From positions 1 through 64,000 of the forward strand of contig JAHFQX010000001.1 of the NCBI GenBank assembly GCA_023259135.1: a stretch of 64,000 bases of DNA, read 5' to 3'. Made by a program: the position numbers and the translations under genes. Numbering within the stretch: position 1 is the first letter of the stretch; the number at the start of each line of letters is the position of its first letter. This stretch comes from Betaproteobacteria bacterium (lineage in GTDB: Bacteria > Pseudomonadota > Gammaproteobacteria > Burkholderiales > JAHFQX01). Shown in pieces: positions 1-64,000 of this stretch. Below the pieces are notes generated by a model. It ran no database searches. It was not told where the DNA came from and was given only the letters and a program-made list of their open reading frames with translations.

Positions 1-228
1 ATCGAAGGCCGCTTGCAAACCCGCAAATGGACCGATTCGGGCGGCCAGGAACGCACCACTACGGAGATCGTCGCCGACCGCATGCAAATGCTCGGCGGCA
101 GAGGGGGTTCGGACAGCGGCCGCCAACCGCCCGCCCCCGCCGAACCCCGGTCCTCGTCAGTAGAGCCGGCCACCCGAGCCGTAGAGGGCGGCGGCTTCGG
201 CGACCTGGAAGACGATATTCCGTTCTAA
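1..228 (+). CDS. ssb: Single-stranded DNA-binding protein, C-terminal part (5' end outside window)
   Basis: The reading frame is open from base 1 and ends at TAA 226-228, so only the last 75 residues are present. The fragment starts at the end of the OB fold (EGRLQTRKW, then [13 protein letters not shown], a typical SSB strand), continues with a Gly/Pro/Ser-rich linker, and ends in the acidic tip DLEDDIPF that recruits replication and repair proteins. SSB coats single-stranded DNA during replication, recombination and repair. The ORF-track start at base 13 is an internal TTG, not a real start. It converges on ackA; a small inverted repeat (CTCGAT/ATCGAG, 229-249) lies between them without a T-tract. 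Family assignment is secure. Confidence 0.93.
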
Positions 229-270
229 CTCGATCCGCGCCGCATCGAGATCCTTGGCCGTTTACGGCGG

Positions 271-1479
271 TTACCGGATCGTGGCCCAAGTCTGCCGGGC
301 GATGACCGATTCTTCGTCGGTGGGGATGACCCATGCCGACCGCGGGCTGTGTTCGGCGCTGATGCGCGGACCCCCGGCGGCGTTGGCCGCCGGGTCGAGG
401 GAAAGGCCCAGCCAGTCGGCGTCCCGGCAGACCCGGGCGCGGATTTCCGGGGCGTGTTCGCCGATGCCGCCGGTGAACACCAGGGCGTCCAGCCCGCCCA
501 GGGCGGCGGCCAGGGAGCCCAGTTCCCGGGCGATGCGGTAGACGAACAAATCCACGGCTTGCTGGGCCCGGGGGTCGGGGCTTTGCAGCAGGACTTCCAT
601 GTCGGCGCTGATGCCGGACACCCCCAGCAAGCCGCTTTGGTGGTAGAGCAGGTCTTCCAGGCTGTCGGCGTCGTGGCCTTTTTCCCGCAGCAGGTACAGC
701 AGCACGCCGGGGTCCAGGTTGCCGCAGCGGGTGCCCATCACCAAGCCGTCCAGGGCAGTGAAGCCCATGGTGGAAGCGACGCTCGCGCCGTCCCGCAGCG
801 CGCACAGGCTGGCGCCGGCTCCCAGGTGGGCCACCACCACCCGGCCGCGGGCCGCTTGGCCCAGCAGATCCGGCAGAGCACGAGCGACGTATTCGTAGGA
901 CAGTCCATGAAAGCCGTAGCGCTTGATGCCTGCCTCGGTCATGGCCCGAGGCAGGGCGAAGGCCTGGGCCACGGGCGGCTGGCCGCGATGAAAAGCGGTG
1001 TCGAAGCAGGCCACTTGAGGCAGGTTCGGGCGCATGGCGGCCAGCGCCCGGATGGCGGCCAGGTTGTGGGGCTGGTGCAGCGGCGCCAAGGGAACGAGGG
1101 TCTCCAGGGCCGCCAGGATTTCGGGGTCGATCAAGGCCGGCGCGGTGAAGCGCTCGCCGCCGTGGACCACGCGGTGCCCGGCGGCGGCGAGGGGGGCGCC
1201 GGCCAGCCGTTGCTCCACCCAGTCGAGGATTCCGGTCAAGGCCTGCCGGTGATCCGTGCCGCCGCCGGCGCCGGGTTCTAGCCGGGGGCCGGGCAAGGGA
1301 TGGCCCCCGGCATCGTGGGCCTGGCTATGGGGCCGAAGACCGATGCCCGCCACCTGGCCGCGCAACAGCCGGGCGGGACGACCGTCCCTTCGACGGGGCT
1401 CAGGGCACGTCTGGGCCTGGTAGACGGCGAACTTGATGCTGGAGGAACCGGCGTTGAGGACCAGCACCGCGCCGTTCAC
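271..1479 (-). CDS. ackA: Acetate kinase
   Basis: 402 residues, the normal acetate kinase length. The enzyme interconverts acetyl-phosphate + ADP and acetate + ATP in the cytoplasm. The N-terminus has the phosphate-binding signature VLNAGSSSIKF; later come FDTAFH, GFHGLSYEY, HLGAGASLCA and FTGGIGEHAP. I chose the GTG start at 1479 because it forms a GTGA overlap with the stop of the upstream phosphotransacylase gene, which implies translational coupling; the longer track ORF reads back into that gene. Odd feature: residues after FAVYQAQ (TCPEPRRRDGRP) are encoded by a copy of a dispersed repeat, so the region after strand 2 is unlike other acetate kinases. The rest of the protein looks intact. 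Confidence 0.92.
   Translation of the reverse strand: MNGAVLVLNAGSSSIKFAVYQAQTCPEPRRRDGRPARLLRGQVAGIGLRPHSQAHDAGGHPLPGPRLEPGAGGGTDHRQALTGILDWVEQRLAGAPLAAAGHRVVHGGERFTAPALIDPEILAALETLVPLAPLHQPHNLAAIRALAAMRPNLPQVACFDTAFHRGQPPVAQAFALPRAMTEAGIKRYGFHGLSYEYVARALPDLLGQAARGRVVVAHLGAGASLCALRDGASVASTMGFTALDGLVMGTRCGNLDPGVLLYLLREKGHDADSLEDLLYHQSGLLGVSGISADMEVLLQSPDPRAQQAVDLFVYRIARELGSLAAALGGLDALVFTGGIGEHAPEIRARVCRDADWLGLSLDPAANAAGGPRISAEHSPRSAWVIPTDEESVIARQTWATIR
1386..1407. repeat. Dispersed-repeat core inside ackA
   Basis: CCCTTCGACGGGGCTCAGGGCA resembles the CCCTTCGAC...CTCAGGGC repeats common between genes in proteobacterial genomes. A related, longer cluster lies at 5341-5455. Here it is in frame within ackA and encodes part of the protein. 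Repeat kinship is by eye. Confidence 0.5.
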
Positions 1480-2513
1480 AGCGGCGCCTTGGGGCCGTGT
1501 CGGACCAGCAGCAGCGCCAAGGCGCAGGAGGCCTTGCGGGCCGCGACGCCGTCGGCCCGGCTGGTCAGGACGATGGGCACGCGGGCCCCCAACACCACGC
1601 CGGCGAGTTCCGCTCCCGCCAGGTATTCCAGTTGCTTGGCCAGCATGTTGCCGGATTCCAAGTCGGGCACCACCAGGATGTCGGCCCGGCCCGCCACCGG
1701 CGAGTGGATGCCCTTGGTCTGGGCGGCGGCCAGGGAAATGGCGTTGTCCAGGGCCAGCGGCCCGTCCAGGATGCCGCCGGTGATTTGTCCCCGGTCGGCC
1801 ATCTTGCACAGGGCGGCGGCTTCCACGGTGGAGCGCAGCTTGGGCGTGACGGTCTCGATGGCGGAAACGATAGCCACCTTGGGCTCGGCAATGTGCAGCA
1901 CGGCGGCCAGATCCAGGGCGTTTTGCACGATGTCCCGCTTGTCTTCCAGGGATGGGGCGATGTTGATGGCGGCGTCGGTGAGCAGCAGGGGGCGGGGATA
2001 AGCCGGCACGTCCATCACGAACACGTGGCTGATGCGCCGCCCGGTGCGCAGCCCGGTGACGGCATGCACCACCTCGGCCATCAGTTCGTCGGTATGCAAG
2101 CTGCCCTTCATCAGGGCCTCCGCTTCGCCGCCGCGCACCAAGGCCACCGCCCGGGCGGCGGCGGCGTGGCTGTGCTCGGTGGCAACGATGGGATAGCCGA
2201 ACAGATCCACTTCTTCGGCTTCGGCCACCGCCCGGATTTTGGCTTCCGGCCCCACCAGCCGCGGCACGATCAACCCGGCCCGGGTCGCTGCCACCGCTCC
2301 CAGCAGGGATTCCCGGTCGCAGGGATGGACCACCGCCGTGGTGATGGGGGCCAAGCCCTGGGCCAGGGCGAACAGCCAGGCATGCCGGGCGGGCGGCGGG
2401 ATATCCGGGGGGAGGTTGGGCGTGGGTTCATGGGGGGTTCCTTTCCGGGCCCTATCATGCCAAAGCCGCGTTGCCGTTGCCACCGGCCTTGCAAGACGCG
2501 GCGCCGGCCCCAT
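1476..2513 (-). CDS. Phosphate acetyl/butyryltransferase (PTA/PTB family)
   Basis: Transfers an acyl group from CoA to phosphate, supplying acyl-phosphate to the acetate kinase encoded just downstream. Recognisable blocks are AVVHPCDRESLLGA, PRLVGPEAKIRAVA, ALMKGSLHTDELM, FVMDVPAYPRPLLLTDAAINIAP and VPDLESGNMLAKQL. The short single-domain form resembles the phosphate butyryltransferase-like proteins paired with ackA in many proteobacteria. The 5' end is uncertain: the best ribosome site (GGAAAGGAAC) precedes ATG 2431, which is one base out of frame. Adding one C to the six-C run at 2407-2412 would join that ATG to the conserved frame. In the sequence as given, only ATG 2513 or GTG 2483 are in frame. 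Acetyl versus butyryl specificity cannot be decided. Confidence 0.85.
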   Translation of the reverse strand: MGPAPRLARPVATATRLWHDRARKGTPHEPTPNLPPDIPPPARHAWLFALAQGLAPITTAVVHPCDRESLLGAVAATRAGLIVPRLVGPEAKIRAVAEAEEVDLFGYPIVATEHSHAAAARAVALVRGGEAEALMKGSLHTDELMAEVVHAVTGLRTGRRISHVFVMDVPAYPRPLLLTDAAINIAPSLEDKRDIVQNALDLAAVLHIAEPKVAIVSAIETVTPKLRSTVEAAALCKMADRGQITGGILDGPLALDNAISLAAAQTKGIHSPVAGRADILVVPDLESGNMLAKQLEYLAGAELAGVVLGARVPIVLTSRADGVAARKASCALALLLVRHGPKAPL

Positions 2514-2542
2514 ATTGTTACCGCGCCCCTAGGGCGATTCGG

Positions 2543-2548
2543 TATAAT
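2543..2548 (+). promoter_or_regulatory. -10 element upstream of fmdB
   Basis: TATAAT lies 28 bases before the fmdB ATG. No well-spaced consensus -35 is visible (TTGTTA at 2515 is too far, TTACCG at 2518 has a 19-base spacer), so the promoter is inferred mainly from the perfect -10. Confidence 0.5.
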
Positions 2549-2575
2549 TTTCCCTTTTGCATCAAAGGAGCAGCC

Positions 2576-2851
2576 ATGCCGATTTACGAATACCGCTGCG
2601 CTTCCTGCGCTTTCCAGAAGGAATATTTGCAGAAAGTGAACTCCGCGCCGCTGACCGATTGTCCCGAGTGCGGCGCCGCCACCTTCAATAAAATGCTCAC
2701 CGCCGCCGGCTTTCAGCTTAAGGGCAGCGGCTGGTATGCCACCGATTTCAAAGGCGGCGGCAAGCCCGCCGCCAAGGAAGAGGCCAAGGAGGAGAGTGCC
2801 GCCGGTTGCGCCGCCGGGCCTTGCGCGGCTTGCCAGCCGGCCGCCACGTGA
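2576..2851 (+). CDS. FmdB-family zinc-ribbon protein
   Basis: 91 residues starting at MPIYEYRCASC, the hallmark of the FmdB/CxxC_CxxC_SSSS putative regulatory family. Two CxxC pairs (CASC near residue 8, CPECG near residue 29) should bind one zinc ion. The C-terminal half is a low-complexity Gly/Lys/Glu/Ala tail with extra cysteines. The start is supported by AAAGGAG seven bases upstream; the longer ORF in the track is upstream noise. Its stop overlaps the GTG of the next gene (GTGA), and the FmdB-DUF502-AspS order is a conserved betaproteobacterial neighbourhood. The molecular role is unknown; family descriptions suggest a regulatory protein. Confidence 0.88.
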   Translation: MPIYEYRCASCAFQKEYLQKVNSAPLTDCPECGAATFNKMLTAAGFQLKGSGWYATDFKGGGKPAAKEEAKEESAAGCAAGPCAACQPAAT

Positions 2852-3471
2852 AGCGCTATTTCGTCACCGGGCTGCTGATTTGGATTCCCCTGGCCATCAC
2901 GGTCTGGGTGCTCAACCTATTGGTGAGCACCATGGACCAGACCCTGCTGCTGATTCCCGAGGAGTGGCGCACCGAAGGCTGGCTGGGGATCCACGTGCCG
3001 GGCATGGGAGTGGTGCTGACGGTGGTGGTGGTGTTCCTCACCGGGTTGTTCACCCGCAATATCATCGGCCAGCGGCTGGTGCGCTTCTGGGAAGGGCTGC
3101 TGTCCCGCATCCCGGTGGTGAAATCCATCTATTACAGCGTCAAGCAGGTTTCCGACACGCTGTTCTCCGATTCCGGCCAAGCGTTCCGCAAGGCCTTGCT
3201 GGTACAGTATCCCCGCCACGGCTCATGGACCATCGCCTTCCTCACCGGACAGCCGGGGGGCGATGTGGCGAACCATCTGCAAGGGGATTACGTGAGCGTC
3301 TACGTGCCCACCACCCCCAATCCCACCTCGGGATTTTTTTTGATGATGCCCCGGGCCGATGTGGTGGAGCTGGATATCAGCGTCGATGAGGCGCTCAAAT
3401 ACATCATTTCCATGGGCGTGGTAGCCCCGCCCGAGAAAGCCCCCACCGCCCAGACTTATGCCGGGGACTGA
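2848..3471 (+). CDS. DUF502 family inner-membrane protein
   Basis: 207 residues. Starts at GTG 2848 ([22 protein letters not shown]), which overlaps the fmdB stop by four bases. Two transmembrane helices are evident (about residues 5-25 and 55-78), flanking a short periplasmic loop, followed by a soluble domain with [18 protein letters not shown] and a late [15 protein letters not shown] motif typical of DUF502. Function is not established for the family; conserved linkage to aspS suggests only co-expression. A strong intrinsic terminator follows it, so it is the last gene of the fmdB unit. Confidence 0.88.
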
Positions 3472-3479
3472 GACCCTCT

Positions 3480-3517
3480 AGCCGCGAAGGGCCGCCGCCC
3501 TCGCGGCTTCGATTTTT
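3480..3517 (+). terminator. Intrinsic terminator after DUF502 gene
   Basis: AGCCGCGA and TCGCGGCT pair around an inner GGGC/GCCC stem, followed by TCGATTTTT. It separates fmdB-DUF502 from aspS. Confidence 0.8.
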
Positions 3518-3530
3518 CATTGGAAGCTTC

Positions 3531-5297
3531 ATGCGTAGCGAATATTGCGGTTTGATCGACAAGCAATGCCTGGGCAAGACCGTCACCTTGTGCGGCTGGG
3601 TGCATCGGCGGCGGGACCACGGCGGCATCATTTTCGTCGACCTGCGGGACCGGGAAGGCTTGGTGCAAGTGGTGTTCGATCCCGACCATGGGCCGGCCTT
3701 CCAGATCGCGGAGAGCTTGCGGGGCGAATACGTGGTGCGGGTGACGGGCACGGTGCGGCCACGGCCCGAGGGCACGGTCAACGCCGGCTTGGTGAGCGGA
3801 GAGATCGAGGTGCTGGCCCAGACCGTGGAAATTCTCAACCCGTCCCTCACCCCGCCGTTCCAACTGGACGATGACACGATAAGCGAGCCGGTGCGGCTGG
3901 AGTACCGCTTTCTCGATCTGCGGCGGCCAGCCATGCAGCGCAATCTGCGGCTGCGCTACCGGCTGGCCATGACGGTGCGTAATTTCCTGGACCGGCACGG
4001 CTTCATCGACGTGGAAACCCCCATGCTGACCCGCTCCACGCCGGAGGGAGCACGGGATTATCTGGTGCCGAGCCGGGTCCATGCGGGGGAATTCTTCGCC
4101 CTGCCCCAGTCGCCCCAGTTGTTCAAGCAACTGCTCATGGTGGCGGGCTTCGACCGCTACTATCAGATCACCAAATGCTTCCGGGACGAGGACCTGCGGG
4201 CCGATCGCCAGCCGGAATTCACCCAGATCGATATCGAGACTTCCTTCATGGGAGCTGCGCAGATCACCGCCTTGATGGAAGCCATGATCCGGGAAGTGTT
4301 TCGCGAAGTGCTGGCGGTGGAGCTGCCCGATCCCTTCCCCCGGCTCAGCTACCGGGAAGCCATGAACCGCTACGGCTCCGACAAGCCGGATCTGCGGGTG
4401 CCCCTGGTGCTGACCGAGTTGACCGATCTCATGCATCAAGTGGAATTCAAGGTGTTCCGGGAGCCGGCGGCGACTCCCGGCGGCCGGGTCGCGGCGCTGC
4501 GGGTGCCCGGCGGCGGGACGCTGACCCGCAAGGAAGTGGACGATTACACCGAATTCGCAAAAATCTACGGCGCCAAGGGATTGGCCTACATCCGGGTGAA
4601 CCAGCGCGCCGCCGGCCTCGACGGGCTGCAATCCCCCATCGTCAAGTTCCTGCCGGAGCCGGTGGTAGCGGCGATTCTGGAACGTACCGGCGCCCAGGAC
4701 GGCGATTTGATTTTCTTCGGCGCCGACCGGGCCAAGGTGGTGAACGACGCCCTCGGCGCGCTACGCGCCAAGATCGGCCACGAGCGCGGGCTGGCGGAAT
4801 CCGGCTGGCGGCCTTTGTGGGTGGAGGATTTCCCCATGTTCGAGTGGAACGAGGAAGAGAAGCGCTGGCAAGCGCTGCATCACCCCTTCACCGCGCCCGC
4901 CGACGGCCATGAAAATCTGCTGGAGTCGGATCCTGGACAAGCGCTCTCCAAAGCCTACGACATGGTGCTGAACGGCTGGGAAATCGGCGGCGGCTCCGTG
5001 CGCATCCATTCCCAGGAGATTCAAAGCAAGGTGTTCTCGGCGCTAAATATTGGCCCCGAGGAAGCCCGCCGCAAATTCGGTTTTCTGCTGGACGCGCTGC
5101 AATACGGCGCTCCGCCCCACGGCGGCCTGGCCTTCGGTTTGGACCGGGTGGTCACCCTCATGGTGGGGGCGGAATCGATCCGCGACGTCATCGCCTTCCC
5201 CAAGACCCAGCGGGCCCAATGCTTGCTGACCCAGGCTCCCAGCCCGGTGGACGAGATCCAGCTCAAGGAACTGCATATCCGCTTGCGCGGCCACTGA
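3531..5297 (+). CDS. aspS: Aspartyl-tRNA synthetase, probably non-discriminating
   Basis: 588 residues, full-length bacterial AspRS. It charges tRNA-Asp with aspartate. Order: N-terminal OB anticodon-binding domain (MRSEYCG...[11 protein letters not shown]), class II catalytic core with motif 2 ([14 protein letters not shown]), the bacterial GAD insertion, and motif 3 ([10 protein letters not shown]). At the positions known to separate non-discriminating from discriminating AspRS (His31/Gly82 in Pseudomonas; Leu30 and Lys in E. coli), this protein has His30 and Gly81. It therefore probably also charges tRNA-Asn with Asp, which would require GatCAB elsewhere in the genome. It follows a terminator, so it likely has its own promoter within the short gap. 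Confidence 0.96.
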
Positions 5298-5340
5298 GGC
5301 GGTCCCGATCGAAGTTCGGATAAGTAACTGACGTCGGTAG

Positions 5341-5455
5341 TCTGCCGTTCGCCCTGTCGAAGGGTAAACGGTATTGCGCCTAGCCGCTCATGGTTCGACA
5401 AGCCTGTCCCGAGTGCAATCGAAGGGCCTGCCCTGAGTGAAATTGAAGGGCTCAC
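5341..5455. repeat. Cluster of degenerate TTCG...GAAGGGC dispersed repeats
   Basis: Several decayed copies of a common proteobacterial intergenic repeat stand side by side: GTTCGCCCTGTCGAAGGG, GGTTCGACAAGCCTGTCCC, GCCCTGAGTGAAATTGAAGGG and CTCACCACGAGCG. They resemble the pair of inverted arms CCGTTCGCCCTGAGCTTGTCGAAGGG / GGTTCGACAAGCTCACCACGAACGG. The cluster fills the gap between aspS and the shortened LysE-type gene and is related to the copy inside ackA. Confidence 0.65.
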
Positions 5456-5468
5456 CACGAGCGATCCT

Positions 5469-5852
5469 ATGGAAACCGGCCTGAGCCTCAGCAGCATGGT
5501 CGCGCTGTTCGGCGCCATGGCCGTCCTGGCCGCCGTTCCCGGCGTGAGCGTTTTAGCGGTATCGGCGAGAGCGGCGGCTTTCGGATTTATCCATGGCGCG
5601 TTTACGGCCATGGGCATAGTGGCAGGCGACATCGTTTTCATTCTACTGGCCATCTTCGGGCTGGCGCTTCTCGTTGAAGCGCTGGGCGGCATGTTTTTTC
5701 TGATCAAGTACGTCGGCGGCGTTAAGCTTGCCTATGCGTATGCCGCGGGGCGAGCCAACTCCTTTTTTGGCGGCGGAATGGGAAAAGCCATGAACATCAT
5801 CGCGGTCTGCGTCATGGTCGTGGCGGGCATACAGGTCATCGCAAAGGCATAG
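5469..5852 (+). pseudogene. LysE/RhtB-type exporter, internally deleted
   Basis: 127 residues. The first 85 residues match the N-terminal half of LysE/RhtB amino-acid exporters: hydrophobic helix 1 with AAVPGVSVLAVSARAAAFGF, two further helices, then KYVGGVKLAYAY. The last 30 residues (MGKAMNIIAVCVMVVAGIQVI) resemble the final helix of the same family. A full protein has about 200 residues, so roughly 70 appear to be missing from the middle without breaking the frame. It may be a decayed remnant or, less likely, a functional small membrane protein. It starts just after the repeat cluster, which may have mediated rearrangement. No clear ribosome site was seen. Confidence 0.55.
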
Positions 5853-5924
5853 CCTCGGCGCTCGCGGCCGGATACTCGATTCGACGGATTCCCTATTGGG
5901 CGGCGATTGAAAAACTGCCGAGTC

Positions 5925-5953
5925 ACCCGAGAATGGGGCAAAATCGGGTTTTT
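5925..5953 (+). terminator. Possible terminator after LysE-like remnant
   Basis: ACCCGA and TCGGGT can pair across a 13-base loop and run straight into TTTTT. The loop is long and the stem short, so strength is doubtful. Confidence 0.35.
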
Positions 5954-5991
5954 CCGCCGGCCTCGTTGGCCCAAATTAGAGGAGCGCCCCA

Positions 5992-6546
5992 ATGAACAAA
6001 GCAGTGCTAGCCGCCATTAGCCTAGCTGTGTTCGCCACTATTTCCCACGCGGCGAACACGAGCAAGGCGGTCCCGTACTCGGGTCAGGAATCCAGGGAGA
6101 TAAAGGCCTTGGCCGCGGAGGATGTCGAAAACTATCTCTTGGGCAAGGGCATGGGTCTTGCCAAGGCAGCGGAGCTGAACGGGTATCCAGGTCCTTCCCA
6201 TGTCTTGGCGCTGGCGGGTGAGCTGAGGCTTTCCGCCGAGCAGCAGCAACGCACGGAAGCGCTTTTCAAGTCCATGGAAACCCGGGCGAGGCAAATCGGC
6301 CGCGCCCTCGTGGATGAAGAGCGGAAGCTCGATCAATTATTCGCTTCCAAGTCCATCACGTCGGAAACCCTGACGCAGTCGCTGAAGCGAATGGGCGAGC
6401 TGCAAGCACAGGTGCGGCGAGCTCATCTTGAATCTCACCTGGCCCAGGCGGAGATTCTTGCCCCCGAGCAAGTGGTTGCCTATATGCAATTGCGCGGGTA
6501 CGGCGGGATGGAGAAGCGCGCGGAATACTCCGGGCACAAGCATTGA
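5992..6546 (+). CDS. Spy/CpxP-like periplasmic protein
   Basis: 184 residues with a clear signal peptide (MNKAVLAAISLAVFATISHA). The mature part is predicted all-helical with a degenerate LTxxQ-type segment (LRLSAEQQQRTEALFKSM) and further helices rich in Glu, Gln and Arg (RALVDEERKLDQLF, LQAQVRRAHLESHL). This pattern fits the Spy/CpxP and heavy-metal-sensor (CnrX/ZraP) superfamily of periplasmic chaperones and metal or envelope-stress sensors. The start has AGAGGAG about ten bases upstream. It stands alone, with no two-component system or metal exporter beside it, so metal resistance cannot be claimed. Confidence 0.7.
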   Translation: MNKAVLAAISLAVFATISHAANTSKAVPYSGQESREIKALAAEDVENYLLGKGMGLAKAAELNGYPGPSHVLALAGELRLSAEQQQRTEALFKSMETRARQIGRALVDEERKLDQLFASKSITSETLTQSLKRMGELQAQVRRAHLESHLAQAEILAPEQVVAYMQLRGYGGMEKRAEYSGHKH

Positions 6547-6697
6547 CTCGGCTGACAAATTGTTGACCCCCCCGGAAGGTCCTTCGATAGATGCTTCGCG
6601 CTACTCAGGACGAGCGGCAAGATACTCTGTCTGCCGGCATTCGGCCGGCGGATTGGGGGCACACACTGAATTACACTGATCTCAACAGGAGGACTCC

Positions 6698-7492
6698 ATG
6701 AACTACAAAACCATCAAGCTGAAAGTCGACGGCGACGGCGTCGCTTACCTCACCCTGGCCCGCCCCGAGATTCACAATGCCATGAGCATCGAGCTGGTGC
6801 GGGAGCTGCGCGCTGCGCTGCGCGTCATCGCCGACAACGCCAAGATTCGGGCGGTGGTGGTCACCGGAGAGGGGCAGAGTTTCTGCGCCGGCGGCGACTT
6901 GAATTGGATGAAAAGCATCATGGGCCAAAGCCGCGCCCAGCGCACGGCGGAATCCAGCGAATTGGCCGATTTGCTCTACGAATTCGACCACCTGCCCACC
7001 GCGGTGATCGGCCGCATCAACGGTCCCGCCACCGGCGGCGGCTTCGGCTTGACCTGCGCCTGCGACATCGCCATCGGCTCCACCGCGGCCCGTTTCGCCC
7101 TGACCGAAGCCAAGCTGGGACTGCTGCCCGCCAACATCGCGCCCTACGTGGTGCGGCGCCTGGGGCTGGCCCGTTCCCGGCGGCTGGGGCTGGGCGCCAA
7201 GTTCGTCGATGCCGTGGAGGCGGAGCGCCTCGGCCTGCTGGACCGGGTGGAGGCGCCTGAAAATCTGGATCGGGCCGTGGAGGAAGAACTGGGCTGGATT
7301 CTCGGTTGCCCGCCGAGTTCGGTGGCGGCCACCAAACGGCTGTTCGACTATGTGGCCAACCGCGAGCCCAGGGATTGCATGATCTACACCGCCGACCGGC
7401 TGGCCGATGCCTGGGAAACCGACGAGGCCAAGGAAGGCATCGCCGCTTTTTTGGGAAAGCGGGCCCCGGCATGGAAAGTAAAGCGAGGCTGA
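6698..7492 (+). CDS. Enoyl-CoA hydratase/isomerase, LiuC/AtuE-like
   Basis: 264-residue crotonase-fold protein. The oxyanion-hole segment is SFCAGGDLNWM. The sequence around the second helix is GPATGGGFGLTCACDIAIG and then FALTEAKLGLLPANIAPYVV. The usual first catalytic Glu (GGGxEL in crotonase) is Gly here while the second Glu is kept (TEAKLGL). This is the pattern I know from 3-methylglutaconyl-CoA and isohexenylglutaconyl-CoA hydratases (LiuC, AtuE). An acyl-CoA dehydrogenase follows after a 135-base gap with a long hairpin, so the two likely act together in branched-chain or terpenoid acyl-CoA oxidation. The biotin carboxylase subunits of the leucine or acyclic-terpene pathways are absent nearby. 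AGGAGG precedes the ATG. Confidence 0.82.
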   Translation: MNYKTIKLKVDGDGVAYLTLARPEIHNAMSIELVRELRAALRVIADNAKIRAVVVTGEGQSFCAGGDLNWMKSIMGQSRAQRTAESSELADLLYEFDHLPTAVIGRINGPATGGGFGLTCACDIAIGSTAARFALTEAKLGLLPANIAPYVVRRLGLARSRRLGLGAKFVDAVEAERLGLLDRVEAPENLDRAVEEELGWILGCPPSSVAATKRLFDYVANREPRDCMIYTADRLADAWETDEAKEGIAAFLGKRAPAWKVKRG

Positions 7493-7508
7493 ACGTTGTA
7501 AGGCAGCG

Positions 7509-7565
7509 ACGCCCCAGGGCCGTTCGGGCGACCGACCCCCTTCCACAGGATGAACGGCGGGGCGT
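7509..7565 (+). other. Long inverted repeat between hydratase and dehydrogenase genes
   Basis: ACGCCCC + GCCGTTC (7509-7525, split by AGG) is complementary to GAACGGC + GGGGCGT (7552-7565): 14 perfectly matched pairs with one three-base bulge and a 26-base loop. There is no T-tract. It could be an mRNA-processing or stability element, an attenuator, or part of a palindromic repeat. Confidence 0.55.
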
Positions 7566-7627
7566 TGGCATCAATTACTTTTCCAATCCCCAATAATCCC
7601 CCCAAATTCTTTACGGAGAGTCTTTCC

Positions 7628-8770
7628 ATGAGTTTTGCCCAATTGACCGAAGCCCACGAACTGTTCCGCGTCCAAATCCGCCGTTTCGTCGAGGAGAAGA
7701 TCCGCCCCCACGGGGAAGCCTGGGAAGAGGCGGGCCAGGTGCCCCGCGAATTGCTGCGCGAGATGGGGGCTCTGGGCTTCCTGGGGCTGCGCTATGCGGA
7801 GGAATACGGCGGCGCCGGCGCCGATCCGTTGATGTCGGTGATGCTGGCCGAGGAACTGGGGCGCTCCAGCTTCGGCGGCGTCACCGCCACGGTGCTGGTG
7901 CACACCGACATGGCTTCCCCCCATCTGGTGAACGCCGGCAACAAGGCGCAGCGCGACAAATATCTCAAGAAGGTGATTGCCGGCGAACTGGTCACGGTGA
8001 TCGGTGTCACCGAGCCCGACGCCGGTTCCGACGTGGCGGGGATGCGCGCCACGGCCCGCAAGGTGGACGGCGGCTACGTGCTGAACGGCGCCAAGATGTT
8101 CATCACCAACGGCGTCTACGGCGATCTCTATTTCATCGGCGCCAAGACCGATCCCGCCGCCAAGGGCTCCCGGGGCATTTCCATTTTCATCGTGGAAAAA
8201 GGCATGCCCGGCTTCAAGGTGGGCCGGAAGCTCCGAAAAATGGGCTGGCTGTGCTCGGACACCGCCGAGCTCATTTTCGAGGATTGCTTCGTGCCGGCGG
8301 AAAACCTGCTGGGCGAAGAGAACAAGGGCTTCTACGCCATCATGAAGAATTTCCAGAACGAGCGGCTGGTGCTGTCGGCCATGGCGGTGGGAGAATCCTT
8401 GAAGGCCTTGGAGCTCACCCTGGATTACGTCAAGGACCGCAAGGCCTTCGGCGGCGTGCTGTTCGATAAGCAGGCTATCCGCCAGCGGCTGTCCATGCGC
8501 TGGGCCCAAGTGGAAGCGGCCCGCCAGTTCGTCTATCACGTGGGCTGGAAGTACGGCCAGGGGATGGATTGCGTGAAGGAAGTCTCCATGCTGAAGGCGC
8601 TGTGCGGCGAGCTGGTGAACGACGTGATGTATGACTGCCAGCAATTCCACGGCGGCTTTGGCTACATCCGCGAATCCGCCATCGAGCGCATGGCGCGGGA
8701 TGCCCGCATCCTCCCTATCGGCGGCGGCGCGTCGGAGGTGATGCTGGAAGAAGTGGCCAAGCGCCTGTGA
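7628..8770 (+). CDS. Acyl-CoA dehydrogenase, isovaleryl-CoA-dehydrogenase-like active site
   Basis: 380 residues, FAD enzyme oxidising an acyl-CoA to the 2-enoyl-CoA. Conserved segments: [46 protein letters not shown] and a final [15 protein letters not shown]. The loop that carries the catalytic Glu in medium- and short-chain enzymes (YEGT) reads IGGGAS here. A Glu is instead present in the helix [13 protein letters not shown], the position used by isovaleryl- and long-chain acyl-CoA dehydrogenases, suggesting branched or long substrates. ATG 7628 follows GGAGAG; the longer ORF start at 7550 lies in the hairpin. It probably forms a unit with the LiuC-like hydratase. Confidence 0.88.
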
Positions 8771-8797
8771 CGGCGCCGGCCGCTCAAGGTTGAGGGC

Positions 8798-10261
8798 ATG
8801 ACGAAGCGGCGGCGCGGCGGCTCTTCGATTCCGCCCAGGGCCGGTTTTGCCGCGGCTTGCTGCGCCGTGTTGCTGGGCGCGGCTTGCGCCGCCTTCGGGG
8901 CCGACCCCTCCCGCTTGCCGGCCCCCTTGAGCAATTGGCTGGCCCAGGCCGGCATCCCCGAAACCGGCATCGGCCTGGTGGTCCAGGAAGTCGGCGCAAC
9001 CCAGCCCGTTTTGACTCTGGAGCCCGACCGCCCCATGCGGACCGCCTCGGTGATGAAGCTCGTCACCACGCTGGCCGCCCTGGAAACCCTGGGGCCGGCC
9101 GCCACCTGGCGCACCGAGGTCTACGCCGCCGGGCCGCTCAGCGGAGATGTCCTGGAAGGCGACCTGCTGATCAAGGGCTCCGGCGATCCCCAGCTCACCC
9201 AGGAGCGCCTCTGGATGCTGCTGCGAGAGCTGCGCCAGCGGGGCATCCGGGAAATCCGCGGCGACTTGGTGCTGGACGGCGCTGTCCTGGCCCCCGCCGC
9301 GGACGATCCCGGGCGCTTCGACGGACGCGGCGAGCGGCCCTACAACGCGCTCCCGGACGGCCTGCTGATGAACTACCAGGCAGTGGCGCTGAGATTCGTT
9401 CCGGGAATGAACGGCGCGGTGGGCGTACTGCTGGAGCCGGCGTTGTCCCAACTGCAACTGATCAATCGGCTGACCCTGGACGACGGGCCCTGCGGCGATT
9501 GGCAAAGCCGGCTGGGCTTGAAGGTGCTGGACCGGGGCGAACGGGCCGTGATTCTGATGAGCGGGGCTTTTTCTTCCCAGTGCGGGGAAAAGACCGATCA
9601 ATTGCGGGTGCTGAATTCGCCGGCCTATGACTACGGCCTGTTCCGCCTGTTGTGGGAAGAATTGGGCGGCGTCTTGACCGGCGGAGTGCGGACGGCGGGC
9701 GCGGCCCCGGCCGTCCGGCTGCTGGCCGCCGCCGAGTCTCCGCCGCTGGCGGAACTGGTGCGGGCCATCAACAAGAACAGCAACAACGTGATGGCCCGGC
9801 AGATTTTTCTGGGCCTCGGAGCCCGCGTTCTGGGCGCCCCCGGCACTCCGGAAAAAGGCGCGGCGGCGGTGCGCCAATGGCTGGCGGGCAAGGGGCTGGA
9901 TTTTCCCGAGCTGGTGATGGAGAACGGCGCGGGCTTGTCCCGCAGCGAAAGCATCAGCCCGCGCCATCTGGCGGATTTGCTGCTGGCCGCCCATGCCGGG
10001 CCGCTGATGCCGGAATTCATCGCCTCCTTGCCCCTGGCGGCGGTGGACGGCACCATGAAGCGCCGCTTGAACGGCAGCCCCGCCTCCGGCCGGGCTTACA
10101 TCAAGACCGGCTATCTCGCCGGAGTGCGGGCCATGGCCGGCTATGTGCTGGATCGGCGGGGGCGCTGGATCGCCGTGGTGTGTTTCATCAACCATCCCCA
10201 GGCGGTAGCGGGACGGGCTTTCCTGGATGGGCTATTGGAATGGGCCTACGGTCTTCAATAG
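8798..10261 (+). CDS. dacB: D-alanyl-D-alanine carboxypeptidase/endopeptidase (PBP4 family)
   Basis: 487 residues, class C low-molecular-mass penicillin-binding protein. It trims or cleaves peptidoglycan cross-links in the periplasm. An N-terminal signal sequence (GFAAACCAVLLGAACAAFGA) follows a basic start. The three active-site motifs are present: SxxK as SVMK at residues 84-87, SxN as SNN in NKNSNNVMARQ, and KTG in IKTGYLAG. The region between motifs 1 and 2 carries the extra domains typical of PBP4. The 3' end overlaps the 3' end of the oppositely oriented mgtA by seven bases. GAGGG precedes the ATG. Confidence 0.9.
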   Translation: MTKRRRGGSSIPPRAGFAAACCAVLLGAACAAFGADPSRLPAPLSNWLAQAGIPETGIGLVVQEVGATQPVLTLEPDRPMRTASVMKLVTTLAALETLGPAATWRTEVYAAGPLSGDVLEGDLLIKGSGDPQLTQERLWMLLRELRQRGIREIRGDLVLDGAVLAPAADDPGRFDGRGERPYNALPDGLLMNYQAVALRFVPGMNGAVGVLLEPALSQLQLINRLTLDDGPCGDWQSRLGLKVLDRGERAVILMSGAFSSQCGEKTDQLRVLNSPAYDYGLFRLLWEELGGVLTGGVRTAGAAPAVRLLAAAESPPLAELVRAINKNSNNVMARQIFLGLGARVLGAPGTPEKGAAAVRQWLAGKGLDFPELVMENGAGLSRSESISPRHLADLLLAAHAGPLMPEFIASLPLAAVDGTMKRRLNGSPASGRAYIKTGYLAGVRAMAGYVLDRRGRWIAVVCFINHPQAVAGRAFLDGLLEWAYGLQ

Positions 10262-12831
10262 GTCGGGTTTCTTGCCTGACGGGAGGCAGAGAAATGTTGC
10301 CGGTAAAACCAGCGCTTCACTCCCTCCAAAGCCGCCAGATAGATCACCACCATGCCCCCCAGGGCTGCCAGCAGGCCCAGGGGCGGGGACGTGAAGCCGA
10401 AATAGTGGGCTAGCGGGGTGAAGGGCAGCGCCACGGTGCCGGCCACCACCAGCAGGGAAGTCGCGGCGAGGCGGGGGTGGGGCCGGCTGACGAAGGGATT
10501 GAGGCGGGTCCGGATGATGAAAATGGCCAGCACTTGGGTGGCCAGAGACTCCATGAACCAGCCGGTCTGGAACAGGGATTGGCCGGCGTGGAATACGCCC
10601 AGCAGCACATAGAAAGTCAGAAAATCGAATAGCGAGCTGACCGGGCCCACCACCAGCATGAAGTTCCGGATGAACGTCATGTCCCACTGGCGCGGCTCGC
10701 GCAGATATTCCTCGTCCACCGCGTCCAGCGGGATGGGCACCTCCGAGGTATCGTAGAGGAAGTTGTTAAGCAGGATCTGGGTCGGCAGCATGGGCAGGAA
10801 GGGCAGGAACAGCGAGGCCCCCGCCATGCTGAACATGTTTCCGAAATTGGAGCTGGTGGTCATCATGATGTATTTCATGATGTTGCCGAAGGTGCGGCGT
10901 CCTTCCAGCACGCCGTCGTGCAGCACGCCCAAGTCCTGCTTGAGCAGAATCATGTCCGCCGCTTCCTTGGCGACATCCACCGCGCTGTCCACCGAGATGC
11001 CCACGTCGGCGGCATGGATGGCCGGAGCATCGTTGATGCCGTCGCCGAGAAAACCCACCGCGTGGCCGCGCTGTTTGAGGGCGAGGATGATGCGAGATTT
11101 CTGGGCGGGGGACACGCGGCAGAACAGGTTGGCTTTTTCCGCTTGGGCCTGCAAGGCGGAGTCGTCCAGTCGGGCAATATCGGCTCCGGTGAGGACGCCC
11201 TGGATCGGCAGGCCCAAGGTGGCGCACACATGCCGCGTGACGAATTCGCTGTCGCCGGTCACCACCTTGACGGTGACATGGCTCCGCCGCAACTCGGCAA
11301 GGGCCTGGGCGGCACTGGCCTTCGGCGGGTCGAGGAACGCCGCGAAGCCGGCCAGCACCAGCTCCGTTTCGTCGTCTACCACGGCGTGGGGATGTTCCTG
11401 GCCCACTTCCCGCCAAGCGATACCCAGCACCCGAAAGCCTTCCGTCCCCAGGGCATCGAAGCGCGCGGTGATGGTCTGCCGCATCCCCTCATCCAGCGGG
11501 CGGGGTTCCTGGGCCCCGTCCGCCTCGTAATGGGTGGAAAGCCGCAGGATGTCCTCGGGAGCGCCCTTCACCAGCAGCAGCCTTTGCTTGCCATCGTCCA
11601 CCAGCACGGAGACCCGTCGCCGCTCGAAACCGAAGGGCACTTCGTCGATCTTTTGCCAGCCGGCCACGTCGATTTCCCGGTGGGCCAGGATGGCTTCGTC
11701 CAAAGGGCTCTTCAGCCCGGTCTCAAAAAAACTGTTGAAGTAGGCCAACCGCAACACCCGCTCACTGGGCCGTCCCAGCGCATCCACGTGCCGCTCGAGA
11801 CGGATCTTGGCTTCCGTCAGGGTACCGGTCTTGTCGGTGCATAGTATGTCCATGCTGCCCAGGTCGTGAACCGCGGCCAGGCGCTTCACCAGCACATCCC
11901 GGCCGGCCATGCGCAGCGCTCCCCGCGACAGGGTCACCGACAGGATCATGGGCAACAGTTCCGGGGTCAGTCCCACCGCCAGGGCCACGGCGAACAGGAA
12001 GGTTTCGAGCCAGGGACGGTGGAAGAAGGTGTTGACCAGCAAGACGAACAGGGTCAGCAGCAAAGTCAGGCGCAGGATGAACAAGCCGAACTGCCGAGTG
12101 CCCTGCTCGAACGCGGTGGCCGCCGACGGCTTGGCAAGGCTTCCGGCGATGGCCCCCAACTGCGCCCGCGGACCGGTGTTGCAGACCAGCGTCCGGGCCG
12201 AACCGCTGATGATCGAAGTGCCCATGAACACGGCGTTTTCGGCACTTTCCGGGCCAACGGAAGCGGCCGCCGAGTCCGCGGGCCGCTTCTCTGCGGGATA
12301 GGGTTCCCCCGTCAACAGAGCTTGGTTGACGAAGCAATCCTGCGCCTCCAGCACGCGGCCATCGGCGGGAACCAGATCGCCGGCGGAAAGCAGCACCACA
12401 TCGCCGGGCACCAGTTCCGCGGCAGGCAGATCCTGGGCCACGCCATCCCGCAGCACCCGGGCCCGTAGCGCCACCGATTGGCGCAGCCGCTCCGCGGCTT
12501 GGCCGGCCCGGTGTTCCTGGACGAAATCCAGGGTCACGCTGCCCAGCACGATGAGGGAGATGATGATGAAGCTGGCTTGCTCGCCGGTGAAGGCGGACAC
12601 CGCGCTGGCGGCCAGCAGCAAGAGCACCAGCGGATTGCGGAAGCGGGACAGGAATTCCAGGATCAGCCCGCGCTGCCGGAAGCCGGCCACCACGTTGGCC
12701 CCATAGCGGGTGAGCCGGCGAGCCGCTTCGGCGCTGTCCAGGCCCTGCGGGCCGGCGCCGAGATTTTGCCGAAGGTCTTTAAGGGGGATTTGCCAAAACG
12801 GCGGATTCGGCTGAGACCCTTCGGCAGACAT
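10255..12831 (-). CDS. mgtA: Magnesium-transporting P-type ATPase (MgtA/MgtB)
   Basis: 858 residues, P3B-type ATPase importing Mg2+ across the inner membrane. Seen in order: N-terminal cytosolic segment, membrane helices, actuator loop with LLTGEPYPAEK, phosphorylation motif DKTGTLTEAKI, nucleotide-binding domain, hinge GDGINDAPAIHAADVGIS, and six C-terminal helices ending near KRWFYRQHF. LLNNFLYDTSEVPIPLD in the last membrane block is characteristic of MgtA/B. I start at ATG 12831 (MSAEGSQ) with AAGGA upstream; the track start at 12837 is a TTG two codons earlier. It follows ubiD on the same strand after 30 bases, so may share its transcript. No Mg-sensing leader is recognisable in that gap. 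Confidence 0.93.
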   Translation of the reverse strand: MSAEGSQPNPPFWQIPLKDLRQNLGAGPQGLDSAEAARRLTRYGANVVAGFRQRGLILEFLSRFRNPLVLLLLAASAVSAFTGEQASFIIISLIVLGSVTLDFVQEHRAGQAAERLRQSVALRARVLRDGVAQDLPAAELVPGDVVLLSAGDLVPADGRVLEAQDCFVNQALLTGEPYPAEKRPADSAAASVGPESAENAVFMGTSIISGSARTLVCNTGPRAQLGAIAGSLAKPSAATAFEQGTRQFGLFILRLTLLLTLFVLLVNTFFHRPWLETFLFAVALAVGLTPELLPMILSVTLSRGALRMAGRDVLVKRLAAVHDLGSMDILCTDKTGTLTEAKIRLERHVDALGRPSERVLRLAYFNSFFETGLKSPLDEAILAHREIDVAGWQKIDEVPFGFERRRVSVLVDDGKQRLLLVKGAPEDILRLSTHYEADGAQEPRPLDEGMRQTITARFDALGTEGFRVLGIAWREVGQEHPHAVVDDETELVLAGFAAFLDPPKASAAQALAELRRSHVTVKVVTGDSEFVTRHVCATLGLPIQGVLTGADIARLDDSALQAQAEKANLFCRVSPAQKSRIILALKQRGHAVGFLGDGINDAPAIHAADVGISVDSAVDVAKEAADMILLKQDLGVLHDGVLEGRRTFGNIMKYIMMTTSSNFGNMFSMAGASLFLPFLPMLPTQILLNNFLYDTSEVPIPLDAVDEEYLREPRQWDMTFIRNFMLVVGPVSSLFDFLTFYVLLGVFHAGQSLFQTGWFMESLATQVLAIFIIRTRLNPFVSRPHPRLAATSLLVVAGTVALPFTPLAHYFGFTSPPLGLLAALGGMVVIYLAALEGVKRWFYRQHFSASRQARNPTY

Positions 12832-12861
12832 CGGCAATGTCCTTTGTTTAGCGCTACGGTT

Positions 12862-14325
12862 TCACAAGCCCAACTCCGGCCACAGCTCGTCCACCCGCTT
12901 TTTGACCTGGGGGTCCATGGCGATGGGCTTGCCCCAGGCCCGGCTGGTTTCTCCCGGCCATTTGTGGGTGGCGTCGATGCCCATCTTGCCGCCCAGGCCC
13001 GACACCGGGCTGGCGAAATCCAAGTAGTCGATGGGAGTGTGATCCACCAGCAGCGTGTCCCGCACCGGGTCCACCCGGGTGCTCACCGCCCACACCACTT
13101 CTTTCCAATTGCGGATGTCCACGTCGTCATCCACCACGATGATGAATTTGGTGTAGAGGAATTGCCGCAGGAAGCCCCACACGCCGAACATGGCCCGCTT
13201 GGCGTGGCCCGGATATTGTTTTTTCAGGCGCACCAGCGCCACCCGGTAGGAGCAGCCTTCCGGCGGCAGATAGAAATCGGTGATCTCGGGAAACTGCCGT
13301 TGCAGCAGCGGCACGAACACTTCGTTGAGCGCCTCCCCCAGCACCGCCGGCTCGTCGGGAGGCTTGCCGGTGTAGGTGCTGTGGTAGATGGGATCGGAGC
13401 GCCGGGTCAGATGGGTCACGGTGAAGACCGGGAAGCGCTCCTGCTCGTTGTAATAGCCGGTGTGGTCGCCGAAGGGGCCTTCCAGCGCGGTGTCGTCGGG
13501 GTGGATCACGCCTTCGAGGACGATCTCCGCTGCTGCCGGAACCCGTAAATCGCTGCTCACGCATTTCACGACCTCGGTGCGGCTGCCCCGCAACAACCCG
13601 GCGAACGAATATTCCCCCAGGGTATCGGGCACCGGCGTCACCGCCGCCAGGATGGTGGCGGGATCGGCACCCAGCGCCACCGCCACGGGGAACGGCTGGC
13701 CGGGATGGGCCTGGGCATGCTCGCGGAAATCCAAGGCCCCGCCCCGCTGGGGCAGCCAGCGCATGATCACCCGGTTGGGGCCGACCACCTGCTGGCGGTA
13801 GATGCCCAGATTCTGCCGGGCCTTGTGGGGGCCGCGAGTCACCACCAGTCCCCAGGTGATGAGGGGGGCGGCGTCCTCCGGCCAGCAGGTCTGGATGGGC
13901 AAGGCGCCCAAGTCCACCGCGCCGCCTTCCAAGACGACTTCCTGGCAAGGGGCGCGGGATAGTTCTTTGGGCGCCATGTGCAAGGCTTGCTTGAGCAGCG
14001 GCAGTTTGCCCAGGGCGTCCTTCCATCCCGTCGGCGGCTCGGGTTCTCGCAGCGCCGCCAACAGCCGCCCCACTTCCCGCAGCGCCGCCACTGACTCCTG
14101 GCCCATGCCCAACGCCACCCGCTGCGGCGTGCCGAACAGATTGCCCAGCACCGGGATGGTGTGCCCCTTGGGATTGCGGAACAGCAGCGCCGGCCCCCGG
14201 GCCTTCAGCACCCGGTCGCAGATTTCGGTCATCTCCAGCCTGGGGTCCACCGGGGCGTCGATGGATTTGAGTTCACCGCGCTCTTCCAAGAGTTTCAGGA
14301 AATCCCGCAAATCGCGATAAGCCAT
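12862..14325 (-). CDS. ubiD: 4-hydroxy-3-polyprenylbenzoate decarboxylase
   Basis: 487 residues, the standard length of UbiD, a prenylated-FMN-dependent decarboxylase acting after the UbiA prenylation step of ubiquinone biosynthesis. Landmarks: [56 protein letters not shown]-type region [47 protein letters not shown] and the C-terminal [17 protein letters not shown] 14325 has AAGGAATT upstream; the track ORF to 15132 runs antisense-frame into ubiA. The gene lies 17 bases downstream of ubiA in a ubiC-ubiA-ubiD string. The flavin prenyltransferase UbiX needed for its cofactor is not in this window. Confidence 0.94.
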
Positions 14326-14342
14326 GAGCAATTCCTTGTTGG

Positions 14343-15200
14343 TCAGGGAAGAAGGACGTAGTCCGCGGCGATACCGGCGAATACCGCCGCTCCCACCCAG
14401 TTGTTGTGGAGAAACGCCTTGAAGCAGCGGGCCGGGTCGCGCTCCTTGATCATCCGGTACTCGTAAGCCGCGAGGCCGGCGGCGGTCAACAGGCCGGCGA
14501 AGAACCCAACACCGCGTCCCCAGTGCCACCCCAGCCCGCCGACGATGGCGAGAAAGACGGCCTGGCAGAGCATCACTGCCGCCACCTCGTGGCGCCCGAA
14601 AGTGATGGCAGAAGTCTTTATGCCGATCTTCAGATCGTCCTTGCGATCCACCATGGCGTAAGCGGTGTCGTAGGCCACGGCCCAGAACACGTTGGCGGCG
14701 AGCAGCAGCCACGCCTGCCACGGCACCCCGCCGGTGACCGCGGCGAAGGCCATGGGGATGCCGAAGCCGAAGGCGATGCCCAGATAAGCCTGGGGAATGG
14801 CCAGGAAGCGCTTGGTGTAAGGGTAGCTGACGGCCAGCGCCAGGGCCGCCAGCGACAGCAGCACCGTCAAGGCATTGAGCGCCAGCACCAGCAGGAAAGC
14901 CGCCAGGCTCAAGCCCGCTGCCAGCCCCAGGGCCTCCTTGGCGCCGATGCGGCCGGCCGCCAGGGGGCGGTCCTTGGTGCGTTCCACGCGGGGATCGAAA
15001 TCCCGATCGGCGTAATCGTTGATGACGCAACCGGCGGAGCGCATCAGCACCGTCCCCAGCACGAAAATCCAGAGGATTTTCCAGTCCGGCCGGCCGCGGG
15101 CAGCGAACCACAGCGCCCACAGCGTGGGCCATAGCAGCAGCAGAATGCCGATGGGCTTATCGAGCCGCATCAGCTTCTCGTAAAGAGTGAACCGTTCCAT
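14343..15200 (-). CDS. ubiA: 4-hydroxybenzoate polyprenyltransferase
   Basis: 285 residues, integral membrane enzyme attaching the polyprenyl chain to 4-hydroxybenzoate. Both Asp-rich motifs are present: [23 protein letters not shown] (first) and [14 protein letters not shown] (second). About eight to nine membrane helices are visible, including [14 protein letters not shown] near the N-terminus. ATG 15200 ([16 protein letters not shown]) is the conserved family start; the 444-aa track ORF extends through ubiC in the wrong frame. It lies five bases after ubiC and 17 bases before ubiD. Confidence 0.95.
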
Positions 15201-15205
15201 GAGCT

Positions 15206-15739
15206 TCACGGCGTCAACTCCAGCACCGCGGGCAAAAACACCTCGGTGAGCAGCAACGGGGTGCCGGCCGATACGAACAGGGAGCGCCGCGCCCATAGCC
15301 GGCTCGGCCCCGGAGCGGCGCCCCACGCCTTGCGATACAGCGGCTGGCCGGGACATAGCCCGATGATGCCGACGAGCCGTCGGGCGATTCCCGGCCGTTG
15401 GAACAGCTCTTCTCCCAAGGGCCGCTGTCCCAGGGTTTGCAAAAAGCGCCAAGGCCCACGCAAGCCGGTCGCCGGAAAAACGCTGCGGGCGAACACCACC
15501 GGCGCGGCATCGCAGCACAGGAAGACTTCCCGGGCGAGCCCGCGCCGCCGGGCGGGAAGCTTGATCCAGGCGGCTTCGTCGGGGGCGATGGGCGCCAGGC
15601 CCTGGGCCACCAGGGTCACCTTGAAATCCTGGCAACGTTGCCGCAGGCGCTGGGTGAGGGACCCCGCCAGCAGCCAATCCCGATAAAGAGCGGCCTCGGC
15701 CCGGACCTGGAGTTTACGGCGGCGCAAGTCCGAGCTCAT
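15206..15739 (-). CDS. ubiC: Chorismate--pyruvate lyase
   Basis: 177 residues, makes 4-hydroxybenzoate from chorismate, the first committed ubiquinone step. Typical segments: [22 protein letters not shown] near the N-terminus, [20 protein letters not shown] in the middle and [21 protein letters not shown], with the C-terminal [14 protein letters not shown]. The preferred start is ATG 15739 ([11 protein letters not shown]), forming an ATGA overlap with the recG stop; the track start at 15760 lies inside recG. Directly upstream of ubiA, its functional partner. Confidence 0.9.
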
Positions 15740-17796
15740 GCCTTGAGGACCTCCTGCCAATCGGCGAGCCAGCGGGCCAGATGCCGCTGGGCGGCTTCGG
15801 GATAAGCATCCAACAGAGTTTCCGCCAGGTCGCGAGCGCTTTCCAGCAGCTCGACGTCGGCGGCGATGTCGGCGAAGCGCAGCAGCGGCTGGCCGCTTTG
15901 CCGGGCGCCCAGCAACTCGCCGGGGCCCCGCAGCCGCAAATCGTGGCGGGCGATTTCGAAGCCGTCGGCATGCTCGAAAATAATTTTCAGCCGCTGCCGG
16001 GCGGTCTCTCCCAAAGGGGTTTCGTAAAGCAGCAAACAGGTGCTGGAGGCCGCTCCCCGCCCCACCCGGCCCCGCAACTGGTGTAGTTGGGACAAACCCA
16101 GCCGCTCGGCGTGCTCGATCACCATGAGGGTGGCGTTGGGCGCGTCCACCCCCACTTCGATGACCGTGGTGGCCACCAGCAGATCAATCTCCCCGGCTTG
16201 AAAGCGGGCCATCACGGCGGCTTTTTCCTCGGCGGGGAGGCGGCCGTGGATCAGGCCCACCGTCAGTTGCGGCAGGCTGGCGGTCAGCTCTGCGTGGGTT
16301 TGCAACGCCGCCTTGAGCTGCAAGGCTTCCGATTCTTCCACCAGAGGGCACACCCAATAGGCTTGATGCCCGGCCAGGCAGATCTCCTTGACCCGGTGCA
16401 CCACTTCAGGCCGCCGGGTCGCCGAGATCAGCTTGGTGGCGACGGGGGTGCGACCCGGCGGCAGGGCATCGATCACCGACACGTCCAGATCGGCGTAATA
16501 GCTCATGGCCAAGGTGCGAGGAATCGGGGTGGCGCTCATCATCAATTGGTGCGGCTGCCCCTCCGCGGCATCGGCTTTTTCCCGCAGCGCGAGGCGCTGG
16601 CGCACCCCGAAACGATGCTGCTCGTCGATGATGGCCAGCCCCAGTTTCGCGAACCGCACCCGCTCCTGGAACAGCGCATGGGTTCCCACCGCCAGGGGCA
16701 GGGTTCCGTCGCCGATTTGTTGCAGGGTCTCGCGCTGGGCCTGGGCCTTGCCGCCGCCGGACAGCCAGGCCACCGGAATTCCCAACGGAGCGAGCCATGC
16801 GGAAAATTTGCGGAAGTGCTGTTCCGCCAAGATATCCGTCGGCGCCATCACCGCCACCTGGAAGCCGTTGCCGATGGCCTGCAAGGCCGCCGCCGCGGAC
16901 ACCACGGTTTTGCCGCTGCCCACGTCGCCTTGCAGCAAGCGGTGCATCGGCGCCGGCTGGGCCAGATCACGGCTGATGGTTTCCATGGCCCGGCGCTGGG
17001 GGGGGGTCAGGGAAAACGGCAGGCCTTCCACGAAAGCGCCCAGCAAGGCGGCGGGCGGCGGCAGGGCCGGAGCCCGTTCCTTGCTTTTATTGCGACGCGC
17101 CCGCCGCAGCGAAAGCTGCTGGGCCAACAGCTCGTCGAACTTAATGCGCCGCCAGGCCGGATGATTGCGGGCTTCCAGCGCCGCCAGCGGAGCGTCGGCG
17201 GGCGGCGCGTGAAGATAACGAATGCTTTCCTCGAAGCCTGGCAGCCCGAGGGCTCGCAACACCGCCTCGGGCAGGGTCTCGGTCAAATCGGCGTCCCGCA
17301 GGGCGTCCCGAATCCGTTTTCGCAGAGCGTTTTGGGATACCCCGGCGGTGGCGGGATAAACCGGGGTCAGGGTGGTGGGCAGGGGCAACGGCCCTTTCAC
17401 CAGCCGATAGCGGGGATGCACCATTTCCGGAAAAAACCCGTCCCGGATTTCGCCGAACAAGCGCACCCGGTTGCCGACGGCCAAGGCGGCGGTCTGGGAA
17501 GCGTAAAAATGGAAAAAGCGCACCAGCAACTGGCCGCTGGCGTCCCGCAGCCGGCACAGCAAGGCCCGGCGGGGGCGCGGCGACACTTCCGCCGCCACGA
17601 TCTCCCCTTCCACCGCCACCGGCCGGCCACGGGGCGCTTCGCGGATCGAATGGACACGGGTCTCGTCCTCGTAGCGCAGCGGCAAGTGCAGCGCGCCATC
17701 GAAAGGCCGCGCAATCCCAAGCTTGGCAAGCGGGTCCTGAGCGGCGGATTTTCCGGCGGCGCGGCGCGGGACGGCGGGGCTCCTGGCAACGCCCAT
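15736..17796 (-). CDS. recG: ATP-dependent DNA helicase RecG
   Basis: 686 residues, RecG branch-migration helicase that reverses stalled replication forks. Order: N-terminal wedge/OB domain (about 1-250), helicase core with Walker A LLQGDVGSGKTVVS, Walker B-like IIDEQHRFGVRQR, the SATPIPRTLAM motif, VIEVGVDAPNATLMVIEHAERLGLSQLHQLRGRVGRG and the C-terminal LRLRGPGELLGARQSG block. Complete and ordinary. It lies eight bases after ridA and overlaps ubiC by four bases, so recG and the ubi genes are probably co-transcribed. Confidence 0.96.
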   Translation of the reverse strand: MGVARSPAVPRRAAGKSAAQDPLAKLGIARPFDGALHLPLRYEDETRVHSIREAPRGRPVAVEGEIVAAEVSPRPRRALLCRLRDASGQLLVRFFHFYASQTAALAVGNRVRLFGEIRDGFFPEMVHPRYRLVKGPLPLPTTLTPVYPATAGVSQNALRKRIRDALRDADLTETLPEAVLRALGLPGFEESIRYLHAPPADAPLAALEARNHPAWRRIKFDELLAQQLSLRRARRNKSKERAPALPPPAALLGAFVEGLPFSLTPPQRRAMETISRDLAQPAPMHRLLQGDVGSGKTVVSAAAALQAIGNGFQVAVMAPTDILAEQHFRKFSAWLAPLGIPVAWLSGGGKAQAQRETLQQIGDGTLPLAVGTHALFQERVRFAKLGLAIIDEQHRFGVRQRLALREKADAAEGQPHQLMMSATPIPRTLAMSYYADLDVSVIDALPPGRTPVATKLISATRRPEVVHRVKEICLAGHQAYWVCPLVEESEALQLKAALQTHAELTASLPQLTVGLIHGRLPAEEKAAVMARFQAGEIDLLVATTVIEVGVDAPNATLMVIEHAERLGLSQLHQLRGRVGRGAASSTCLLLYETPLGETARQRLKIIFEHADGFEIARHDLRLRGPGELLGARQSGQPLLRFADIAADVELLESARDLAETLLDAYPEAAQRHLARWLADWQEVLKA

Positions 17797-17804
17797 GGAG
17801 CAGG

Positions 17805-18188
17805 TTACCGAGGAATGACCAGAATGCCGTCCACTTCCACCAGGGCCCCGCGGGGCAAAGCGGCGACCCCCACCGCGGCCCGCGTCGGGTAGGGCGGATG
17901 AAACAGTTCCATCATGATTTCGTTGAGCCGGGAGAAGTGCCCAAGATCAGTCAGAAACACCGTCAGCTTCACCAGATCGTCCAAGGTGCAGCCCACGGCA
18001 ACGGCCATGGCCGCCAGGTTGGCGAACACCTGCCGAACCTGGGCCTCGAAACCGTCCACCAGGGTCATGGACACCGGATCGAGACCGATCTGTCCGGAAA
18101 GGTAAACCGTGTTGTCCACCCGCACGGCTTGAGAATAGGCGCCGATGGCGGCGGGGGCATGGGAAGTGTGAAGGATCTGTTTAGCCAT
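17805..18188 (-). CDS. RidA family protein (reactive imine deaminase)
   Basis: 127 residues. RidA/YjgF/YER057c proteins hydrolyse reactive enamine/imine intermediates such as 2-aminoacrylate. Visible: SHAPAAIGAYSQAVRVDNTVYLSGQIGLDP, a central NLAAMAVAVGCTLDDLVKLTVFLTDL and the C-terminal PTRAAVGVAALPRGALVEVDGI. The conserved Arg in PTRAAV and the Glu in VEVD are at the places expected for the active site. First gene of a minus-strand run continuing into recG. Subfamily (RidA itself versus Rid1-7) is not determined. Confidence 0.9.
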   Translation of the reverse strand: MAKQILHTSHAPAAIGAYSQAVRVDNTVYLSGQIGLDPVSMTLVDGFEAQVRQVFANLAAMAVAVGCTLDDLVKLTVFLTDLGHFSRLNEIMMELFHPPYPTRAAVGVAALPRGALVEVDGILVIPR

Positions 18189-18228
18189 GGGTTCCGGGAG
18201 TCCGTGGGGGCCTGCAACCGCAGGAGTC

Positions 18229-18234
18229 TATAAT
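18229..18234 (+). promoter_or_regulatory. -10 element giving a probable leaderless transcript
   Basis: TATAAT ends six bases before the ATG of the TPR gene. Transcription starting about seven bases after a -10 would begin at or next to the start codon. No -35 match and no ribosome site are apparent. Confidence 0.5.
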
Positions 18235-18240
18235 CTTACA

Positions 18241-18594
18241 ATGACCGCGACTCCCATCGCCAATCTGGAAGCCCTGCTGGCCAAGGGCAAGGATAGCCCC
18301 TTGCTGCGCTTTGGCCTCGGCGGCGCATACCTGAACGCCGCAGACCCCCAGCGGGCCGCCCAGCACCTGGCCGAAGCGGTGCGCCTCGACCCCCGCTACT
18401 CGGCGGCGTGGAAGCTGCTGGGCAAGGCCCTGGCGGAGGCGGGCCGATGGGCCGATGCCTTGGCGGCCTATCGCCAAGGCATCGCCGCCGCCGAACAGCA
18501 CGGCGACAAGCAAGCCGCCAAGGAAATGACGGTATTCGCCCGGCGCATCGAGAAGCAGTTGGGAACGCCATCCGAAAATCCCGGGAGCCCTTAG
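18241..18594 (+). CDS. Small TPR-repeat protein
   Basis: 117 residues made of about two and a half tetratricopeptide repeats: LLRFGLGGAYLNAADPQRAAQHLAEAVRLDP, YSAAWKLLGKALAEAGRWADALAAYRQGIAAA, and a final helix. TPRs are protein-protein interaction scaffolds; no partner is indicated. Conserved small proteins of this type occur next to ridA/recG in betaproteobacteria, but the role is unknown. The ATG lacks a Shine-Dalgarno sequence and sits seven bases after a perfect TATAAT, suggesting leaderless translation. It is divergent from ridA. No signal peptide, so cytoplasmic. Confidence 0.8.
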   Translation: MTATPIANLEALLAKGKDSPLLRFGLGGAYLNAADPQRAAQHLAEAVRLDPRYSAAWKLLGKALAEAGRWADALAAYRQGIAAAEQHGDKQAAKEMTVFARRIEKQLGTPSENPGSP

Positions 18595-18653
18595 TCCAAG
18601 CGATAAAGCTCACGGGCACGTCCGTGTGGAGTGAAAAGTTAGATCACCGGGAT

Positions 18654-19634
18654 TTATGGTGCCACGCCATCGAAAAACAAGAATATCTCCTCGTTCGCAG
18701 CGATTACGGAGCTATACGGTCCCATGACACGCTCCGGCAAAACCGGCTCCTGGCCAGGCCAAGCATGGCCCGTTCCCGAGAGTTTCCAGAAAATGACCTT
18801 GCCACCATTGCGGCAGTCGTCATATTCAATTTTTTGAGCCGTGAACTTTTTCCCCGAGTGCATTTTTTCAAGAACCGGTTTCGACACCGGCGCGCTTCCG
18901 CAACCGTTGTTTTCGGCCCACCATTTCACGGTATTTTCGATTGGTTCATGATGCGAGCGCTTTCCGGCCAAGGGGCGAAGAGAACTTTCTCCACCTTGAT
19001 ACAGCGCCAATGGATCGTCAATGCTGTGAATCACGAGAACCGACTTGGGTACTGTCCGCCGCGGTGTGTCATAGACCATGCTTCCCGCCACAGCAGCGAT
19101 CGCGGCGATCCGATTCTCAAGCTCAATGGCCACGCGATGCGCCATCATCGCGCCATTGGAATGTCCGGCGGCAAAGACATGCTTCGCATTTATCGGAACC
19201 CGCCTGGCCACGTCGTTGATCACCGCCGATGTGAAGCCCGTGTCATCAATGTGGTGTTCGAGGGCATAACCGCAACACTTGCCCGCGTTCCAAGTCAGTC
19301 CAGTCTGTTTAAGAAAGCCACTGCCGTTGGGATATGCCACAAGATATCCGAAGCGATCCGCCACGCGGTCGATGCCGTAGTGATCCTTCATTCCTGCGGC
19401 GCTCGATCCGCCGCCATGAAACGCGATAAGAAGCGGCAGGGGTCTTCCAGTGGCCGCGTGAGGCGGAACGTGCAGGAGATACGAACGTGTTCGATCCCCG
19501 TGCCGAATCATGAATTCGTAATTTCCCGGAGCAAGGCGCAGAGGCTCGGCAGAGTGAGCCGCGCTGAGAAAAAAGATCGCGCCGAGAAAAACGGCAAGCT
19601 GCTGGAGTCTGATCACTCCAGATATCTTCCGCAC
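18654..19634 (-). CDS. PHB-depolymerase-family secreted esterase (LpqC-like)
   Basis: About 326 residues from GTG 19634, giving a good signal peptide (RKISGVIRLQQLAVFLGAIFFLSAAHSA). Alpha/beta hydrolase with LIAFHGGGSS (oxyanion region), nucleophile elbow AAGHSNGAMMAH, acid in VIHSIDDPL and His in GTGHAWPG: an intact Ser-Asp-His triad. The family covers polyhydroxybutyrate depolymerases and feruloyl-esterase-like enzymes; the substrate is not readable. Its codon use and base composition look less GC-rich than the flanking genes, and an IS110-like remnant lies just upstream, so acquisition or rearrangement is likely. Start is uncertain (GTG 19616 is an alternative); the track start at 19775 runs into the IS remnant. 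Confidence 0.75.
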   Translation of the reverse strand: MRKISGVIRLQQLAVFLGAIFFLSAAHSAEPLRLAPGNYEFMIRHGDRTRSYLLHVPPHAATGRPLPLLIAFHGGGSSAAGMKDHYGIDRVADRFGYLVAYPNGSGFLKQTGLTWNAGKCCGYALEHHIDDTGFTSAVINDVARRVPINAKHVFAAGHSNGAMMAHRVAIELENRIAAIAAVAGSMVYDTPRRTVPKSVLVIHSIDDPLALYQGGESSLRPLAGKRSHHEPIENTVKWWAENNGCGSAPVSKPVLEKMHSGKKFTAQKIEYDDCRNGGKVIFWKLSGTGHAWPGQEPVLPERVMGPYSSVIAANEEIFLFFDGVAP

Positions 19635-19961
19635 ATAACATAAACCAGACAGAGTAGGCACAATCTCACGCCTCAATTTCTTTCGTGATCTAACGAATGA
19701 AAGGGACTTCCCCGTCCCGAGCAAGCAGCGGTGAAGCCGCACGGCATCTAAGCGCCAAGATGGTGTTTGGTGCATTCATCAACAACATCGAGGGGGAAGT
19801 CCATGAAGATTATGACCGTCGGAATTGATCTTGCCAGAAACGCGAAACGGGCCAGGCTCGAATTGAATTTCGCACGGCCAAATAGTAAGTTCTTTTTGGC
19901 CTGATCTGAAGGGGCCATGAGGATCAGTTCAGACACGATTATTACACAGCCCCACCAGCGT
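19635..19961. other. Gene-free, lower-GC stretch with IS110-like scar
   Basis: 327 bases between the esterase and egtD. Apart from a short piece resembling the start of an IS110-family transposase (19803 onward), I see no gene, RNA or clear terminator. The sequence is noticeably more AT-rich than the neighbours. Confidence 0.5.
19803..19841 (+). mobile_element. IS110-family transposase N-terminal remnant
   Basis: ATGAAGATTATGACCGTCGG... translates as MKIMTVGIDLARN, matching the conserved N-terminus of IS110-type transposases (MKxxTVGIDLAKN, which carries the first catalytic Asp). After about 13 codons homology ends and the frame stops within 35 codons. No further transposase sequence or matching ends were found, so this is a scar. 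Confidence 0.55.
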
Positions 19962-20930
19962 TCAACCAGCCCCGGCGTGGCACAGGGCGAACCACCGGCG
20001 TTCGTCGGTCCATGCCGCAATCTTCCCGAAACCGGCTTGCCGCAGCAGCGCCTTGAAGTCCTTCAGGGCGTATTTGTAGCTGTTTTCGGTGTGGATGCGC
20101 TGTCCCTTGCGGAACACCCGCTCGCCGCCGGGCCAGCGGACGGCGGCCTCCCGCCGGGCTTCGAGGTGCATCTCGATTCGCGACAAGGGTGCGTTGTAAA
20201 AAGCGCGGTGCCGCCAATCGGTCACGTCGAAGTCGCTGCCGATCAGCCCGTTCAGGTTGTTGAGCAGATTCAAGTTGAAGGCGGCGGTGACCCCCAGGGC
20301 ATCGTCGTAGGCCGGCTCCAGGATGGAGGCGGGCTTGACCAGATCGACGCCGATCAGCAGACCGCCGCCGGAGCACTGGCCGCGGATTAGGGCGAGAAAA
20401 TCCAGGGCCTGGTTCGGCGCGAAGTTGCCGATGGAAGAGCCGGGATAGAAAAACAGGCGATTCTCCCGGCCTACGCTGTCGGGCAAAACCAGGCCGGAGG
20501 AGAAATCCCCGGCCAGTCCCAGCAAATTCATGTCCGGAAAAACCGCTTGCAGAACCGACAGCGCGTCCTGCAAAAATTCCGCGGATATATCCGCGGCCAC
20601 GTATTGGCGGGGCCGCAGGGCGGCGAACAAGCCCTTGGCCTTTTCGCAGTTGCCGGCGCCCAGATCCACCATCGTCGGCGCCGGTCCCGCCAGCCGGGCG
20701 ATGTCTCCGGCATGCCGGGCCAGCAGCGCTTTTTCGATGCGGGTCGGGTAATACTCGGGCAAGGCGGTGATCGCTTCGAACAGCCGCGACCCCAGGGGGC
20801 CGTACAGATGCTTGGGAGCCACCCAGGGGGCGGGAGCCGTCAAGCCGGCGATGATGTTCTGCCGCACGGAATCCGGCCGGGAAGCTCCGGGGAGTTGCAC
20901 CACAAGCGCCGGTGGCCGCCCTCGATCCAT
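19962..20930 (-). CDS. egtD: L-histidine N-alpha-methyltransferase (ergothioneine pathway)
   Basis: 322 residues. EgtD trimethylates histidine to hercynine using SAM. Family-typical segments are LYGPLGSRLFEAITALPEYYPTR, the SAM site VDLGAGNCEKAKGL, FFYPGSSIGNF, LIGVDLVKPASILEPAYDD, FNLNLLNNLN and RIEMHLEARR. ATG 20930 sits just after the metW stop; the longer track ORF is antisense-frame extension into metW. The usual partner egtB (sulfoxide synthase) is not adjacent; the downstream side is an IS110-like scar and a foreign-looking esterase. Either egtB is elsewhere, was lost, or hercynine has another use. Confidence 0.92.
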   Translation of the reverse strand: MDRGRPPALVVQLPGASRPDSVRQNIIAGLTAPAPWVAPKHLYGPLGSRLFEAITALPEYYPTRIEKALLARHAGDIARLAGPAPTMVDLGAGNCEKAKGLFAALRPRQYVAADISAEFLQDALSVLQAVFPDMNLLGLAGDFSSGLVLPDSVGRENRLFFYPGSSIGNFAPNQALDFLALIRGQCSGGGLLIGVDLVKPASILEPAYDDALGVTAAFNLNLLNNLNGLIGSDFDVTDWRHRAFYNAPLSRIEMHLEARREAAVRWPGGERVFRKGQRIHTENSYKYALKDFKALLRQAGFGKIAAWTDERRWFALCHAGAG

Positions 20931-20932
20931 GC

Positions 20933-21547
20933 TTAGCCTCGGTCGAAGCGAAACACCGCCAATTCCCCCAGCAGATTCGGCAACCATTCCACGCCGCGGC
21001 CGCCGCTCAATACCCGCCGCTCCAGAATGCGCGCCCCGTGTTCCCGGCAGAAGGCTTCGAAATCCTTGATGGTGCACAGGTGCACGTTGGGGGTGTCGTA
21101 CCACTGGTAGCTCAGGGTTTCCGACACCGGCATGCGACCGGCGAACACTTGCAGCCGGTGGCGCCAATAGCCGAAGTTGGGGAAGCTGACAATGCCTTCC
21201 CGCCCCACCCGCAGGATTTCCGCCACGATGCGCTCGGTATTGCGCATGGCTTGTAGGGTCTGGGACAAGATGACGCAGTCGAAGGAATCCGACTCGAAGC
21301 TGGACAATCCGGTTTCCAGATCGCTTTGCAGCACGTTCACCCGGTTGCGGACGCAGGCCAGAATGTTGTCGTCGGAGATGTCCACCCCATAGCCATGGGC
21401 GTTGCGGGTCTCCTTGAGATAGCGCAGCAGCCCGCCGTCGCCGCAGCCCAGGTCCAGCACCCGGGCGCCGGGCCGCACCCAGGCGGCGATGGCGGCGAAA
21501 TCGGAGCGTTCCAGGGAAGCGTTGCGGGAGAGGATGGGTTCCGTCAT
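20933..21547 (-). CDS. metW: Methionine biosynthesis protein MetW
   Basis: 204 residues, class I SAM-methyltransferase fold with LDLGCGDGGLLRYL (SAM-binding motif I), VILSQTLQAM and SFPNFGYWRHRLQV, all standard MetW landmarks. MetW is encoded with MetX in many proteobacteria and is thought to be required for or modulate homoserine acylation; its exact enzymatic role is not settled. It lies nine bases downstream of metX and two bases upstream of egtD, so the three are probably one transcript. Confidence 0.93.
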   Translation of the reverse strand: MTEPILSRNASLERSDFAAIAAWVRPGARVLDLGCGDGGLLRYLKETRNAHGYGVDISDDNILACVRNRVNVLQSDLETGLSSFESDSFDCVILSQTLQAMRNTERIVAEILRVGREGIVSFPNFGYWRHRLQVFAGRMPVSETLSYQWYDTPNVHLCTIKDFEAFCREHGARILERRVLSGGRGVEWLPNLLGELAVFRFDRG

Positions 21548-21556
21548 GGGGGTCGG

Positions 21557-22708
21557 CTACAGCGGGATGTTTTGCAGATAAGTCCGGATCAGTTCGTGAT
21601 AGTGCTCGTCTTCCATAAGGAAGGAGTCGTGGCCGTGGGGCGAGGTGATCTCGGCGTAGCTCACGTCCAGATTGTTGTCCAGCAAGGCCTTGACGATGTC
21701 CAGGGAACGGCCGGGGGAGAAGCGCCAGTCGGAGGTGAAGGCCAGCACCAGGAATGCCGCCTGGGCCCCCGCCAGGGCACGGCTCAGATCACCGCCGAAG
21801 GGTAGCGCCGGATCGAAATAATCCAGGGCCTTGGTCATCAAGAGGTAGGTGTTGGCGTCGAAATAGCCGGCGAATTTATCCCCCTGGTAGCGCAGGTAGG
21901 ATTCGATCTCGAATTCCACGTCGTAGCCAAAATTGTAGGTTCCGGTGCGCAGCTCCCGGCCGAATTTCTCCGCCATGGAATCGTCGGAGAGATAAGTGAT
22001 GTGGCCCAGCATGCGGGCCAGCCGCAGGCCCCGCTGGGGCACCACGCCGTGGGCGTAGAAGTTGCCGCCGTGAAAATCCGGATCGGTGAGAATGGCCTGC
22101 CGCGCCACGTCGTTGAAAGCGATGTTCTGGGCGGTGAGCTTGGGGGCGGCGGCGATGGGAATGGCGTGGCCCACCTGTTCGGGCCGGGCAATGGCCCACT
22201 GCAACGCCTGCATGCCGCCCAGACTGCCGCCCATGATGGCGGCGAAGCGGGCAATGCCCAGCCGTTCCGCCAGCCGCGCTTGGGTCTCCACCCAGTCCTC
22301 CACGGTCACTACCGGAAAGCGGGCCCCGTAAGGCCGGCCGGTGGCCGGATCGATGCTGGAAGGTCCGGTGGAACCGTGACAGCCGCCCAAGTTATTGACC
22401 CCGACGACGAAGAAACGCTCGGTGTCGATGGGCTTGCCGGGCCCCACCATGTTGTCCCACCAGCCGATGTTGTCGGGCTGGTCGGCGTAGCGGCCGGCGA
22501 CGTGGTGGTGGCCCGAAAGGGCGTGGCAGATCAGCACGGCGTTGGACCGGGCGGCATTGAGGGCGCCGTAGGTTTCGTAAACCAACTCATAGTGTTCCAG
22601 GACCGCGCCGCTTTTAAGCCGGACCGGCTCGTCGAAACGAGCCATGCAGGGGGCGACCACTCCCACCGAGGCGCCGCCGGCATCGGAAATGGCGGTGTGA
22701 TCAGACAT
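21557..22708 (-). CDS. metX: Homoserine O-acyltransferase MetX
   Basis: 383 residues, alpha/beta hydrolase-fold acyltransferase that activates homoserine for methionine synthesis. N-terminal [18 protein letters not shown], nucleophile motif [14 protein letters not shown], Asp region [12 protein letters not shown] and His region [19 protein letters not shown] form the triad. MetX proteins paired with MetW in proteobacteria can use succinyl-CoA rather than acetyl-CoA; this cannot be decided by eye. The start overlaps the end of ptsI by eight bases. Confidence 0.93.
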
Positions 22709-24425
22709 TGAGTTTGGCGAGCAAGCTGGAGATCCGCTGCGGGTCCTCGGTGCGCAGGATGCGTTTTGTCACGGACTCGGCGGCGGGGACGCTGGATTGC
22801 AGTATCCGCTGCTTCACTTCCAGCAATTGGGCGGGGTGCATGGAAAACACCCGCAGCCCCAGGCCCAGCAGCAGCCGGGTCAGCGCCACATCCCCCGCCA
22901 CCTCGCCGCATATCGACACGGAGATCTTGGCTTGATTGGCGGTCCGGATGACCCGCGCCAGCAGTTGGAGGACGGCGGGATGCAGGGGGTCGTAAAGATG
23001 GGCCACCGAATCGTCGGTACGATCGATGGCCAAGGTGTATTGAATGAGATCGTTGGTGCCGATGGACAAGAAATCCAGTTCCCGCAGGAAGGTTTTCAGC
23101 GTCAAGGCCGCCGCCGGGATCTCGATCATGCCGCCGATCTCCGTGTCCCGGTCGAAGGCGATGCCGTCGGCCTCCAGGCTGCGTTTGGCCTCTTCAATGA
23201 GTTGGTGGGTCTGCCGGATTTCAGCCGCGGTGGACAGCATGGGGATCAGGATGCGCAGCGTGCCGTAGGCCGAGGCCCGCAGCAGCGCCCGCAACTGCAC
23301 GATGAACAGCTTGGGTTCCGCCAGGCACAGCCGAATGGCCCGCAATCCCAGGGCCGGGTTGGTGCCCGAGGCGGTGATGCCGCCCAATTGCTTGTCGGCG
23401 CCGAGATCCAGGGTGCGGATGGTGATGGGCAGTCCGTCCATGGCCATCACCACCTTGCGATAGGCTTCGAACTGCTCCTGCTCGTCAGGCAAATCGCCCC
23501 GTTTCAGGAACAGGAATTCGGTGCGGAACAGGCCGATGCCGGTGGCGCCGTTTTCCTGGGCTTGCGCCACGTCTTCCGGCAGTTCGATATTGGCGTGCAG
23601 CTCTACCGGCGTGCCGTCCAGGGTAGTGGCGGCGGTGGTGCGCAGCCGCTTGAGTTTTTGCCGGCCCAATTCCCATTCGCGGCGCCTGAGGCGGTATTCC
23701 GCCAGCACCGGACTATCGGGGTTGACGATGACCACCCCTTGGTCGCCGTCGACGATCAACATATCCCCTTCCCGGATCAACTGACGGGCGTGATGCAGCG
23801 CCATGATGCAAGGAATGTTGAGGCTGCGGGCCAGGATGGCGGTATGGGAAGTGGCGCTGCCGACGTCGGTGACGAAGCTGGCGTAAGGGTGCTGCTTGAA
23901 CTGCACGACGTCGGCCGGACTCAGGTCGTGGGCCACCAGGATGTTGCCCTGCTCCGGACTGGGGGGAACCGGAATCCCGTTTCCATGGCCCAGCAGGGAT
24001 TTCAGCACCCGCTCCACCACTTGGCGCACGTCGGCCTTGCGCTCCCGCATATAGCTGTCGCCGATGCGGTCGAACTGAGCCATCAGGGCGTCGGCCTGCT
24101 GCTTGAGGGCCCACTCCGCGTTGCATTGCTGCGAGCGAATCAATTCGGCGGTCCGCTCCGACAAGGTGGCGTCGGCCAAGATCATCATGTGGACATCGAG
24201 GAACGCCTCCAGCTCGGCGGGAGCGTGGGCCGGAATATGCGCCTTGAGGTCCTGAAGTTCCCGCCGGACAGCGGCCAGGGCGCCTTCCAGCCGGACCACC
24301 TCCTCGGCGACGCGGGATGGGGGAACGCTGTAATGGGCCACTTCCAACTGGCCTTCCGCAGCCAGTTGGGCGGGACCAATGGCGATCCCGTCGGATACGC
24401 CGATGCCGTGCACGGTAAAGCTCAT
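22701..24425 (-). CDS. ptsI: Phosphoenolpyruvate-protein phosphotransferase (PTS Enzyme I)
   Basis: 574 residues, full-length Enzyme I, which transfers phosphate from PEP to HPr. The phospho-His site is [14 protein letters not shown]; the PEP-binding barrel shows [37 protein letters not shown] and the active-site Cys in [14 protein letters not shown] 24425 ([17 protein letters not shown]) is the natural start with AAGGG upstream. Its HPr and EIIA partners are 23 kb away at 47.4-48.1 kb rather than adjacent, unlike the usual betaproteobacterial ptsH-ptsI order. No sugar-specific EIIBC is present, so the system is probably regulatory. Confidence 0.95.
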
Positions 24426-24450
24426 TAGACCCTTGTGAGCGAGTAGCGGG

Positions 24451-24471
24451 GGCGGCCTCAAGAAGGCCGCC
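24451..24471 (-). other. Hairpin in ptsI 5' leader
   Basis: GGCGGCC and GGCCGCC form a perfect seven-pair stem with a seven-base loop, 26 bases upstream of the ptsI ATG. A TACAAT -10-like hexamer (24483-24488, minus strand) lies just beyond, placing the stem at the 5' end of the mRNA. Function unknown; perhaps mRNA stability. Confidence 0.4.
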
Positions 24472-24573
24472 GTTGGGCGCATATTGTAACGGAACGCCGT
24501 GACATATCGGCGACCGGGGCAGCGGCCGCGTTATCGGGCGCGTTTAAGCGGGGGGCGGGAAGCGGTTGATGCC

Positions 24574-25389
24574 TCACCGCGTAATGCGTAACTCCCTCAA
24601 CAAGCCATCGGGATCCACCTGGGTTCGCAGCACCGCGAGTTCCTGGGCGGTGGGGGGCTCGGTTTCGAGCACCTGCTCCGGAACTCCCAGGGGAAAGCCG
24701 GTCTTGGACTGCACCTCGTCCACGCTAACGCCGGGGTGCAGCGACTTGATCCGCATGGTTCCGGTGGCCGGGGCAAAATCGAAGATGCCCAGCGGAGAAA
24801 ATACCAACTGCGGCCCCTGGCAAAGCGGCGGAACGTATTTCTTGCGCTCGGGGGTATGTCCGGGCGAGCTAACGAAATCCACCTGTTCGACGAAGATCCT
24901 CGGAGTGTGGTGCATCGTGAAAAAATAAACGATGCCGAAGGACACGCCGAAGCACAGCCCGACGGTGCCCACGCCCCGCACCTTGGGCGCGGCGTAATCC
25001 CCCACGCACACCATGTTGCTGCTGCCGTATTGATCGATCTGGATGCCGCCGACCACGGCGACGATCTTCCCGTTGTCGCGGCTGTAGCGCCACATCTCGA
25101 TATCGACGATGTCCTCCATGTTCATCACGTACTCCGCGCCCCGCAGCACCCGATGATCCGATGTCGAGGTGACCAGCTTGGAACTGGAATTGATGGCCCC
25201 GCCGCCGCCGGCCAGCCACCACAGGTTGGGGGCGTAAAGGATGCGCGCCAGCTTCATGGCCGCCGCGGGCAATTGCGAATAGGCGCCGACCGCCGCCCAG
25301 TCGCCGTCGTGGTGCTTCATCTGGCGGGCGATGGCCACCGCCATCAATTCGCCGGTCGAGTAACTTGATTTGCTCATCGTGGATTGCAT
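24574..25389 (-). CDS. CoA-transferase-fold subunit B, IpdB-like
   Basis: 271 residues, family I CoA-transferase fold. Instead of the SENG motif that carries the catalytic Glu of true CoA-transferases, the corresponding region reads WWLAGGGGAINSSSKL. In IpdAB of actinobacteria the transferase Glu is also missing and the pair is a hydrolase that opens the last steroid ring. Other landmarks: TGELMAVAIARQM, GGIQIDQYGSSNM, CVGDYAAPKVRGVG and FVEQVDFVSSPGHTPERK. Eleven bases after the A subunit and in one unit with an IpdC-like enzyme. The steroid assignment is inference from motif loss and gene partners. GAGGGGAG precedes ATG 25389. Confidence 0.8.
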   Translation of the reverse strand: MQSTMSKSSYSTGELMAVAIARQMKHHDGDWAAVGAYSQLPAAAMKLARILYAPNLWWLAGGGGAINSSSKLVTSTSDHRVLRGAEYVMNMEDIVDIEMWRYSRDNGKIVAVVGGIQIDQYGSSNMVCVGDYAAPKVRGVGTVGLCFGVSFGIVYFFTMHHTPRIFVEQVDFVSSPGHTPERKKYVPPLCQGPQLVFSPLGIFDFAPATGTMRIKSLHPGVSVDEVQSKTGFPLGVPEQVLETEPPTAQELAVLRTQVDPDGLLRELRITR

Positions 25390-25399
25390 GACGCTCCCC

Positions 25400-26287
25400 T
25401 CACAGCGATTCGCGCAGGTTCAGCAAGCGCTCGATGCCGAACTTCTCGAGATAGGCGAAGTGATCCTTCGGACCGAACACGTATTCGCGCAGGTAGGCAT
25501 CGATGTCGGCATCGCGATAATCCCGAATCGCCGCTTCGTCATGGTTGTAAACGCCGTGGCAGGACAGCGGGTGAGCGCCGAACGGCGCCTTCACCACCAT
25601 GTCGATATAGTGTCCCGGAATGCTCGTGCGCTTCGGGTCGGCCTGGATGCTTTCCAGAGGGACGATCTCCTCGGCCGTCACGATGGTGCGGCGGGACGCC
25701 TTGGCGATCAAGTCGTCGGCCACCACCGAGCCCAAATGCACGACATTGCCGTAAGGGTCGCAGCGCGCCGCATGGATGATGCCGACGTCGGGGGCAATGG
25801 CCGGCGAGACGATGATTTCGCGCCCGGTATAGGGATCGAGGGTGCGCTGGTAGGTCGGCTCGCGCTTCGGATTGTCGCGGGCCTCGTGACCCGGCGGATA
25901 GGGGACGAAGGGCAGGCCCAGGGCGCCGGCCTTCAAGCCCAGCACGTAGTAAATTTCGTCGCCGTCGATGATCTTGATGCGGCCCTGTTCGGCGGCCTCG
26001 CGGTAGCGGGGCGCCATCCCCAGGTGCTCCAGGCCGACATAGCAGACCATCAGCGTGTCCACGCATCCGGCCCCCACCAGCAAATCGGCCGGCATGCCGG
26101 CGCTGACGTTGGCGATCAGCTTGAGGCTCTTGGTTCCTTGCCGGATGATCTCCCGGATCAGCGCCATCGGTCCGTTGTGCGAGTGAATCCCGCCAAACGC
26201 CAGGGTATCGCCGTCCTTGATCAAGGCCGCGGCCTGTTGCAGGGTGCCGACCTTGCGGGTCCGCTGCGGTGCGTCTATCACTTCCAT
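25400..26287 (-). CDS. CoA-transferase-fold subunit A, IpdA-like
   Basis: 295 residues from ATG 26287 (MEVIDAPQRTRKVG), preceded by GGAGGACAGGC. The N-terminal segment IKDGDTLAFGGIHSHNGPMALIREI is the CoA-transferase alpha signature; KLIANVSAGMPADLLVGAG and GRIKIIDGDEIYYVLGLKAGALGLPF follow. The Glu in DGDEIYY lies where I expect the IpdA catalytic Glu, but this needs an alignment. Forms a heteromer with the B subunit next door. Likely reaction: hydrolytic C-C ring cleavage of a CoA-linked cyclic diketone, if the IpdAB analogy holds; otherwise an ordinary CoA transfer. Confidence 0.8.
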   Translation of the reverse strand: MEVIDAPQRTRKVGTLQQAAALIKDGDTLAFGGIHSHNGPMALIREIIRQGTKSLKLIANVSAGMPADLLVGAGCVDTLMVCYVGLEHLGMAPRYREAAEQGRIKIIDGDEIYYVLGLKAGALGLPFVPYPPGHEARDNPKREPTYQRTLDPYTGREIIVSPAIAPDVGIIHAARCDPYGNVVHLGSVVADDLIAKASRRTIVTAEEIVPLESIQADPKRTSIPGHYIDMVVKAPFGAHPLSCHGVYNHDEAAIRDYRDADIDAYLREYVFGPKDHFAYLEKFGIERLLNLRESL

Positions 26288-26307
26288 GCCTGTCCTCCTC
26301 CGGATAT

Positions 26308-27456
26308 TCAGTCGTAGTTCACCCGCCCCGGCAATTGCCGGGCCAGCACGTCGCGGGCGGTTTCGATCATTTGCTCGACGATCTTCGCGGCCGGCAACAC
26401 CGCTTCGATGCGGCCGACCCCCTGGCCGCAGAAAATGCCGGATTCCGCGTAATGTCCCGCCTGGGCGGCGCCCAGCGCCATGGGCGTGGCGAGAATCGCC
26501 TGCTTCGGCATCGGCAACGGCGCCAGGCCCGAGGCATCGCAGGCGTTGTCCCAGTCGCTGCGCAGGTGCCGACAGGTCTTGCCCGTGTACCACTTGGTGC
26601 GGGCGGTGGCGGTGTCGTCGGCCGCGAGAATTTTATCCTTGTACCAGTCCGGAGCGCTGCATTCCGCGCTGGCAATGAAGCGCGACCCGACCCAGACGCC
26701 GGTGGCGCCCAACGCCAACGCCGCGGCCAGCCCCTTGCCATCGACGATGCCGCCGCCGGCCACCACCGGCGTGGGCGCCACCCGCTCGGCCACTTGCGGA
26801 ATCAACACCATGCCGTCGATATCGCCGCTGTGCCCGCCGGCCGCCGTTCCGGTGCAGATGACCGCGTCAACCCCGCCTTGGGCGACGCGAACCGCGTCCT
26901 TGACCTTGCCCACCACGCTCATCACCTTGATGCCCAGAGCGTGGGCCTCGGGCACCATGAAGGACGGGTTGCCCAGGGCCGAGACGAACAGCGCCGGGCG
27001 GACTTCGAGTATCGCCCGCACCTGGGTGCGGCTGAAGGCTTCGCCGAGCTTGAACGAGGCCACCGAGCTCATGCCGGGATTGGCCTTGCGCACGTCGTCC
27101 ACCAGCGGAATGCCGCGTTCCCGCAAGAACCGTGCGCGAAATTCGATGTATTCCTGGGGAATCCGGGCCTTTTCCGCGGCCTCGGCATATTCCAGCCCGT
27201 AGCTCTCGGCCCGCGCCGGCAACCCGATGTCGATGCCGAACGGCCGCCCGGTCAGCTTGCGGGTTTCCTTAGCCATCGCGTGAATCTCTTCCGGGCTCTT
27301 GTCGGCGCAGGCCAGCACGCCGATGCCGCCGGCCTCCGACACCGCCGCCACCAGCTTGGGATCAGAAAGATCAGGGGCCATGGCCGCCAGCATGATGGGA
27401 TAGTCGATCCCCAACAGATCGCACAGCGGGGTCCAGAATTTTCTGCGTCCGGCCAT
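26308..27456 (-). CDS. Nitronate-monooxygenase-family flavoenzyme, IpdC-like
   Basis: 382 residues, TIM-barrel FMN protein of the 2-nitropropane dioxygenase/enoyl reductase II family: DYPIMLAAMAPDLSDPKLVAAVSEAGGIG at the N-terminus, SALGNPSFMV, DAVICTGTAAGGHSGDIDGMVLIP and VVAGGGIVDGKGLAAALALGATGVWVGSRF for phosphate binding. In steroid degraders the family member IpdC reduces a ring intermediate just before IpdAB acts. The gene lies 20 bases upstream of the IpdA-like gene, so the three form an ipdC-ipdA-ipdB string. As a stand-alone family member it could otherwise be a nitronate monooxygenase. AGGAGGAACAG precedes the ATG. Confidence 0.8.
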   Translation of the reverse strand: MAGRRKFWTPLCDLLGIDYPIMLAAMAPDLSDPKLVAAVSEAGGIGVLACADKSPEEIHAMAKETRKLTGRPFGIDIGLPARAESYGLEYAEAAEKARIPQEYIEFRARFLRERGIPLVDDVRKANPGMSSVASFKLGEAFSRTQVRAILEVRPALFVSALGNPSFMVPEAHALGIKVMSVVGKVKDAVRVAQGGVDAVICTGTAAGGHSGDIDGMVLIPQVAERVAPTPVVAGGGIVDGKGLAAALALGATGVWVGSRFIASAECSAPDWYKDKILAADDTATARTKWYTGKTCRHLRSDWDNACDASGLAPLPMPKQAILATPMALGAAQAGHYAESGIFCGQGVGRIEAVLPAAKIVEQMIETARDVLARQLPGRVNYD

Positions 27457-27487
27457 CTGTTCCTCCTCCCGGAATCGTTGTCGGATT

Positions 27488-28642
27488 TCAGCCGCGGCGC
27501 GGATACAGGCCGAGGTTCTTGCTGATGATCTTCAGCATGATCTCGTCCGCTCCGCCGCCGATGGAGCACAGCCGGCCATCGCGGTAGAAGCGGCTAATCG
27601 GCGTTTCGTTCATGAAGCCCACGCCGCCATAGAATTGCAGGCAGGAATCGGCCACCCGGCGTTGCAGCCGGCCCACCTGCAGCTTGGCCATGGACGCCAG
27701 GGTGGTGACGTCCTGGCCGCCGACGTAAAGCTCCGCCGCTCGATACACGAGAGCGCGCAGCGCCTCGACCTCGGTTTGCAGTTCCGCCAGCTTGAAATGC
27801 AGGTACTGGTTGTCCAGCAGCGGCGCGCCGAAGGCTTGGCGCTGCCCGGCATAGGCGGCGCATTGGCGGATCGAGCGCTCCATCAGCAGCAGCGAGGCGG
27901 CGCCGGCCCACAGGCGCTCCTCCTGGAACTGCCGCATCTGGTATTCAAAGCCGCGCCCCTCCTCGCCGATGCGGAAACGCTGCGGTACTCGCACTTCGTC
28001 GAAGAACAAGGGTGCGGTATCGGAGCTGCGCATCCCCAGCTTGTCGAGCCGCGCTCCACGCGCCACGCCGGGCAAGTCGAGAGGAACGCACAGCAGGGTC
28101 TTGTTGCGATGGGAGGGCCCGTCGCCGGTGTTGCACAGCAGGCATACCCAGTCGGCCTGGGTGGCGTTGGTGATCCACATCTTCGAGCCGTTGATCACGT
28201 AATCGCCGCCGTCGCGCCGCGCCGTCGTCTTGATGGAAGCCACGTCGGAGCCCGCCCCGGGCTCGGAGACGCCAATGGCCGCCACGTAATCTCCGGCTAC
28301 TGACGGGGCCAGAAACTCGCGCCGCAACTCATCGGAGCCGAACTGCGCCAGCGCCGGGGTGGCCATGTCGGTCTGGCAGCCGATGGCCAGCGGCACCCCC
28401 ATGCAATCGGCGTGGCCGAGGGCCTCGGCCATGACCAACTCGTAGGTGTAATCCAGTTCCTGACCACCGAACGCGGCGGGCTTGTGAATGCCGAGGAAGC
28501 CCTGGGCGCCGAGCTTCTTGAAGAGTTCATGGGCGGGGAAACAACCGGCGGCCTCCCACTCGTCCACCTGGGGATTGATCTCGGCATCGATGAAGCGGAT
28601 GACGGCTTGCCGCAACTGTTCGTGTTGGTGAGTAAAGAGCAT
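27488..28642 (-). CDS. Acyl-CoA dehydrogenase
   Basis: 384 residues, FAD-dependent. Landmarks: IGVSEPGAGSDVASI, YVINGSKMWITNATQADW, AYAGQRQAFGAPL, QFYGGVGFMNETPISRFYRD and C-terminal GGGADEIMLKIISK. As in isovaleryl-CoA dehydrogenase, the YEGT-type Glu is replaced (SIGGGAD) while a Glu is present in QFQEERLWAG. First gene of the minus-strand unit with the IpdC/A/B-like genes; likely introduces a double bond into the same CoA ester. ATG 28642 has AGGTGGCG directly upstream; the track start at 28738 is in the divergent promoter region. Confidence 0.87.
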   Translation of the reverse strand: MLFTHQHEQLRQAVIRFIDAEINPQVDEWEAAGCFPAHELFKKLGAQGFLGIHKPAAFGGQELDYTYELVMAEALGHADCMGVPLAIGCQTDMATPALAQFGSDELRREFLAPSVAGDYVAAIGVSEPGAGSDVASIKTTARRDGGDYVINGSKMWITNATQADWVCLLCNTGDGPSHRNKTLLCVPLDLPGVARGARLDKLGMRSSDTAPLFFDEVRVPQRFRIGEEGRGFEYQMRQFQEERLWAGAASLLLMERSIRQCAAYAGQRQAFGAPLLDNQYLHFKLAELQTEVEALRALVYRAAELYVGGQDVTTLASMAKLQVGRLQRRVADSCLQFYGGVGFMNETPISRFYRDGRLCSIGGGADEIMLKIISKNLGLYPRRG

Positions 28643-28814
28643 CGCCACCTTCCTAAAATTCCAGGGCAACCTGCGTGCAACGCTGAACCGGATGCCGGCC
28701 GGACGCTTGGTCAGCCCATATCGACGCCATGCTATCATGGAAAATCCGTAGAGAGTCGCTCCGGCCCAGGGAAGGATGGGCGCCGACCCTATGCCTTTTT
28801 AGCCGAGGACAGAC

Positions 28815-29972
<1,158 letters not shown>

Positions 29973-29986
29973 ACCCGTCCGACGCC

Positions 29987-30769
29987 ATGCAGGCTCAAGA
30001 CCTTCTCCATCGGTTCCGGCTGGACGACCGCGTTGCGCTGGTCACCGGCGCCTCCAGCGGCCTGGGGCGGCATTTCGCCCAGGTGTTGGCCGCGGTCGGC
30101 GCCCATGTGCTGCTTGCCGCGCGCCGAGTGGAAAAGCTGCGGGATGTGGTAGCCGAGATTGAGGCGGCCAGCGGCCGGGCCCAAGCGCTGTCGCTGGACG
30201 TGACCTCCTCGGCCAGCGTCCGGGCCTGTTTCGAGCAGGCCGCGAAGATGGCAGGAGTGCCCGACATCCTGGTCAACAATGCCGGCGTCACCATCACCAA
30301 GCCGCTGCTGCGACACACCGAGGAAGATTGGGACAGCGTGCTCGACACCAATTTGAAGGGCGCCTGGCTGGTGGCCACCGAGGCGGCGCGGCGCATGGTG
30401 GAGGCGGGAAAAGCCGGCAGCATCGTGAATATCGGCTCCATCCTGGGCCTGCGGGTGGCGGGCGGCGTCGCGCCTTACTCGATCTCCAAGGCTGGATTGG
30501 CGCAAGCGACAAAGTCCATGGCCCTGGAGTTGGCGCGCCACGGCATTCGCGTCAACGCGCTGCTCCCCGGTTACGTCGTCACCGACTTCAATCGCCACTT
30601 CCTCGCCAGCGACGGCGGCGAGAAATTGCGCTCGCGCATCCCGACCCGGCGCTTCGGGGAGCTGTCCGATCTCGACGGTCCGCTGCTGCTGCTGGCCTCC
30701 GATGCCGGGCGCCACATGTCCGGAAGCTGTCTGGTGGTGGACGGCGCGCATTCAGTGAACTCGCTGTAA
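29987..30769 (+). CDS. Short-chain dehydrogenase/reductase (LvaD-like position)
   Basis: 260 residues, classical SDR: nucleotide motif TGASSGLGRHF, structural NNAGV, catalytic Ser in NIGSILGL and the Tyr-Lys pair in PYSISKAG. The cofactor loop has AARRVEKL, where Arg residues after the second strand favour NADP(H). It lies 14 bases after the ACAD11-type gene and eight before the kinase. By analogy to LvaD it may interconvert a 4-oxo- and a 4-hydroxyacyl-CoA. This role is inferred from position only. Confidence 0.88.
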   Translation: MQAQDLLHRFRLDDRVALVTGASSGLGRHFAQVLAAVGAHVLLAARRVEKLRDVVAEIEAASGRAQALSLDVTSSASVRACFEQAAKMAGVPDILVNNAGVTITKPLLRHTEEDWDSVLDTNLKGAWLVATEAARRMVEAGKAGSIVNIGSILGLRVAGGVAPYSISKAGLAQATKSMALELARHGIRVNALLPGYVVTDFNRHFLASDGGEKLRSRIPTRRFGELSDLDGPLLLLASDAGRHMSGSCLVVDGAHSVNSL

Positions 30770-30777
30770 ACATCGCC

Positions 30778-31791
30778 ATGAACGATGCGATGCGCGGCCC
30801 GCTGGAGGCTTTCATCGCCCATGCGGCGGGCGCCGCCTCGGCTCGCGTTCTGGATTTGCGCCTGCTGTCGGGCGGCGCGATTCAGGAAAACTGGCGGCTC
30901 GACGCGGAAATCCAGGGAGGGCCTCACGCCGGACCACTGGCCGCGGTAATGCGCTGCGACTCGCCATCCGGGGTATCGGTGAGTCATGGGCGGGCCCAGG
31001 AATACACTTTGCTGAAGGCCGCCTTCGGCGCCGGCGTCACCGTTCCCGAGCCGCTGTGGCTATGCGACGACGCACGGGTCATCGGCCGGCGCTTCTTCAT
31101 CATGCGCCGCGTCGCTGGGGTGGCGGCGGCCCATCTGATGGTGAAGGATGGTCGCTACGGAGGCGACCGTGCCCGTCTGCTGGAACGGCTGGGCCGCGAG
31201 CTGGCGCGCATCCATTCGATCCGCCCGCCTCAGCCGGCCCTGGATTTTCTGCCGTGGTTCGATGAAGCGCCGGCCCTGCGTCTGGTGCGGACGTGCCGCG
31301 ACTTCCTGGATGCCCACCCCAGTCCCCATCCGGCCCTTGAATGGGGATTGCGCTGGCTAGAGCGCCATGCCCCGCCGCGGGGCGAGTTGGTGCTGTGTCA
31401 CCGCGATTTCCGCACCGGCAACTACATGGCCGACGAACAGGGGCTCACCGGCATTCTGGATTGGGAGTTTTCCGGCTGGAGCGACCCGCTGGAGGATCTC
31501 GGCTGGTTCTGCGCCAAGTGCTGGCGCTTCGGCCGCGATGGGCTGGAAGCCGGAGGAATCGGCGACCGGGAAGATTTCTACCGGGGATACGAGCGGGAAT
31601 CGGGCCGCTCCATCGACCGGCGACAGATCCGTTATTGGGAAGTCATGGCCCACGCCAACTGGGCCGTCGTTTCGATTCAGCAGGGCGAGCGCCATGTCTC
31701 GGGCAAGCAGGAATCGCTGCTGCTGGCGCTGACCAGTCACATCACCCCCGAACTCGAATGGGAGATGCTCGCCATGACGGAGCAGGACTGA
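30778..31791 (+). CDS. Aminoglycoside-phosphotransferase-like kinase (LvaA/ACAD10-11 kinase type)
   Basis: 337 residues, protein-kinase-like APH fold. N-lobe glycine-rich region LSGGAIQENWRLD, catalytic loop LVLCHRDFRTGNYM (HxDxxxxN) and metal-binding ILDWEFSGWSDPLEDLGW are all intact, so an active kinase is expected. In LvaA and in human ACAD10/11 such a domain phosphorylates the 4-hydroxyl of a hydroxyacyl-CoA. Its placement between the ACAD11-type dehydrogenase/SDR and a DUF6285 gene supports that role rather than antibiotic resistance. ATG 30778; the longer track frame is shadow. It overlaps the next gene by one base (TGATG). Confidence 0.85.
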   Translation: MNDAMRGPLEAFIAHAAGAASARVLDLRLLSGGAIQENWRLDAEIQGGPHAGPLAAVMRCDSPSGVSVSHGRAQEYTLLKAAFGAGVTVPEPLWLCDDARVIGRRFFIMRRVAGVAAAHLMVKDGRYGGDRARLLERLGRELARIHSIRPPQPALDFLPWFDEAPALRLVRTCRDFLDAHPSPHPALEWGLRWLERHAPPRGELVLCHRDFRTGNYMADEQGLTGILDWEFSGWSDPLEDLGWFCAKCWRFGRDGLEAGGIGDREDFYRGYERESGRSIDRRQIRYWEVMAHANWAVVSIQQGERHVSGKQESLLLALTSHITPELEWEMLAMTEQD

Positions 31792-32189
31792 TGCGGGATC
31801 GTCCGAGCGGTGCCGAACTGCTGGCCGCGGCCCACAAGTTGTTGCGGGAGGAACTGCTCGCCGCGCTGCCGGCGGACAGGAAGCACGACGCCTTGATGGT
31901 TGCCAACGCCCTTTCCATCGCCGCCCGTCAATTGGAATATGGCGAGGCGCCCGAGCGGCGGGAGCTCCAAGCGCTGGCCGCGCTGCTGGAAAACCCCGAA
32001 GCCGGCGAGCCGTCCGACCCAACCGAGCTGCGGGCGGCCTTGCTCCTCGCCAACCAACATCTGGCCCGGCGCATTCGTCACGGCGCGGGCGATCCCGGCC
32101 GGCCGCAGCGCGACGCCATTCTGGCCCACTTGCGCGGCACCACCCGGCAGCGCGTGCTGGAGAGCAATCCGAAATATCTCAAGGGGTGA
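31791..32189 (+). CDS. DUF6285 protein (LvaB-like kinase partner)
   Basis: 132 residues, all-helical. RPSGAELLAAAHKLLREELLAALP, HDALMVANALSIAARQLEYGE and LRAALLLANQHLARRIRHG are the features I associate with DUF6285, which is typically encoded beside the APH-like kinase and ACAD11-type dehydrogenase. LvaB of the levulinate pathway is a small protein needed for LvaA activity and occupies this position. Translationally coupled to the kinase gene (TGATG). Last gene of the unit; it faces the MmgE/PrpD gene tail to tail 40 bases away. Confidence 0.78.
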   Translation: MRDRPSGAELLAAAHKLLREELLAALPADRKHDALMVANALSIAARQLEYGEAPERRELQALAALLENPEAGEPSDPTELRAALLLANQHLARRIRHGAGDPGRPQRDAILAHLRGTTRQRVLESNPKYLKG

Positions 32190-32229
32190 CGGGGCCAAGC
32201 CGCAGCCCGCCTCGCAGGCAAGGCCGCCG

Positions 32230-33579
32230 CTATTTCTGCGCCGTGGGAAAACAGCCGATGACGTCCTGGATGCGGCCCGCCGGCAGCCGTTCCACGAAAC
32301 CCTCCAGCCGGTCGTAGGTGGCGCCGGGAATGCCCAATTCGCCGCCGATGCGGCGGATCAAGGCGGACACCCCGGCCCGGTCGTAGCTGTAATCGGCGGT
32401 GGTCATGCGCTGGTCTTGCACCACGGTGCCGCCCTCTGCCAGGTCGGCTTCGATAACGCAGCACAGGCTGGGGATGGCCGGATCGGCCTGCAAATCCACC
32501 CGCTCCATGAAGGCGTTGATTTCCCGGTCGTCGTAGGTGGTCATGGTCCGCATGGAAGGCGCGCCGCGCAGCAAGGTAGCGGCGATGCAGAACGGAATGC
32601 TCATCAGGGTGCCGGAGATGGTGGAGAAAGGCCCTTTGGCATCCATCCCGGCATAACCCACCGCGTAAGGGTCCATCCGCACCCGGACGGCGTTGACGGC
32701 GCGGCCAGCGAGTTTTTCCCGCAACTCCAGGGCGGCGGTGACGGGGGTCTGGTTGAAGGCGCACACCGGAAAGGGCTTGAAAGTCACCCGCCGCACCGAC
32801 CACTCCTTCCCGAGGCGGCCGGCCAGCGCTTGCACGTCGCAGGCGGTACGGGCATAGGCCTGCACGAAGCCGGATTTGCCTTCGAACGCCAGGGGGGCGG
32901 AAACCGAACCGTGGCGGGCCAATTCCGTCGCGGTGAGGCCGATCTGTCCCGCCACGCCGACCTGATAGCGCCATTCGTCGGTGCCGTCGGCGAAGGATTG
33001 CAAGGTGCCGCCGGCGAAGGACGCGGCATTTTCCAGGGCGCCGCGGGTCTGAGCTTCGCTCAGCCCCAGCAGCTTGGCGCTGGCCGCGGCGGCGGCCAGG
33101 GTGCCGTACAAGGGAGTGGCCCGCAACCCGGCGGGAGTGGTAAGCCCGGCATAGGCCCCCTCCAGCAGCCCGCCCGCTTCGTAGCCGGCGATCAACGAGG
33201 GCAGCAGCCGGTCCAGCGGAAGCTTCCGCGCTTCGATGAGCCCCGTGAGCAGCGGAATCATGATGGCCCCCATATGGGCCGCTCCGCAGGTGTCTTCCTG
33301 GGCGCGGCCGTGGAACAGGGCGGAGTTGGCCAAAGCGGCGCCGGTTACCGTGGTTTTGCGTCCATCCCCCAGCAGCGTGGCGCCCTCGGGACGCTCGCCC
33401 GCCACGGCCAGGGCGGCTTGGCGGGCCACCGGCGCGTAGGGAGTGCCCAGCGAACCCAGGCCGATGCCGTAGCCGTTGAGCAAACAACAACGGGCTTTCT
33501 CCACCACGTCGGCGGGCACTGCCGCCAAGGACAATCCGTGAACGAAACGGGCCAGATGGGCGCTCAGAGTGGTTTCCAT
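32230..33579 (-). CDS. MmgE/PrpD family protein
   Basis: 449 residues of the MmgE/PrpD family (2-methylcitrate dehydratase, cis-aconitate decarboxylase, iminodisuccinate epimerase). N-terminal ARFVHGLSLAAVPADVVEKARCCLLNGYGIGL, GAAHMGAIMIPLLTGLIEARKL and KPFPVCAFNQTPVTAALELREK are recognisable. There is no 2-methylcitrate synthase nearby, so propionate catabolism through methylcitrate is not indicated. A dehydratase or isomerase acting on an island intermediate is more likely. It is the last gene of a 12-gene operon, 40 bases after an acyl-CoA synthetase. GGAGACTCCC precedes the ATG. Confidence 0.83.
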   Translation of the reverse strand: METTLSAHLARFVHGLSLAAVPADVVEKARCCLLNGYGIGLGSLGTPYAPVARQAALAVAGERPEGATLLGDGRKTTVTGAALANSALFHGRAQEDTCGAAHMGAIMIPLLTGLIEARKLPLDRLLPSLIAGYEAGGLLEGAYAGLTTPAGLRATPLYGTLAAAAASAKLLGLSEAQTRGALENAASFAGGTLQSFADGTDEWRYQVGVAGQIGLTATELARHGSVSAPLAFEGKSGFVQAYARTACDVQALAGRLGKEWSVRRVTFKPFPVCAFNQTPVTAALELREKLAGRAVNAVRVRMDPYAVGYAGMDAKGPFSTISGTLMSIPFCIAATLLRGAPSMRTMTTYDDREINAFMERVDLQADPAIPSLCCVIEADLAEGGTVVQDQRMTTADYSYDRAGVSALIRRIGGELGIPGATYDRLEGFVERLPAGRIQDVIGCFPTAQK

Positions 33580-33619
33580 GGGAGTCTCCTGGTGATGGTG
33601 ATGCGGGGGTTCTGCGCGC

Positions 33620-35119
33620 TCACGCGGCTGAGCGGAATTCGTCCCGCAGCACGCGCTTCAGAATCTTGCCGGAGGGATTGCGGGGCAGCATTTCCCGGAA
33701 GTGCAATTCCTTGGGGACCTTGAAGCCCGCTAGGTGGGCCCGGCAATGGCGCTCCAGGGCCGGGTAGTCCAGGGCGGCGCCGGATTTCAGCACCACCACC
33801 GCCACCGGCCGCTCGCCCCACTTTTCGTCGGGCAGGCCGATGACGGCGCATTCCGCCACCTGGGGAAGTTGATAAATCACCCGCTCCACTTCCGAGGAGG
33901 CGATGTTCTCGCCGCCGGAGATGATCATGTCCTTCTTGCGGTCGGTGATGAACAGAAAGCCGTCGCGATCCAGCACGCCCATGTCGCCGCTGCGGAACCA
34001 ATCGCCGAAGAAGCTAGCGGCGGTTTTCTGCGGATCCTTCCAGTAGCCCTGGGTTACCTTGGGGCCGCGGATGCAGATTTCTCCTTCCGTATCCGGCGGC
34101 AGCACATTGCCCTGGTCATCGCGGATTTGCAGCTCCACGTGAGCCAGCGCCCGGCCGGTGGAGCCGATTTTCTCGATCTCCCGGCCGGCTTCCATGAGGG
34201 TGTCGCCGCTGCATGTCTCGGTGAGGCCGTAGCCGTCGATGTAGCGGCCGTTCTTGAACAACTGAGTAAATTCCCGGATGCGGGATTCGGGAGTTTTCTC
34301 GCCGCCGCCGATGCACCATTTGAGCGAACTGACGTCGTAGCGCTGGCGGCCTTCGCAGCCCAAGGTTTGGCCCAGCATCACCGGCGCCATCCAGGCGCAG
34401 GTCAGGCGCTCCCGTTGGATGGAGGCCAGGGCCGCGGCGGCGTCGAACTCCCGATGCAGGCAGAGCATGCCGCCCAGCCATAGCAGCGCCATGCCGGGCA
34501 GATCGTAGGCGCCCACGTGGTAGAGGGGCCCCACCGTCAGCAGCCGGTCCTCGCCGGTGAGCCCCAGGTTCATGATATGGTCCATGCACTTCCAGTAGAA
34601 ATTGTTATAGGTGTGCATGACCCCCTTGGGGCGATCGGTGGTGCCGGAGGTATACATCAACCGGAATAGGTCGTCGGGCTTGCGGAAGGTCTGGCCCGGA
34701 TCAGTCAGCTTGGCATCTGCCAAGCGGCGCGGATCGGCCTGGGCGGCTTCGTCCACCGCCACCACTTGCGGCAGTCCGCTCACCTGGGCGGCGAACTCGG
34801 TATCGGCGAATACCAGCTTGGCGCCGGCGTTGTCGGCGATGTAGGCCACTTCCTCGGCCGCCAGGCGGTAGTTGACGGGCAGGAAGACAGCGCCGATTTG
34901 GCTCACGGCAAAGGATAGATCCAAAAACGCCGGGGAATTTTTCATGAACGCCGCCACCACGTCGCCCTCTCGAATCCCCCGGGCAACCAGCAGGGCGGCC
35001 ACTCGGGAACAGCGGTCGGCCAGCTCAGCGTAGCTGATTCTGAGATCGCCGTACACCACTGCGGCGCGGTCCGGCGTGCGGCTGGCGTGGAAGCGGATGA
35101 AGGCGCTCAAATTCACCAT
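33620..35119 (-). CDS. AMP-dependent acyl-CoA synthetase (copy 1)
   Basis: 499 residues, ANL superfamily; activates a carboxylic acid to its CoA ester through an acyl-AMP. Motifs: P-loop LMYTSGTTDRPKGVMHTY, GYGLTETCSGD (A5), FRSGDMGVLDRDGFLFITDRKKDMI (A7/A8 hinge) and the C-terminal catalytic Lys in PSGKILKRVL. It is a close paralogue of the synthetase at 40371-41882: both share the unusual GTTDRPKGVMH loop, SSEVERVIY and PQVAECAV. It sits 24 bases after an acyl-CoA dehydrogenase. Substrate unknown; FadD3- or LvaE-like roles would fit the context. Confidence 0.88.
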   Translation of the reverse strand: MVNLSAFIRFHASRTPDRAAVVYGDLRISYAELADRCSRVAALLVARGIREGDVVAAFMKNSPAFLDLSFAVSQIGAVFLPVNYRLAAEEVAYIADNAGAKLVFADTEFAAQVSGLPQVVAVDEAAQADPRRLADAKLTDPGQTFRKPDDLFRLMYTSGTTDRPKGVMHTYNNFYWKCMDHIMNLGLTGEDRLLTVGPLYHVGAYDLPGMALLWLGGMLCLHREFDAAAALASIQRERLTCAWMAPVMLGQTLGCEGRQRYDVSSLKWCIGGGEKTPESRIREFTQLFKNGRYIDGYGLTETCSGDTLMEAGREIEKIGSTGRALAHVELQIRDDQGNVLPPDTEGEICIRGPKVTQGYWKDPQKTAASFFGDWFRSGDMGVLDRDGFLFITDRKKDMIISGGENIASSEVERVIYQLPQVAECAVIGLPDEKWGERPVAVVVLKSGAALDYPALERHCRAHLAGFKVPKELHFREMLPRNPSGKILKRVLRDEFRSAA

Positions 35120-35143
35120 GGCATGATTCTCCTCCGGGTGGGT

Positions 35144-36316
35144 TCAATAAGACCGGGGCATGCCCAGATCGTGGACCGCGATGTAGTTCAGCACCATTTC
35201 CTCGGAAACCGGCGCGAAGCGGAACAGGCGGGCATCCCGCCAGAGCCGCTCCAGATCCATCTCCTTGGCGTAACCCATGCCGCCCATGGTCTGCATGCCC
35301 CGTTCGATGGCGGCGGCGGCGGCCTGGGCGGCGATCAGCTTGGCGATGTTGGCGTCGCTGCCGTAGGGCAGGCCGGCATCGCAATTGGCCGCGGCCCGGT
35401 AATTCATCACTCGGGCGCATTCGATCTGGGCATGGGCCTGGGCTAGGGGAAATTGTATGCCCTGGTAGGCGCCGATGGGAGTCTTGCCGAACACCTTGCG
35501 ACCCTTGGCGTAATCCACCGCCAGCCGGATGGCCAGCTCGGTGGCCCCCACCAAGGCAGCGGTGGTGACGATGCGTTCGGTATTGAGCACTTCCAGCAAA
35601 TGGGACCAGCCCTGGTGCAGCGTGCCCAGCACTTCATTGGGCTCCACTCGCACGTCGTCGAAGTACACGCTGCTGGAGGGCAGGGTATTGGTGCCCAGCT
35701 TCTCGATGGGGGTATGGCGCAGGCCGGGGCGGCTGACGTCGATCATGAACAGCGTGATGCCGTCGGTTTTTTTCTGGATCTCATCCACTTTCTTGGTGCG
35801 CGCCACCACCAGCATCTTGGCGGCCTGGGGCACCCCAGTGATCCAGATCTTCTGGCCCGACAACCGGAAACCCGCGCCGTCGGGCCGGGCGAAGCTGCGC
35901 ATTTCCAGGGTGTTGGTGCCGGCGTCGGGTTCGGTGAGCGCCATGCAGAAAGTGGCCTGCCCCGAGATCAACTTAGGCAGCAGGTCGCGCTGCATTTCCT
36001 CCGAGCCGAATTTGCTGATGGATACTCCGCCGAAAATGGGATTGACCATGAACAATTGGCCCAGGGTCGGGCCGCCGCCGCAAGCTGCCAGAGTCTCCAC
36101 GATCAGCGCCATCTCCAGCATGCCCAGCCCCGCCCCTCCCGCTTCCTGGGGCAACGCCACGCCGCACAGGCCGGTGTCGCATACCGCCTGCCACAACTCC
36201 GCGGGAAACGCTTTATGCTTGTCTTTTTCGCGCCAATATTCGACGCCGAACCGGTTGCCGACCTTGCGGGCCGATTCCACCAGCATTCTCTGTTCTTCGG
36301 TCAGGGCGAAATCCAT
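35144..36316 (-). CDS. Acyl-CoA dehydrogenase
   Basis: 390 residues. MALTEPDAGTNTLEM, GFRLSGQKIWITGVPQAAKM, DYAKGRKVFGKTPIGAYQGIQ and MQTMGGMGYAKEMDLERLWRDARLF are present. The usual Glu loop reads FAPVSEEMVLNYIA; a Glu occurs in LNTERIVTTAALVG, again the isovaleryl/long-chain position. It belongs to the 12-gene operon, 16 bases after the E2-like gene, and presumably acts on CoA esters made by the paired synthetases. GGAGCCTCCG precedes ATG 36316. Confidence 0.87.
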   Translation of the reverse strand: MDFALTEEQRMLVESARKVGNRFGVEYWREKDKHKAFPAELWQAVCDTGLCGVALPQEAGGAGLGMLEMALIVETLAACGGGPTLGQLFMVNPIFGGVSISKFGSEEMQRDLLPKLISGQATFCMALTEPDAGTNTLEMRSFARPDGAGFRLSGQKIWITGVPQAAKMLVVARTKKVDEIQKKTDGITLFMIDVSRPGLRHTPIEKLGTNTLPSSSVYFDDVRVEPNEVLGTLHQGWSHLLEVLNTERIVTTAALVGATELAIRLAVDYAKGRKVFGKTPIGAYQGIQFPLAQAHAQIECARVMNYRAAANCDAGLPYGSDANIAKLIAAQAAAAAIERGMQTMGGMGYAKEMDLERLWRDARLFRFAPVSEEMVLNYIAVHDLGMPRSY

Positions 36317-36332
36317 CGGAGGCTCCTTCGGG

Positions 36333-37448
36333 TTATTTTTCCAGGGTCAGCAACAACAACCGCATGGGATTTTCCAGAAATTCCACGATCCGGCACAGCA
36401 AGGCAAGACCCGCATCGCCAGGCATCCCGTGGGGGTCCGCCGCCAGGGCCAGGCCTATTTCCCGCCCCAGCACCGGGGCTCCGGCGCTGTCCGGGTAAAA
36501 CCGCGAGGCCACGCTCCCTACCCCAAGGCTCAAGCCTCCCGCTCCCAGGGGCGGGATCAGCCGAGAAATGCCCTGGTGGCCCTTCAGGGGCCATGGGGCC
36601 CCGGCGTTGTACAGCACCAGGGCCTCCGGATCGGCGGGGAGCGTTTCTCCCGCCCGAACCCGGCCGGCCAGCTCGGCGATGCGCCGGGCCAGGGCCTCCA
36701 GCCCCAGGCCGGCTGCCCCTTCCAGCGCCGGCATGGCCATTCCCCGGGGGCCGGGAAGGGCGCAGGCCAAGTTAAGCCCCGCCGATTCCGGGGCGGCGGC
36801 CAGCGCCCGGGCGGCCGCCAGGGCGATCCAGTGGGTCAGGGTGAGGGGCGGCTGGGCGCTGGAGGCCTGCAGCTGCTCCTTCACGGCGAGCAGTGCGTCC
36901 GCCCGGGCTTCCGCCAGCAGCACATAACCCGCCGGCGCGGCCAGCGACGCAATGCGGGGCGCTTGCTCCAGGTCCTGGGCGCGAATCCGCCCGGCCGGGC
37001 CGCCGCCTTGAATCCGCTCAAGGTCGATGTTCCGCTCACGAGCCAGGCGGCGAGCATAGGGCGTGGCGATTATTCTGGTGTCGTCGGGTCGGGTCGGCAG
37101 CGGGGGTTTCGCCACGGGCGGGGGCCGGACTGAAGCCGGCGTGGCTGCCGCCGGAGCTTCGGCTAGGGCGGCGGGCTGGGAGGCGGGAGCCACGGCGCTT
37201 GGTCCGGAAGCGCTCGTCCAACGGGCCACCGGGGTGCCCACCGCCACCGTCTGTCCGGCCGGCACCAACACGACTTCGATCACGCCGTCCTGCTGGGCCT
37301 CGATCTCGGTGGCGATTTTGTCGGTTTCCACCACGAACAGCGGCGCCCCGGCCGAGAAAGCCACGCCGGGCTTGACCAGCCATTCCGACAGGATGCCTTC
37401 GGTCATGGTCAGGCCCAGCTTGGGCATCACCAGCAGGGAATCGGCCAC
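36333..37448 (-). CDS. 2-oxoacid dehydrogenase E2-like lipoyl protein with degenerate acyltransferase motif
   Basis: 371 residues. N-terminal lipoyl domain with the lipoylated Lys (VVETDKIATEI, Lys44), a Pro/Ala linker (about 82-120), a peripheral-subunit-binding domain (IIATPYARRLARERNIDLERIQGGGPAGRI) and a C-terminal acyltransferase domain. The catalytic DHRxxDG of E2 enzymes aligns with DPHGMPG: the His and the second Asp are both Pro. The acyltransferase is therefore probably inactive, or uses another chemistry. GTG start at 37448 follows GGGAGA. It is separated from E1 alpha/beta by an enoyl-CoA hydratase gene. No E3 is in the window. Confidence 0.82.
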   Translation of the reverse strand: MADSLLVMPKLGLTMTEGILSEWLVKPGVAFSAGAPLFVVETDKIATEIEAQQDGVIEVVLVPAGQTVAVGTPVARWTSASGPSAVAPASQPAALAEAPAAATPASVRPPPVAKPPLPTRPDDTRIIATPYARRLARERNIDLERIQGGGPAGRIRAQDLEQAPRIASLAAPAGYVLLAEARADALLAVKEQLQASSAQPPLTLTHWIALAAARALAAAPESAGLNLACALPGPRGMAMPALEGAAGLGLEALARRIAELAGRVRAGETLPADPEALVLYNAGAPWPLKGHQGISRLIPPLGAGGLSLGVGSVASRFYPDSAGAPVLGREIGLALAADPHGMPGDAGLALLCRIVEFLENPMRLLLLTLEK

Positions 37449-37452
37449 GAGC

Positions 37453-38238
37453 TTAGTCTCCCTTGAAGCGGGCGGGACGTTTTTCCAGGAAGGCGGAGCA
37501 GCCCTCGTGGGCGTCGTTGCTGTCGAGCACCAGGCCGATCAGCGCCTGCTCGAAGGGCAGCGCCGCCGCCAACGGCATGTCGGCGCCGTGCAGCAGGCTG
37601 CGCTTCAACAGCTTCAGCACCAGCGGAGATTTCTCGGCGATACGGGCTGCCAGCGCCAGGGCTTCCGGCATCAGCTCGGCCTTGGGCACCACGCGGTTGG
37701 CCAACCCCAGGCTGACGGCCTCCTGGGCGGTGATCTGATCGCCGGTGAACATCAGTTCCTTGGCGCGGCACAGGGGAATTTGCCGGATCAGCCGCTGGGT
37801 GCCGCCAGCGCCGGGAAACAAGCCCAGCGTGATCTCCGGCAACCCCAGCTTGGCGCTGTCGGCCAACAGCCGGATGTCCAGGGACAGCAAGAGCTCGGTG
37901 CCGCCCCCCAGGGCCCAGCCGTTCACCGCGGCGATGGTAGGCTTGTCGCATTGTTCGAAGCGGCGCAGCAGCCGGTGGATGACCTCGGCGAATTCCCGGT
38001 AGTGGGCCAAGCCCCGCCGGGAATTGAGATCGGCGATGTCGCCCCCGGCGATGAAGGAGCGCTCCCCGGCGCCGGTCACCACCAGCACCCGGACGGCGGC
38101 ATCGGCCTCGGCGGCGCTTAGCGCCTGCTCCATCTCCAGGATGGTGGGGATGTCCAGGGCGTTGAGGGTCTTGGGCCGGTTGATGGTCAGAATGGCAACG
38201 GCGCCTTGGCGTTCGCTCAGGATGGCGGGTTCGTTCAT
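37453..38238 (-). CDS. Enoyl-CoA hydratase
   Basis: 261 residues, crotonase fold with both catalytic glutamates: WALGGGTELLLSLDIRL and LGLPEITLGLFPGAGGTQRL; oxyanion region RSFIAGGDIADL. It hydrates 2-enoyl-CoA. ATG 38238 has AGGAGCACTGC upstream; the 403-aa track ORF extends into the E1 beta gene in another frame. It sits between the E1 beta and E2-like genes in the operon, suggesting that the dehydrogenase-like complex and a beta-oxidation step act on one pathway. Confidence 0.9.
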   Translation of the reverse strand: MNEPAILSERQGAVAILTINRPKTLNALDIPTILEMEQALSAAEADAAVRVLVVTGAGERSFIAGGDIADLNSRRGLAHYREFAEVIHRLLRRFEQCDKPTIAAVNGWALGGGTELLLSLDIRLLADSAKLGLPEITLGLFPGAGGTQRLIRQIPLCRAKELMFTGDQITAQEAVSLGLANRVVPKAELMPEALALAARIAEKSPLVLKLLKRSLLHGADMPLAAALPFEQALIGLVLDSNDAHEGCSAFLEKRPARFKGD

Positions 38239-38278
38239 GCAGTGCTCCTCGTGCGAAAGGTGGGGAAACTGAAACAGG

Positions 38279-39253
38279 TCATGCCAGCACTCGCCGGGCG
38301 GCCTCGAGGATGCGGGCTTCGCTGGGCACGTACTGGGCTTCCAGGCTTTTGGCAAAGGGCACCGGCATAAAGGGTGCTCCGACTCGGACGATGGGGGCGT
38401 CCAATTCGTCGAAGCCCGCATCGGCCATGCGGGCCGCGATCTCGGCGCCGACGCCGAACGCTTCCACGGCCTCGTGGACCAGCAGCAGCCGGTGGGTGCG
38501 CGACAGGGAGGCCAGTACCGCGGCTTCGTCCCAGGGCTGCAAGGAGCGCAGATCGATGACCTCGGCATCGACCCCTTCCGCCGCGAGTTTTTCGGCGGCG
38601 CCCAGGCAGGTGTGCAGCATCGCGCCATAGGTGACGATGCTAATATCCGTTCCCGCTCGGGCAATGCGCGCCTGGCCTATGGGCACCAGCGGGCAAGGTT
38701 CCGGCATTTCTCCCTTGGTGCCGTACAAGGCCTTGTGTTCCACGTAGATCACCGGATCGGGATCGTCGATGGCGGAACGCAGCAAGCCGTAGGCATCGGC
38801 CGGCGTGGCGGGGCACACCACTTTCAGGCCGGGAATGTGGGCGAACCACGCTTCCAGGCATTGGGAGTGCTGCGGCCCGGCGTTGACCCCGGCGCCGTGG
38901 GGAGCCCGCAGCACCATGGGCACCGAGCACTGGCCGCCGAACATGAAGCGGGCCTTGGCGGCCTGGTTTACCAGGGCATCCATGGCCAAGGTGGTGAAAT
39001 CCATGAACATGATCTCCACCACTGGCTTGAGCCCGCTCATGGCGGCCCCCACCGCGGCGCCGACGATGGCGGCCTCGGAGATGGGGGTGTCCCGCACCCG
39101 GTCCGGGCCGAACTGTTCCAACAGCCCCTTGGTGGCATTGAAAGGGCCGCCGGGCCGGGCCACGTCCTCGCCGAACAGAATGACGCGAGAGTCGCTGGCC
39201 AAGCTGTCGGCCAGGGCGGCGGTGATGGCTTTGACGTAACGGGTTTCGGCCAT
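38279..39253 (-). CDS. 2-oxoacid dehydrogenase E1 beta subunit (AcoB/PdhB-like)
   Basis: 324 residues. Transketolase-like pyrimidine-binding and C-terminal domains: VILFGEDVARPGGPFNATKGL, DTPISEAAIVGAAVGAAMSGLKPV with the conserved Glu, PHGAGVNAGPQHSQCLEAWFAHIPGLKVV, and IDLRSLQPWDEAAVLAS. Pairs with the alpha subunit three bases upstream to form the thiamine-diphosphate E1 of a pyruvate-, acetoin- or branched-chain-type dehydrogenase. ATG 39253. The 420-aa track frame extends into the alpha gene and is not real at its 5' end. Confidence 0.9.
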   Translation of the reverse strand: MAETRYVKAITAALADSLASDSRVILFGEDVARPGGPFNATKGLLEQFGPDRVRDTPISEAAIVGAAVGAAMSGLKPVVEIMFMDFTTLAMDALVNQAAKARFMFGGQCSVPMVLRAPHGAGVNAGPQHSQCLEAWFAHIPGLKVVCPATPADAYGLLRSAIDDPDPVIYVEHKALYGTKGEMPEPCPLVPIGQARIARAGTDISIVTYGAMLHTCLGAAEKLAAEGVDAEVIDLRSLQPWDEAAVLASLSRTHRLLLVHEAVEAFGVGAEIAARMADAGFDELDAPIVRVGAPFMPVPFAKSLEAQYVPSEARILEAARRVLA

Positions 39254-39255
39254 GG

Positions 39256-40374
39256 TCAAACTCCCGCCCTGGGCGAAGTTGAAGGACGCGTGTAAACATC
39301 CGCCAGAGCCTCCTGGAAATCCGGCAGCGTCCCCTGCCGGCCGCGGGCTACGGCAGCCTCGATGCGGCGGTCGACTTTTTCCGAAAGCTCTTGCAGCGCC
39401 GCCGCGCTGACTTTGAGGGCGCGCAGCCGGGCCGCGGCGCGGGGGATGGGATCGATCTTGGGCAGTTGCGCCAACTCCTCCGCATCCCGATAACGCTGGG
39501 GGTCCCCCTCGAAATGGCCCCGCACCCGCCCCGTCATGCATTCTAAGGCCTGGGGGCCGCCGCCGCGGGCGACTTCCACCGCGGCCGTCGCGGCCAACGC
39601 CACCGCCTCCACGTCGTTGCCGTCCACCCGTCGATAAGGGATGCCGAAGGTTTTCGCCAGGCCTTCCAGACTGCCGGCGAACTGGCGGGAAGTGGGGGAA
39701 AATTCCGACCAGCCGTTATTCTCGCAAACGAACAGCAAAGGCAATTTCCACAACGCGGCAAGATTGAGGCACTCATGGAGCAATCCCTCGGCCATGGCGC
39801 CGTCGCCGAAGAAAGCCGCCACTACCCGCCGCTCGCGCCTGAGCTGATGAGCCAAGGCGCTGCCCAGCGCCAAGGACAGCCCGGCGCCGACGATGCCGTT
39901 GGCCCCCAGCATGCCCACCGCCATGTCGGCCACGTGCATCGAGCCGCCGCGGCCGCCGCAGATGCCTTCCCGCTTGCCCATGATCTCCAGGAAAAACGCC
40001 TCGAGATCCACCCCCTTGGCCAGCGAATGGCCGTGGCCTCGGTGGGTGGAGGCGATGCTGTCCTGGGCGGCCAAGGCTTGGCAGACCCCGGCCGCCACCG
40101 CTTCCTGGCCGATGCTCAGATGGATGAAGCCGGGGATTTCGCCGTCGGCGAACAGCGCACTCAAGCGCTGCTCGGCCCGCCGCACCAGCAGCATGGTTTG
40201 GTACAAATCGAGCAAGGCGTCTTTGGGAAGTTCGGCGGGCCGCTTGGCCACCGAGGAGGTGTTGGATTTGGCCGTCCGGTTCGGCTTGCGGGCGGCCGGT
40301 TTCCGTAGCCCTTCCGATGGCTCTTCAGCGGCCATAGTGGCCATTGCTTTCGGGCCGGAGGCGGGAGCTTTCAT
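39256..40374 (-). CDS. 2-oxoacid dehydrogenase E1 alpha subunit (AcoA/PdhA-like)
   Basis: 372 residues. After a basic, Ala/Lys/Pro-rich 45-residue N-terminal extension come YQTMLLVRRAEQRLSALFADGEIPGFIHLSIGQEAVA, STHRGHGHSLAKG, and the thiamine-diphosphate motif GDGAMAEG...FVCENNGWSEFS. The C-terminal tail YTRPSTSPRAGV is encoded by a stretch resembling the dispersed TTCGACTTCGC repeat, so the original end may have been rewritten. ATG 40374 overlaps the stop of the upstream acyl-CoA synthetase (ATGA). Likely acetoin- or 2-oxoacid-type E1; substrate not readable. Confidence 0.9.
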   Translation of the reverse strand: MKAPASGPKAMATMAAEEPSEGLRKPAARKPNRTAKSNTSSVAKRPAELPKDALLDLYQTMLLVRRAEQRLSALFADGEIPGFIHLSIGQEAVAAGVCQALAAQDSIASTHRGHGHSLAKGVDLEAFFLEIMGKREGICGGRGGSMHVADMAVGMLGANGIVGAGLSLALGSALAHQLRRERRVVAAFFGDGAMAEGLLHECLNLAALWKLPLLFVCENNGWSEFSPTSRQFAGSLEGLAKTFGIPYRRVDGNDVEAVALAATAAVEVARGGGPQALECMTGRVRGHFEGDPQRYRDAEELAQLPKIDPIPRAAARLRALKVSAAALQELSEKVDRRIEAAVARGRQGTLPDFQEALADVYTRPSTSPRAGV

Positions 40375-41882
40375 GGATTTTCCTTGAGTTGAGTCAGTTC
40401 ATCCCGGAGGACGCGCTTGAGAATTTTTCCAGAAGGATTGCGCGGCAAGGTATCCCGCAAATAAAGCGCCTTGGGCACCTTGAACCCCGCCAGATGGCCC
40501 CGGCAATGGCATTCCAGGGCAGCATAATCCAAAGCGGCGCCGGGTTTCAGCACCACCAGGGCCACCGGGGACTCGCCCCAGCGCGGGTCGGGGATCCCCA
40601 CCACCGCGCATTCGGCCACTTGCGGCAATTCGTAGATTACCCGCTCCACCTCGGAGGAAGCGATGTTCTCGGCGCCGGAGAGGATCATGTCCTTCTTGCG
40701 GTCGGTGAGGTAAAGGTAACCCTCTTCGTCCAGGTAGCCCACGTCGCCGCTGCGCAGCCATTCGCCGAAAAAACTGGCGGCGGTTTTCTCCGGATCTTTC
40801 CAGTAGCCCCGGGTGACCTTGAGGCCCCGCATGCAGATTTCGCCCACCTGGTTGGCGGGCAACCGGTTGCCGTCATCGTCGAACACGGCCACCTCGGTGT
40901 GGGCCACGGCGTGGCCGGCGGAGCCGATTTTCGCCAGCTCCATGCCGGGCGGCATCACGGTGTCGAAGGCGTTGGTCTCGGTCATGCCGTAGCCGTCGGC
41001 ATAGCGGGCGTTGGGGAAATAGGCGTTGAACTCGCGAATGCGGACTTCCGGGGTTTTTTCGCCACCGCCTAGCACCAGCTCCACGCTGCCGACATCATAG
41101 CGGTGCCGGTCGGGAAAGGCCAGGATGCGCCCCAGCATCACCGGCGCCAGCCACAGGCAGGTGATGCGGTGCCGCTGGATGGCGGCGAGCGTCCGGGCCT
41201 CGTCGAACTCCCGCAGCAGGCAGTACATTCCGCCCAGCATCAGCAGGTTGGTGCCGGGCGCGTCCCACCCCGCTACGTGGTACATGGGGCCCACCACCAG
41301 CGCCCGGGAACGATGGCTCAAATCCCAGGAAGTGACGTGCTCTAGCCACTTCCAATAATAGTTTTCATAACTATGCATGACCCCCTTGGGGCGGTCGGTG
41401 GTCCCCGAAGTGTACATCAGCCGGTGCAGATCCTGGGCGCTCACTTCGGCACGAGGCGGCACCGGCAGGCCGGGATTACCCAGCCGCGCGCTGTCCCGCT
41501 GGGCGGCCTCGTCCAGCCACACCACCGACGGCAACGCCGCCACGGCCTCCCTGAATTCCTCGTCGGCGAACAGCAGCTTGACCCCGGCGTGGTCGTGGAT
41601 ATAGGCGGCCTCTTCGGCGGCAAGCCGGTAATTCATGGGCAGCAGCACCGCCCCCAGGTGGCTGGTCGCGTAGCCCAGCTCCAGGTAGGCAAGGCTGTTC
41701 TTCATGAAGGCCGCGACGATGTCGCCCTGGCCGATGCCTCGGCCATGGAGCACGGCCGCCATCCGATCGACGCGGGCGGCCAGTTCGTCGTAGCTAACCT
41801 CCAGGTCCTCGTAGACCACCGCCACTTGCTCCGGATGGCGCAAGGCGCGGTAGCGCAGCCCGCTGGCTAGGTTGATCTGCAT
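40371..41882 (-). CDS. AMP-dependent acyl-CoA synthetase (copy 2)
   Basis: 503 residues, ANL-superfamily CoA ligase. LMYTSGTTDRPKGVMHSY, GYGMTETNAFDTV, RSGDVGYLDEEGYLYLTDRKKDM and PSGKILKRVLRDEL are all present. It is a paralogue of the synthetase at 33620-35119 and lies in the same operon, between livF and E1 alpha. Having two copies suggests two acids (for example entry substrate and a released side product) or a duplication. It is directly downstream of the ABC transporter genes, so it may activate the imported acid. Confidence 0.88.
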   Translation of the reverse strand: MQINLASGLRYRALRHPEQVAVVYEDLEVSYDELAARVDRMAAVLHGRGIGQGDIVAAFMKNSLAYLELGYATSHLGAVLLPMNYRLAAEEAAYIHDHAGVKLLFADEEFREAVAALPSVVWLDEAAQRDSARLGNPGLPVPPRAEVSAQDLHRLMYTSGTTDRPKGVMHSYENYYWKWLEHVTSWDLSHRSRALVVGPMYHVAGWDAPGTNLLMLGGMYCLLREFDEARTLAAIQRHRITCLWLAPVMLGRILAFPDRHRYDVGSVELVLGGGEKTPEVRIREFNAYFPNARYADGYGMTETNAFDTVMPPGMELAKIGSAGHAVAHTEVAVFDDDGNRLPANQVGEICMRGLKVTRGYWKDPEKTAASFFGEWLRSGDVGYLDEEGYLYLTDRKKDMILSGAENIASSEVERVIYELPQVAECAVVGIPDPRWGESPVALVVLKPGAALDYAALECHCRGHLAGFKVPKALYLRDTLPRNPSGKILKRVLRDELTQLKENP

Positions 41883-41907
41883 TTAAGCTCCTCCTTCAGC
41901 AGCGTTT

Positions 41908-42615
41908 TTAGAGATAGGCAGCCGACAGTTCCTGAACATCGGCTCGAGCCAACTCGGCCGCCGGCCCTTCCCGGACCCATTGGCCGCGGCGCAGCAGATA
42001 GCCGTAGTCCGCCACCTTGAGCGCCAGGGACGCCATCTGCTCGCTCAACAACACCGCGGTGCCTCGCTCCCGGGCCACTGCGCCGATAAAGCGGAAGATC
42101 TGCTGGACCACGATGGGAGCCAATCCCAAGGAAGGCTCGTCCAGCAGCAGGTATTTCGGCCGGCGGATCAGGCTGCACGACAGAATCAGCATCTGCTGTT
42201 GCCCGCCGCTCAAGGTGCGGGCCGGACTGTGCCGGCGCTCCTTGAGCACCGGGAAAGAGCCGAATGCCGTGGCCAGGGCTGCCTCGAAGCTTCCGGTTGC
42301 CGCAGAAAAATCCCAGGCGAGCCGTAGGTTCTCCTCCACCGACAGGGGATGAAACAGCCTCCGGCCTTCCAGGGCGTGGGCCAGGCCGGCCCGGGCCCGG
42401 CGGTGGGGGGGCAGCGCGGTGATGTCCTCGCCATCCAGCCGGATTTCTCCCGACGCCACCGGGACCAGGCCGGAGATGGCTTTGAGCAGCGACGATTTGC
42501 CGGCGCTGTTGGCGCCCAGCACCGCGGTGATCACGCCGGGCCGGGCGGTGAGGCTGACGCCTCGCACCGCTTCGATGGCGCCGTAACGCACCGCGAGATT
42601 CCGGACCTCAAGCAT
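41908..42615 (-). CDS. livF: Branched-chain-amino-acid-type ABC transporter, second ATPase (LivF-like)
   Basis: 235 residues. Walker A GANSAGKSSLLKAI, signature LSGGQQQMLILSCSLIRRP, Walker B YLLLDEPSLGLAP. LivF-type ATPases pair with a LivG ATPase in HAAT importers. ATG 42615 overlaps the end of the fused LivM-LivG gene by eight bases. Family members import branched-chain amino acids, amides, urea or aromatic/steroid acids. Given the CoA-ligase genes that follow, an organic acid is the more likely cargo here. Confidence 0.9.
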   Translation of the reverse strand: MLEVRNLAVRYGAIEAVRGVSLTARPGVITAVLGANSAGKSSLLKAISGLVPVASGEIRLDGEDITALPPHRRARAGLAHALEGRRLFHPLSVEENLRLAWDFSAATGSFEAALATAFGSFPVLKERRHSPARTLSGGQQQMLILSCSLIRRPKYLLLDEPSLGLAPIVVQQIFRFIGAVARERGTAVLLSEQMASLALKVADYGYLLRRGQWVREGPAAELARADVQELSAAYL

Positions 42616-44404
42616 GGGCCGGCTCCTCCTCGGCGATCCCCAGATAAGCCGCCGCCACCTCGGGGTCGCGGCGCATGCCTTCCATATCCCCCCGATAGAT
42701 GACCTTGCCACTGTCCAGCACGACCACGCCATCCACCAGATCGTTGAGGAAATCCATGTGATGCTCCACCAGCACGATGCCCAGGCGCCGCTCCCGGAGT
42801 TGCCGGATCATGACCCCGAGCTTCTCCAATTCGGTTTCCGACAAGCCTGCGGCGGGCTCGTCCAGCAGGATCAACTCCGGGTCGGAGACGGCCGCCCGCG
42901 CCACTTCCGCCAGACGCTGGGTACCGTAGGGCAGATCTCCCAGTACCCAGTCGGCGAGCTCGGCGAGTCCGGCGAGCTGTAGCATCTCGTCCACTTGCCG
43001 CAGAAAAGCCGCTTCCTCCCGCAGCGCTATCCGGCTGTTGGAAGCCGCACCCCAGAGGCCATGCCGGTAGAGGCGATGGGCCCCCAGCAGTACATTTTCC
43101 CGGACCGTGAAATGGGGAACGTTGCGGGGGTCCTGGAAAGTGCGGATGATCCCGCGGCGGGACACCTCGTGGGCCTTGCGCCGGGCGATGTCATCGCCCT
43201 TGAACAGGACGCGCCCCATGGTGGGGCGGTAGACGCCACTGATGACATTGATCAAGGTGCTCTTGCCGGAGCCGTTGGGACCCACCAATGCCAGCACCCG
43301 GCCACGTTCGAGTTGCAGCGAGACATTGTCGAGGGCCAGCAGCCCGGCGAAATTCATGGTGATTTTTTCCGCTTGCAGCAGCGGGCTGTCCGCGACAGGC
43401 AGCGGCTCGCGGACAGGCAGCGGGCTCGGGAGGGCGGCGGCGTGAATTTTGGCGAAACGCGGCGGTGCGGTGAACACACCGGCAAGGCCCTTGGGCAAGA
43501 CCAGGAAAGATACCGCCAGGATGGCGCCGTAGGCCATGAACTGATATTCCGCGAAAGCTTGCAGCCGCTCCGGTAAATAGGTAAACAGCGCCGCCCCCAG
43601 CACCTGTCCCGGCAGCGATCCCAGGCCGCCGACAATGGCCATCACCAGGGCCTCCACCGAGCGGGTCAGGGCGAAGCTGTCTGGGCCGAGATAACCCACT
43701 AGCGGGGCGTAGCATCCCCCGGCAAGCCCCGCCAGGGCGGCGCTCAAAGTATAAGCGCTGCGCTTGGTGGCGGCTTCGGAAATACCGACACTGCCGGCCG
43801 CCAGTTCGCTCATATGAACCGCGAAATAGGCCCGCCCGAAATGACTGCGAATCAGATTGCGCAGCAAGGCGGTGGTTGCCGCCACGATGGCCAGCACGAT
43901 CCACAGGTAGGCCGCCGGCCCAATGGCGACGCCGAACATGGAGAGAGTGCGCAACGTCGGCGAGGGCACTCCGCTCAGGCCCATCACGCCCCCGGTGGCG
44001 GAAGTCCATTCCTTGGCGATCTCGTAGAAGATCATGCCGAACCCCAGCGTCATCATCGCCAGATAGAACTCCCGCACCCGGCCCGCCGGGAACGATAGCA
44101 GGTAGCCAACAATGCTGGACAGTGCCGCTGCCGCGGCCAGCGCCAAGGGCAAAGGCACGCCGTAATCCCGCATCAGCAAGGCGCAACCGTAGGCCCCCAC
44201 GCCGAAGAAACCGGCATGCCCAAGGGAGATTTGGCCGGCGAACCCGGTGAGCAGGTTGACGCTGTGGGCCAACAGCACGTTGATGAGGAAAAACGTGGCC
44301 ACCTGGATGGTGGCGCCGGAGGCGAGGCTCATGGCCGCCCCGAAGGCGACCGTCGCAACAAGAACGGCCCAAGGGCGGGACAGGAAGGTGCCGACCGTCT
44401 TCAT
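42608..44404 (-). CDS. Fused ABC permease-ATPase (LivM-LivG fusion)
   Basis: 598 residues joining two normally separate subunits. Residues 1-310 are a LivM-type permease with about eight to ten helices (LLTGFAGQISLGHAGFFGVGAYG, GGLGSLPGQVLGAALFTYLPE). After a linker, residues 345-598 form a LivG-type ATPase (Walker A GPNGSGKSTLINVI, YGTQRLAEVARAA as signature region, Walker B ELILLDEPAAGLSE, then EHHMDFLNDLVD). Such fusions are known in HAAT systems. ATG 44404 overlaps the livH stop (ATGA). Confidence 0.92.
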   Translation of the reverse strand: MKTVGTFLSRPWAVLVATVAFGAAMSLASGATIQVATFFLINVLLAHSVNLLTGFAGQISLGHAGFFGVGAYGCALLMRDYGVPLPLALAAAAALSSIVGYLLSFPAGRVREFYLAMMTLGFGMIFYEIAKEWTSATGGVMGLSGVPSPTLRTLSMFGVAIGPAAYLWIVLAIVAATTALLRNLIRSHFGRAYFAVHMSELAAGSVGISEAATKRSAYTLSAALAGLAGGCYAPLVGYLGPDSFALTRSVEALVMAIVGGLGSLPGQVLGAALFTYLPERLQAFAEYQFMAYGAILAVSFLVLPKGLAGVFTAPPRFAKIHAAALPSPLPVREPLPVADSPLLQAEKITMNFAGLLALDNVSLQLERGRVLALVGPNGSGKSTLINVISGVYRPTMGRVLFKGDDIARRKAHEVSRRGIIRTFQDPRNVPHFTVRENVLLGAHRLYRHGLWGAASNSRIALREEAAFLRQVDEMLQLAGLAELADWVLGDLPYGTQRLAEVARAAVSDPELILLDEPAAGLSETELEKLGVMIRQLRERRLGIVLVEHHMDFLNDLVDGVVVLDSGKVIYRGDMEGMRRDPEVAAAYLGIAEEEPAHA

Positions 44405-45285
44405 GCTTTAAGGAGTTCGCTACGCCCGAACAGACCTTGGGGCCGCACCGCCAGGATCGCCATGAGCACTGCGAAGGCGATGCCATGCTCGGCCGCGGTG
44501 GAGATGTAGCCCCCCACCAGCTTCTCGATCACCCCGATGGCGATGCCCCCCACCAGCGCACCAAAGGTGTTACCGATGCCGCCCACCACCGCGGCGACGA
44601 AGCCCAGCACCATGAGATTAAAGCCGAAAGCGGGATCCACCGTGCCGGTGATCTGCGCCACCAGCAGCCCGGCCACCCCGGCCAATACTCCGCTCAAGGC
44701 GAAACAGACGAGAACCACCCGACGTACCGGAACGGCCATCAGCGAGGCCAACTCCGGGTCATGGGCCACCGCCCGCACCGCCCGGCCCCATTGGGTACGG
44801 CGCAGGATCAGTTCCAGCAGCAGCACCAGCACCACCGACAGGGCCAGCACCGCCAGATACTGGAGGGATAGCCGTACGCCGAGCAGGGTGATGAAATCCT
44901 CGCTGGAAAACAGGACGGAAGGAAAGGCCACCGCCTGCGAGCCAAAGAACTTGGCGGCGAAGCCTTGCAGCAGGATGCCCATCCCCAGGGTGGATACCAC
45001 CCATCCCATGGAGCCGGCCCGCTGGGCCAGAGGGCGAACCGCCACCGCCTCCACCCCGACCATGAGGATTGCCGCCAAGCCCAAGGCGGACAGCGCCGCA
45101 GGGACGATTCCCATGCCACTGGCGAGCAAAGCTGCCATGACCATGGCCGCCAGCATCAGGAGCGATCCCTGGCCGAAGTTGATGACCCGGGTGGCCAGAA
45201 AGGTGAGGGACAGGCCCACCGCGATGAGGGCGTAGACCGCCCCCACGCTGATGCCGGCAAATATCAATTGAAGGGCGAAGTCCAC
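44401..45285 (-). CDS. livH: ABC transporter permease (LivH-like)
   Basis: 294 residues with about eight membrane helices. LIFAGISVGAVYALIAVGLSLTF, TRVINFGQGSLLMLAAM and FVAAVVGGIGNTFGALVGGIAIGV are hallmark LivH segments. The start is a GTG (VDFALQL), 23 bases after the binding-protein gene, with no strong ribosome site; production may depend on coupling. Partner permease is the LivM half of the fused protein. Confidence 0.9.
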   Translation of the reverse strand: MDFALQLIFAGISVGAVYALIAVGLSLTFLATRVINFGQGSLLMLAAMVMAALLASGMGIVPAALSALGLAAILMVGVEAVAVRPLAQRAGSMGWVVSTLGMGILLQGFAAKFFGSQAVAFPSVLFSSEDFITLLGVRLSLQYLAVLALSVVLVLLLELILRRTQWGRAVRAVAHDPELASLMAVPVRRVVLVCFALSGVLAGVAGLLVAQITGTVDPAFGFNLMVLGFVAAVVGGIGNTFGALVGGIAIGVIEKLVGGYISTAAEHGIAFAVLMAILAVRPQGLFGRSELLKA

Positions 45286-45308
45286 CGGCGGGCCAAGGTC
45301 TCTGGGGT

Positions 45309-46520
45309 TTAGTCCTTGGACAGGGTCAGCTTGATCTTATCCCCGGCTTTGACGTACTCAAACACCCCGATGCCGTCTTCGCCAATGCCGTGGTGCCGCT
45401 GCGCCGAGAAAGAGTACAGGGCATTAACGCCCTGATAACTCTTGATGGATTCGATGGCCTGGACGATTTTCTGGGAATCGTTAGACTTGGCCCGGCGGAT
45501 GCCCTCGAACAGCAGATTGGCGGCGTCGTAGGCGTTGGCTCCCGACAAGGCGAGGAACACCTGGGGCCGCGCCGGATCATTGCCCCACCAGCGGTCGGTC
45601 CCATACTTGGCGCGGTAGGCATCGGCGAATTCCTTGGCCGCCGGATTCAGGGTTTCGTGGCCGAAGCTACCTACCATGGTTCCCTTGGTGCCCAATACCA
45701 ATTCCCCGGCGCCTTCTTGGTAGGGTAGCGACAAGGCGCCGTTGGTGCCGATGAGGGGTACAGTGAAGTTGAGCCGGGACATGTTACGCCGGATCACCGC
45801 CAGATCGGCTCCCAGGCCGACGCACACCACCACATCGGCTCCGTCCCGTTGTAGCTTGGCCAGTTGCGCTGTCATGTCCTGGGCCCGCTGGTTGTAGCCC
45901 TCCACTCCCACCGGTTCCAGGTTGGCGTCTTTCTTGATTTCCTTGCGGATCAATCCCGCCGCAGTAGTACCGTAGGCAGTGCTTTCATGGATGATGCCGA
46001 TTTTCTTGAAGCGCTTGGCGACATAGCTGCCCAAGACATTGGTCTCCACGTCATTCTGCAAAGCGAAGGAAAACACATTTTTACGGGGTGCTTTGTCAGT
46101 GCCTTGAGGATAGATGATGGACGGGGTCTGGGCGGTAGGATTTATGTAGGGGCGGCCGTCCGCCACAGCCATGTCGATTACTGCCAGGGTTGGGCCGCTA
46201 CCGGCGGGGCCGATGATGCCCACCAACTCTTTATTGTCCAGGATGCGGCGCATGTTCTGCACCGCTCGGTCGGGAATCAGTTGGTCGTCTAGCAGCATGG
46301 CGAATTCGATCTTCTGGCCATTGATGCCACCGGCCTTGTTCCATTTCTCGATAGCCAACTCCACCCCGCGGCGGTTGCCTTCGCCGAATTCATTGTAAGG
46401 CCCGGTCAACGCGGAAGTCATGCCGATCTTGATAGTGCCCTGGGCTTGGGCGGCGCCGGCAAGGGCCAGCAAGCCGGCGGCGGCCACTCCTAGCAAGGGA
46501 GCGAACAGTTTACGCATCAT
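45309..46520 (-). CDS. livK: Periplasmic binding protein of HAAT-type ABC transporter (LivK-like)
   Basis: 403 residues. Signal peptide RKLFAPLLGVAAAGLLALAGAAQA, then a type I periplasmic-binding fold: IKIGMTSALTGPYNEFGEGNRRGVELAIEKWNKAGGINGQ, GIIGPAGSGPTLAVIDMA, IIHESTAYGTTAAGLIRKEI. This subgroup binds many ligands, including aromatic and branched acids, so specificity is open. First gene of the 12-gene operon. GAGGAGAATGC precedes the tandem ATG ATG start, and a plausible promoter lies at 46563-46591. Confidence 0.9.
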   Translation of the reverse strand: MMRKLFAPLLGVAAAGLLALAGAAQAQGTIKIGMTSALTGPYNEFGEGNRRGVELAIEKWNKAGGINGQKIEFAMLLDDQLIPDRAVQNMRRILDNKELVGIIGPAGSGPTLAVIDMAVADGRPYINPTAQTPSIIYPQGTDKAPRKNVFSFALQNDVETNVLGSYVAKRFKKIGIIHESTAYGTTAAGLIRKEIKKDANLEPVGVEGYNQRAQDMTAQLAKLQRDGADVVVCVGLGADLAVIRRNMSRLNFTVPLIGTNGALSLPYQEGAGELVLGTKGTMVGSFGHETLNPAAKEFADAYRAKYGTDRWWGNDPARPQVFLALSGANAYDAANLLFEGIRRAKSNDSQKIVQAIESIKSYQGVNALYSFSAQRHHGIGEDGIGVFEYVKAGDKIKLTLSKD

Positions 46521-46562
46521 GCATTCTCCTCAGAGATAATGTTGTCGGTGGGGTATCGCTGC

Positions 46563-46591
46563 ATTGTTGTTCTACCGAACGCTTGAGTCAA
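46563..46591 (-). promoter_or_regulatory. Predicted promoter of the 12-gene catabolic operon
   Basis: Minus-strand TTGACT (46591-46586), 17-base spacer, AACAAT (46568-46563), about 43 bases before the livK-like start. The -35 hexamer is a five-of-six match and overlaps the -35 of the divergent sirtuin promoter. Confidence 0.5.
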
Positions 46592-46609
46592 CCCCAGCGG
46601 AGTTATGAT
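46583..46609 (+). promoter_or_regulatory. Predicted promoter of the sirtuin gene
   Basis: TTGAGT (46583-46588), 15-base spacer, TATGAT (46604-46609). The spacer is short but both hexamers are good. It overlaps the divergent operon promoter, so the two may compete. Confidence 0.4.
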
Positions 46610-46672
46610 AGGCTTTTAGCGGGAAGGGGGCGCAACCGACTCCGGCGGCCCATTCAGAAAAGAGGAAAATTG

Positions 46673-47446
46673 ATGACCCAGCCCAGCGAAGACGACGCAA
46701 TCCGGCTCGGCATGTTGCTGGCCGAAAGCCGGCGAGCGGTGGTATTCACGGGCGCGGGGATCAGCACCGAATCGGGGATTCCGGATTTTCGCAGTCCGGG
46801 GGGATTGTGGAGTCGCTATCGGCCGGTGGAGTTTTCCGATTTTCTGGCCGACGCGGGCAAGCGGCGGGAGTCCTGGCGGCTGATGTTCGCGCTGGGGGAA
46901 ACCCTATCGGCCGCCCGGCCCAACGCCGGGCATGTCGCGGTGGCGCGGTTGGTGGCGGCGGGCAAGGTGAGCCATGTCATCACCCAGAATGTGGACGGCT
47001 TGCATCAGCAGGCCGGCGTGCCCGACGGCCAAGTCATCGAGTTGCATGGCACCACCCGCTACGCCCGCTGTCTGGCTTGCGGCAAGCGTTTCGATCCGTC
47101 GCCCATCAAGGAACGGTTTCTCAAGGATGAAACTCTGCCGATGTGCGATGCCTGTGGCGGCATCGTGAAATCGGCCACCATTTCCTTCGGCCAGTCGATG
47201 CCGGAAGAAGAGTTGCGGCGGGCCGATGCCGCGGTGGCGGGGTGTGATTTATTGCTGGCGATCGGGTCGTCGCTGGTGGTGTATCCGGCGGCGTCCTATC
47301 CCGAACGGGCTAAGCAACACGGAGCCAGGCTGGTGATCCTCAACCGCGATCCCACGCCTTACGACGACATTGCGGATCTGGTGCTGCACCGAGAAATCGG
47401 CCCAACCTTGACGGCGGCGATGCTCCAAGAAAGATCGGCGCCCTAA
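46673..47446 (+). CDS. cobB: NAD-dependent protein deacylase (Sir2 family)
   Basis: 257 residues. Sir2 motifs: VVFTGAGISTESGIPDFRSPGGLW, ITQNVDGLHQQAG, catalytic His in VIELHGTTRYARC, a four-Cys zinc site (CLACG ... CDACGG) and ATISFGQSMPEEELRRA. Sirtuins remove acyl groups from Lys, for example reactivating acyl-CoA synthetases, which is interesting given two such enzymes encoded next door; this link is conjecture. ATG 46673 has AGAGGAAAA upstream. The 3' end overlaps the 3' end of ptsH by four bases. Confidence 0.9.
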   Translation: MTQPSEDDAIRLGMLLAESRRAVVFTGAGISTESGIPDFRSPGGLWSRYRPVEFSDFLADAGKRRESWRLMFALGETLSAARPNAGHVAVARLVAAGKVSHVITQNVDGLHQQAGVPDGQVIELHGTTRYARCLACGKRFDPSPIKERFLKDETLPMCDACGGIVKSATISFGQSMPEEELRRADAAVAGCDLLLAIGSSLVVYPAASYPERAKQHGARLVILNRDPTPYDDIADLVLHREIGPTLTAAMLQERSAP

Positions 47447-47712
47447 CCGCCTTCGCCGAAGCAGTCCGCCACCAGCTGGATAATGGCCTGCATGGCGGCC
47501 TCCTCGTCGGGGCCGGCGGTCTCGATGTCGATGGTGGCGCCCTTGGCCGCCGCCAGCATCATCACCCCCATGATGCTCTTGGCGTTGACTCGGCGGTCGT
47601 TGCGGGCAATCCAGATTTCGCTTTGGAATTGGTTGGCCAGTTGGGTCAGCTTGGCGGAAGCCCGGGCGTGCAGTCCGAGCTTGTTGACGACCTCAACCTG
47701 CCGCTGCCGCAT
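47443..47712 (-). CDS. ptsH: Phosphocarrier protein HPr
   Basis: 89 residues. Phosphorylatable His15 in NKLGLHARASA and the regulatory Ser region NAKSIMGVMMLAA are conserved. HPr receives phosphate from Enzyme I and passes it to EIIA. Its start lies inside the end of the EIIA gene (20-base overlap), so translation is coupled. Enzyme I is not downstream as usual but 23 kb away. Proteobacterial HPr of this PTS often acts with the kinase HprK or in regulation rather than sugar uptake. Confidence 0.94.
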   Translation of the reverse strand: MRQRQVEVVNKLGLHARASAKLTQLANQFQSEIWIARNDRRVNAKSIMGVMMLAAAKGATIDIETAGPDEEAAMQAIIQLVADCFGEGG

Positions 47713-48109
47713 GGCCGCAGGATTCGACCGGCAGGCGCATGACCCCCTCGCACCCCCCGGACATCGCTTTCGCCGCGACCATCGGAAGCGGTTCGTTACG
47801 ATAGGTCAGCGCTCGCAACACCATGGGCAGGCTGACCCCCGCCACGCCCTCCACCTTGCCGGGAACCAGCAATCGGCTGGCGATATTGCAGGGAGTGCCG
47901 CCGCACATATCGCTTAGGATCAATACGCCGCTGCCGTCGTCTAATTGTTTCAATAACTTGATGCCTCGCTGCAACAGCGCTTGAGGATCGTCCCGCACAC
48001 CCACATTCAGGTGCTTGAGCCGAAACGGCCGGCTGCCCATGACGTGGCTGGCGCAGCGTACCAGGCTCTCTCCCAGCGTGTCGTGGGCGAAGATCAGGAT
48101 TCCAACCAT
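47693..48109 (-). CDS. PTS EIIA component, mannose/fructose family
   Basis: 138 residues, single-domain EIIA-Man. Phospho-acceptor His9 in GILIFAHDTLGESLV, LILSDMCGGTPCNIASRL and the C-terminal block match ManX-type IIA. No EIIB/C/D is present, consistent with the regulatory betaproteobacterial PTS where this IIA lies between gshB and ptsH. ATG 48109; the track extension to 48340 reads into gshB and an inverted repeat. Confidence 0.9.
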   Translation of the reverse strand: MVGILIFAHDTLGESLVRCASHVMGSRPFRLKHLNVGVRDDPQALLQRGIKLLKQLDDGSGVLILSDMCGGTPCNIASRLLVPGKVEGVAGVSLPMVLRALTYRNEPLPMVAAKAMSGGCEGVMRLPVESCGHAAAAG

Positions 48110-48190
48110 AGGGATGCCCCCGATTATTGAAATAATGGCGCAATATTTTACACCTCTGCCGGGAAAACGGCACGGCGCCGGATTTGCGCC

Positions 48191-48208
48191 GGACGGCCGG
48201 GGCCGTCC
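48191..48208 (-). other. Inverted repeat downstream of gshB
   Basis: GGACGGCC/GGCCGTCC, perfect eight-base arms with a two-base centre, starting right after the gshB stop on the minus strand. A second small stem (GGCGC/GCGCC) follows. There is no T-tract directly after, so it may stabilise or partly terminate the gshB transcript before EIIA. Confidence 0.4.
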
Positions 48209-48209
48209 C

Positions 48210-49160
48210 CTACCGCTGGCCGCTGACCTCTTGCTCCAAGGCGTCGACCATGATGGCGGCCGGATCGCAATCGGTCTGCTGGGCGATTTCCCGCATGCAG
48301 GTGGGGCTGGTGACGTTGATCTCGGTGAGGTGGTCGCCAATCACGTCCAACCCAACCAATAGCAACCCTTGCCGGAACAGCTTAGGGCCCACGCCGGCCG
48401 CGATTTCCCGGTCCCGCGGGGTAAGCGGGCGGGCTACCCCGGTGCCGCCGGCGGCCAGATTGCCGCGGGTTTCGCCGGGCTGGGGAATCCGGGCCAGGAC
48501 GTAAGGCGCCGGCTCGCCGGCGATGAGCAGGATGCGCTTGTCTCCCTGGACGATCTCCGGCAGATAGCGTTGCGCCATGATGGTCCGGCTGCCGTAATGG
48601 GTCAGCGTCTCGATGACCACGCCGATATTCGGATCCCGCTCGTGGAGCCGGAATACCGAGCTGCCCCCCATGCCGTCCAAGGGCTTCAGAATGATGTCGC
48701 CATGCACATGCAGAAATTCCCGCAGCAGCGCTTCCCGGCGAGTCACCAGGGTGGGGGGAATAAACTCGGGAAAGCGGGCGATGGCCAATTTTTCGTTGTG
48801 ATCCCGAATGGCCCGGGGATCGTTGAATACCCGTGCGCCCTGCGCCTGAGCCAATTCCAGCAGATACGTGCTGTACACATACTCCATGTCGAAGGGCGGG
48901 TCCTTGCGCATCAGCACCGCATCGAAGGCGGAGAGGGGAAGCTCCTCGGGGGGTCCGAGCCGATACCAATCGCCGGCTTCCTCGGTCAGGCGAAGGGAGC
49001 GGGCGCGGGCCATCACCCCGCCCTCCCGCCACGCTAGATCGCCCTGTTGCAGCACCCAAAGGGCATGGCTCCGGGCCTGGGCCTCGCGCATCATCGCGTA
49101 GGAGGAATCCTTGTAAGTCTTGATCTCTTCCAGGGGATCGAGAATGAAGGCGAATTTCAT
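48210..49160 (-). CDS. gshB: Glutathione synthetase
   Basis: 316 residues, ATP-grasp enzyme joining gamma-glutamylcysteine and glycine. FAFILDPLEEIKTYKDSSYAMMREA is the typical N-terminus; DAVLMRKDPPFDMEYVYSTYLLE, ILKPLDGMGGSSVFRL and FVGLDVIGDHLTEINVTSPT-like region (LLVGLDVIGDHLTEIN) follow. Located 35 bases downstream of gshA. Complete; ordinary. Confidence 0.95.
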   Translation of the reverse strand: MKFAFILDPLEEIKTYKDSSYAMMREAQARSHALWVLQQGDLAWREGGVMARARSLRLTEEAGDWYRLGPPEELPLSAFDAVLMRKDPPFDMEYVYSTYLLELAQAQGARVFNDPRAIRDHNEKLAIARFPEFIPPTLVTRREALLREFLHVHGDIILKPLDGMGGSSVFRLHERDPNIGVVIETLTHYGSRTIMAQRYLPEIVQGDKRILLIAGEPAPYVLARIPQPGETRGNLAAGGTGVARPLTPRDREIAAGVGPKLFRQGLLLVGLDVIGDHLTEINVTSPTCMREIAQQTDCDPAAIMVDALEQEVSGQR

Positions 49161-49195
49161 GAGAGCGGCACCGGGGCGACAGCCGTGATTGGCCC

Positions 49196-50488
49196 TTAAG
49201 CCAGCTCGGGAAATTGAGGGGCCATGCGCTCCAACTCAATGGCCGCCGCCAGCAGGGCGAGGCGGGCGATGACGCCGTAGGCGTAAAAACGATTGGGAGC
49301 GCAGTCGGGGTTGTCTTCCGGGTTGGGCAAGGAACAGCCGGTCTCGAACGCCAGCGGCACGAAGCGCATGCCGGGAGCATTGAGGTTCTCGTCGATCCCC
49401 CGCTCGGTGTGGACCCGGTAGAAGCCGCCCACCACGTAGCGCTCCATCATGTAGACCACCGGCTCGGCGACGGCGTCCTCGACGCTCTCGAAGCTGTGCA
49501 CGCCTTCCTGGACCAGCACCTCGGTGACTTCCAGCCCCTCCTTGACCACCGCCATCTTGTTGCGCTGGCGGCGGTTGAGGTCCAGCGCCTCGGCGGGGTG
49601 CTTGAGGCTCATCACCCCCATGCCGTAGGTGCCGGCATTGGCCTTGACGATGACGAAGGGTTCATGGCGAATGCCGTATTCCCGGTATTTGGCGCGGGTT
49701 TTGTTAAGGATGACTTCGACGTGGGCGGCCACACATTCCTCTCCCGTCTTTTCCTTGAAGTTGACTTGGCCACAGAAGGCGAAATACGGGTTCACCAGCC
49801 ACGGATCGATCCCGACGAGTTGAGAGAACTGTTTCGCGGCTTCATCGTAGGCAGCGAAGTGATTGGACTTGCGCCGGGTGGACCAGCCCGCGTAGAGGGG
49901 CGGCAGCGCCGGCTGCTCGACGCCCCGCAGGATGGCGGGAATGCCCGCGGAAAGATCGTTGTTGAGCAGCACCACGCAGGGATCGAAGCCTTCCACCGTC
50001 AGGCGATTGCCGTTGCGGACCAGGGGTTCCAAAGTCAGTTTCTTGCCGCCCGGAAGCTCCAGGATGGTGGGTTGGGTGATCTCGGGCAACAGCGACCCTA
50101 CCCGCACCGCCACCCCGGCTTGGCGCAATATGGTCTGGAGGGTATACACGTTCTCCAAGTAGCGGATGTTGCGGGTGTGGTTCTCGGGGATGAGCAGGGC
50201 GCCCCGGGCCTCGGGGCAGATTTTCTCCACCGCCGTCATGGCGGCCTGGACGCATAGAGGGTGAAAGTCTGAGTTGAGATTGTTAAAGCCGCCGGGAAAC
50301 AGATTCGTGTCCACCGGCGCCAGCTTGAAGCCGCTGTTGCGCAAATCCACCGAACCGTAGAAAGGGGGCGCATGTTCCTGCCATTGGCCGCGAAACCAAT
50401 GCTCGATGGCGGGCGTGGCCTTGAGGAGGGTACGTTCGAGTTCCAGCAGCGGCCCGGTAAGGGCGGTGGTGAGGCAGGGGACGGTCAT
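49196..50488 (-). CDS. gshA: Glutamate--cysteine ligase (proteobacterial GshA type)
   Basis: 430 residues, first step of glutathione synthesis. This is the short betaproteobacterial/Xanthomonas-like type rather than the E. coli enzyme: FYGSVDLRNSGFKLAPVDTNLFPGGFNNL, LLIPENHTRNIRYLENV, FVIVKANAGTYGMGVMSLKHPAE and GIDENLNAPGMRFVPLAFE are characteristic. ATG 50488 (MTVPCLTTALTGPLLEL) is the likely start; the track start at 50554 is in the upstream terminator region. Forms gshA-gshB. Confidence 0.92.
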   Translation of the reverse strand: MTVPCLTTALTGPLLELERTLLKATPAIEHWFRGQWQEHAPPFYGSVDLRNSGFKLAPVDTNLFPGGFNNLNSDFHPLCVQAAMTAVEKICPEARGALLIPENHTRNIRYLENVYTLQTILRQAGVAVRVGSLLPEITQPTILELPGGKKLTLEPLVRNGNRLTVEGFDPCVVLLNNDLSAGIPAILRGVEQPALPPLYAGWSTRRKSNHFAAYDEAAKQFSQLVGIDPWLVNPYFAFCGQVNFKEKTGEECVAAHVEVILNKTRAKYREYGIRHEPFVIVKANAGTYGMGVMSLKHPAEALDLNRRQRNKMAVVKEGLEVTEVLVQEGVHSFESVEDAVAEPVVYMMERYVVGGFYRVHTERGIDENLNAPGMRFVPLAFETGCSLPNPEDNPDCAPNRFYAYGVIARLALLAAAIELERMAPQFPELA

Positions 50489-50552
50489 GGTGGGGTTTCC
50501 CGGAAGAATCCGACCCATTGTAGCGGAACCGCCTGGGGCCGTCAGTCCGGGC

Positions 50553-50581
50553 AATAAAAACGGACGCCCGCAGGCGTCCGT
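50553..50581 (-). terminator. Intrinsic terminator of the glnK-amtB operon
   Basis: On the minus strand ACGGACGCC-TGCG-GGCGTCCGT followed by TTTTTATT: a perfect nine-pair stem with a tetraloop, 25 bases after the amtB stop. Confidence 0.92.
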
Positions 50582-50606
50582 CGCGAACTGAAGCTGTCAG
50601 GGAAAA

Positions 50607-52106
50607 TTACATGTGGTAGGCCGCTTCGCCGTGGGAGGTGGTGTCCAGGCCCTCGCGCTCCTCTTCCTCGGGCACGCGCAGTCCCACCATCAGGTCGGCG
50701 ATCTTGAAGGCGATGAAGGCCACCACCGCAGTCCAGATCACGGTGACGCCCACGGCTTTCGCCTGGATGATCACCTGCGACAAGATCGAGTAGTCGGCCG
50801 CCGTGGTCATGGCGCCGGTGACCCAACTCGCGGGGAAGCTCGGCCCGCCGAGATTCGGCGAGTTGAACACGCCAGTCAGCAACGCCCCCAGAATTCCGCC
50901 CACGGCATGCACGCCGAACACGTCGAGAGAGTCGTCGGCGCCGAGTATTTTCTTCAGGCCGTTGACGCCCCACAGGCAAACCAGCCCGGCGACGATGCCG
51001 ATCACAAAGGCCCCCGGGATGCCGACGTTGCCGGCCGCCGGAGTAATGGCCACCAGTCCGGCCACGGCTCCCGACGCGGCGCCCAGCATCGAGGGCTTAC
51101 CCTTGAACAGCCACTCGCCGAACATCCACGACAACACCGCGCAGGCGGTAGCGAGGTAGGTGTTCATGAACGCCAGGGCCGCCGAATTGCCGGCTTCCAG
51201 GGCGGAGCCGGCATTGAAGCCGAACCATCCGGTCCACAGCAACGAAGCGCCGATCATGGTCATGGGCAGATTATGCGGCGACATGGCTTCCTTGCCGAAG
51301 CCGACGCGCCTGCCGATCACGTAAGCGCCCACCAGCCCAGCGATGCCGGCGTTGATATGCACCACCGTGCCGCCGGCAAAGTCCAGCGCCCCCCACTGCC
51401 AGAGCAAGCCCGCCTTGGCGTTCTGCGCGTCCACCACATTGGCGGCGGTATAGGCATCCGGGCCGGGCCAGAACCAGACCATGTGGGCGATGGGCGCGTA
51501 GCTGAAGGTGAACCACAGCACCATGAAAATCAGCACCGCGGAAAACTTCGCCCGCTCGGCGAAAGCGCCCAGGATCAGGCAGCAAGTGATCGCCGCGAAA
51601 GTCGCCTGAAAAGCCACGAACACCAATTCCGGAATCGGCGTGTTCTTGCTGAAGGTGGCGGCCATGGCGAACTCACCCTTGGCGGAGTCGAAGGTGCCGT
51701 TGAGGAACAGGCGGTCGAATCCCCCGAAGAACGAGTTGCCTTCCGTAAAGGCCAGGCTGTAGCCGTAGACGCACCAAAGCACGGAGATCAACGAGAACAC
51801 CGCGAACACCTGCATCAGCACCGACAGCATGTTTTTCGAGCGCACCATGCCGCCGTAGAACAGCGCCAGGGCCGGGACGCTCATCATGAGCACCAACGCG
51901 GTGGAAACCAGCATCCACGAGACGTCGCCCTTGTTGGGCATCGGCGTGGGAGCCGCGGCCGGCTCGGCGGTAGGCGTCGCAGCCGGGGTTGCGGTAGCCG
52001 CCGGGACGGCCGCGGGCTCCGCCGGCTTGGCGGGTTCCTGGGCCAGGGCAGCCCCGCCGAGGCTCATGAGGCCCCAAAGAGCAAGAGACAGCAGGATGCG
52101 TTTCAT
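50607..52106 (-). CDS. amtB: Ammonium transporter AmtB
   Basis: 499 residues. Signal peptide (RILLSLALWGLMSLGGAALAQ), then an unusually long Pro/Ala/Thr-rich periplasmic segment (about residues 24-58) before the eleven-helix channel. The twin pore histidines are in VVHINAGIAGL and FGVHAVGGILGAL; ALALFYGGMVRSKN is the family N-signature. It conducts ammonia/ammonium into the cell and is blocked by GlnK. ATG 52106 lies 13 bases after glnK and has GGGAGGAAT upstream. Followed by a strong terminator. Confidence 0.95.
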   Translation of the reverse strand: MKRILLSLALWGLMSLGGAALAQEPAKPAEPAAVPAATATPAATPTAEPAAAPTPMPNKGDVSWMLVSTALVLMMSVPALALFYGGMVRSKNMLSVLMQVFAVFSLISVLWCVYGYSLAFTEGNSFFGGFDRLFLNGTFDSAKGEFAMAATFSKNTPIPELVFVAFQATFAAITCCLILGAFAERAKFSAVLIFMVLWFTFSYAPIAHMVWFWPGPDAYTAANVVDAQNAKAGLLWQWGALDFAGGTVVHINAGIAGLVGAYVIGRRVGFGKEAMSPHNLPMTMIGASLLWTGWFGFNAGSALEAGNSAALAFMNTYLATACAVLSWMFGEWLFKGKPSMLGAASGAVAGLVAITPAAGNVGIPGAFVIGIVAGLVCLWGVNGLKKILGADDSLDVFGVHAVGGILGALLTGVFNSPNLGGPSFPASWVTGAMTTAADYSILSQVIIQAKAVGVTVIWTAVVAFIAFKIADLMVGLRVPEEEEREGLDTTSHGEAAYHM

Positions 52107-52119
52107 GCGTATTCCTCCC

Positions 52120-52473
<354 letters not shown>

Positions 52474-52505
52474 TTAGCAGGACCGGACGAGCCGGTCCCC
52501 GAGCT

Positions 52506-53381
52506 TTAGAAGGTTTTCTGGACCGAGACCACGGCCTGGCTGCGGCCGATGTTCTTGCCGTACACGTTCTGATACAGCGCGCCGAATACCGGATGGGTGG
52601 CGTCGGCGTCGGTGCTGGTGAAGGCCAGCCCCCAGTTCAGCCCGACATATTCCTTGTTGATGCTGATTTTGTAGTCGGTGTAGGACAGGCAATCGTTGGT
52701 GCAACCGGAAGCGCCCCAGAGGGCGGTATTGGTGCCCTTGTATTTCTGCTTGCCGGCGTGCAGGCCCAGGGTAAAGCCGCTGTCGCCCAGCGGGATGGCG
52801 GCGCTGAGGTCCAGATAATAAGTCCCTTCGGCATCCTTCATGCCGAAGGTGTCGCCCAGGCTGTGGGAATATTTGGCGGTAACCCACTTCCAGCCGATGG
52901 CGCCGTAGAGCTCGTTGGTATTGGGCTTGGCGAAAAATCCCAAGTTATCGTAGGTGCCGGGATATTCGTAATGCAGATAGCCCACGTCATAGCTCCAGTC
53001 TCCGGCGAAGGCGCCCTTGAAGCCCAGGTAGGCATCCCACTCCAGACTGGCGCTGTTGCTGCCGGTGGGGGTATAAGGCGCGCCGACAGGGCCGGGCGAT
53101 CCCAGGGGAACGGGGGCGGCCAAGGTGCCGGCGTTTTGGTCGGTGAACCAACTGATATTGGATAGCCAAGTGCCCGCGTAAAAGCCGCTGGAATGGCTGT
53201 AGTCCAGGCCGCCTTGCAGGGCAGGTTTTTCGTTGGTCTGGGTCAGGCCGCGGAAAATATATTGACTGAAAATCCCGACGTTGCCCGTCAGGGTGTGGGG
53301 GCTATCCGCCGCGGCGGCGGCGAAGGGAAGGGCCAAGGCAGAGACCGCGAGGCCGACGGCGAGGGTCTTGTGTTTCGACAT
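52506..53381 (-). CDS. TIGR02001 family outer-membrane protein (TorF-like putative porin)
   Basis: 291 residues starting at the third ATG of MMMSKHK, which gives the best spacing to AAAGGAAG; signal peptide SKHKTLAVGLAVSALALPFAAAA. The mature part is a beta-barrel with alternating aromatic strands (HTLTGNVGIFSQYIFRGLTQT, ALQGGLDYSHSSGFYAGTWLSNI) and a C-terminal Phe (VVSVQKTF), as for outer-membrane proteins. Members are often encoded beside glnK-amtB in proteobacteria, suggesting a nitrogen-compound pore. First gene of the sigma-54 operon. Confidence 0.88.
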   Translation of the reverse strand: MSKHKTLAVGLAVSALALPFAAAAADSPHTLTGNVGIFSQYIFRGLTQTNEKPALQGGLDYSHSSGFYAGTWLSNISWFTDQNAGTLAAPVPLGSPGPVGAPYTPTGSNSASLEWDAYLGFKGAFAGDWSYDVGYLHYEYPGTYDNLGFFAKPNTNELYGAIGWKWVTAKYSHSLGDTFGMKDAEGTYYLDLSAAIPLGDSGFTLGLHAGKQKYKGTNTALWGASGCTNDCLSYTDYKISINKEYVGLNWGLAFTSTDADATHPVFGALYQNVYGKNIGRSQAVVSVQKTF

Positions 53382-53440
53382 CATCATGCTTCCTTTCCTG
53401 GGGCGTTGAGAACAAAGGCCACGGCATCCCGTAACCTTCA

Positions 53441-53452
53441 TGCAATATTGCA
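53441..53452. promoter_or_regulatory. Palindrome at the start of the nitrogen-operon transcript
   Basis: TGCAATATTGCA, a perfect 12-base palindrome, lies a few bases downstream of the expected sigma-54 transcription start. Position would suit an operator or mRNA 5' structure. No binding protein can be named. Confidence 0.35.
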
Positions 53453-53464
53453 CAGCCGAAATGG

Positions 53465-53480
53465 AGCAATTCCTGTGCCA
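53465..53480 (-). promoter_or_regulatory. Sigma-54 promoter of porin-glnK-amtB operon
   Basis: Minus strand TGGCAC-AGGAA-TTGCT matches the -24/-12 consensus exactly (TGGCAC-N5-TTGC). The start site would be near 53455, 74 bases before the porin ATG. Expected for nitrogen-regulated genes activated by NtrC. Confidence 0.88.
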
Positions 53481-53572
53481 AACAAAAAATAGTTATTGAT
53501 CATCTAATTATATAAACTCCACCGGTCTGCTCAGGATCGGCGGCACTGGTTTGAGGCATGAATTTCAGTCCT

Positions 53573-53589
53573 TGCGCAAAGGTGGTGCG
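53573..53589. promoter_or_regulatory. Probable NtrC enhancer site
   Basis: TGCGCAAAGGTGGTGCG resembles the NtrC box TGCACCA-N4-TGGTGCA, with the TGGTGC half intact. It is centred about 126 bases upstream of the predicted sigma-54 start, the usual enhancer distance. The rest of the 329-base gap (53382-53710) shows an AT-rich block at 53481-53520 and no gene I can support. Confidence 0.45.
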
Positions 53590-53710
53590 GGCGAACGCCA
53601 GCCGCTCCAGACGGTGGGCCTCGGCGGACCTCCAGTTTGCCCCGGAGAGGGAAACTTCCTTACACTTGTCATTTCGGCGGCATTTTTTGTGAGCACATCG
53701 CGAGGCAAAC

Positions 53711-53959
53711 ATGACCCACCCCAAGTTGAGCGAGCAGTTGGCGGGCTTTTGGGCCCAGTCCCCGGCGAAGGATTTTGAAAAGAACCTGCGGGCCTTGCTG
53801 GCCTCGGCCTTAGAGCGGCTGCACATCGTGACCCGGGAAGAATTCGAGCTCCAGGCCGAGGTCCTGCTGCGCACCCGAGAAAAGCTGGAGACCCTGGAAA
53901 AGCGCTTGGAGGCATTGGAAAAAGCCGCCGGGCACATCCCCGTCGTCCCCGGCGGGTAA
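53711..53959 (+). CDS. ubiK: Ubiquinone biosynthesis accessory factor UbiK (BMFP domain)
   Basis: 82 residues. THPKLSEQLAGFWAQSPAKDFEKNLRALLASALERL followed by a C-terminal coiled coil (LLRTREKLETLEKRLEALEKAAG) is the membrane-fusogenic BMFP/YqiC architecture. UbiK works with UbiJ in the soluble Ubi metabolon under aerobic conditions. It is encoded just before comM/yifB, a frequent arrangement. Other ubi genes here lie at 12.9-15.7 kb. Confidence 0.88.
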   Translation: MTHPKLSEQLAGFWAQSPAKDFEKNLRALLASALERLHIVTREEFELQAEVLLRTREKLETLEKRLEALEKAAGHIPVVPGG

Positions 53960-53971
53960 ACCCGGCCCCTT

Positions 53972-55474
53972 ATGTCTTTAGCGGTGCTCTACAGCCGGGC
54001 CCTGGTAGGCATGGAAGCCCCGCTGGTCACGGTGGAGGCGCATCTGGCCAACGGTCTGCCCAGCTTCACCATCGTCGGCTTGCCCGAGGCCGAGGTCCGG
54101 GAGAGCCGGGATCGGGTGCGAGCCGCGCTGGTCAACGCCCGTTTCGAATTTCCCCCGCGCCGCATCACCGTCAATCTAGCCCCCGCCGATTTGCCCAAGG
54201 AAAGCGGGCGCTTCGACTTGCCCATCGCCTTGGGGATTCTCGCCGCATCGGGCCAATTGCCCGCCGAACCCTTGGCCCACTACGAATTCGCCGGGGAACT
54301 GGCCCTGACCGGAGCGCTACGCCCGATTCGGGGAGCCTTGGCTATGATTTTCCGGGCCGCCCGGGACGGCCGGGGGTTTATCCTGCCTCGGGAAAACGCC
54401 CCGGAAGCCGCCCTGTTCTCGGAGGCCAAGGTTTTCCCGGCAGGCTCCTTACTGGAAGTATGCGCTCACCTGACGGGCACCAAACTCCTGCCGCAATGGT
54501 CCGATCCGCCGCCGATTACGGCACCGGACTACGCCGACCTGGCCGATGTGCGAGGCCAGGTCCAGGCCAAGCGGGCGCTAGAAGTGGCCGCGGCGGGCGG
54601 GCACAGCATCCTGTTGATGGGGCCTCCCGGCACCGGCAAGACCATGCTGGCCATGCGCCTGCCGGGCATCCTGCCGCCCATGAGCGAGGACCAAGCCTTG
54701 GAGGTGGCCGCCGTTCAATCCTTGGGCAGCGCCGGATTCCGGGTCGAGCATTGGCTGCGGCGACCCTTTCGGGCGCCCCATCACACCGCCTCGGCGGTGG
54801 CCCTGGTGGGGGGCGGCAGCGATCCCCGACCCGGCGAAATCTCTCTGGCGCTCAACGGGGTGTTGTTTTTGGACGAACTGCCGGAATTCGACCGCCGCGT
54901 GCTGGAGGTGCTGCGGGAACCCCTGGAATCCGGCAAGATCACCATTTCCCGGGCGGCCCGACAGGCCGATTTCCCGGCCCGCTTCCAACTGGTGGCGGCC
55001 ATGAACCCCTGTCCTTGCGGCTACCTGGGACATTACAGCGGCCGTTGCCGTTGCACTCCGGACCAGGTGGCCCGCTACCGGGGAAAAATTTCCGGGCCGC
55101 TGCTGGACCGCATCGACCTGCACGTGGAAGTTCCGGCGGTGTCCCCGGAGGATTTGGAAAACCGTTCCGTCGGAGAATCCAGCGCCGCCATCCGGGAGCG
55201 GGTGGCGGCCGCCCGCTCCCGGCAAGGGGAACGCCAAGGCAAAGCCAACCATGCCCTAGGCCCCAAGGAGGTGGAGCGTTATTGCGATGCCCAGCCCGCC
55301 GCCCAATTCCTCCTCAGGCAGGCGATGCAGCGGCTGCACCTTTCTGCCCGGGCTTATCACCGGATTCTGCGGGTGGCCCGCAGCGTTGCCGATTTGGCCG
55401 GGGCCTCGGCCATCGGCCCGTCCCACATGGCGGAGGCCATTCAATACCGACGCTTGGCGCTGCCGGGAGCCTGA
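53972..55474 (+). CDS. comM: YifB/ComM family AAA+ ATPase (Mg-chelatase-like)
   Basis: 500 residues. N-terminal Lon-S5-like domain (AVLYSRALVGMEAPLVTVEAHLANGLPSFTIVGLPEAEVRESRDRVRAAL), AAA+ module with Walker A LLMGPPGTGKTMLAM and Walker B GVLFLDELPEF, a Cys-rich MNPCPCGYLGHYSGRCRC segment and a C-terminal lid. ComM is a hexameric helicase that promotes branch migration during natural transformation. Twelve bases after ubiK. Complete. Confidence 0.93.
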   Translation: MSLAVLYSRALVGMEAPLVTVEAHLANGLPSFTIVGLPEAEVRESRDRVRAALVNARFEFPPRRITVNLAPADLPKESGRFDLPIALGILAASGQLPAEPLAHYEFAGELALTGALRPIRGALAMIFRAARDGRGFILPRENAPEAALFSEAKVFPAGSLLEVCAHLTGTKLLPQWSDPPPITAPDYADLADVRGQVQAKRALEVAAAGGHSILLMGPPGTGKTMLAMRLPGILPPMSEDQALEVAAVQSLGSAGFRVEHWLRRPFRAPHHTASAVALVGGGSDPRPGEISLALNGVLFLDELPEFDRRVLEVLREPLESGKITISRAARQADFPARFQLVAAMNPCPCGYLGHYSGRCRCTPDQVARYRGKISGPLLDRIDLHVEVPAVSPEDLENRSVGESSAAIRERVAAARSRQGERQGKANHALGPKEVERYCDAQPAAQFLLRQAMQRLHLSARAYHRILRVARSVADLAGASAIGPSHMAEAIQYRRLALPGA

Positions 55475-55506
55475 TCCGGCATCTTCGATTGCTTTTTTGG
55501 CTTATC

Positions 55507-56592
55507 ATGACTATCCATCTTCCCGATCCCCGGCGCTTTGCCGCGTCTTCTCAGCATCCCCTGTCGAGCTTGGCGCGGACCTGTCTCGATGCTCTCGATG
55601 AAAATCAAAGCCTCCGGCTGAGGCGGCAGTTGACTGATGCGCTGCGGGATCACCTGGAACAAGGGCAAGACCGGACTCTTCTGGAAGCCCTCAAATCGGC
55701 CTGCTCCGCCCCCGTTTATCGGCTGCTCTGGGAAGGGCTGACCCAGGCGCTGGAAGAGGCCGGCCGCCCCGGATCCGACGAAACGCTGTTCATCGGCTGT
55801 TTCGCGTTTCCCATAGTCTGGGTCACCGCCGGCCCGCCGGGCGCCGTGATCCCCGGAGTGCTGCCCAATCCGGGCGCCATCGTGGCCTTGCTGGACGAGG
55901 CCAAAGCCTTGGGACGCACCCGCAATTTTGGGCTGAGCAATAGCCTGGCGTCCCTGGAGTTCATGGAGAACCTGTCCCCCTCGGCGATGCTGGCCTGGAG
56001 CCGGGGCTTGGCCGGAACGCCGGCCTCCCGGGATATCCCTCCCGCCGATCTCCGGCTTTCCGGCGCCGAGGAAACTCACTTGAGATTCCTGGTGGGCGCC
56101 GGCGTCAGTCCCGCCGATGCCCCCTCGTTCCTGGCAACCGGCAGCCGGGTGGCGGCCTGGGGCCGGGCCATGAGCCGGGAATTGGGCTCGCAACTGGGGC
56201 AACCCGGCGTGTCGCTGGTGGCCCTGCCCCGCCCGCCGCGGCCCTTGTTGGAGGCGGCTTATGCAGGCCGGCGGATTCAATTGGAGGCGGCCTTTCAGTT
56301 GTTCGTCAGCGGCGCCGTGCGCAACATCCGCGCCGCCACCGGCGATCCCGACGCCAGCCTGGCGGCCCATGCCGACGGGGAGATCCGCGTCACCCTGTCC
56401 TCTCCCTTCGAGGCGGGGGTCGGGGAAAGTTTCCGCTGGCCGCTGCATCCCTTGGACGACGTGGACGAAATCGCCACCGACATGGTGACACTGCTGCAAG
56501 AATGCCGTATCCCCCGAATCGAAGTGCACCCGGAATTGACGGGAGTTGCCGATGCCGCCTTGGGGTTAAGTCATGTGGGAAACGGCGGCTAA
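55507..56592 (+). CDS. Conserved hypothetical protein, unrecognised
   Basis: 361 residues from ATG 55507 (MTIHLPDPRRFAASSQHPL); the 710-aa track ORF includes out-of-frame comM sequence. I do not recognise the family. The N-terminal 90 residues are helical and Leu/Arg-rich (FAASSQHPLSSLARTCLDAL, LRRQLTDALRDHLEQGQDR). The middle is hydrophobic with Gly/Pro (FIGCFAFPIVWVTAGPPGAVIPG), and the C-terminal third is mixed alpha/beta. No signal peptide, no clear membrane span and no catalytic motif. It overlaps the next small ORF by 20 bases, so the two are probably translated together. GC and codon use match the surroundings. Confidence 0.65.
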   Translation: MTIHLPDPRRFAASSQHPLSSLARTCLDALDENQSLRLRRQLTDALRDHLEQGQDRTLLEALKSACSAPVYRLLWEGLTQALEEAGRPGSDETLFIGCFAFPIVWVTAGPPGAVIPGVLPNPGAIVALLDEAKALGRTRNFGLSNSLASLEFMENLSPSAMLAWSRGLAGTPASRDIPPADLRLSGAEETHLRFLVGAGVSPADAPSFLATGSRVAAWGRAMSRELGSQLGQPGVSLVALPRPPRPLLEAAYAGRRIQLEAAFQLFVSGAVRNIRAATGDPDASLAAHADGEIRVTLSSPFEAGVGESFRWPLHPLDDVDEIATDMVTLLQECRIPRIEVHPELTGVADAALGLSHVGNGG

Positions 56593-56830
56593 GCGTTCAA
56601 TGCGATTCTGGGTATTCGGCCACAGCCCGTTTGAAAAAGCCCTGGCTCCCTATCCCGGGATGACCGGCAAAGCCCTGCTGCTGCCGGTGGTGGCCAAGGC
56701 ATGGCAGGACTCTCCGGAAACAGCGATCGAAGCGCTGGACCAAGCCTTGGCCCGCCGCATTGCGGATGAGGAGCGCCTGCGCTCGCCCCGGCAACTTCCA
56801 CCCCTGCCGTTGGCCGGCGTGCCGGGATAG
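56573..56830 (+). CDS. Small hypothetical protein coupled to upstream gene
   Basis: 85 residues, starts within the end of the preceding gene. RFWVFGHSPFEKALAPYPGMTGKALLLPVVAKAWQDSP then a charged helix (AIEALDQALARRIADEERLR). No known family. It could also begin at ATG 56600 (MRFWVFGHSPF). Evidence for coding is the clean frame, the coupling arrangement and protein-like composition. Antisense frames through the same bases are arginine/proline-rich shadows. Confidence 0.5.
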   Translation: MWETAAKRSMRFWVFGHSPFEKALAPYPGMTGKALLLPVVAKAWQDSPETAIEALDQALARRIADEERLRSPRQLPPLPLAGVPG

Positions 56831-56906
56831 TGGCCCAATCAAGAAGAACGTTTTTACGATAATCCGCGCGGGTTTCGGCCCAAGAGCCGGCCAGCGGAAG
56901 CGCCCG

Positions 56907-57602
56907 TCACTCGGTGACGAGGACTGTCTCATTCTCGAAATCGCCCAGCTCCACGCCCGCCATGCGAATGAACTGGGGATAGTGATGGCGCAAATCCTCG
57001 ATGAATTTTGGGTAAGGGAAATCGGCGTAGATTCCCCGGTCAGTGAGGTACTCCATGTGCCGCTGGTTGTTGGCGTTGTAGGGATGCATCATGGCATCGT
57101 GGGTGCCGTCGAAATCCAGGGGCAGTACATCGAAGCGGCGGCACATCTCGATGTTGAAGGCCGGAGTGGCCTTGACCCATTTCCCCTCCAGATACAGGGC
57201 GGTGTAGCCGTGCCACATGAAGACGTCGGTGCCCATCAACTGCCGTAGCCGCTCGGTGGAAAGGTGATTGCGGACATCGATGAAACCCAACTGGGCGGGA
57301 ATCCCCGCCGCCCGGGCCACCGCTCCCAGCAAAATCGACTTGGGGATGCAAAACGCCGCTCCCGCCGATAAGGTGTGGCTGGCCCGGAAATTCTCCCGAT
57401 GCATATGAAACCGGTAAGGATCGTAGCGAATGCCGTCCCGCACCGCGTAATACAGTCTCACCGCCTTGGCCACCGGATCGGTTGCGCCGCCCACCATCCG
57501 GGCGACGAATTCCCGGACCCCCGGGTGTTCGTGATCCATAAAATAAGTGGGACGGAGCAACTCGGAATGGTCGGGGGTGGAAATGACGGCCACGTCGGAC
57601 AC
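56907..57602 (-). CDS. Transglutaminase-like domain protein
   Basis: 231 residues from GTG 57602, chosen because AAGGGAG lies six bases upstream; the track start is a TTG nine codons earlier. Transglutaminase core: Cys in GAAFCIPKSILLGAVARAAGIPAQ, His in MWHGYTALYLEGKWVKATPAF, and a following Asp (LPLDFDG). Such stand-alone proteins may be cysteine proteases or amidases; none of the neighbours identifies a substrate. No signal peptide, so probably cytoplasmic. It is convergent with the two hypothetical genes and follows the quinone oxidoreductase after 48 bases on the same strand. Confidence 0.82.
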   Translation of the reverse strand: MSDVAVISTPDHSELLRPTYFMDHEHPGVREFVARMVGGATDPVAKAVRLYYAVRDGIRYDPYRFHMHRENFRASHTLSAGAAFCIPKSILLGAVARAAGIPAQLGFIDVRNHLSTERLRQLMGTDVFMWHGYTALYLEGKWVKATPAFNIEMCRRFDVLPLDFDGTHDAMMHPYNANNQRHMEYLTDRGIYADFPYPKFIEDLRHHYPQFIRMAGVELGDFENETVLVTE

Positions 57603-57650
57603 GGTGAACTCCCTTGGAAACGGTAACAAAGCGGTTGCTTGGTAGGGCCA

Positions 57651-58655
57651 TTATACCGTGAGCACGATCTTTCCGATATGGGCGCTGCTTTCCATGAGGG
57701 CATGGGCCCGGGCGGCTTCCGCCAAGGGATAGGTGGCGTGGATCACTGGGCGGATCTTGCCGCTCTCCAGCAACGGCCAAATGTTTTTCAAAAGCGCCTG
57801 GGCAATGGCCGCCTTGACCGCCACCGGCCGGGGCCGCAGGGTCGAGCCGGTGACCACCAGGCGCCGGCGCATGATTTCATTGAGATCGACGGTGGCCTTG
57901 GCGCCTCCCAGGAAGGCAATCAGCACCAGCCGGCCGTCATCCGCTAGGGTCTTGAGTTCCCGGGGCACGTAATCGCCCCCCACCATGTCCAGGATCACAT
58001 CCACTCCCCGCCCTTGGGTCAGAGACCGCACCACCTCGACGAAATCCTCGCTGCGGTAGTGAATGGCCCGCTCGGCGCCGAGCTTCTCGCAGGCCGCGCA
58101 TTTTTCCGGAGTCCCGGCGGTGGCGAACACCCGATGGCCCAGGGCGGCAGCCATTTGAATGGCGGTGGTGCCGATGCCGCTGGAGCCTCCCTGCACCAGC
58201 AAGGTTTCTCCGGGCTTGAGGGCCGCCCGGTCGAACACGTTGCTCCAAACCGTGAAAAACGTTTCCGGCAAGGACGCGGCCTGGGTCAATGACCACCCCT
58301 TCGGCACCGGCAGGCACTGGGAAGCGGGAACGGCGCAGTACTCGGCATAACCCCCGCCCGCCACCAAAGCGCAAACGGAGTCTCCGACTCGCCAGGGGGC
58401 CGTGTCCCCCGCCGTCGCCACGATGGTGCCGGCCACCTCCAGACCCGGGATGTCCGAGGCGCCCGGCGGCGGCGCATAATGTCCTTTTCGTTGAATCACG
58501 TCGGGCCGATTCACGCCGGCGGCGGCCACTCGCACCAGCACTTCCCCGGCAGCCGGGGCGGGGACCGGCCGGCGGCCCAGCTTGAGGACTTCGGGAGCGC
58601 CGGGGGCGGTGATTTCCACGGCGGACAGGGTATCGGGAAGGGTGATCAGGGTCAT
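57651..58655 (-). CDS. NAD(P)H quinone oxidoreductase (QOR/PIG3-like, zinc-free MDR)
   Basis: 334 residues, medium-chain dehydrogenase/reductase fold without zinc ligands. GVNRPDVIQRKGHYAPPPGASDIPGLEVAG is the PIG3/QOR signature; LVQGGSSGIGTTAIQMAAALGHRVFATAG is the nucleotide site (AxGGSSGIG type prefers NADPH). It reduces quinones or enones. ATG 58655 (MTLITLPDTLSAVEI); the track extension to 58838 covers the intergenic region shared with the divergent phosphodiesterase gene. Confidence 0.9.
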   Translation of the reverse strand: MTLITLPDTLSAVEITAPGAPEVLKLGRRPVPAPAAGEVLVRVAAAGVNRPDVIQRKGHYAPPPGASDIPGLEVAGTIVATAGDTAPWRVGDSVCALVAGGGYAEYCAVPASQCLPVPKGWSLTQAASLPETFFTVWSNVFDRAALKPGETLLVQGGSSGIGTTAIQMAAALGHRVFATAGTPEKCAACEKLGAERAIHYRSEDFVEVVRSLTQGRGVDVILDMVGGDYVPRELKTLADDGRLVLIAFLGGAKATVDLNEIMRRRLVVTGSTLRPRPVAVKAAIAQALLKNIWPLLESGKIRPVIHATYPLAEAARAHALMESSAHIGKIVLTV

Positions 58656-58761
58656 GGCGGTTTCTCGGTAATGTCGGGGATAGGGCCGATTCGCTCCGGC
58701 GCGCCGTAAGATAACGGATGGGGCGGGGCCGTTACAAGCCGCCCCCTCAAAAGGAGACGAC

Positions 58762-59430
58762 ATGTTGCGCTTGGCCCACCGCGGAATCCATTCGGAACAT
58801 CCGGAAAATTCCCCGGAGAGCTTCGAAGCGGCCCGCAAGGCGGGGTTGGACGGGGTGGAAACCGATGTGCGGGCCAGCCGGGACGGACTGCCGCTGCTGT
58901 TTCACGACCGCGTCCTGGCCGATGGCCGGCCGGTGGAATCCCTGACCCGGGAAGAATTGGCGAACGCCGTCGGGCACCGAGTCTCCAGCTTGGATGAGGC
59001 GCTGGCGCTGTTTCCGGATTTACTCTGGAATATCGAGATCAAGACTCCGGCGGCGCTGCAAGCCGCCCTGCCGATATTGCGCCGTTATCGTCACAACCGC
59101 TGGCTGCTGGTGTCGTCCTTCCGCCACGAGCTGCTGACGGAGTGCGCGGCAGCGGCGGTGGCCGACTGCGGGCTGCTGATGGGCCACCGGCCAGCGAGCT
59201 TGCAGGTCGTGACCGCCGCCCGGCAGCAATGGCCCCGTCTGGGCGTCCTGATCTGGAACTACGAGGCCCTGGATGAGACCCTGCTGCGCAGCTCGGAAGG
59301 CGCGGGCTGGACCCATTGGAGCTGGGGGCCGATCACCCCGGAAGAACATGCCCGCTGCGCGGCGCTGCAGCTGGCCGGCGTGATCACCGATTTCCCGGAG
59401 CGCTTAGCCAACGGGTGGATTCAACCTTAG
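58762..59430 (+). CDS. Glycerophosphodiester phosphodiesterase
   Basis: 222 residues, GDPD TIM barrel. LAHRGIHSEHPENSPESFEAARKAGLDGVETDVRASRDGLPLLFHD contains the catalytic HR...EN...E-D-H set; NIEIKTP is the second metal-binding strand and GVITDFPERL the C-terminal strand. It hydrolyses glycerophosphodiesters to glycerol-3-phosphate plus alcohol. No signal peptide, so cytosolic UgpQ-like. AAAAGGAGACGAC precedes the ATG. Convergent with the envelope operon. Confidence 0.9.
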   Translation: MLRLAHRGIHSEHPENSPESFEAARKAGLDGVETDVRASRDGLPLLFHDRVLADGRPVESLTREELANAVGHRVSSLDEALALFPDLLWNIEIKTPAALQAALPILRRYRHNRWLLVSSFRHELLTECAAAAVADCGLLMGHRPASLQVVTAARQQWPRLGVLIWNYEALDETLLRSSEGAGWTHWSWGPITPEEHARCAALQLAGVITDFPERLANGWIQP

Positions 59431-59488
59431 AAGCGGACCGTGGATAGCCGGATTTCGCCCGCTTCAATCTCGCAAGCCATGCCCTGGC

Positions 59489-60721
59489 TCAGAATTCATA
59501 ACGAAGCTGCAAATATGCATTGTCATCCTGCGACAACTGCCCGAACTGTCCCCACGGCTTGCCACCGAAGAAGTTGGCGCCCGCGGCGCCGGAGAGCCGG
59601 TCGGTGAAGCTGTAGCGTATTTCCGGATTGATGAAGTCATCGCCGTTGCCGAGGCTATGCAAGGCGTAGACCGACAGCCGCAGCGTCTGGTGCATGAGCA
59701 TTTGCGTCATGCGCAGCGTGACCGTAGGGTTCCACTGCTTCTCGACCGGGAAGCCGGCGGGCAGCGCGGCGCGGTAGGCGGCGTACTGGTACAGGTATTC
59801 GACGTAGTACTGGAAGCCGAGGGAGAGGTCTGCCGCCGGCTGGATCTGGTAGCCCGCGAGCAGCCGGGTCTGCGAGTTGGGTATGGAGAAATCGCCGCCC
59901 GAGCGATCCTGGCGGGAATCGTAGTACGCGGCTTCCAGGCTCAGCACGCCTTCGCCCGCCCGGCCCGAGAGGCTGGCGCCATAGACCGAGAGCCGGGGAT
60001 AGAAGTAGGTGATCTTCGTCGGCGCCGCCATGCTATCCGGCCGCATCGAGGGCGTGCGCTGGACGCCGCTGTAGAGGTAGAGTGTCGCGTCATAGCCGGC
60101 GATGTCGCGGTAGACGCGCAACCCGACATCCCCTTGCCCCGGCTTGACGGTCTCGCGGTTTGCCACCGCCGGCATCGGATCGTACAGCCAGAAGCGTCCC
60201 GCGTCGGGAATGCGGCTTTCGCGGAAGCCCGGCGCCACCACCAGTTCGAACGAGGCGAACTCGGGGTAAGCCCCGAACTTCAGCGCATCCACGCCGCGCT
60301 TGAGATATTCCAGCGGGCGTCCGGCGAACAGTGCTTGGTGATCCTTGGGGAAGACATCATTCACGAACACCAGGTCGCCCAGGCCCCAGGTGATCACCTG
60401 CCGGCCGACGCGCAGCTCCCAGTTGCCGGCCGCATAGTCGACATAGCCCTCGCGCAATTCGGTCTCGTCCTGGCGGCCCAGGTGGTCGTAGGCGATGTCA
60501 CCCTTCACCAGCGCGCGCCAGGCGCCGCCCGTGGCGTCGAGCTTGAGCTGGGCGCGTTCCTCCAGCCACTTGTGGCGGCGGCCGTCCGGATTCGCCGCCA
60601 CGGTATTGAAGGCCGTGTTCTGCTGCAGGAAGCCCGACAGCGTCAGTTCCGCCGGCGCCCCGGTCGGCGCCATCGCCACCAACCCGAACAGGCAAGCTGC
60701 GATGGGTCGGATGAAGCGCAT
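59489..60721 (-). CDS. Outer-membrane beta-barrel protein (DUF1302/alginate-export-like)
   Basis: 410 residues with a signal peptide (RFIRPIAACLFGLVAMAPTGAPA) and an N-terminal strand LTLSGFLQQNTAFNTV. Alternating strands with many Tyr/Arg and the terminal LQLRYEF (C-terminal Phe) indicate a barrel. LRVGRQVITWGLGDLVFVNDVFPKDHQ is a signature of DUF1302-type proteins. Its start overlaps the LolA-like gene stop (TGATG). Always found with an RND exporter and a LolA-like protein in such triads, suggesting export or trafficking of a lipid or hydrophobic compound. Confidence 0.85.
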   Translation of the reverse strand: MRFIRPIAACLFGLVAMAPTGAPAELTLSGFLQQNTAFNTVAANPDGRRHKWLEERAQLKLDATGGAWRALVKGDIAYDHLGRQDETELREGYVDYAAGNWELRVGRQVITWGLGDLVFVNDVFPKDHQALFAGRPLEYLKRGVDALKFGAYPEFASFELVVAPGFRESRIPDAGRFWLYDPMPAVANRETVKPGQGDVGLRVYRDIAGYDATLYLYSGVQRTPSMRPDSMAAPTKITYFYPRLSVYGASLSGRAGEGVLSLEAAYYDSRQDRSGGDFSIPNSQTRLLAGYQIQPAADLSLGFQYYVEYLYQYAAYRAALPAGFPVEKQWNPTVTLRMTQMLMHQTLRLSVYALHSLGNGDDFINPEIRYSFTDRLSGAAGANFFGGKPWGQFGQLSQDDNAYLQLRYEF

Positions 60722-61509
60722 CAGTCAATCCACTTGCGCGGCGGCTGGCGCAGGAAGCGCTCCGAAAACAGGTTGTCCTCCAGCCCCAAATCGTAGTCGG
60801 TCTTGAGGTAAGCGACCTCGGTGCGATGGCCGGTTTGCAGGTTTTTCATGGTGCGCTTGATCACCGTGGGGAAACCCTTGATGTCCGCCACCTCGTCGGC
60901 CGTGAACAGCTTATAGCGAACGCCTTTCTTGTCGTACTGCTCTTCCCTGAGGGGCAAGAAGCTGCCCTTGTCCACCCAGGTTACCTTGTGGGCGAAATCG
61001 GCGTCGCCCGCCTTGGGTGTGCTCTTGAGCACGTAACAGTCGCGGTTGCCGACCTTTTCCTCGCGCTCGATCAGGTGGTTGTCGTCCTCGAGGTCGCGCC
61101 CGGAAACATCTTCGTAGGTAAAATCCGAGCCGACGAAGCTGGAGCGCTTGTCCTGGGCGGCAATGCGCTTGACCATGTTGATCGCCGGGATAAACAGCCA
61201 GCGGTCATCGTCCTTCGCCGGGTACTTGTGGATCATGAAGGCCATGTCCTTCACGTCGGCCGGCTGGAAAAAGTACATGAAGTACTTCTGGTCGCCGCCC
61301 GGCTCGCCCGCGTTCTTGCGCAGCAAGGTCAGCTCGCGCACCCGCTGCTGGCCGTCCTTGCTGATGAGCTTCATCACCACCCGCGCCTTGAAATCCTTGC
61401 CAGGGTAGAGGAAAGCCGCCTGGGATTTCTTCATCACCTCTTCGCCCGACAGCGCCAAAGCCTGCAACGGCAGCAGGCCAACCAGCATCCACGGCCACCG
61501 GCGTTTCAT
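60721..61509 (-). CDS. Outer-membrane lipoprotein-sorting-protein-like periplasmic protein
   Basis: 262 residues, LolA/LppX-like fold. Signal peptide RRWPWMLVGLLPLQALALS; then SGEEVMKKSQAAFLYPGKDFKARVVMKLISKDGQQRVRELTLLRK, YFMYFFQPADVKDMAFMIHKYP and FVGSDFTYEDVSGRDLEDDNH. Such proteins carry a lipid between an RND exporter and the outer membrane. It lies one base after the MMPL gene and overlaps the barrel gene, making a tight operon. ATG 61509; GAAGGAGACTG-type site (AAAGGAGACTGAC) upstream. Confidence 0.87.
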   Translation of the reverse strand: MKRRWPWMLVGLLPLQALALSGEEVMKKSQAAFLYPGKDFKARVVMKLISKDGQQRVRELTLLRKNAGEPGGDQKYFMYFFQPADVKDMAFMIHKYPAKDDDRWLFIPAINMVKRIAAQDKRSSFVGSDFTYEDVSGRDLEDDNHLIEREEKVGNRDCYVLKSTPKAGDADFAHKVTWVDKGSFLPLREEQYDKKGVRYKLFTADEVADIKGFPTVIKRTMKNLQTGHRTEVAYLKTDYDLGLEDNLFSERFLRQPPRKWID

Positions 61510-61510
61510 G

Positions 61511-63880
61511 TCAGTCTCCTTTTGCTTGCGCCGGAGCGGCATCCACCGCCGGCATCGGTTGATCGAGCAGCCATTTCCGCCCGAGCATGATCAGGGCGGG
61601 TAGATAGAGAATGGTGAGCAGCGCGGAGAGCAGCATCATCGCCACGATGAACGCCCCCACCGCGATATAGGGCGTGAGCGGCGCGAACAGCATGACCGAA
61701 AAGGCCGCGGCGAAGAGCACGGCATTGCGGAAAATCCCCTTGCCCGGCCGCGCCGCCGTCCACAACAGCGCCTCCCGCGCATCGCCGCCCGTTTCGGCGA
61801 GCCGTTGCCGGAAGCGGCCGATGAAGTGGATGGAAAAATCCACCGCCATGCCGAGCGACAGCGTGCTCAGTACCGAGAGCGGCATGTCGAAATCCTTGCC
61901 GGTGAAGCCGATCACCCCGTAGATAAGCAGAATGGTGAACAGCAGCGGCATGTAACCGACCAGCGCCCACTTGGCGGAGCGGAAGTTGAGGGCGAGGATG
62001 ACGAAGACGACGACCAGGGCCAGCACGAAGCCGCGCATCATGTCGCCCAGCACCTCGTCGTTCCAGACCAGGTTGAAGTAAGCGATTCCTGCCGGTTTCA
62101 CGCTCACGGCCAGCGGGTGGGCCTTCTGGTAGGTCTCGGCCGCCTGGATCACCTGGCGCATGGCTTCCGCATCCCAGGTCTTGAGCTGCACCCAGAGATT
62201 GGCCTGCTGGAAGCCGGCATCCACCACGTTGTCCAGGTCGGAGGGCTTGGCCGACATGCTGAACAGGAACAGGTACTGCCCGATCGCCTCCTTCGTCTCG
62301 GGTACCGAGTCGTACTTGCTGTTGTCGCCGTGCAGCACGCGGTTGATGCGCTTCACGTAGTCGGCCACCGAAAAAGTCTTGCCCACCACCGGCATTGTTT
62401 CCAGGTGCCGTTGCAGGCCTTCCAGCCAGCCCACGGCTTCCGGTCGCTTCATGAACTCCGGTTCCCTCGACTGCACCACCAGGTAGCCGAGTGAAGTGCC
62501 GCCCAGCGCCTGGTTCATCGCTCTATCGGCCACCCGAATCTCGCTCGATTGCTTGAACCAGGCCACCAGGTTGTTGTTGACGTGGATCTTCGAGGTTCCG
62601 ACGATCGCGACGCCCAGAACAACCAGTCCGACCAGCGTGGTGGTCAAGGGACGCGTTGCGCCCACTTCCCCGATGCGGCGGAGCAGGCGGGCGACGCGGT
62701 CCAGTTCCACGCTCTCGGTCTCGACCGCCTTGACGATCTTCTCTTCCTTGACGAAGGTCAGGATGGCCGGAATCAGGCTGAAGGAGAACAGGCGCAGCAC
62801 CAGGGTGCCGAAGGCGATCAGCACGCCGAACACCTTGACCGGGATGATGTTCATGAACAGCAGCGCGGCAAAGGCGGCGGCGGTGGCCAGCGCCGTATAG
62901 CGCACCGGTCGGCTCACCGCCGCCATCGTTTCGCGGATCGCGGCCAGCTTGTGCGAGTTGCTTCGCATCCTTGCCAAAACCGATTCGCGTTTCTCGCGGT
63001 AGCGGAAGTAAAACTCGTTGAAGATGTGAATGCTGTCGGTAGCGATGGCCATCAGGAACACCGGCGCCATGGAGCTCATGATGTGCACCGGAAAGCCGGC
63101 GCCGATGAGCAGCCCCATGCTCCAGATGATGGCCGCCATGGCCACTGCCATCATGGCGAAGGACAGCAACAGGTTGCGGAACATGAGTTGAATGGCGATC
63201 AGCATGATCATGCCGGCGATAGGCGAGAATATGCCCATCAGCTTGAACATCTCGGCGCCGAAGGTGTCGCGGGCCACTGGGTCGCCGGCGATGTAGTAGC
63301 GCTCCGGTCCGCTCTCCTGGCCGACGATGGCGCGGATTTGATCGGCGATTTCGGCGCCATTGGCGCCCTGCTCCAGCGGCACGTAGATCGCCGTGGTGTT
63401 GCCGTCCGAGGAGACAATTCGGTTGACGAACAGCGGATTGCCGAACAAGGCTCCCCTCAAGGCATCCACCTCGGCCTGGCTGCGCGGCCCACTCGGCATG
63501 AGCGGCCCCACCTTGAGGGTGCCGGCTTCCGCCGTGACGTTGGTGATGGTGGTGAAGCCGTTCACGTCGCGGCTGGCCACGCCCTGGAGCTTGAGGATGG
63601 CGTCGGTGATGCGGGCGATGCGGCCGAGGGTTTCCCGGTTGAGCACCCCCGCATCGTTTCGCACGCCCACAACGAGGGTATCCTCGTAGAGCGCGAAGAC
63701 CTTGTCGACTTCGTTGTTCCAGACGCGCACCTCCGAGGTCTCCGGCAGCATGTGCTTCGGATTAGTGTCCGTGGTAATGCGCGGGAATTGCGTGAGGAAC
63801 AGTAGCGTGAGCGCCACGGTCGCCGCCACGATCAGTTTCGGTCGGCGGATGGAAAATTCGACGAGGGAGAATTGGGCCAT
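61511..63880 (-). CDS. RND/MMPL family exporter
   Basis: 789 residues with twelve predicted helices in two repeats, each repeat having one helix, a large periplasmic loop and five helices. N-terminal SLVEFSIRRPKLIVAATVALTLLFLTQFPRI; MAIATDSIHIFNEFYFRYREKR and SLGMAVDFSIHFIGRFRQRLAETGG are the Asp-bearing proton-relay helices. This COG1033 subgroup is predicted to move lipids or hydrophobic molecules. ATG 63880 (MAQFSLVEF); the track start adds upstream codons. First gene of the operon; only 120 bases of upstream sequence are visible and no promoter stands out there. Confidence 0.88.
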   Translation of the reverse strand: MAQFSLVEFSIRRPKLIVAATVALTLLFLTQFPRITTDTNPKHMLPETSEVRVWNNEVDKVFALYEDTLVVGVRNDAGVLNRETLGRIARITDAILKLQGVASRDVNGFTTITNVTAEAGTLKVGPLMPSGPRSQAEVDALRGALFGNPLFVNRIVSSDGNTTAIYVPLEQGANGAEIADQIRAIVGQESGPERYYIAGDPVARDTFGAEMFKLMGIFSPIAGMIMLIAIQLMFRNLLLSFAMMAVAMAAIIWSMGLLIGAGFPVHIMSSMAPVFLMAIATDSIHIFNEFYFRYREKRESVLARMRSNSHKLAAIRETMAAVSRPVRYTALATAAAFAALLFMNIIPVKVFGVLIAFGTLVLRLFSFSLIPAILTFVKEEKIVKAVETESVELDRVARLLRRIGEVGATRPLTTTLVGLVVLGVAIVGTSKIHVNNNLVAWFKQSSEIRVADRAMNQALGGTSLGYLVVQSREPEFMKRPEAVGWLEGLQRHLETMPVVGKTFSVADYVKRINRVLHGDNSKYDSVPETKEAIGQYLFLFSMSAKPSDLDNVVDAGFQQANLWVQLKTWDAEAMRQVIQAAETYQKAHPLAVSVKPAGIAYFNLVWNDEVLGDMMRGFVLALVVVFVILALNFRSAKWALVGYMPLLFTILLIYGVIGFTGKDFDMPLSVLSTLSLGMAVDFSIHFIGRFRQRLAETGGDAREALLWTAARPGKGIFRNAVLFAAAFSVMLFAPLTPYIAVGAFIVAMMLLSALLTILYLPALIMLGRKWLLDQPMPAVDAAPAQAKGD

Positions 63881-64000
63881 AATTTTCTCTAGCGATCGGT
63901 TTCCTGCGCGACATCGGTCGTGCCGCATACCCGGCATCGTGCTGCTCCGGCCGCATACGCCTCCCAGTGACCGCGGTCCAATCAGAAGTGACGGAACAAC

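Follow-up and report, generated by a model that had tools for sequence, protein, structure and literature searches.

The two CoA-transferase-fold subunits, A and B, encoded in a four-gene operon of a groundwater Betaproteobacteria bacterium may well form a C–C hydrolase of the IpdAB type, not a CoA transferase, whose substrate would be a non-steroid, probably alicyclic, acyl-CoA; judging from the sequences, we give this assignment slightly better than even odds (about 0.52). The operon lies in a 64,000-nucleotide stretch of DNA (hereafter the window) that comes from a 2.58 Mb genome (98.99% complete) and has the following features:

24574–25389, minus strand: subunit B (271 aa), CoA-transferase fold (Pfam CoA_trans), with Gly61 at the position of the transferase catalytic Glu
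25207–25209, minus strand: codon for B Gly61, equivalent to Glu54 of glutaconate CoA-transferase (GCT) and Gly57 of IpdB (alignment; PMC5380842)
25400–26287, minus strand: subunit A (295 aa, start ATG at 26287), CoA-transferase fold, with Glu111 (Pfam CoA_trans; alignment to 6co6/6coj)
25955–25957, minus strand: codon for A Glu111, equivalent to IpdA Glu105 (alignment)
26308–27456, minus strand: FMN oxidoreductase (382 aa) of the nitronate monooxygenase (NMO)/FabK superfamily, not an IpdC orthologue (Pfam NMO; tree)
27488–28738, minus strand: acyl-CoA dehydrogenase that opens the conserved four-gene operon, its start probably near 28648 (Pfam Acyl-CoA_dh)
28815–32189, plus strand: levulinate (Lva)-like module (acyl-CoA dehydrogenase, SDR, APH-type kinase, DUF6285 protein), whose position next to the cassette is not conserved
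32230–41882, minus strand: catabolic block (MmgE/PrpD, CoA ligase, acyl-CoA dehydrogenase, E2, enoyl-CoA hydratase, E1beta, E1alpha, CoA ligase)
41908–46520, minus strand: LIV-type ABC transporter of the catabolic region

The genes for the acyl-CoA dehydrogenase, NMO, A and B follow each other closely in this order on the minus strand (28738–24574), with gaps of 10 and 20 bp between B, A and NMO. The Pfam CoA_trans scores are 98.7 bits for A and 31.8 bits for B (cut-off 23), and the adjoining gene, correctly assigned to the NMO family in the original prediction, matches Pfam NMO at 199 bits. An identical four-gene order was found in two other groundwater Betaproteobacteria, L072 (FW602_bin.10) and L073 (NC_groundwater_1600), with orthologue identities of 87% for the dehydrogenase, 73–74% for NMO, 89% for A and 83–84% for B. 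In both, the dehydrogenase orthologue lies directly upstream of NMO and the flanks are otherwise unlike those in the window; thus, the conserved unit consists of four genes, not of the three initially proposed. These four genes constitute one operon, in which neither a thiolase nor a hydratase is encoded.

The adjacent modules are neighbours of the cassette and not parts of it. The module at 28815–32189 resembles the levulinate 4-hydroxyacyl-CoA route (LvaA and LvaC are described in PMC12440821) and is kept elsewhere together with a LIV transporter in a relative (L181). The ligase–dehydrogenase–E2–hydratase–E1beta–E1alpha part of the catabolic block (33620–40374) is present in both relatives at 64–78% identity (lower for E2), again on other contigs. 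We therefore rejected a tie of the cassette to the 2-oxoacid dehydrogenase block or to the Lva-like module; that they adjoin it in the window may be fortuitous.

The active-site residues speak for a non-transferase. When B is aligned to glutaconate CoA-transferase B (1poi_B) with phmmer, the catalytic Glu54 of the 'VESG' motif falls on Gly61, within the motif AGGGGAINSS (residues 60–69); a gap in the MAFFT alignment could shift the equivalent to Gly62, likewise a Gly. Rhodococcus RHA1 IpdB also has a Gly (Gly57) at the transferase Glu position (PMC5380842). The predicted replacement of the SENG-type Glu region thus holds, and no catalytic Glu was recovered in B by alignment. In A, Glu111 of the motif DGDEIYY (residues 108–114) aligns, with no local gaps, with an IpdA position occupied by Glu in 6co6 and by Ala in 6coj_A. 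The 6coj entry is titled 'IpdAB E105A COCHEA-CoA complex' in the PDB, so that the A-subunit Glu reported as retained corresponds to the Glu105 mutated there. Both motifs are kept in the L072 and L073 orthologues and across the 17-member clade that includes the window, so that the pattern is not a chance one. In the C73 paralogue, the residue at the Glu position (MAFFT) was Cys in one alignment and Gly in another, depending on the gap, and we made no assignment for this paralogue.

We compared 131 A/B pairs (84 relatives and references, the window and 46 pairs from other loci). In none of them did the two Glu residues occur together: 31 pairs had the B Glu and another residue in A, 74 had the A Glu and another residue in B, and 26 had neither, the counts being non-independent, as relatives were counted separately and sampling began from this window. 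A tree that leaves out these two columns needs one change for the B Glu and five for the A Glu. With the key Glu missing from B and present in A, and the two never co-occurring, A/B would not be expected to act as a transferase; the PDB title 'CtfAB E46S active site mutant inactive' agrees with transferase activity being lost once the B Glu is gone. The A Glu is spread over pairs from Pseudomonadota, Bacillota, Actinomycetota, Acidobacteriota, Chloroflexota and archaea. The pattern is therefore the mark of a wider group, with IpdAB as one of its branches; the equation of the pattern with IpdAB was correct in that IpdAB has it and too narrow in that many lineages not belonging to the IpdAB clade show it as well.

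An exploratory scan of the alignment for residues fixed in both the 17-row clade of the window and IpdAB, and absent in transferases, returned M41, L43, R45, P93, D110, E111 and G117 of A and G61, D204 and R213 of B. Of these, A R45, D110 and E111 and B R213 are found in 17/17 members of the window's clade, 13/13 IpdAB-type pairs and 0/31 transferases with the B Glu; the corresponding figures for B D204 are 16/17, 13/13 and 2/31. As A R45, A P93, B D204 and B R213 are also common among the pairs with neither Glu, they appear to mark non-transferases in general, and E111 with D110 appears to mark the IpdAB-like subset.

Phylogenetic analysis grouped the window with neither the authentic steroid enzymes nor the ordinary transferases. 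As references we used ipd clusters from plasmids (Novosphingobium pNL2 and pP6W1, Nocardia farcinica, Caballeronia). The A+B tree unites IpdAB in a clade of its own (support 100) and puts the window into a separate 17-row clade (support 96) that includes Bacillota, Rhodospirillaceae and Deltaproteobacteria; with 13 IpdAB-type pairs, the Ipd sequences still form one clade (support 100) with the window outside. Placement of the window inside the IpdAB clade was rejected by the AU test (p=0.0037). Grouping with ordinary transferases, an outcome that would have counted against the original prediction, was not seen either, as a branch with support 81 separates the window from 29 Glu-bearing pairs. 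In the NMO tree, IpdC groups with FabK (96/96); the window NMO shares their superfamily but sits on another branch, where its close neighbours are only the orthologues from the two relatives. The description of the set as IpdABC-like thus stands for the active-site signature and fails for membership, both for A/B and for NMO.

Overall identity counts against the IpdAB-type reading. A is 37% identical to GCT-A versus 27–32% to IpdA, B is about equally distant from GCT-B and IpdB, and the best PDB sequence matches of both are glutaconate CoA-transferase and other type I transferases. We modelled a natural A–B fusion from Heliophilum (L078) that has the same B and A motifs (pLDDT 83, pTM 0.84). 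Its A half matches IpdA more closely (TMt 0.85, rmsd 2.7) than GCT-A (0.77, 4.8), whereas window B modelled alone (pLDDT 73, a poor value) fits GCT-B, AibB and IpdB about equally. The window pair shares with IpdAB (R. jostii RHA1 and M. tuberculosis; PDB 6co6, 6co9, 6coj and 6con) the two-subunit CoA-transferase fold, the B Gly, the A Glu, residues A-Arg45, A-Asp110, B-Asp204 and B-Arg213 and, as judged from the Heliophilum fusion, a close A-subunit model; it differs in its clade, in sequence (25–33% identity) and in the lineage of its NMO. An IpdAB-like working mode of A/B is likely on the sequence evidence.

Three other chemistries deserve consideration. In the first, A/B would be a CoA transferase that has shifted its nucleophile, with A Glu111 forming the acyl-CoA anhydride normally made by the B Glu; the complete separation of the two Glu residues across the 131 pairs would suit this, as would the transferase-like fold and overall similarity. 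We nevertheless consider it unlikely: IpdAB, with the same arrangement, showed no transfer of CoA between short acids (PMC5380842), dedicated CoA ligases are encoded nearby, and the further residues are unlike those of GctAB (PDB 1poi) and other type I transferases, which share the fold with the window pair and are its top PDB matches but have the B Glu, mostly His, Gln or Asn at the A position, and a different residue set. The 3-methylglutaconyl-CoA decarboxylase AibAB (PDB 5mzw) is a fold member that has lost the B Glu and sits among the non-transferase pairs, so that A/B, whose A subunit is 37% identical to AibA, could conceivably take CO2 off an unsaturated dicarboxyl-CoA without the catalytic Glu. 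Such a decarboxylase is rather improbable, given that AibAB has Cys56 in B where the window has Gly, lacks the A Glu that the window has, and is placed elsewhere in the tree. Lastly, the genes around the cassette point to 4-hydroxyacyl-CoA and 2-oxoacid metabolism and the genome is rich in acyl-CoA catabolism, which would fit a hydratase, lyase or thioesterase acting on a non-cyclic acyl-CoA in the degradation of branched-chain or 4-hydroxy acids; with the copies of those neighbours that we found in both relatives on contigs other than that of the cassette, we regard this option as quite doubtful.

A role in steroid degradation is a separate question. In the steroid pathway, the enone is formed by IpdF and IpdC together, ring D is opened by EchA20 and ring C by IpdAB, the latter in a step described as retro-aldol hydrolysis (PMC5380842). 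Steroid and aromatic markers were searched in the genome family by family. There was no KstD in this 99%-complete genome, where the only full-length FAD_binding_2 proteins look SdhA-like and NadB-like, and no HsaC-sized extradiol dioxygenase, the only glyoxalase-family proteins being 149 and 190 aa long; the CoA ligases of the window score under the FadD3 cut-off. The annotated Novosphingobium ipd clusters encode a VOC protein, A, B, an enoyl-CoA hydratase, NMO, a hydratase, two acyl-CoA dehydrogenases and a thiolase. Apart from an acyl-CoA dehydrogenase and NMO, such neighbours are absent around window A/B: we found no EchA20-type hydratase, no thiolase (FadA6), no paired acyl-CoA dehydrogenases and no VOC dioxygenase of the HIP set. 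A true IpdABC set, in which the pair would open the last steroid ring and the other steroid genes would lie elsewhere in the genome, could draw on the shared active-site signature and the adjoining NMO-family gene, but it conflicts with the placement of A+B and of NMO outside the respective Ipd clades, with the missing KstD and HsaC-sized proteins and with the missing neighbours, and must be considered highly improbable. Membership in IpdABC was accordingly rejected, a steroid role for the cassette is very unlikely, and the suggestion of a distal steroid cluster is contradicted by the genome. The other proposal, a different cyclic substrate, is still the one to be preferred.

As to what this substrate could be, the loci of relatives offer several clues. 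In the Bacillota loci L078, L081, L084 and L093, bzd-type benzoyl-CoA reductase genes lie within 10 kb of A/B (bzdN and bzdO of L093 score above their cut-offs), accompanied by benzoate-CoA-ligase-family, BadH-like and Oah/BadI-like proteins. L075 and L076 have BcrC-like genes, and in L083, from a neighbouring clade, Bcr-like genes adjoin B and A. Within the clade of the window, the relatives linked to benzoyl-CoA reductase are Bacillota and Deltaproteobacteria. The Bacillota clusters also encode a crotonase that could open the ring. In the bzd-type benzoyl-CoA pathway, the ring-opening substrate is 6-oxocyclohex-1-ene-1-carbonyl-CoA. The substrate of IpdAB, COCHEA-CoA, is a substituted form of that compound (PMC5380842).

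The genome itself has no match to PF06050, the benzoyl-CoA reductase family, so that anaerobic benzoyl-CoA degradation in this genome was rejected and the loci of the relatives bear on the window's substrate only indirectly. The scan for ring-degradation genes did find a BadI-like protein, whose best match is BadI (428.5 bits, cut-off 467.6, versus 338 for MenB). Taken together, the benzoyl-CoA reductase loci of the relatives, the likeness to COCHEA-CoA and this BadI-like gene make alicyclic carboxylic acids the most plausible candidate substrates. The proposed reaction would be of the class catalysed by BadI and BamA/Oah, which open the 2-oxocyclohexane- or 6-oxocyclohexene-carboxyl-CoA ring; those hydrolases have the crotonase fold and are unrelated to A/B, and the BadI-like gene of the genome is separate from the cassette. 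Among the papers searched, there was nothing further on IpdAB Glu105, on other C–C hydrolases of the CoA-transferase family or on alicyclic acids in connection with this gene set.

In the proposed scheme, the acyl-CoA dehydrogenase and the FMN enzyme would bring unsaturation into a CoA-bound ring carrying a 2-oxo group, a role that would parallel that of IpdC in its own pathway. A/B would then add water and cleave a C–C bond, with A Glu111 as the putative acid/base. From the sequences we infer the loss of transferase activity, the hydrolase activity, the order of the steps and the substrate class alike.

Among the enzymes considered here, IpdAB is the only known C–C hydrolase with the CoA-transferase fold, and it is known from steroid degradation. 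It is tempting to go further, on a footing that we hold to be tentative and somewhat short of even odds, and propose a large, mostly uncharacterised family of such hydrolases in bacteria and archaea, with the Glu in A and not in B. IpdAB would be its steroid branch, the branch of the window would open alicyclic or dearomatised rings, and the Bacillota members would be non-crotonase ring openers of benzoyl-CoA reductase pathways. If the residue pattern does predict function, many environmental genes annotated as 'CoA transferase' or 'glutaconate CoA-transferase' are misnamed and encode enzymes that cut C–C bonds, and the mutual exclusion of the A and B Glu provides a simple two-residue rule for their re-annotation. 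It would also point to a possible unrecognised ring-opening step in the degradation of alicyclic and aromatic acids by groundwater bacteria.

Two modules neighbour the A/B operon in the window:

28815-32189 (+), genes for an acyl-CoA dehydrogenase, an SDR, an APH-type kinase and a DUF6285 protein
33620-40374 (-), block of CoA ligase, acyl-CoA dehydrogenase, E2, enoyl-CoA hydratase, E1beta and E1alpha genes

The plus-strand set resembles the levulinate/4-hydroxy acid (Lva) pathway, and the minus-strand block, which is kept in two relatives, encodes a 2-oxoacid dehydrogenase. Genes for 2-oxoacid dehydrogenase E1/E2 adjoin the Burkholderiales A/B pairs at loci L143, L144, L145 and L146, in which the Glu position of A is occupied by Cys-Cys ('DSCCYT') and B has Gly.

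Natural single-polypeptide A-B fusions of ~550-580 aa are found in Heliophilum fasciatum and several Acidobacteriota:

L078 (Heliophilum), 9026-10765, A-B fusion
L089, L090 (second copy), L092, L125, L133 and L137, further A-B fusions

The records of loci L097, L101 and L108 labelled 'Bordetella parapertussis' are MAGs, and this label looks doubtful because L097 and L101 have A/B pairs that cluster with those of Betaproteobacteria and Burkholderiales MAGs.

The window's own genome (G000), which is small, carries four further NMO-family paralogues on contigs C40, C46, C52 and C53 (L168-L171), several of them adjoining apparent solute-binding proteins, thiolases or CaiB-like transferases. It also encodes two additional odd CoA-transferase-fold pairs and an isolated BadI-like protein:

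C73, 42177-43828 (L025), CoA-transferase-fold pair adjoining a CaiB-like CoA transferase gene
C44, 14697-16198 (L027), CoA-transferase-fold pair within a cluster of acyl-CoA dehydrogenase, thiolase and ChsH2-like genes that also encodes a DctP-type protein
C26, 26886-27668 (L182), BadI-like 2-ketocyclohexanecarboxyl-CoA hydrolase, scoring 428.5 bits, below the cut-off of 467.6
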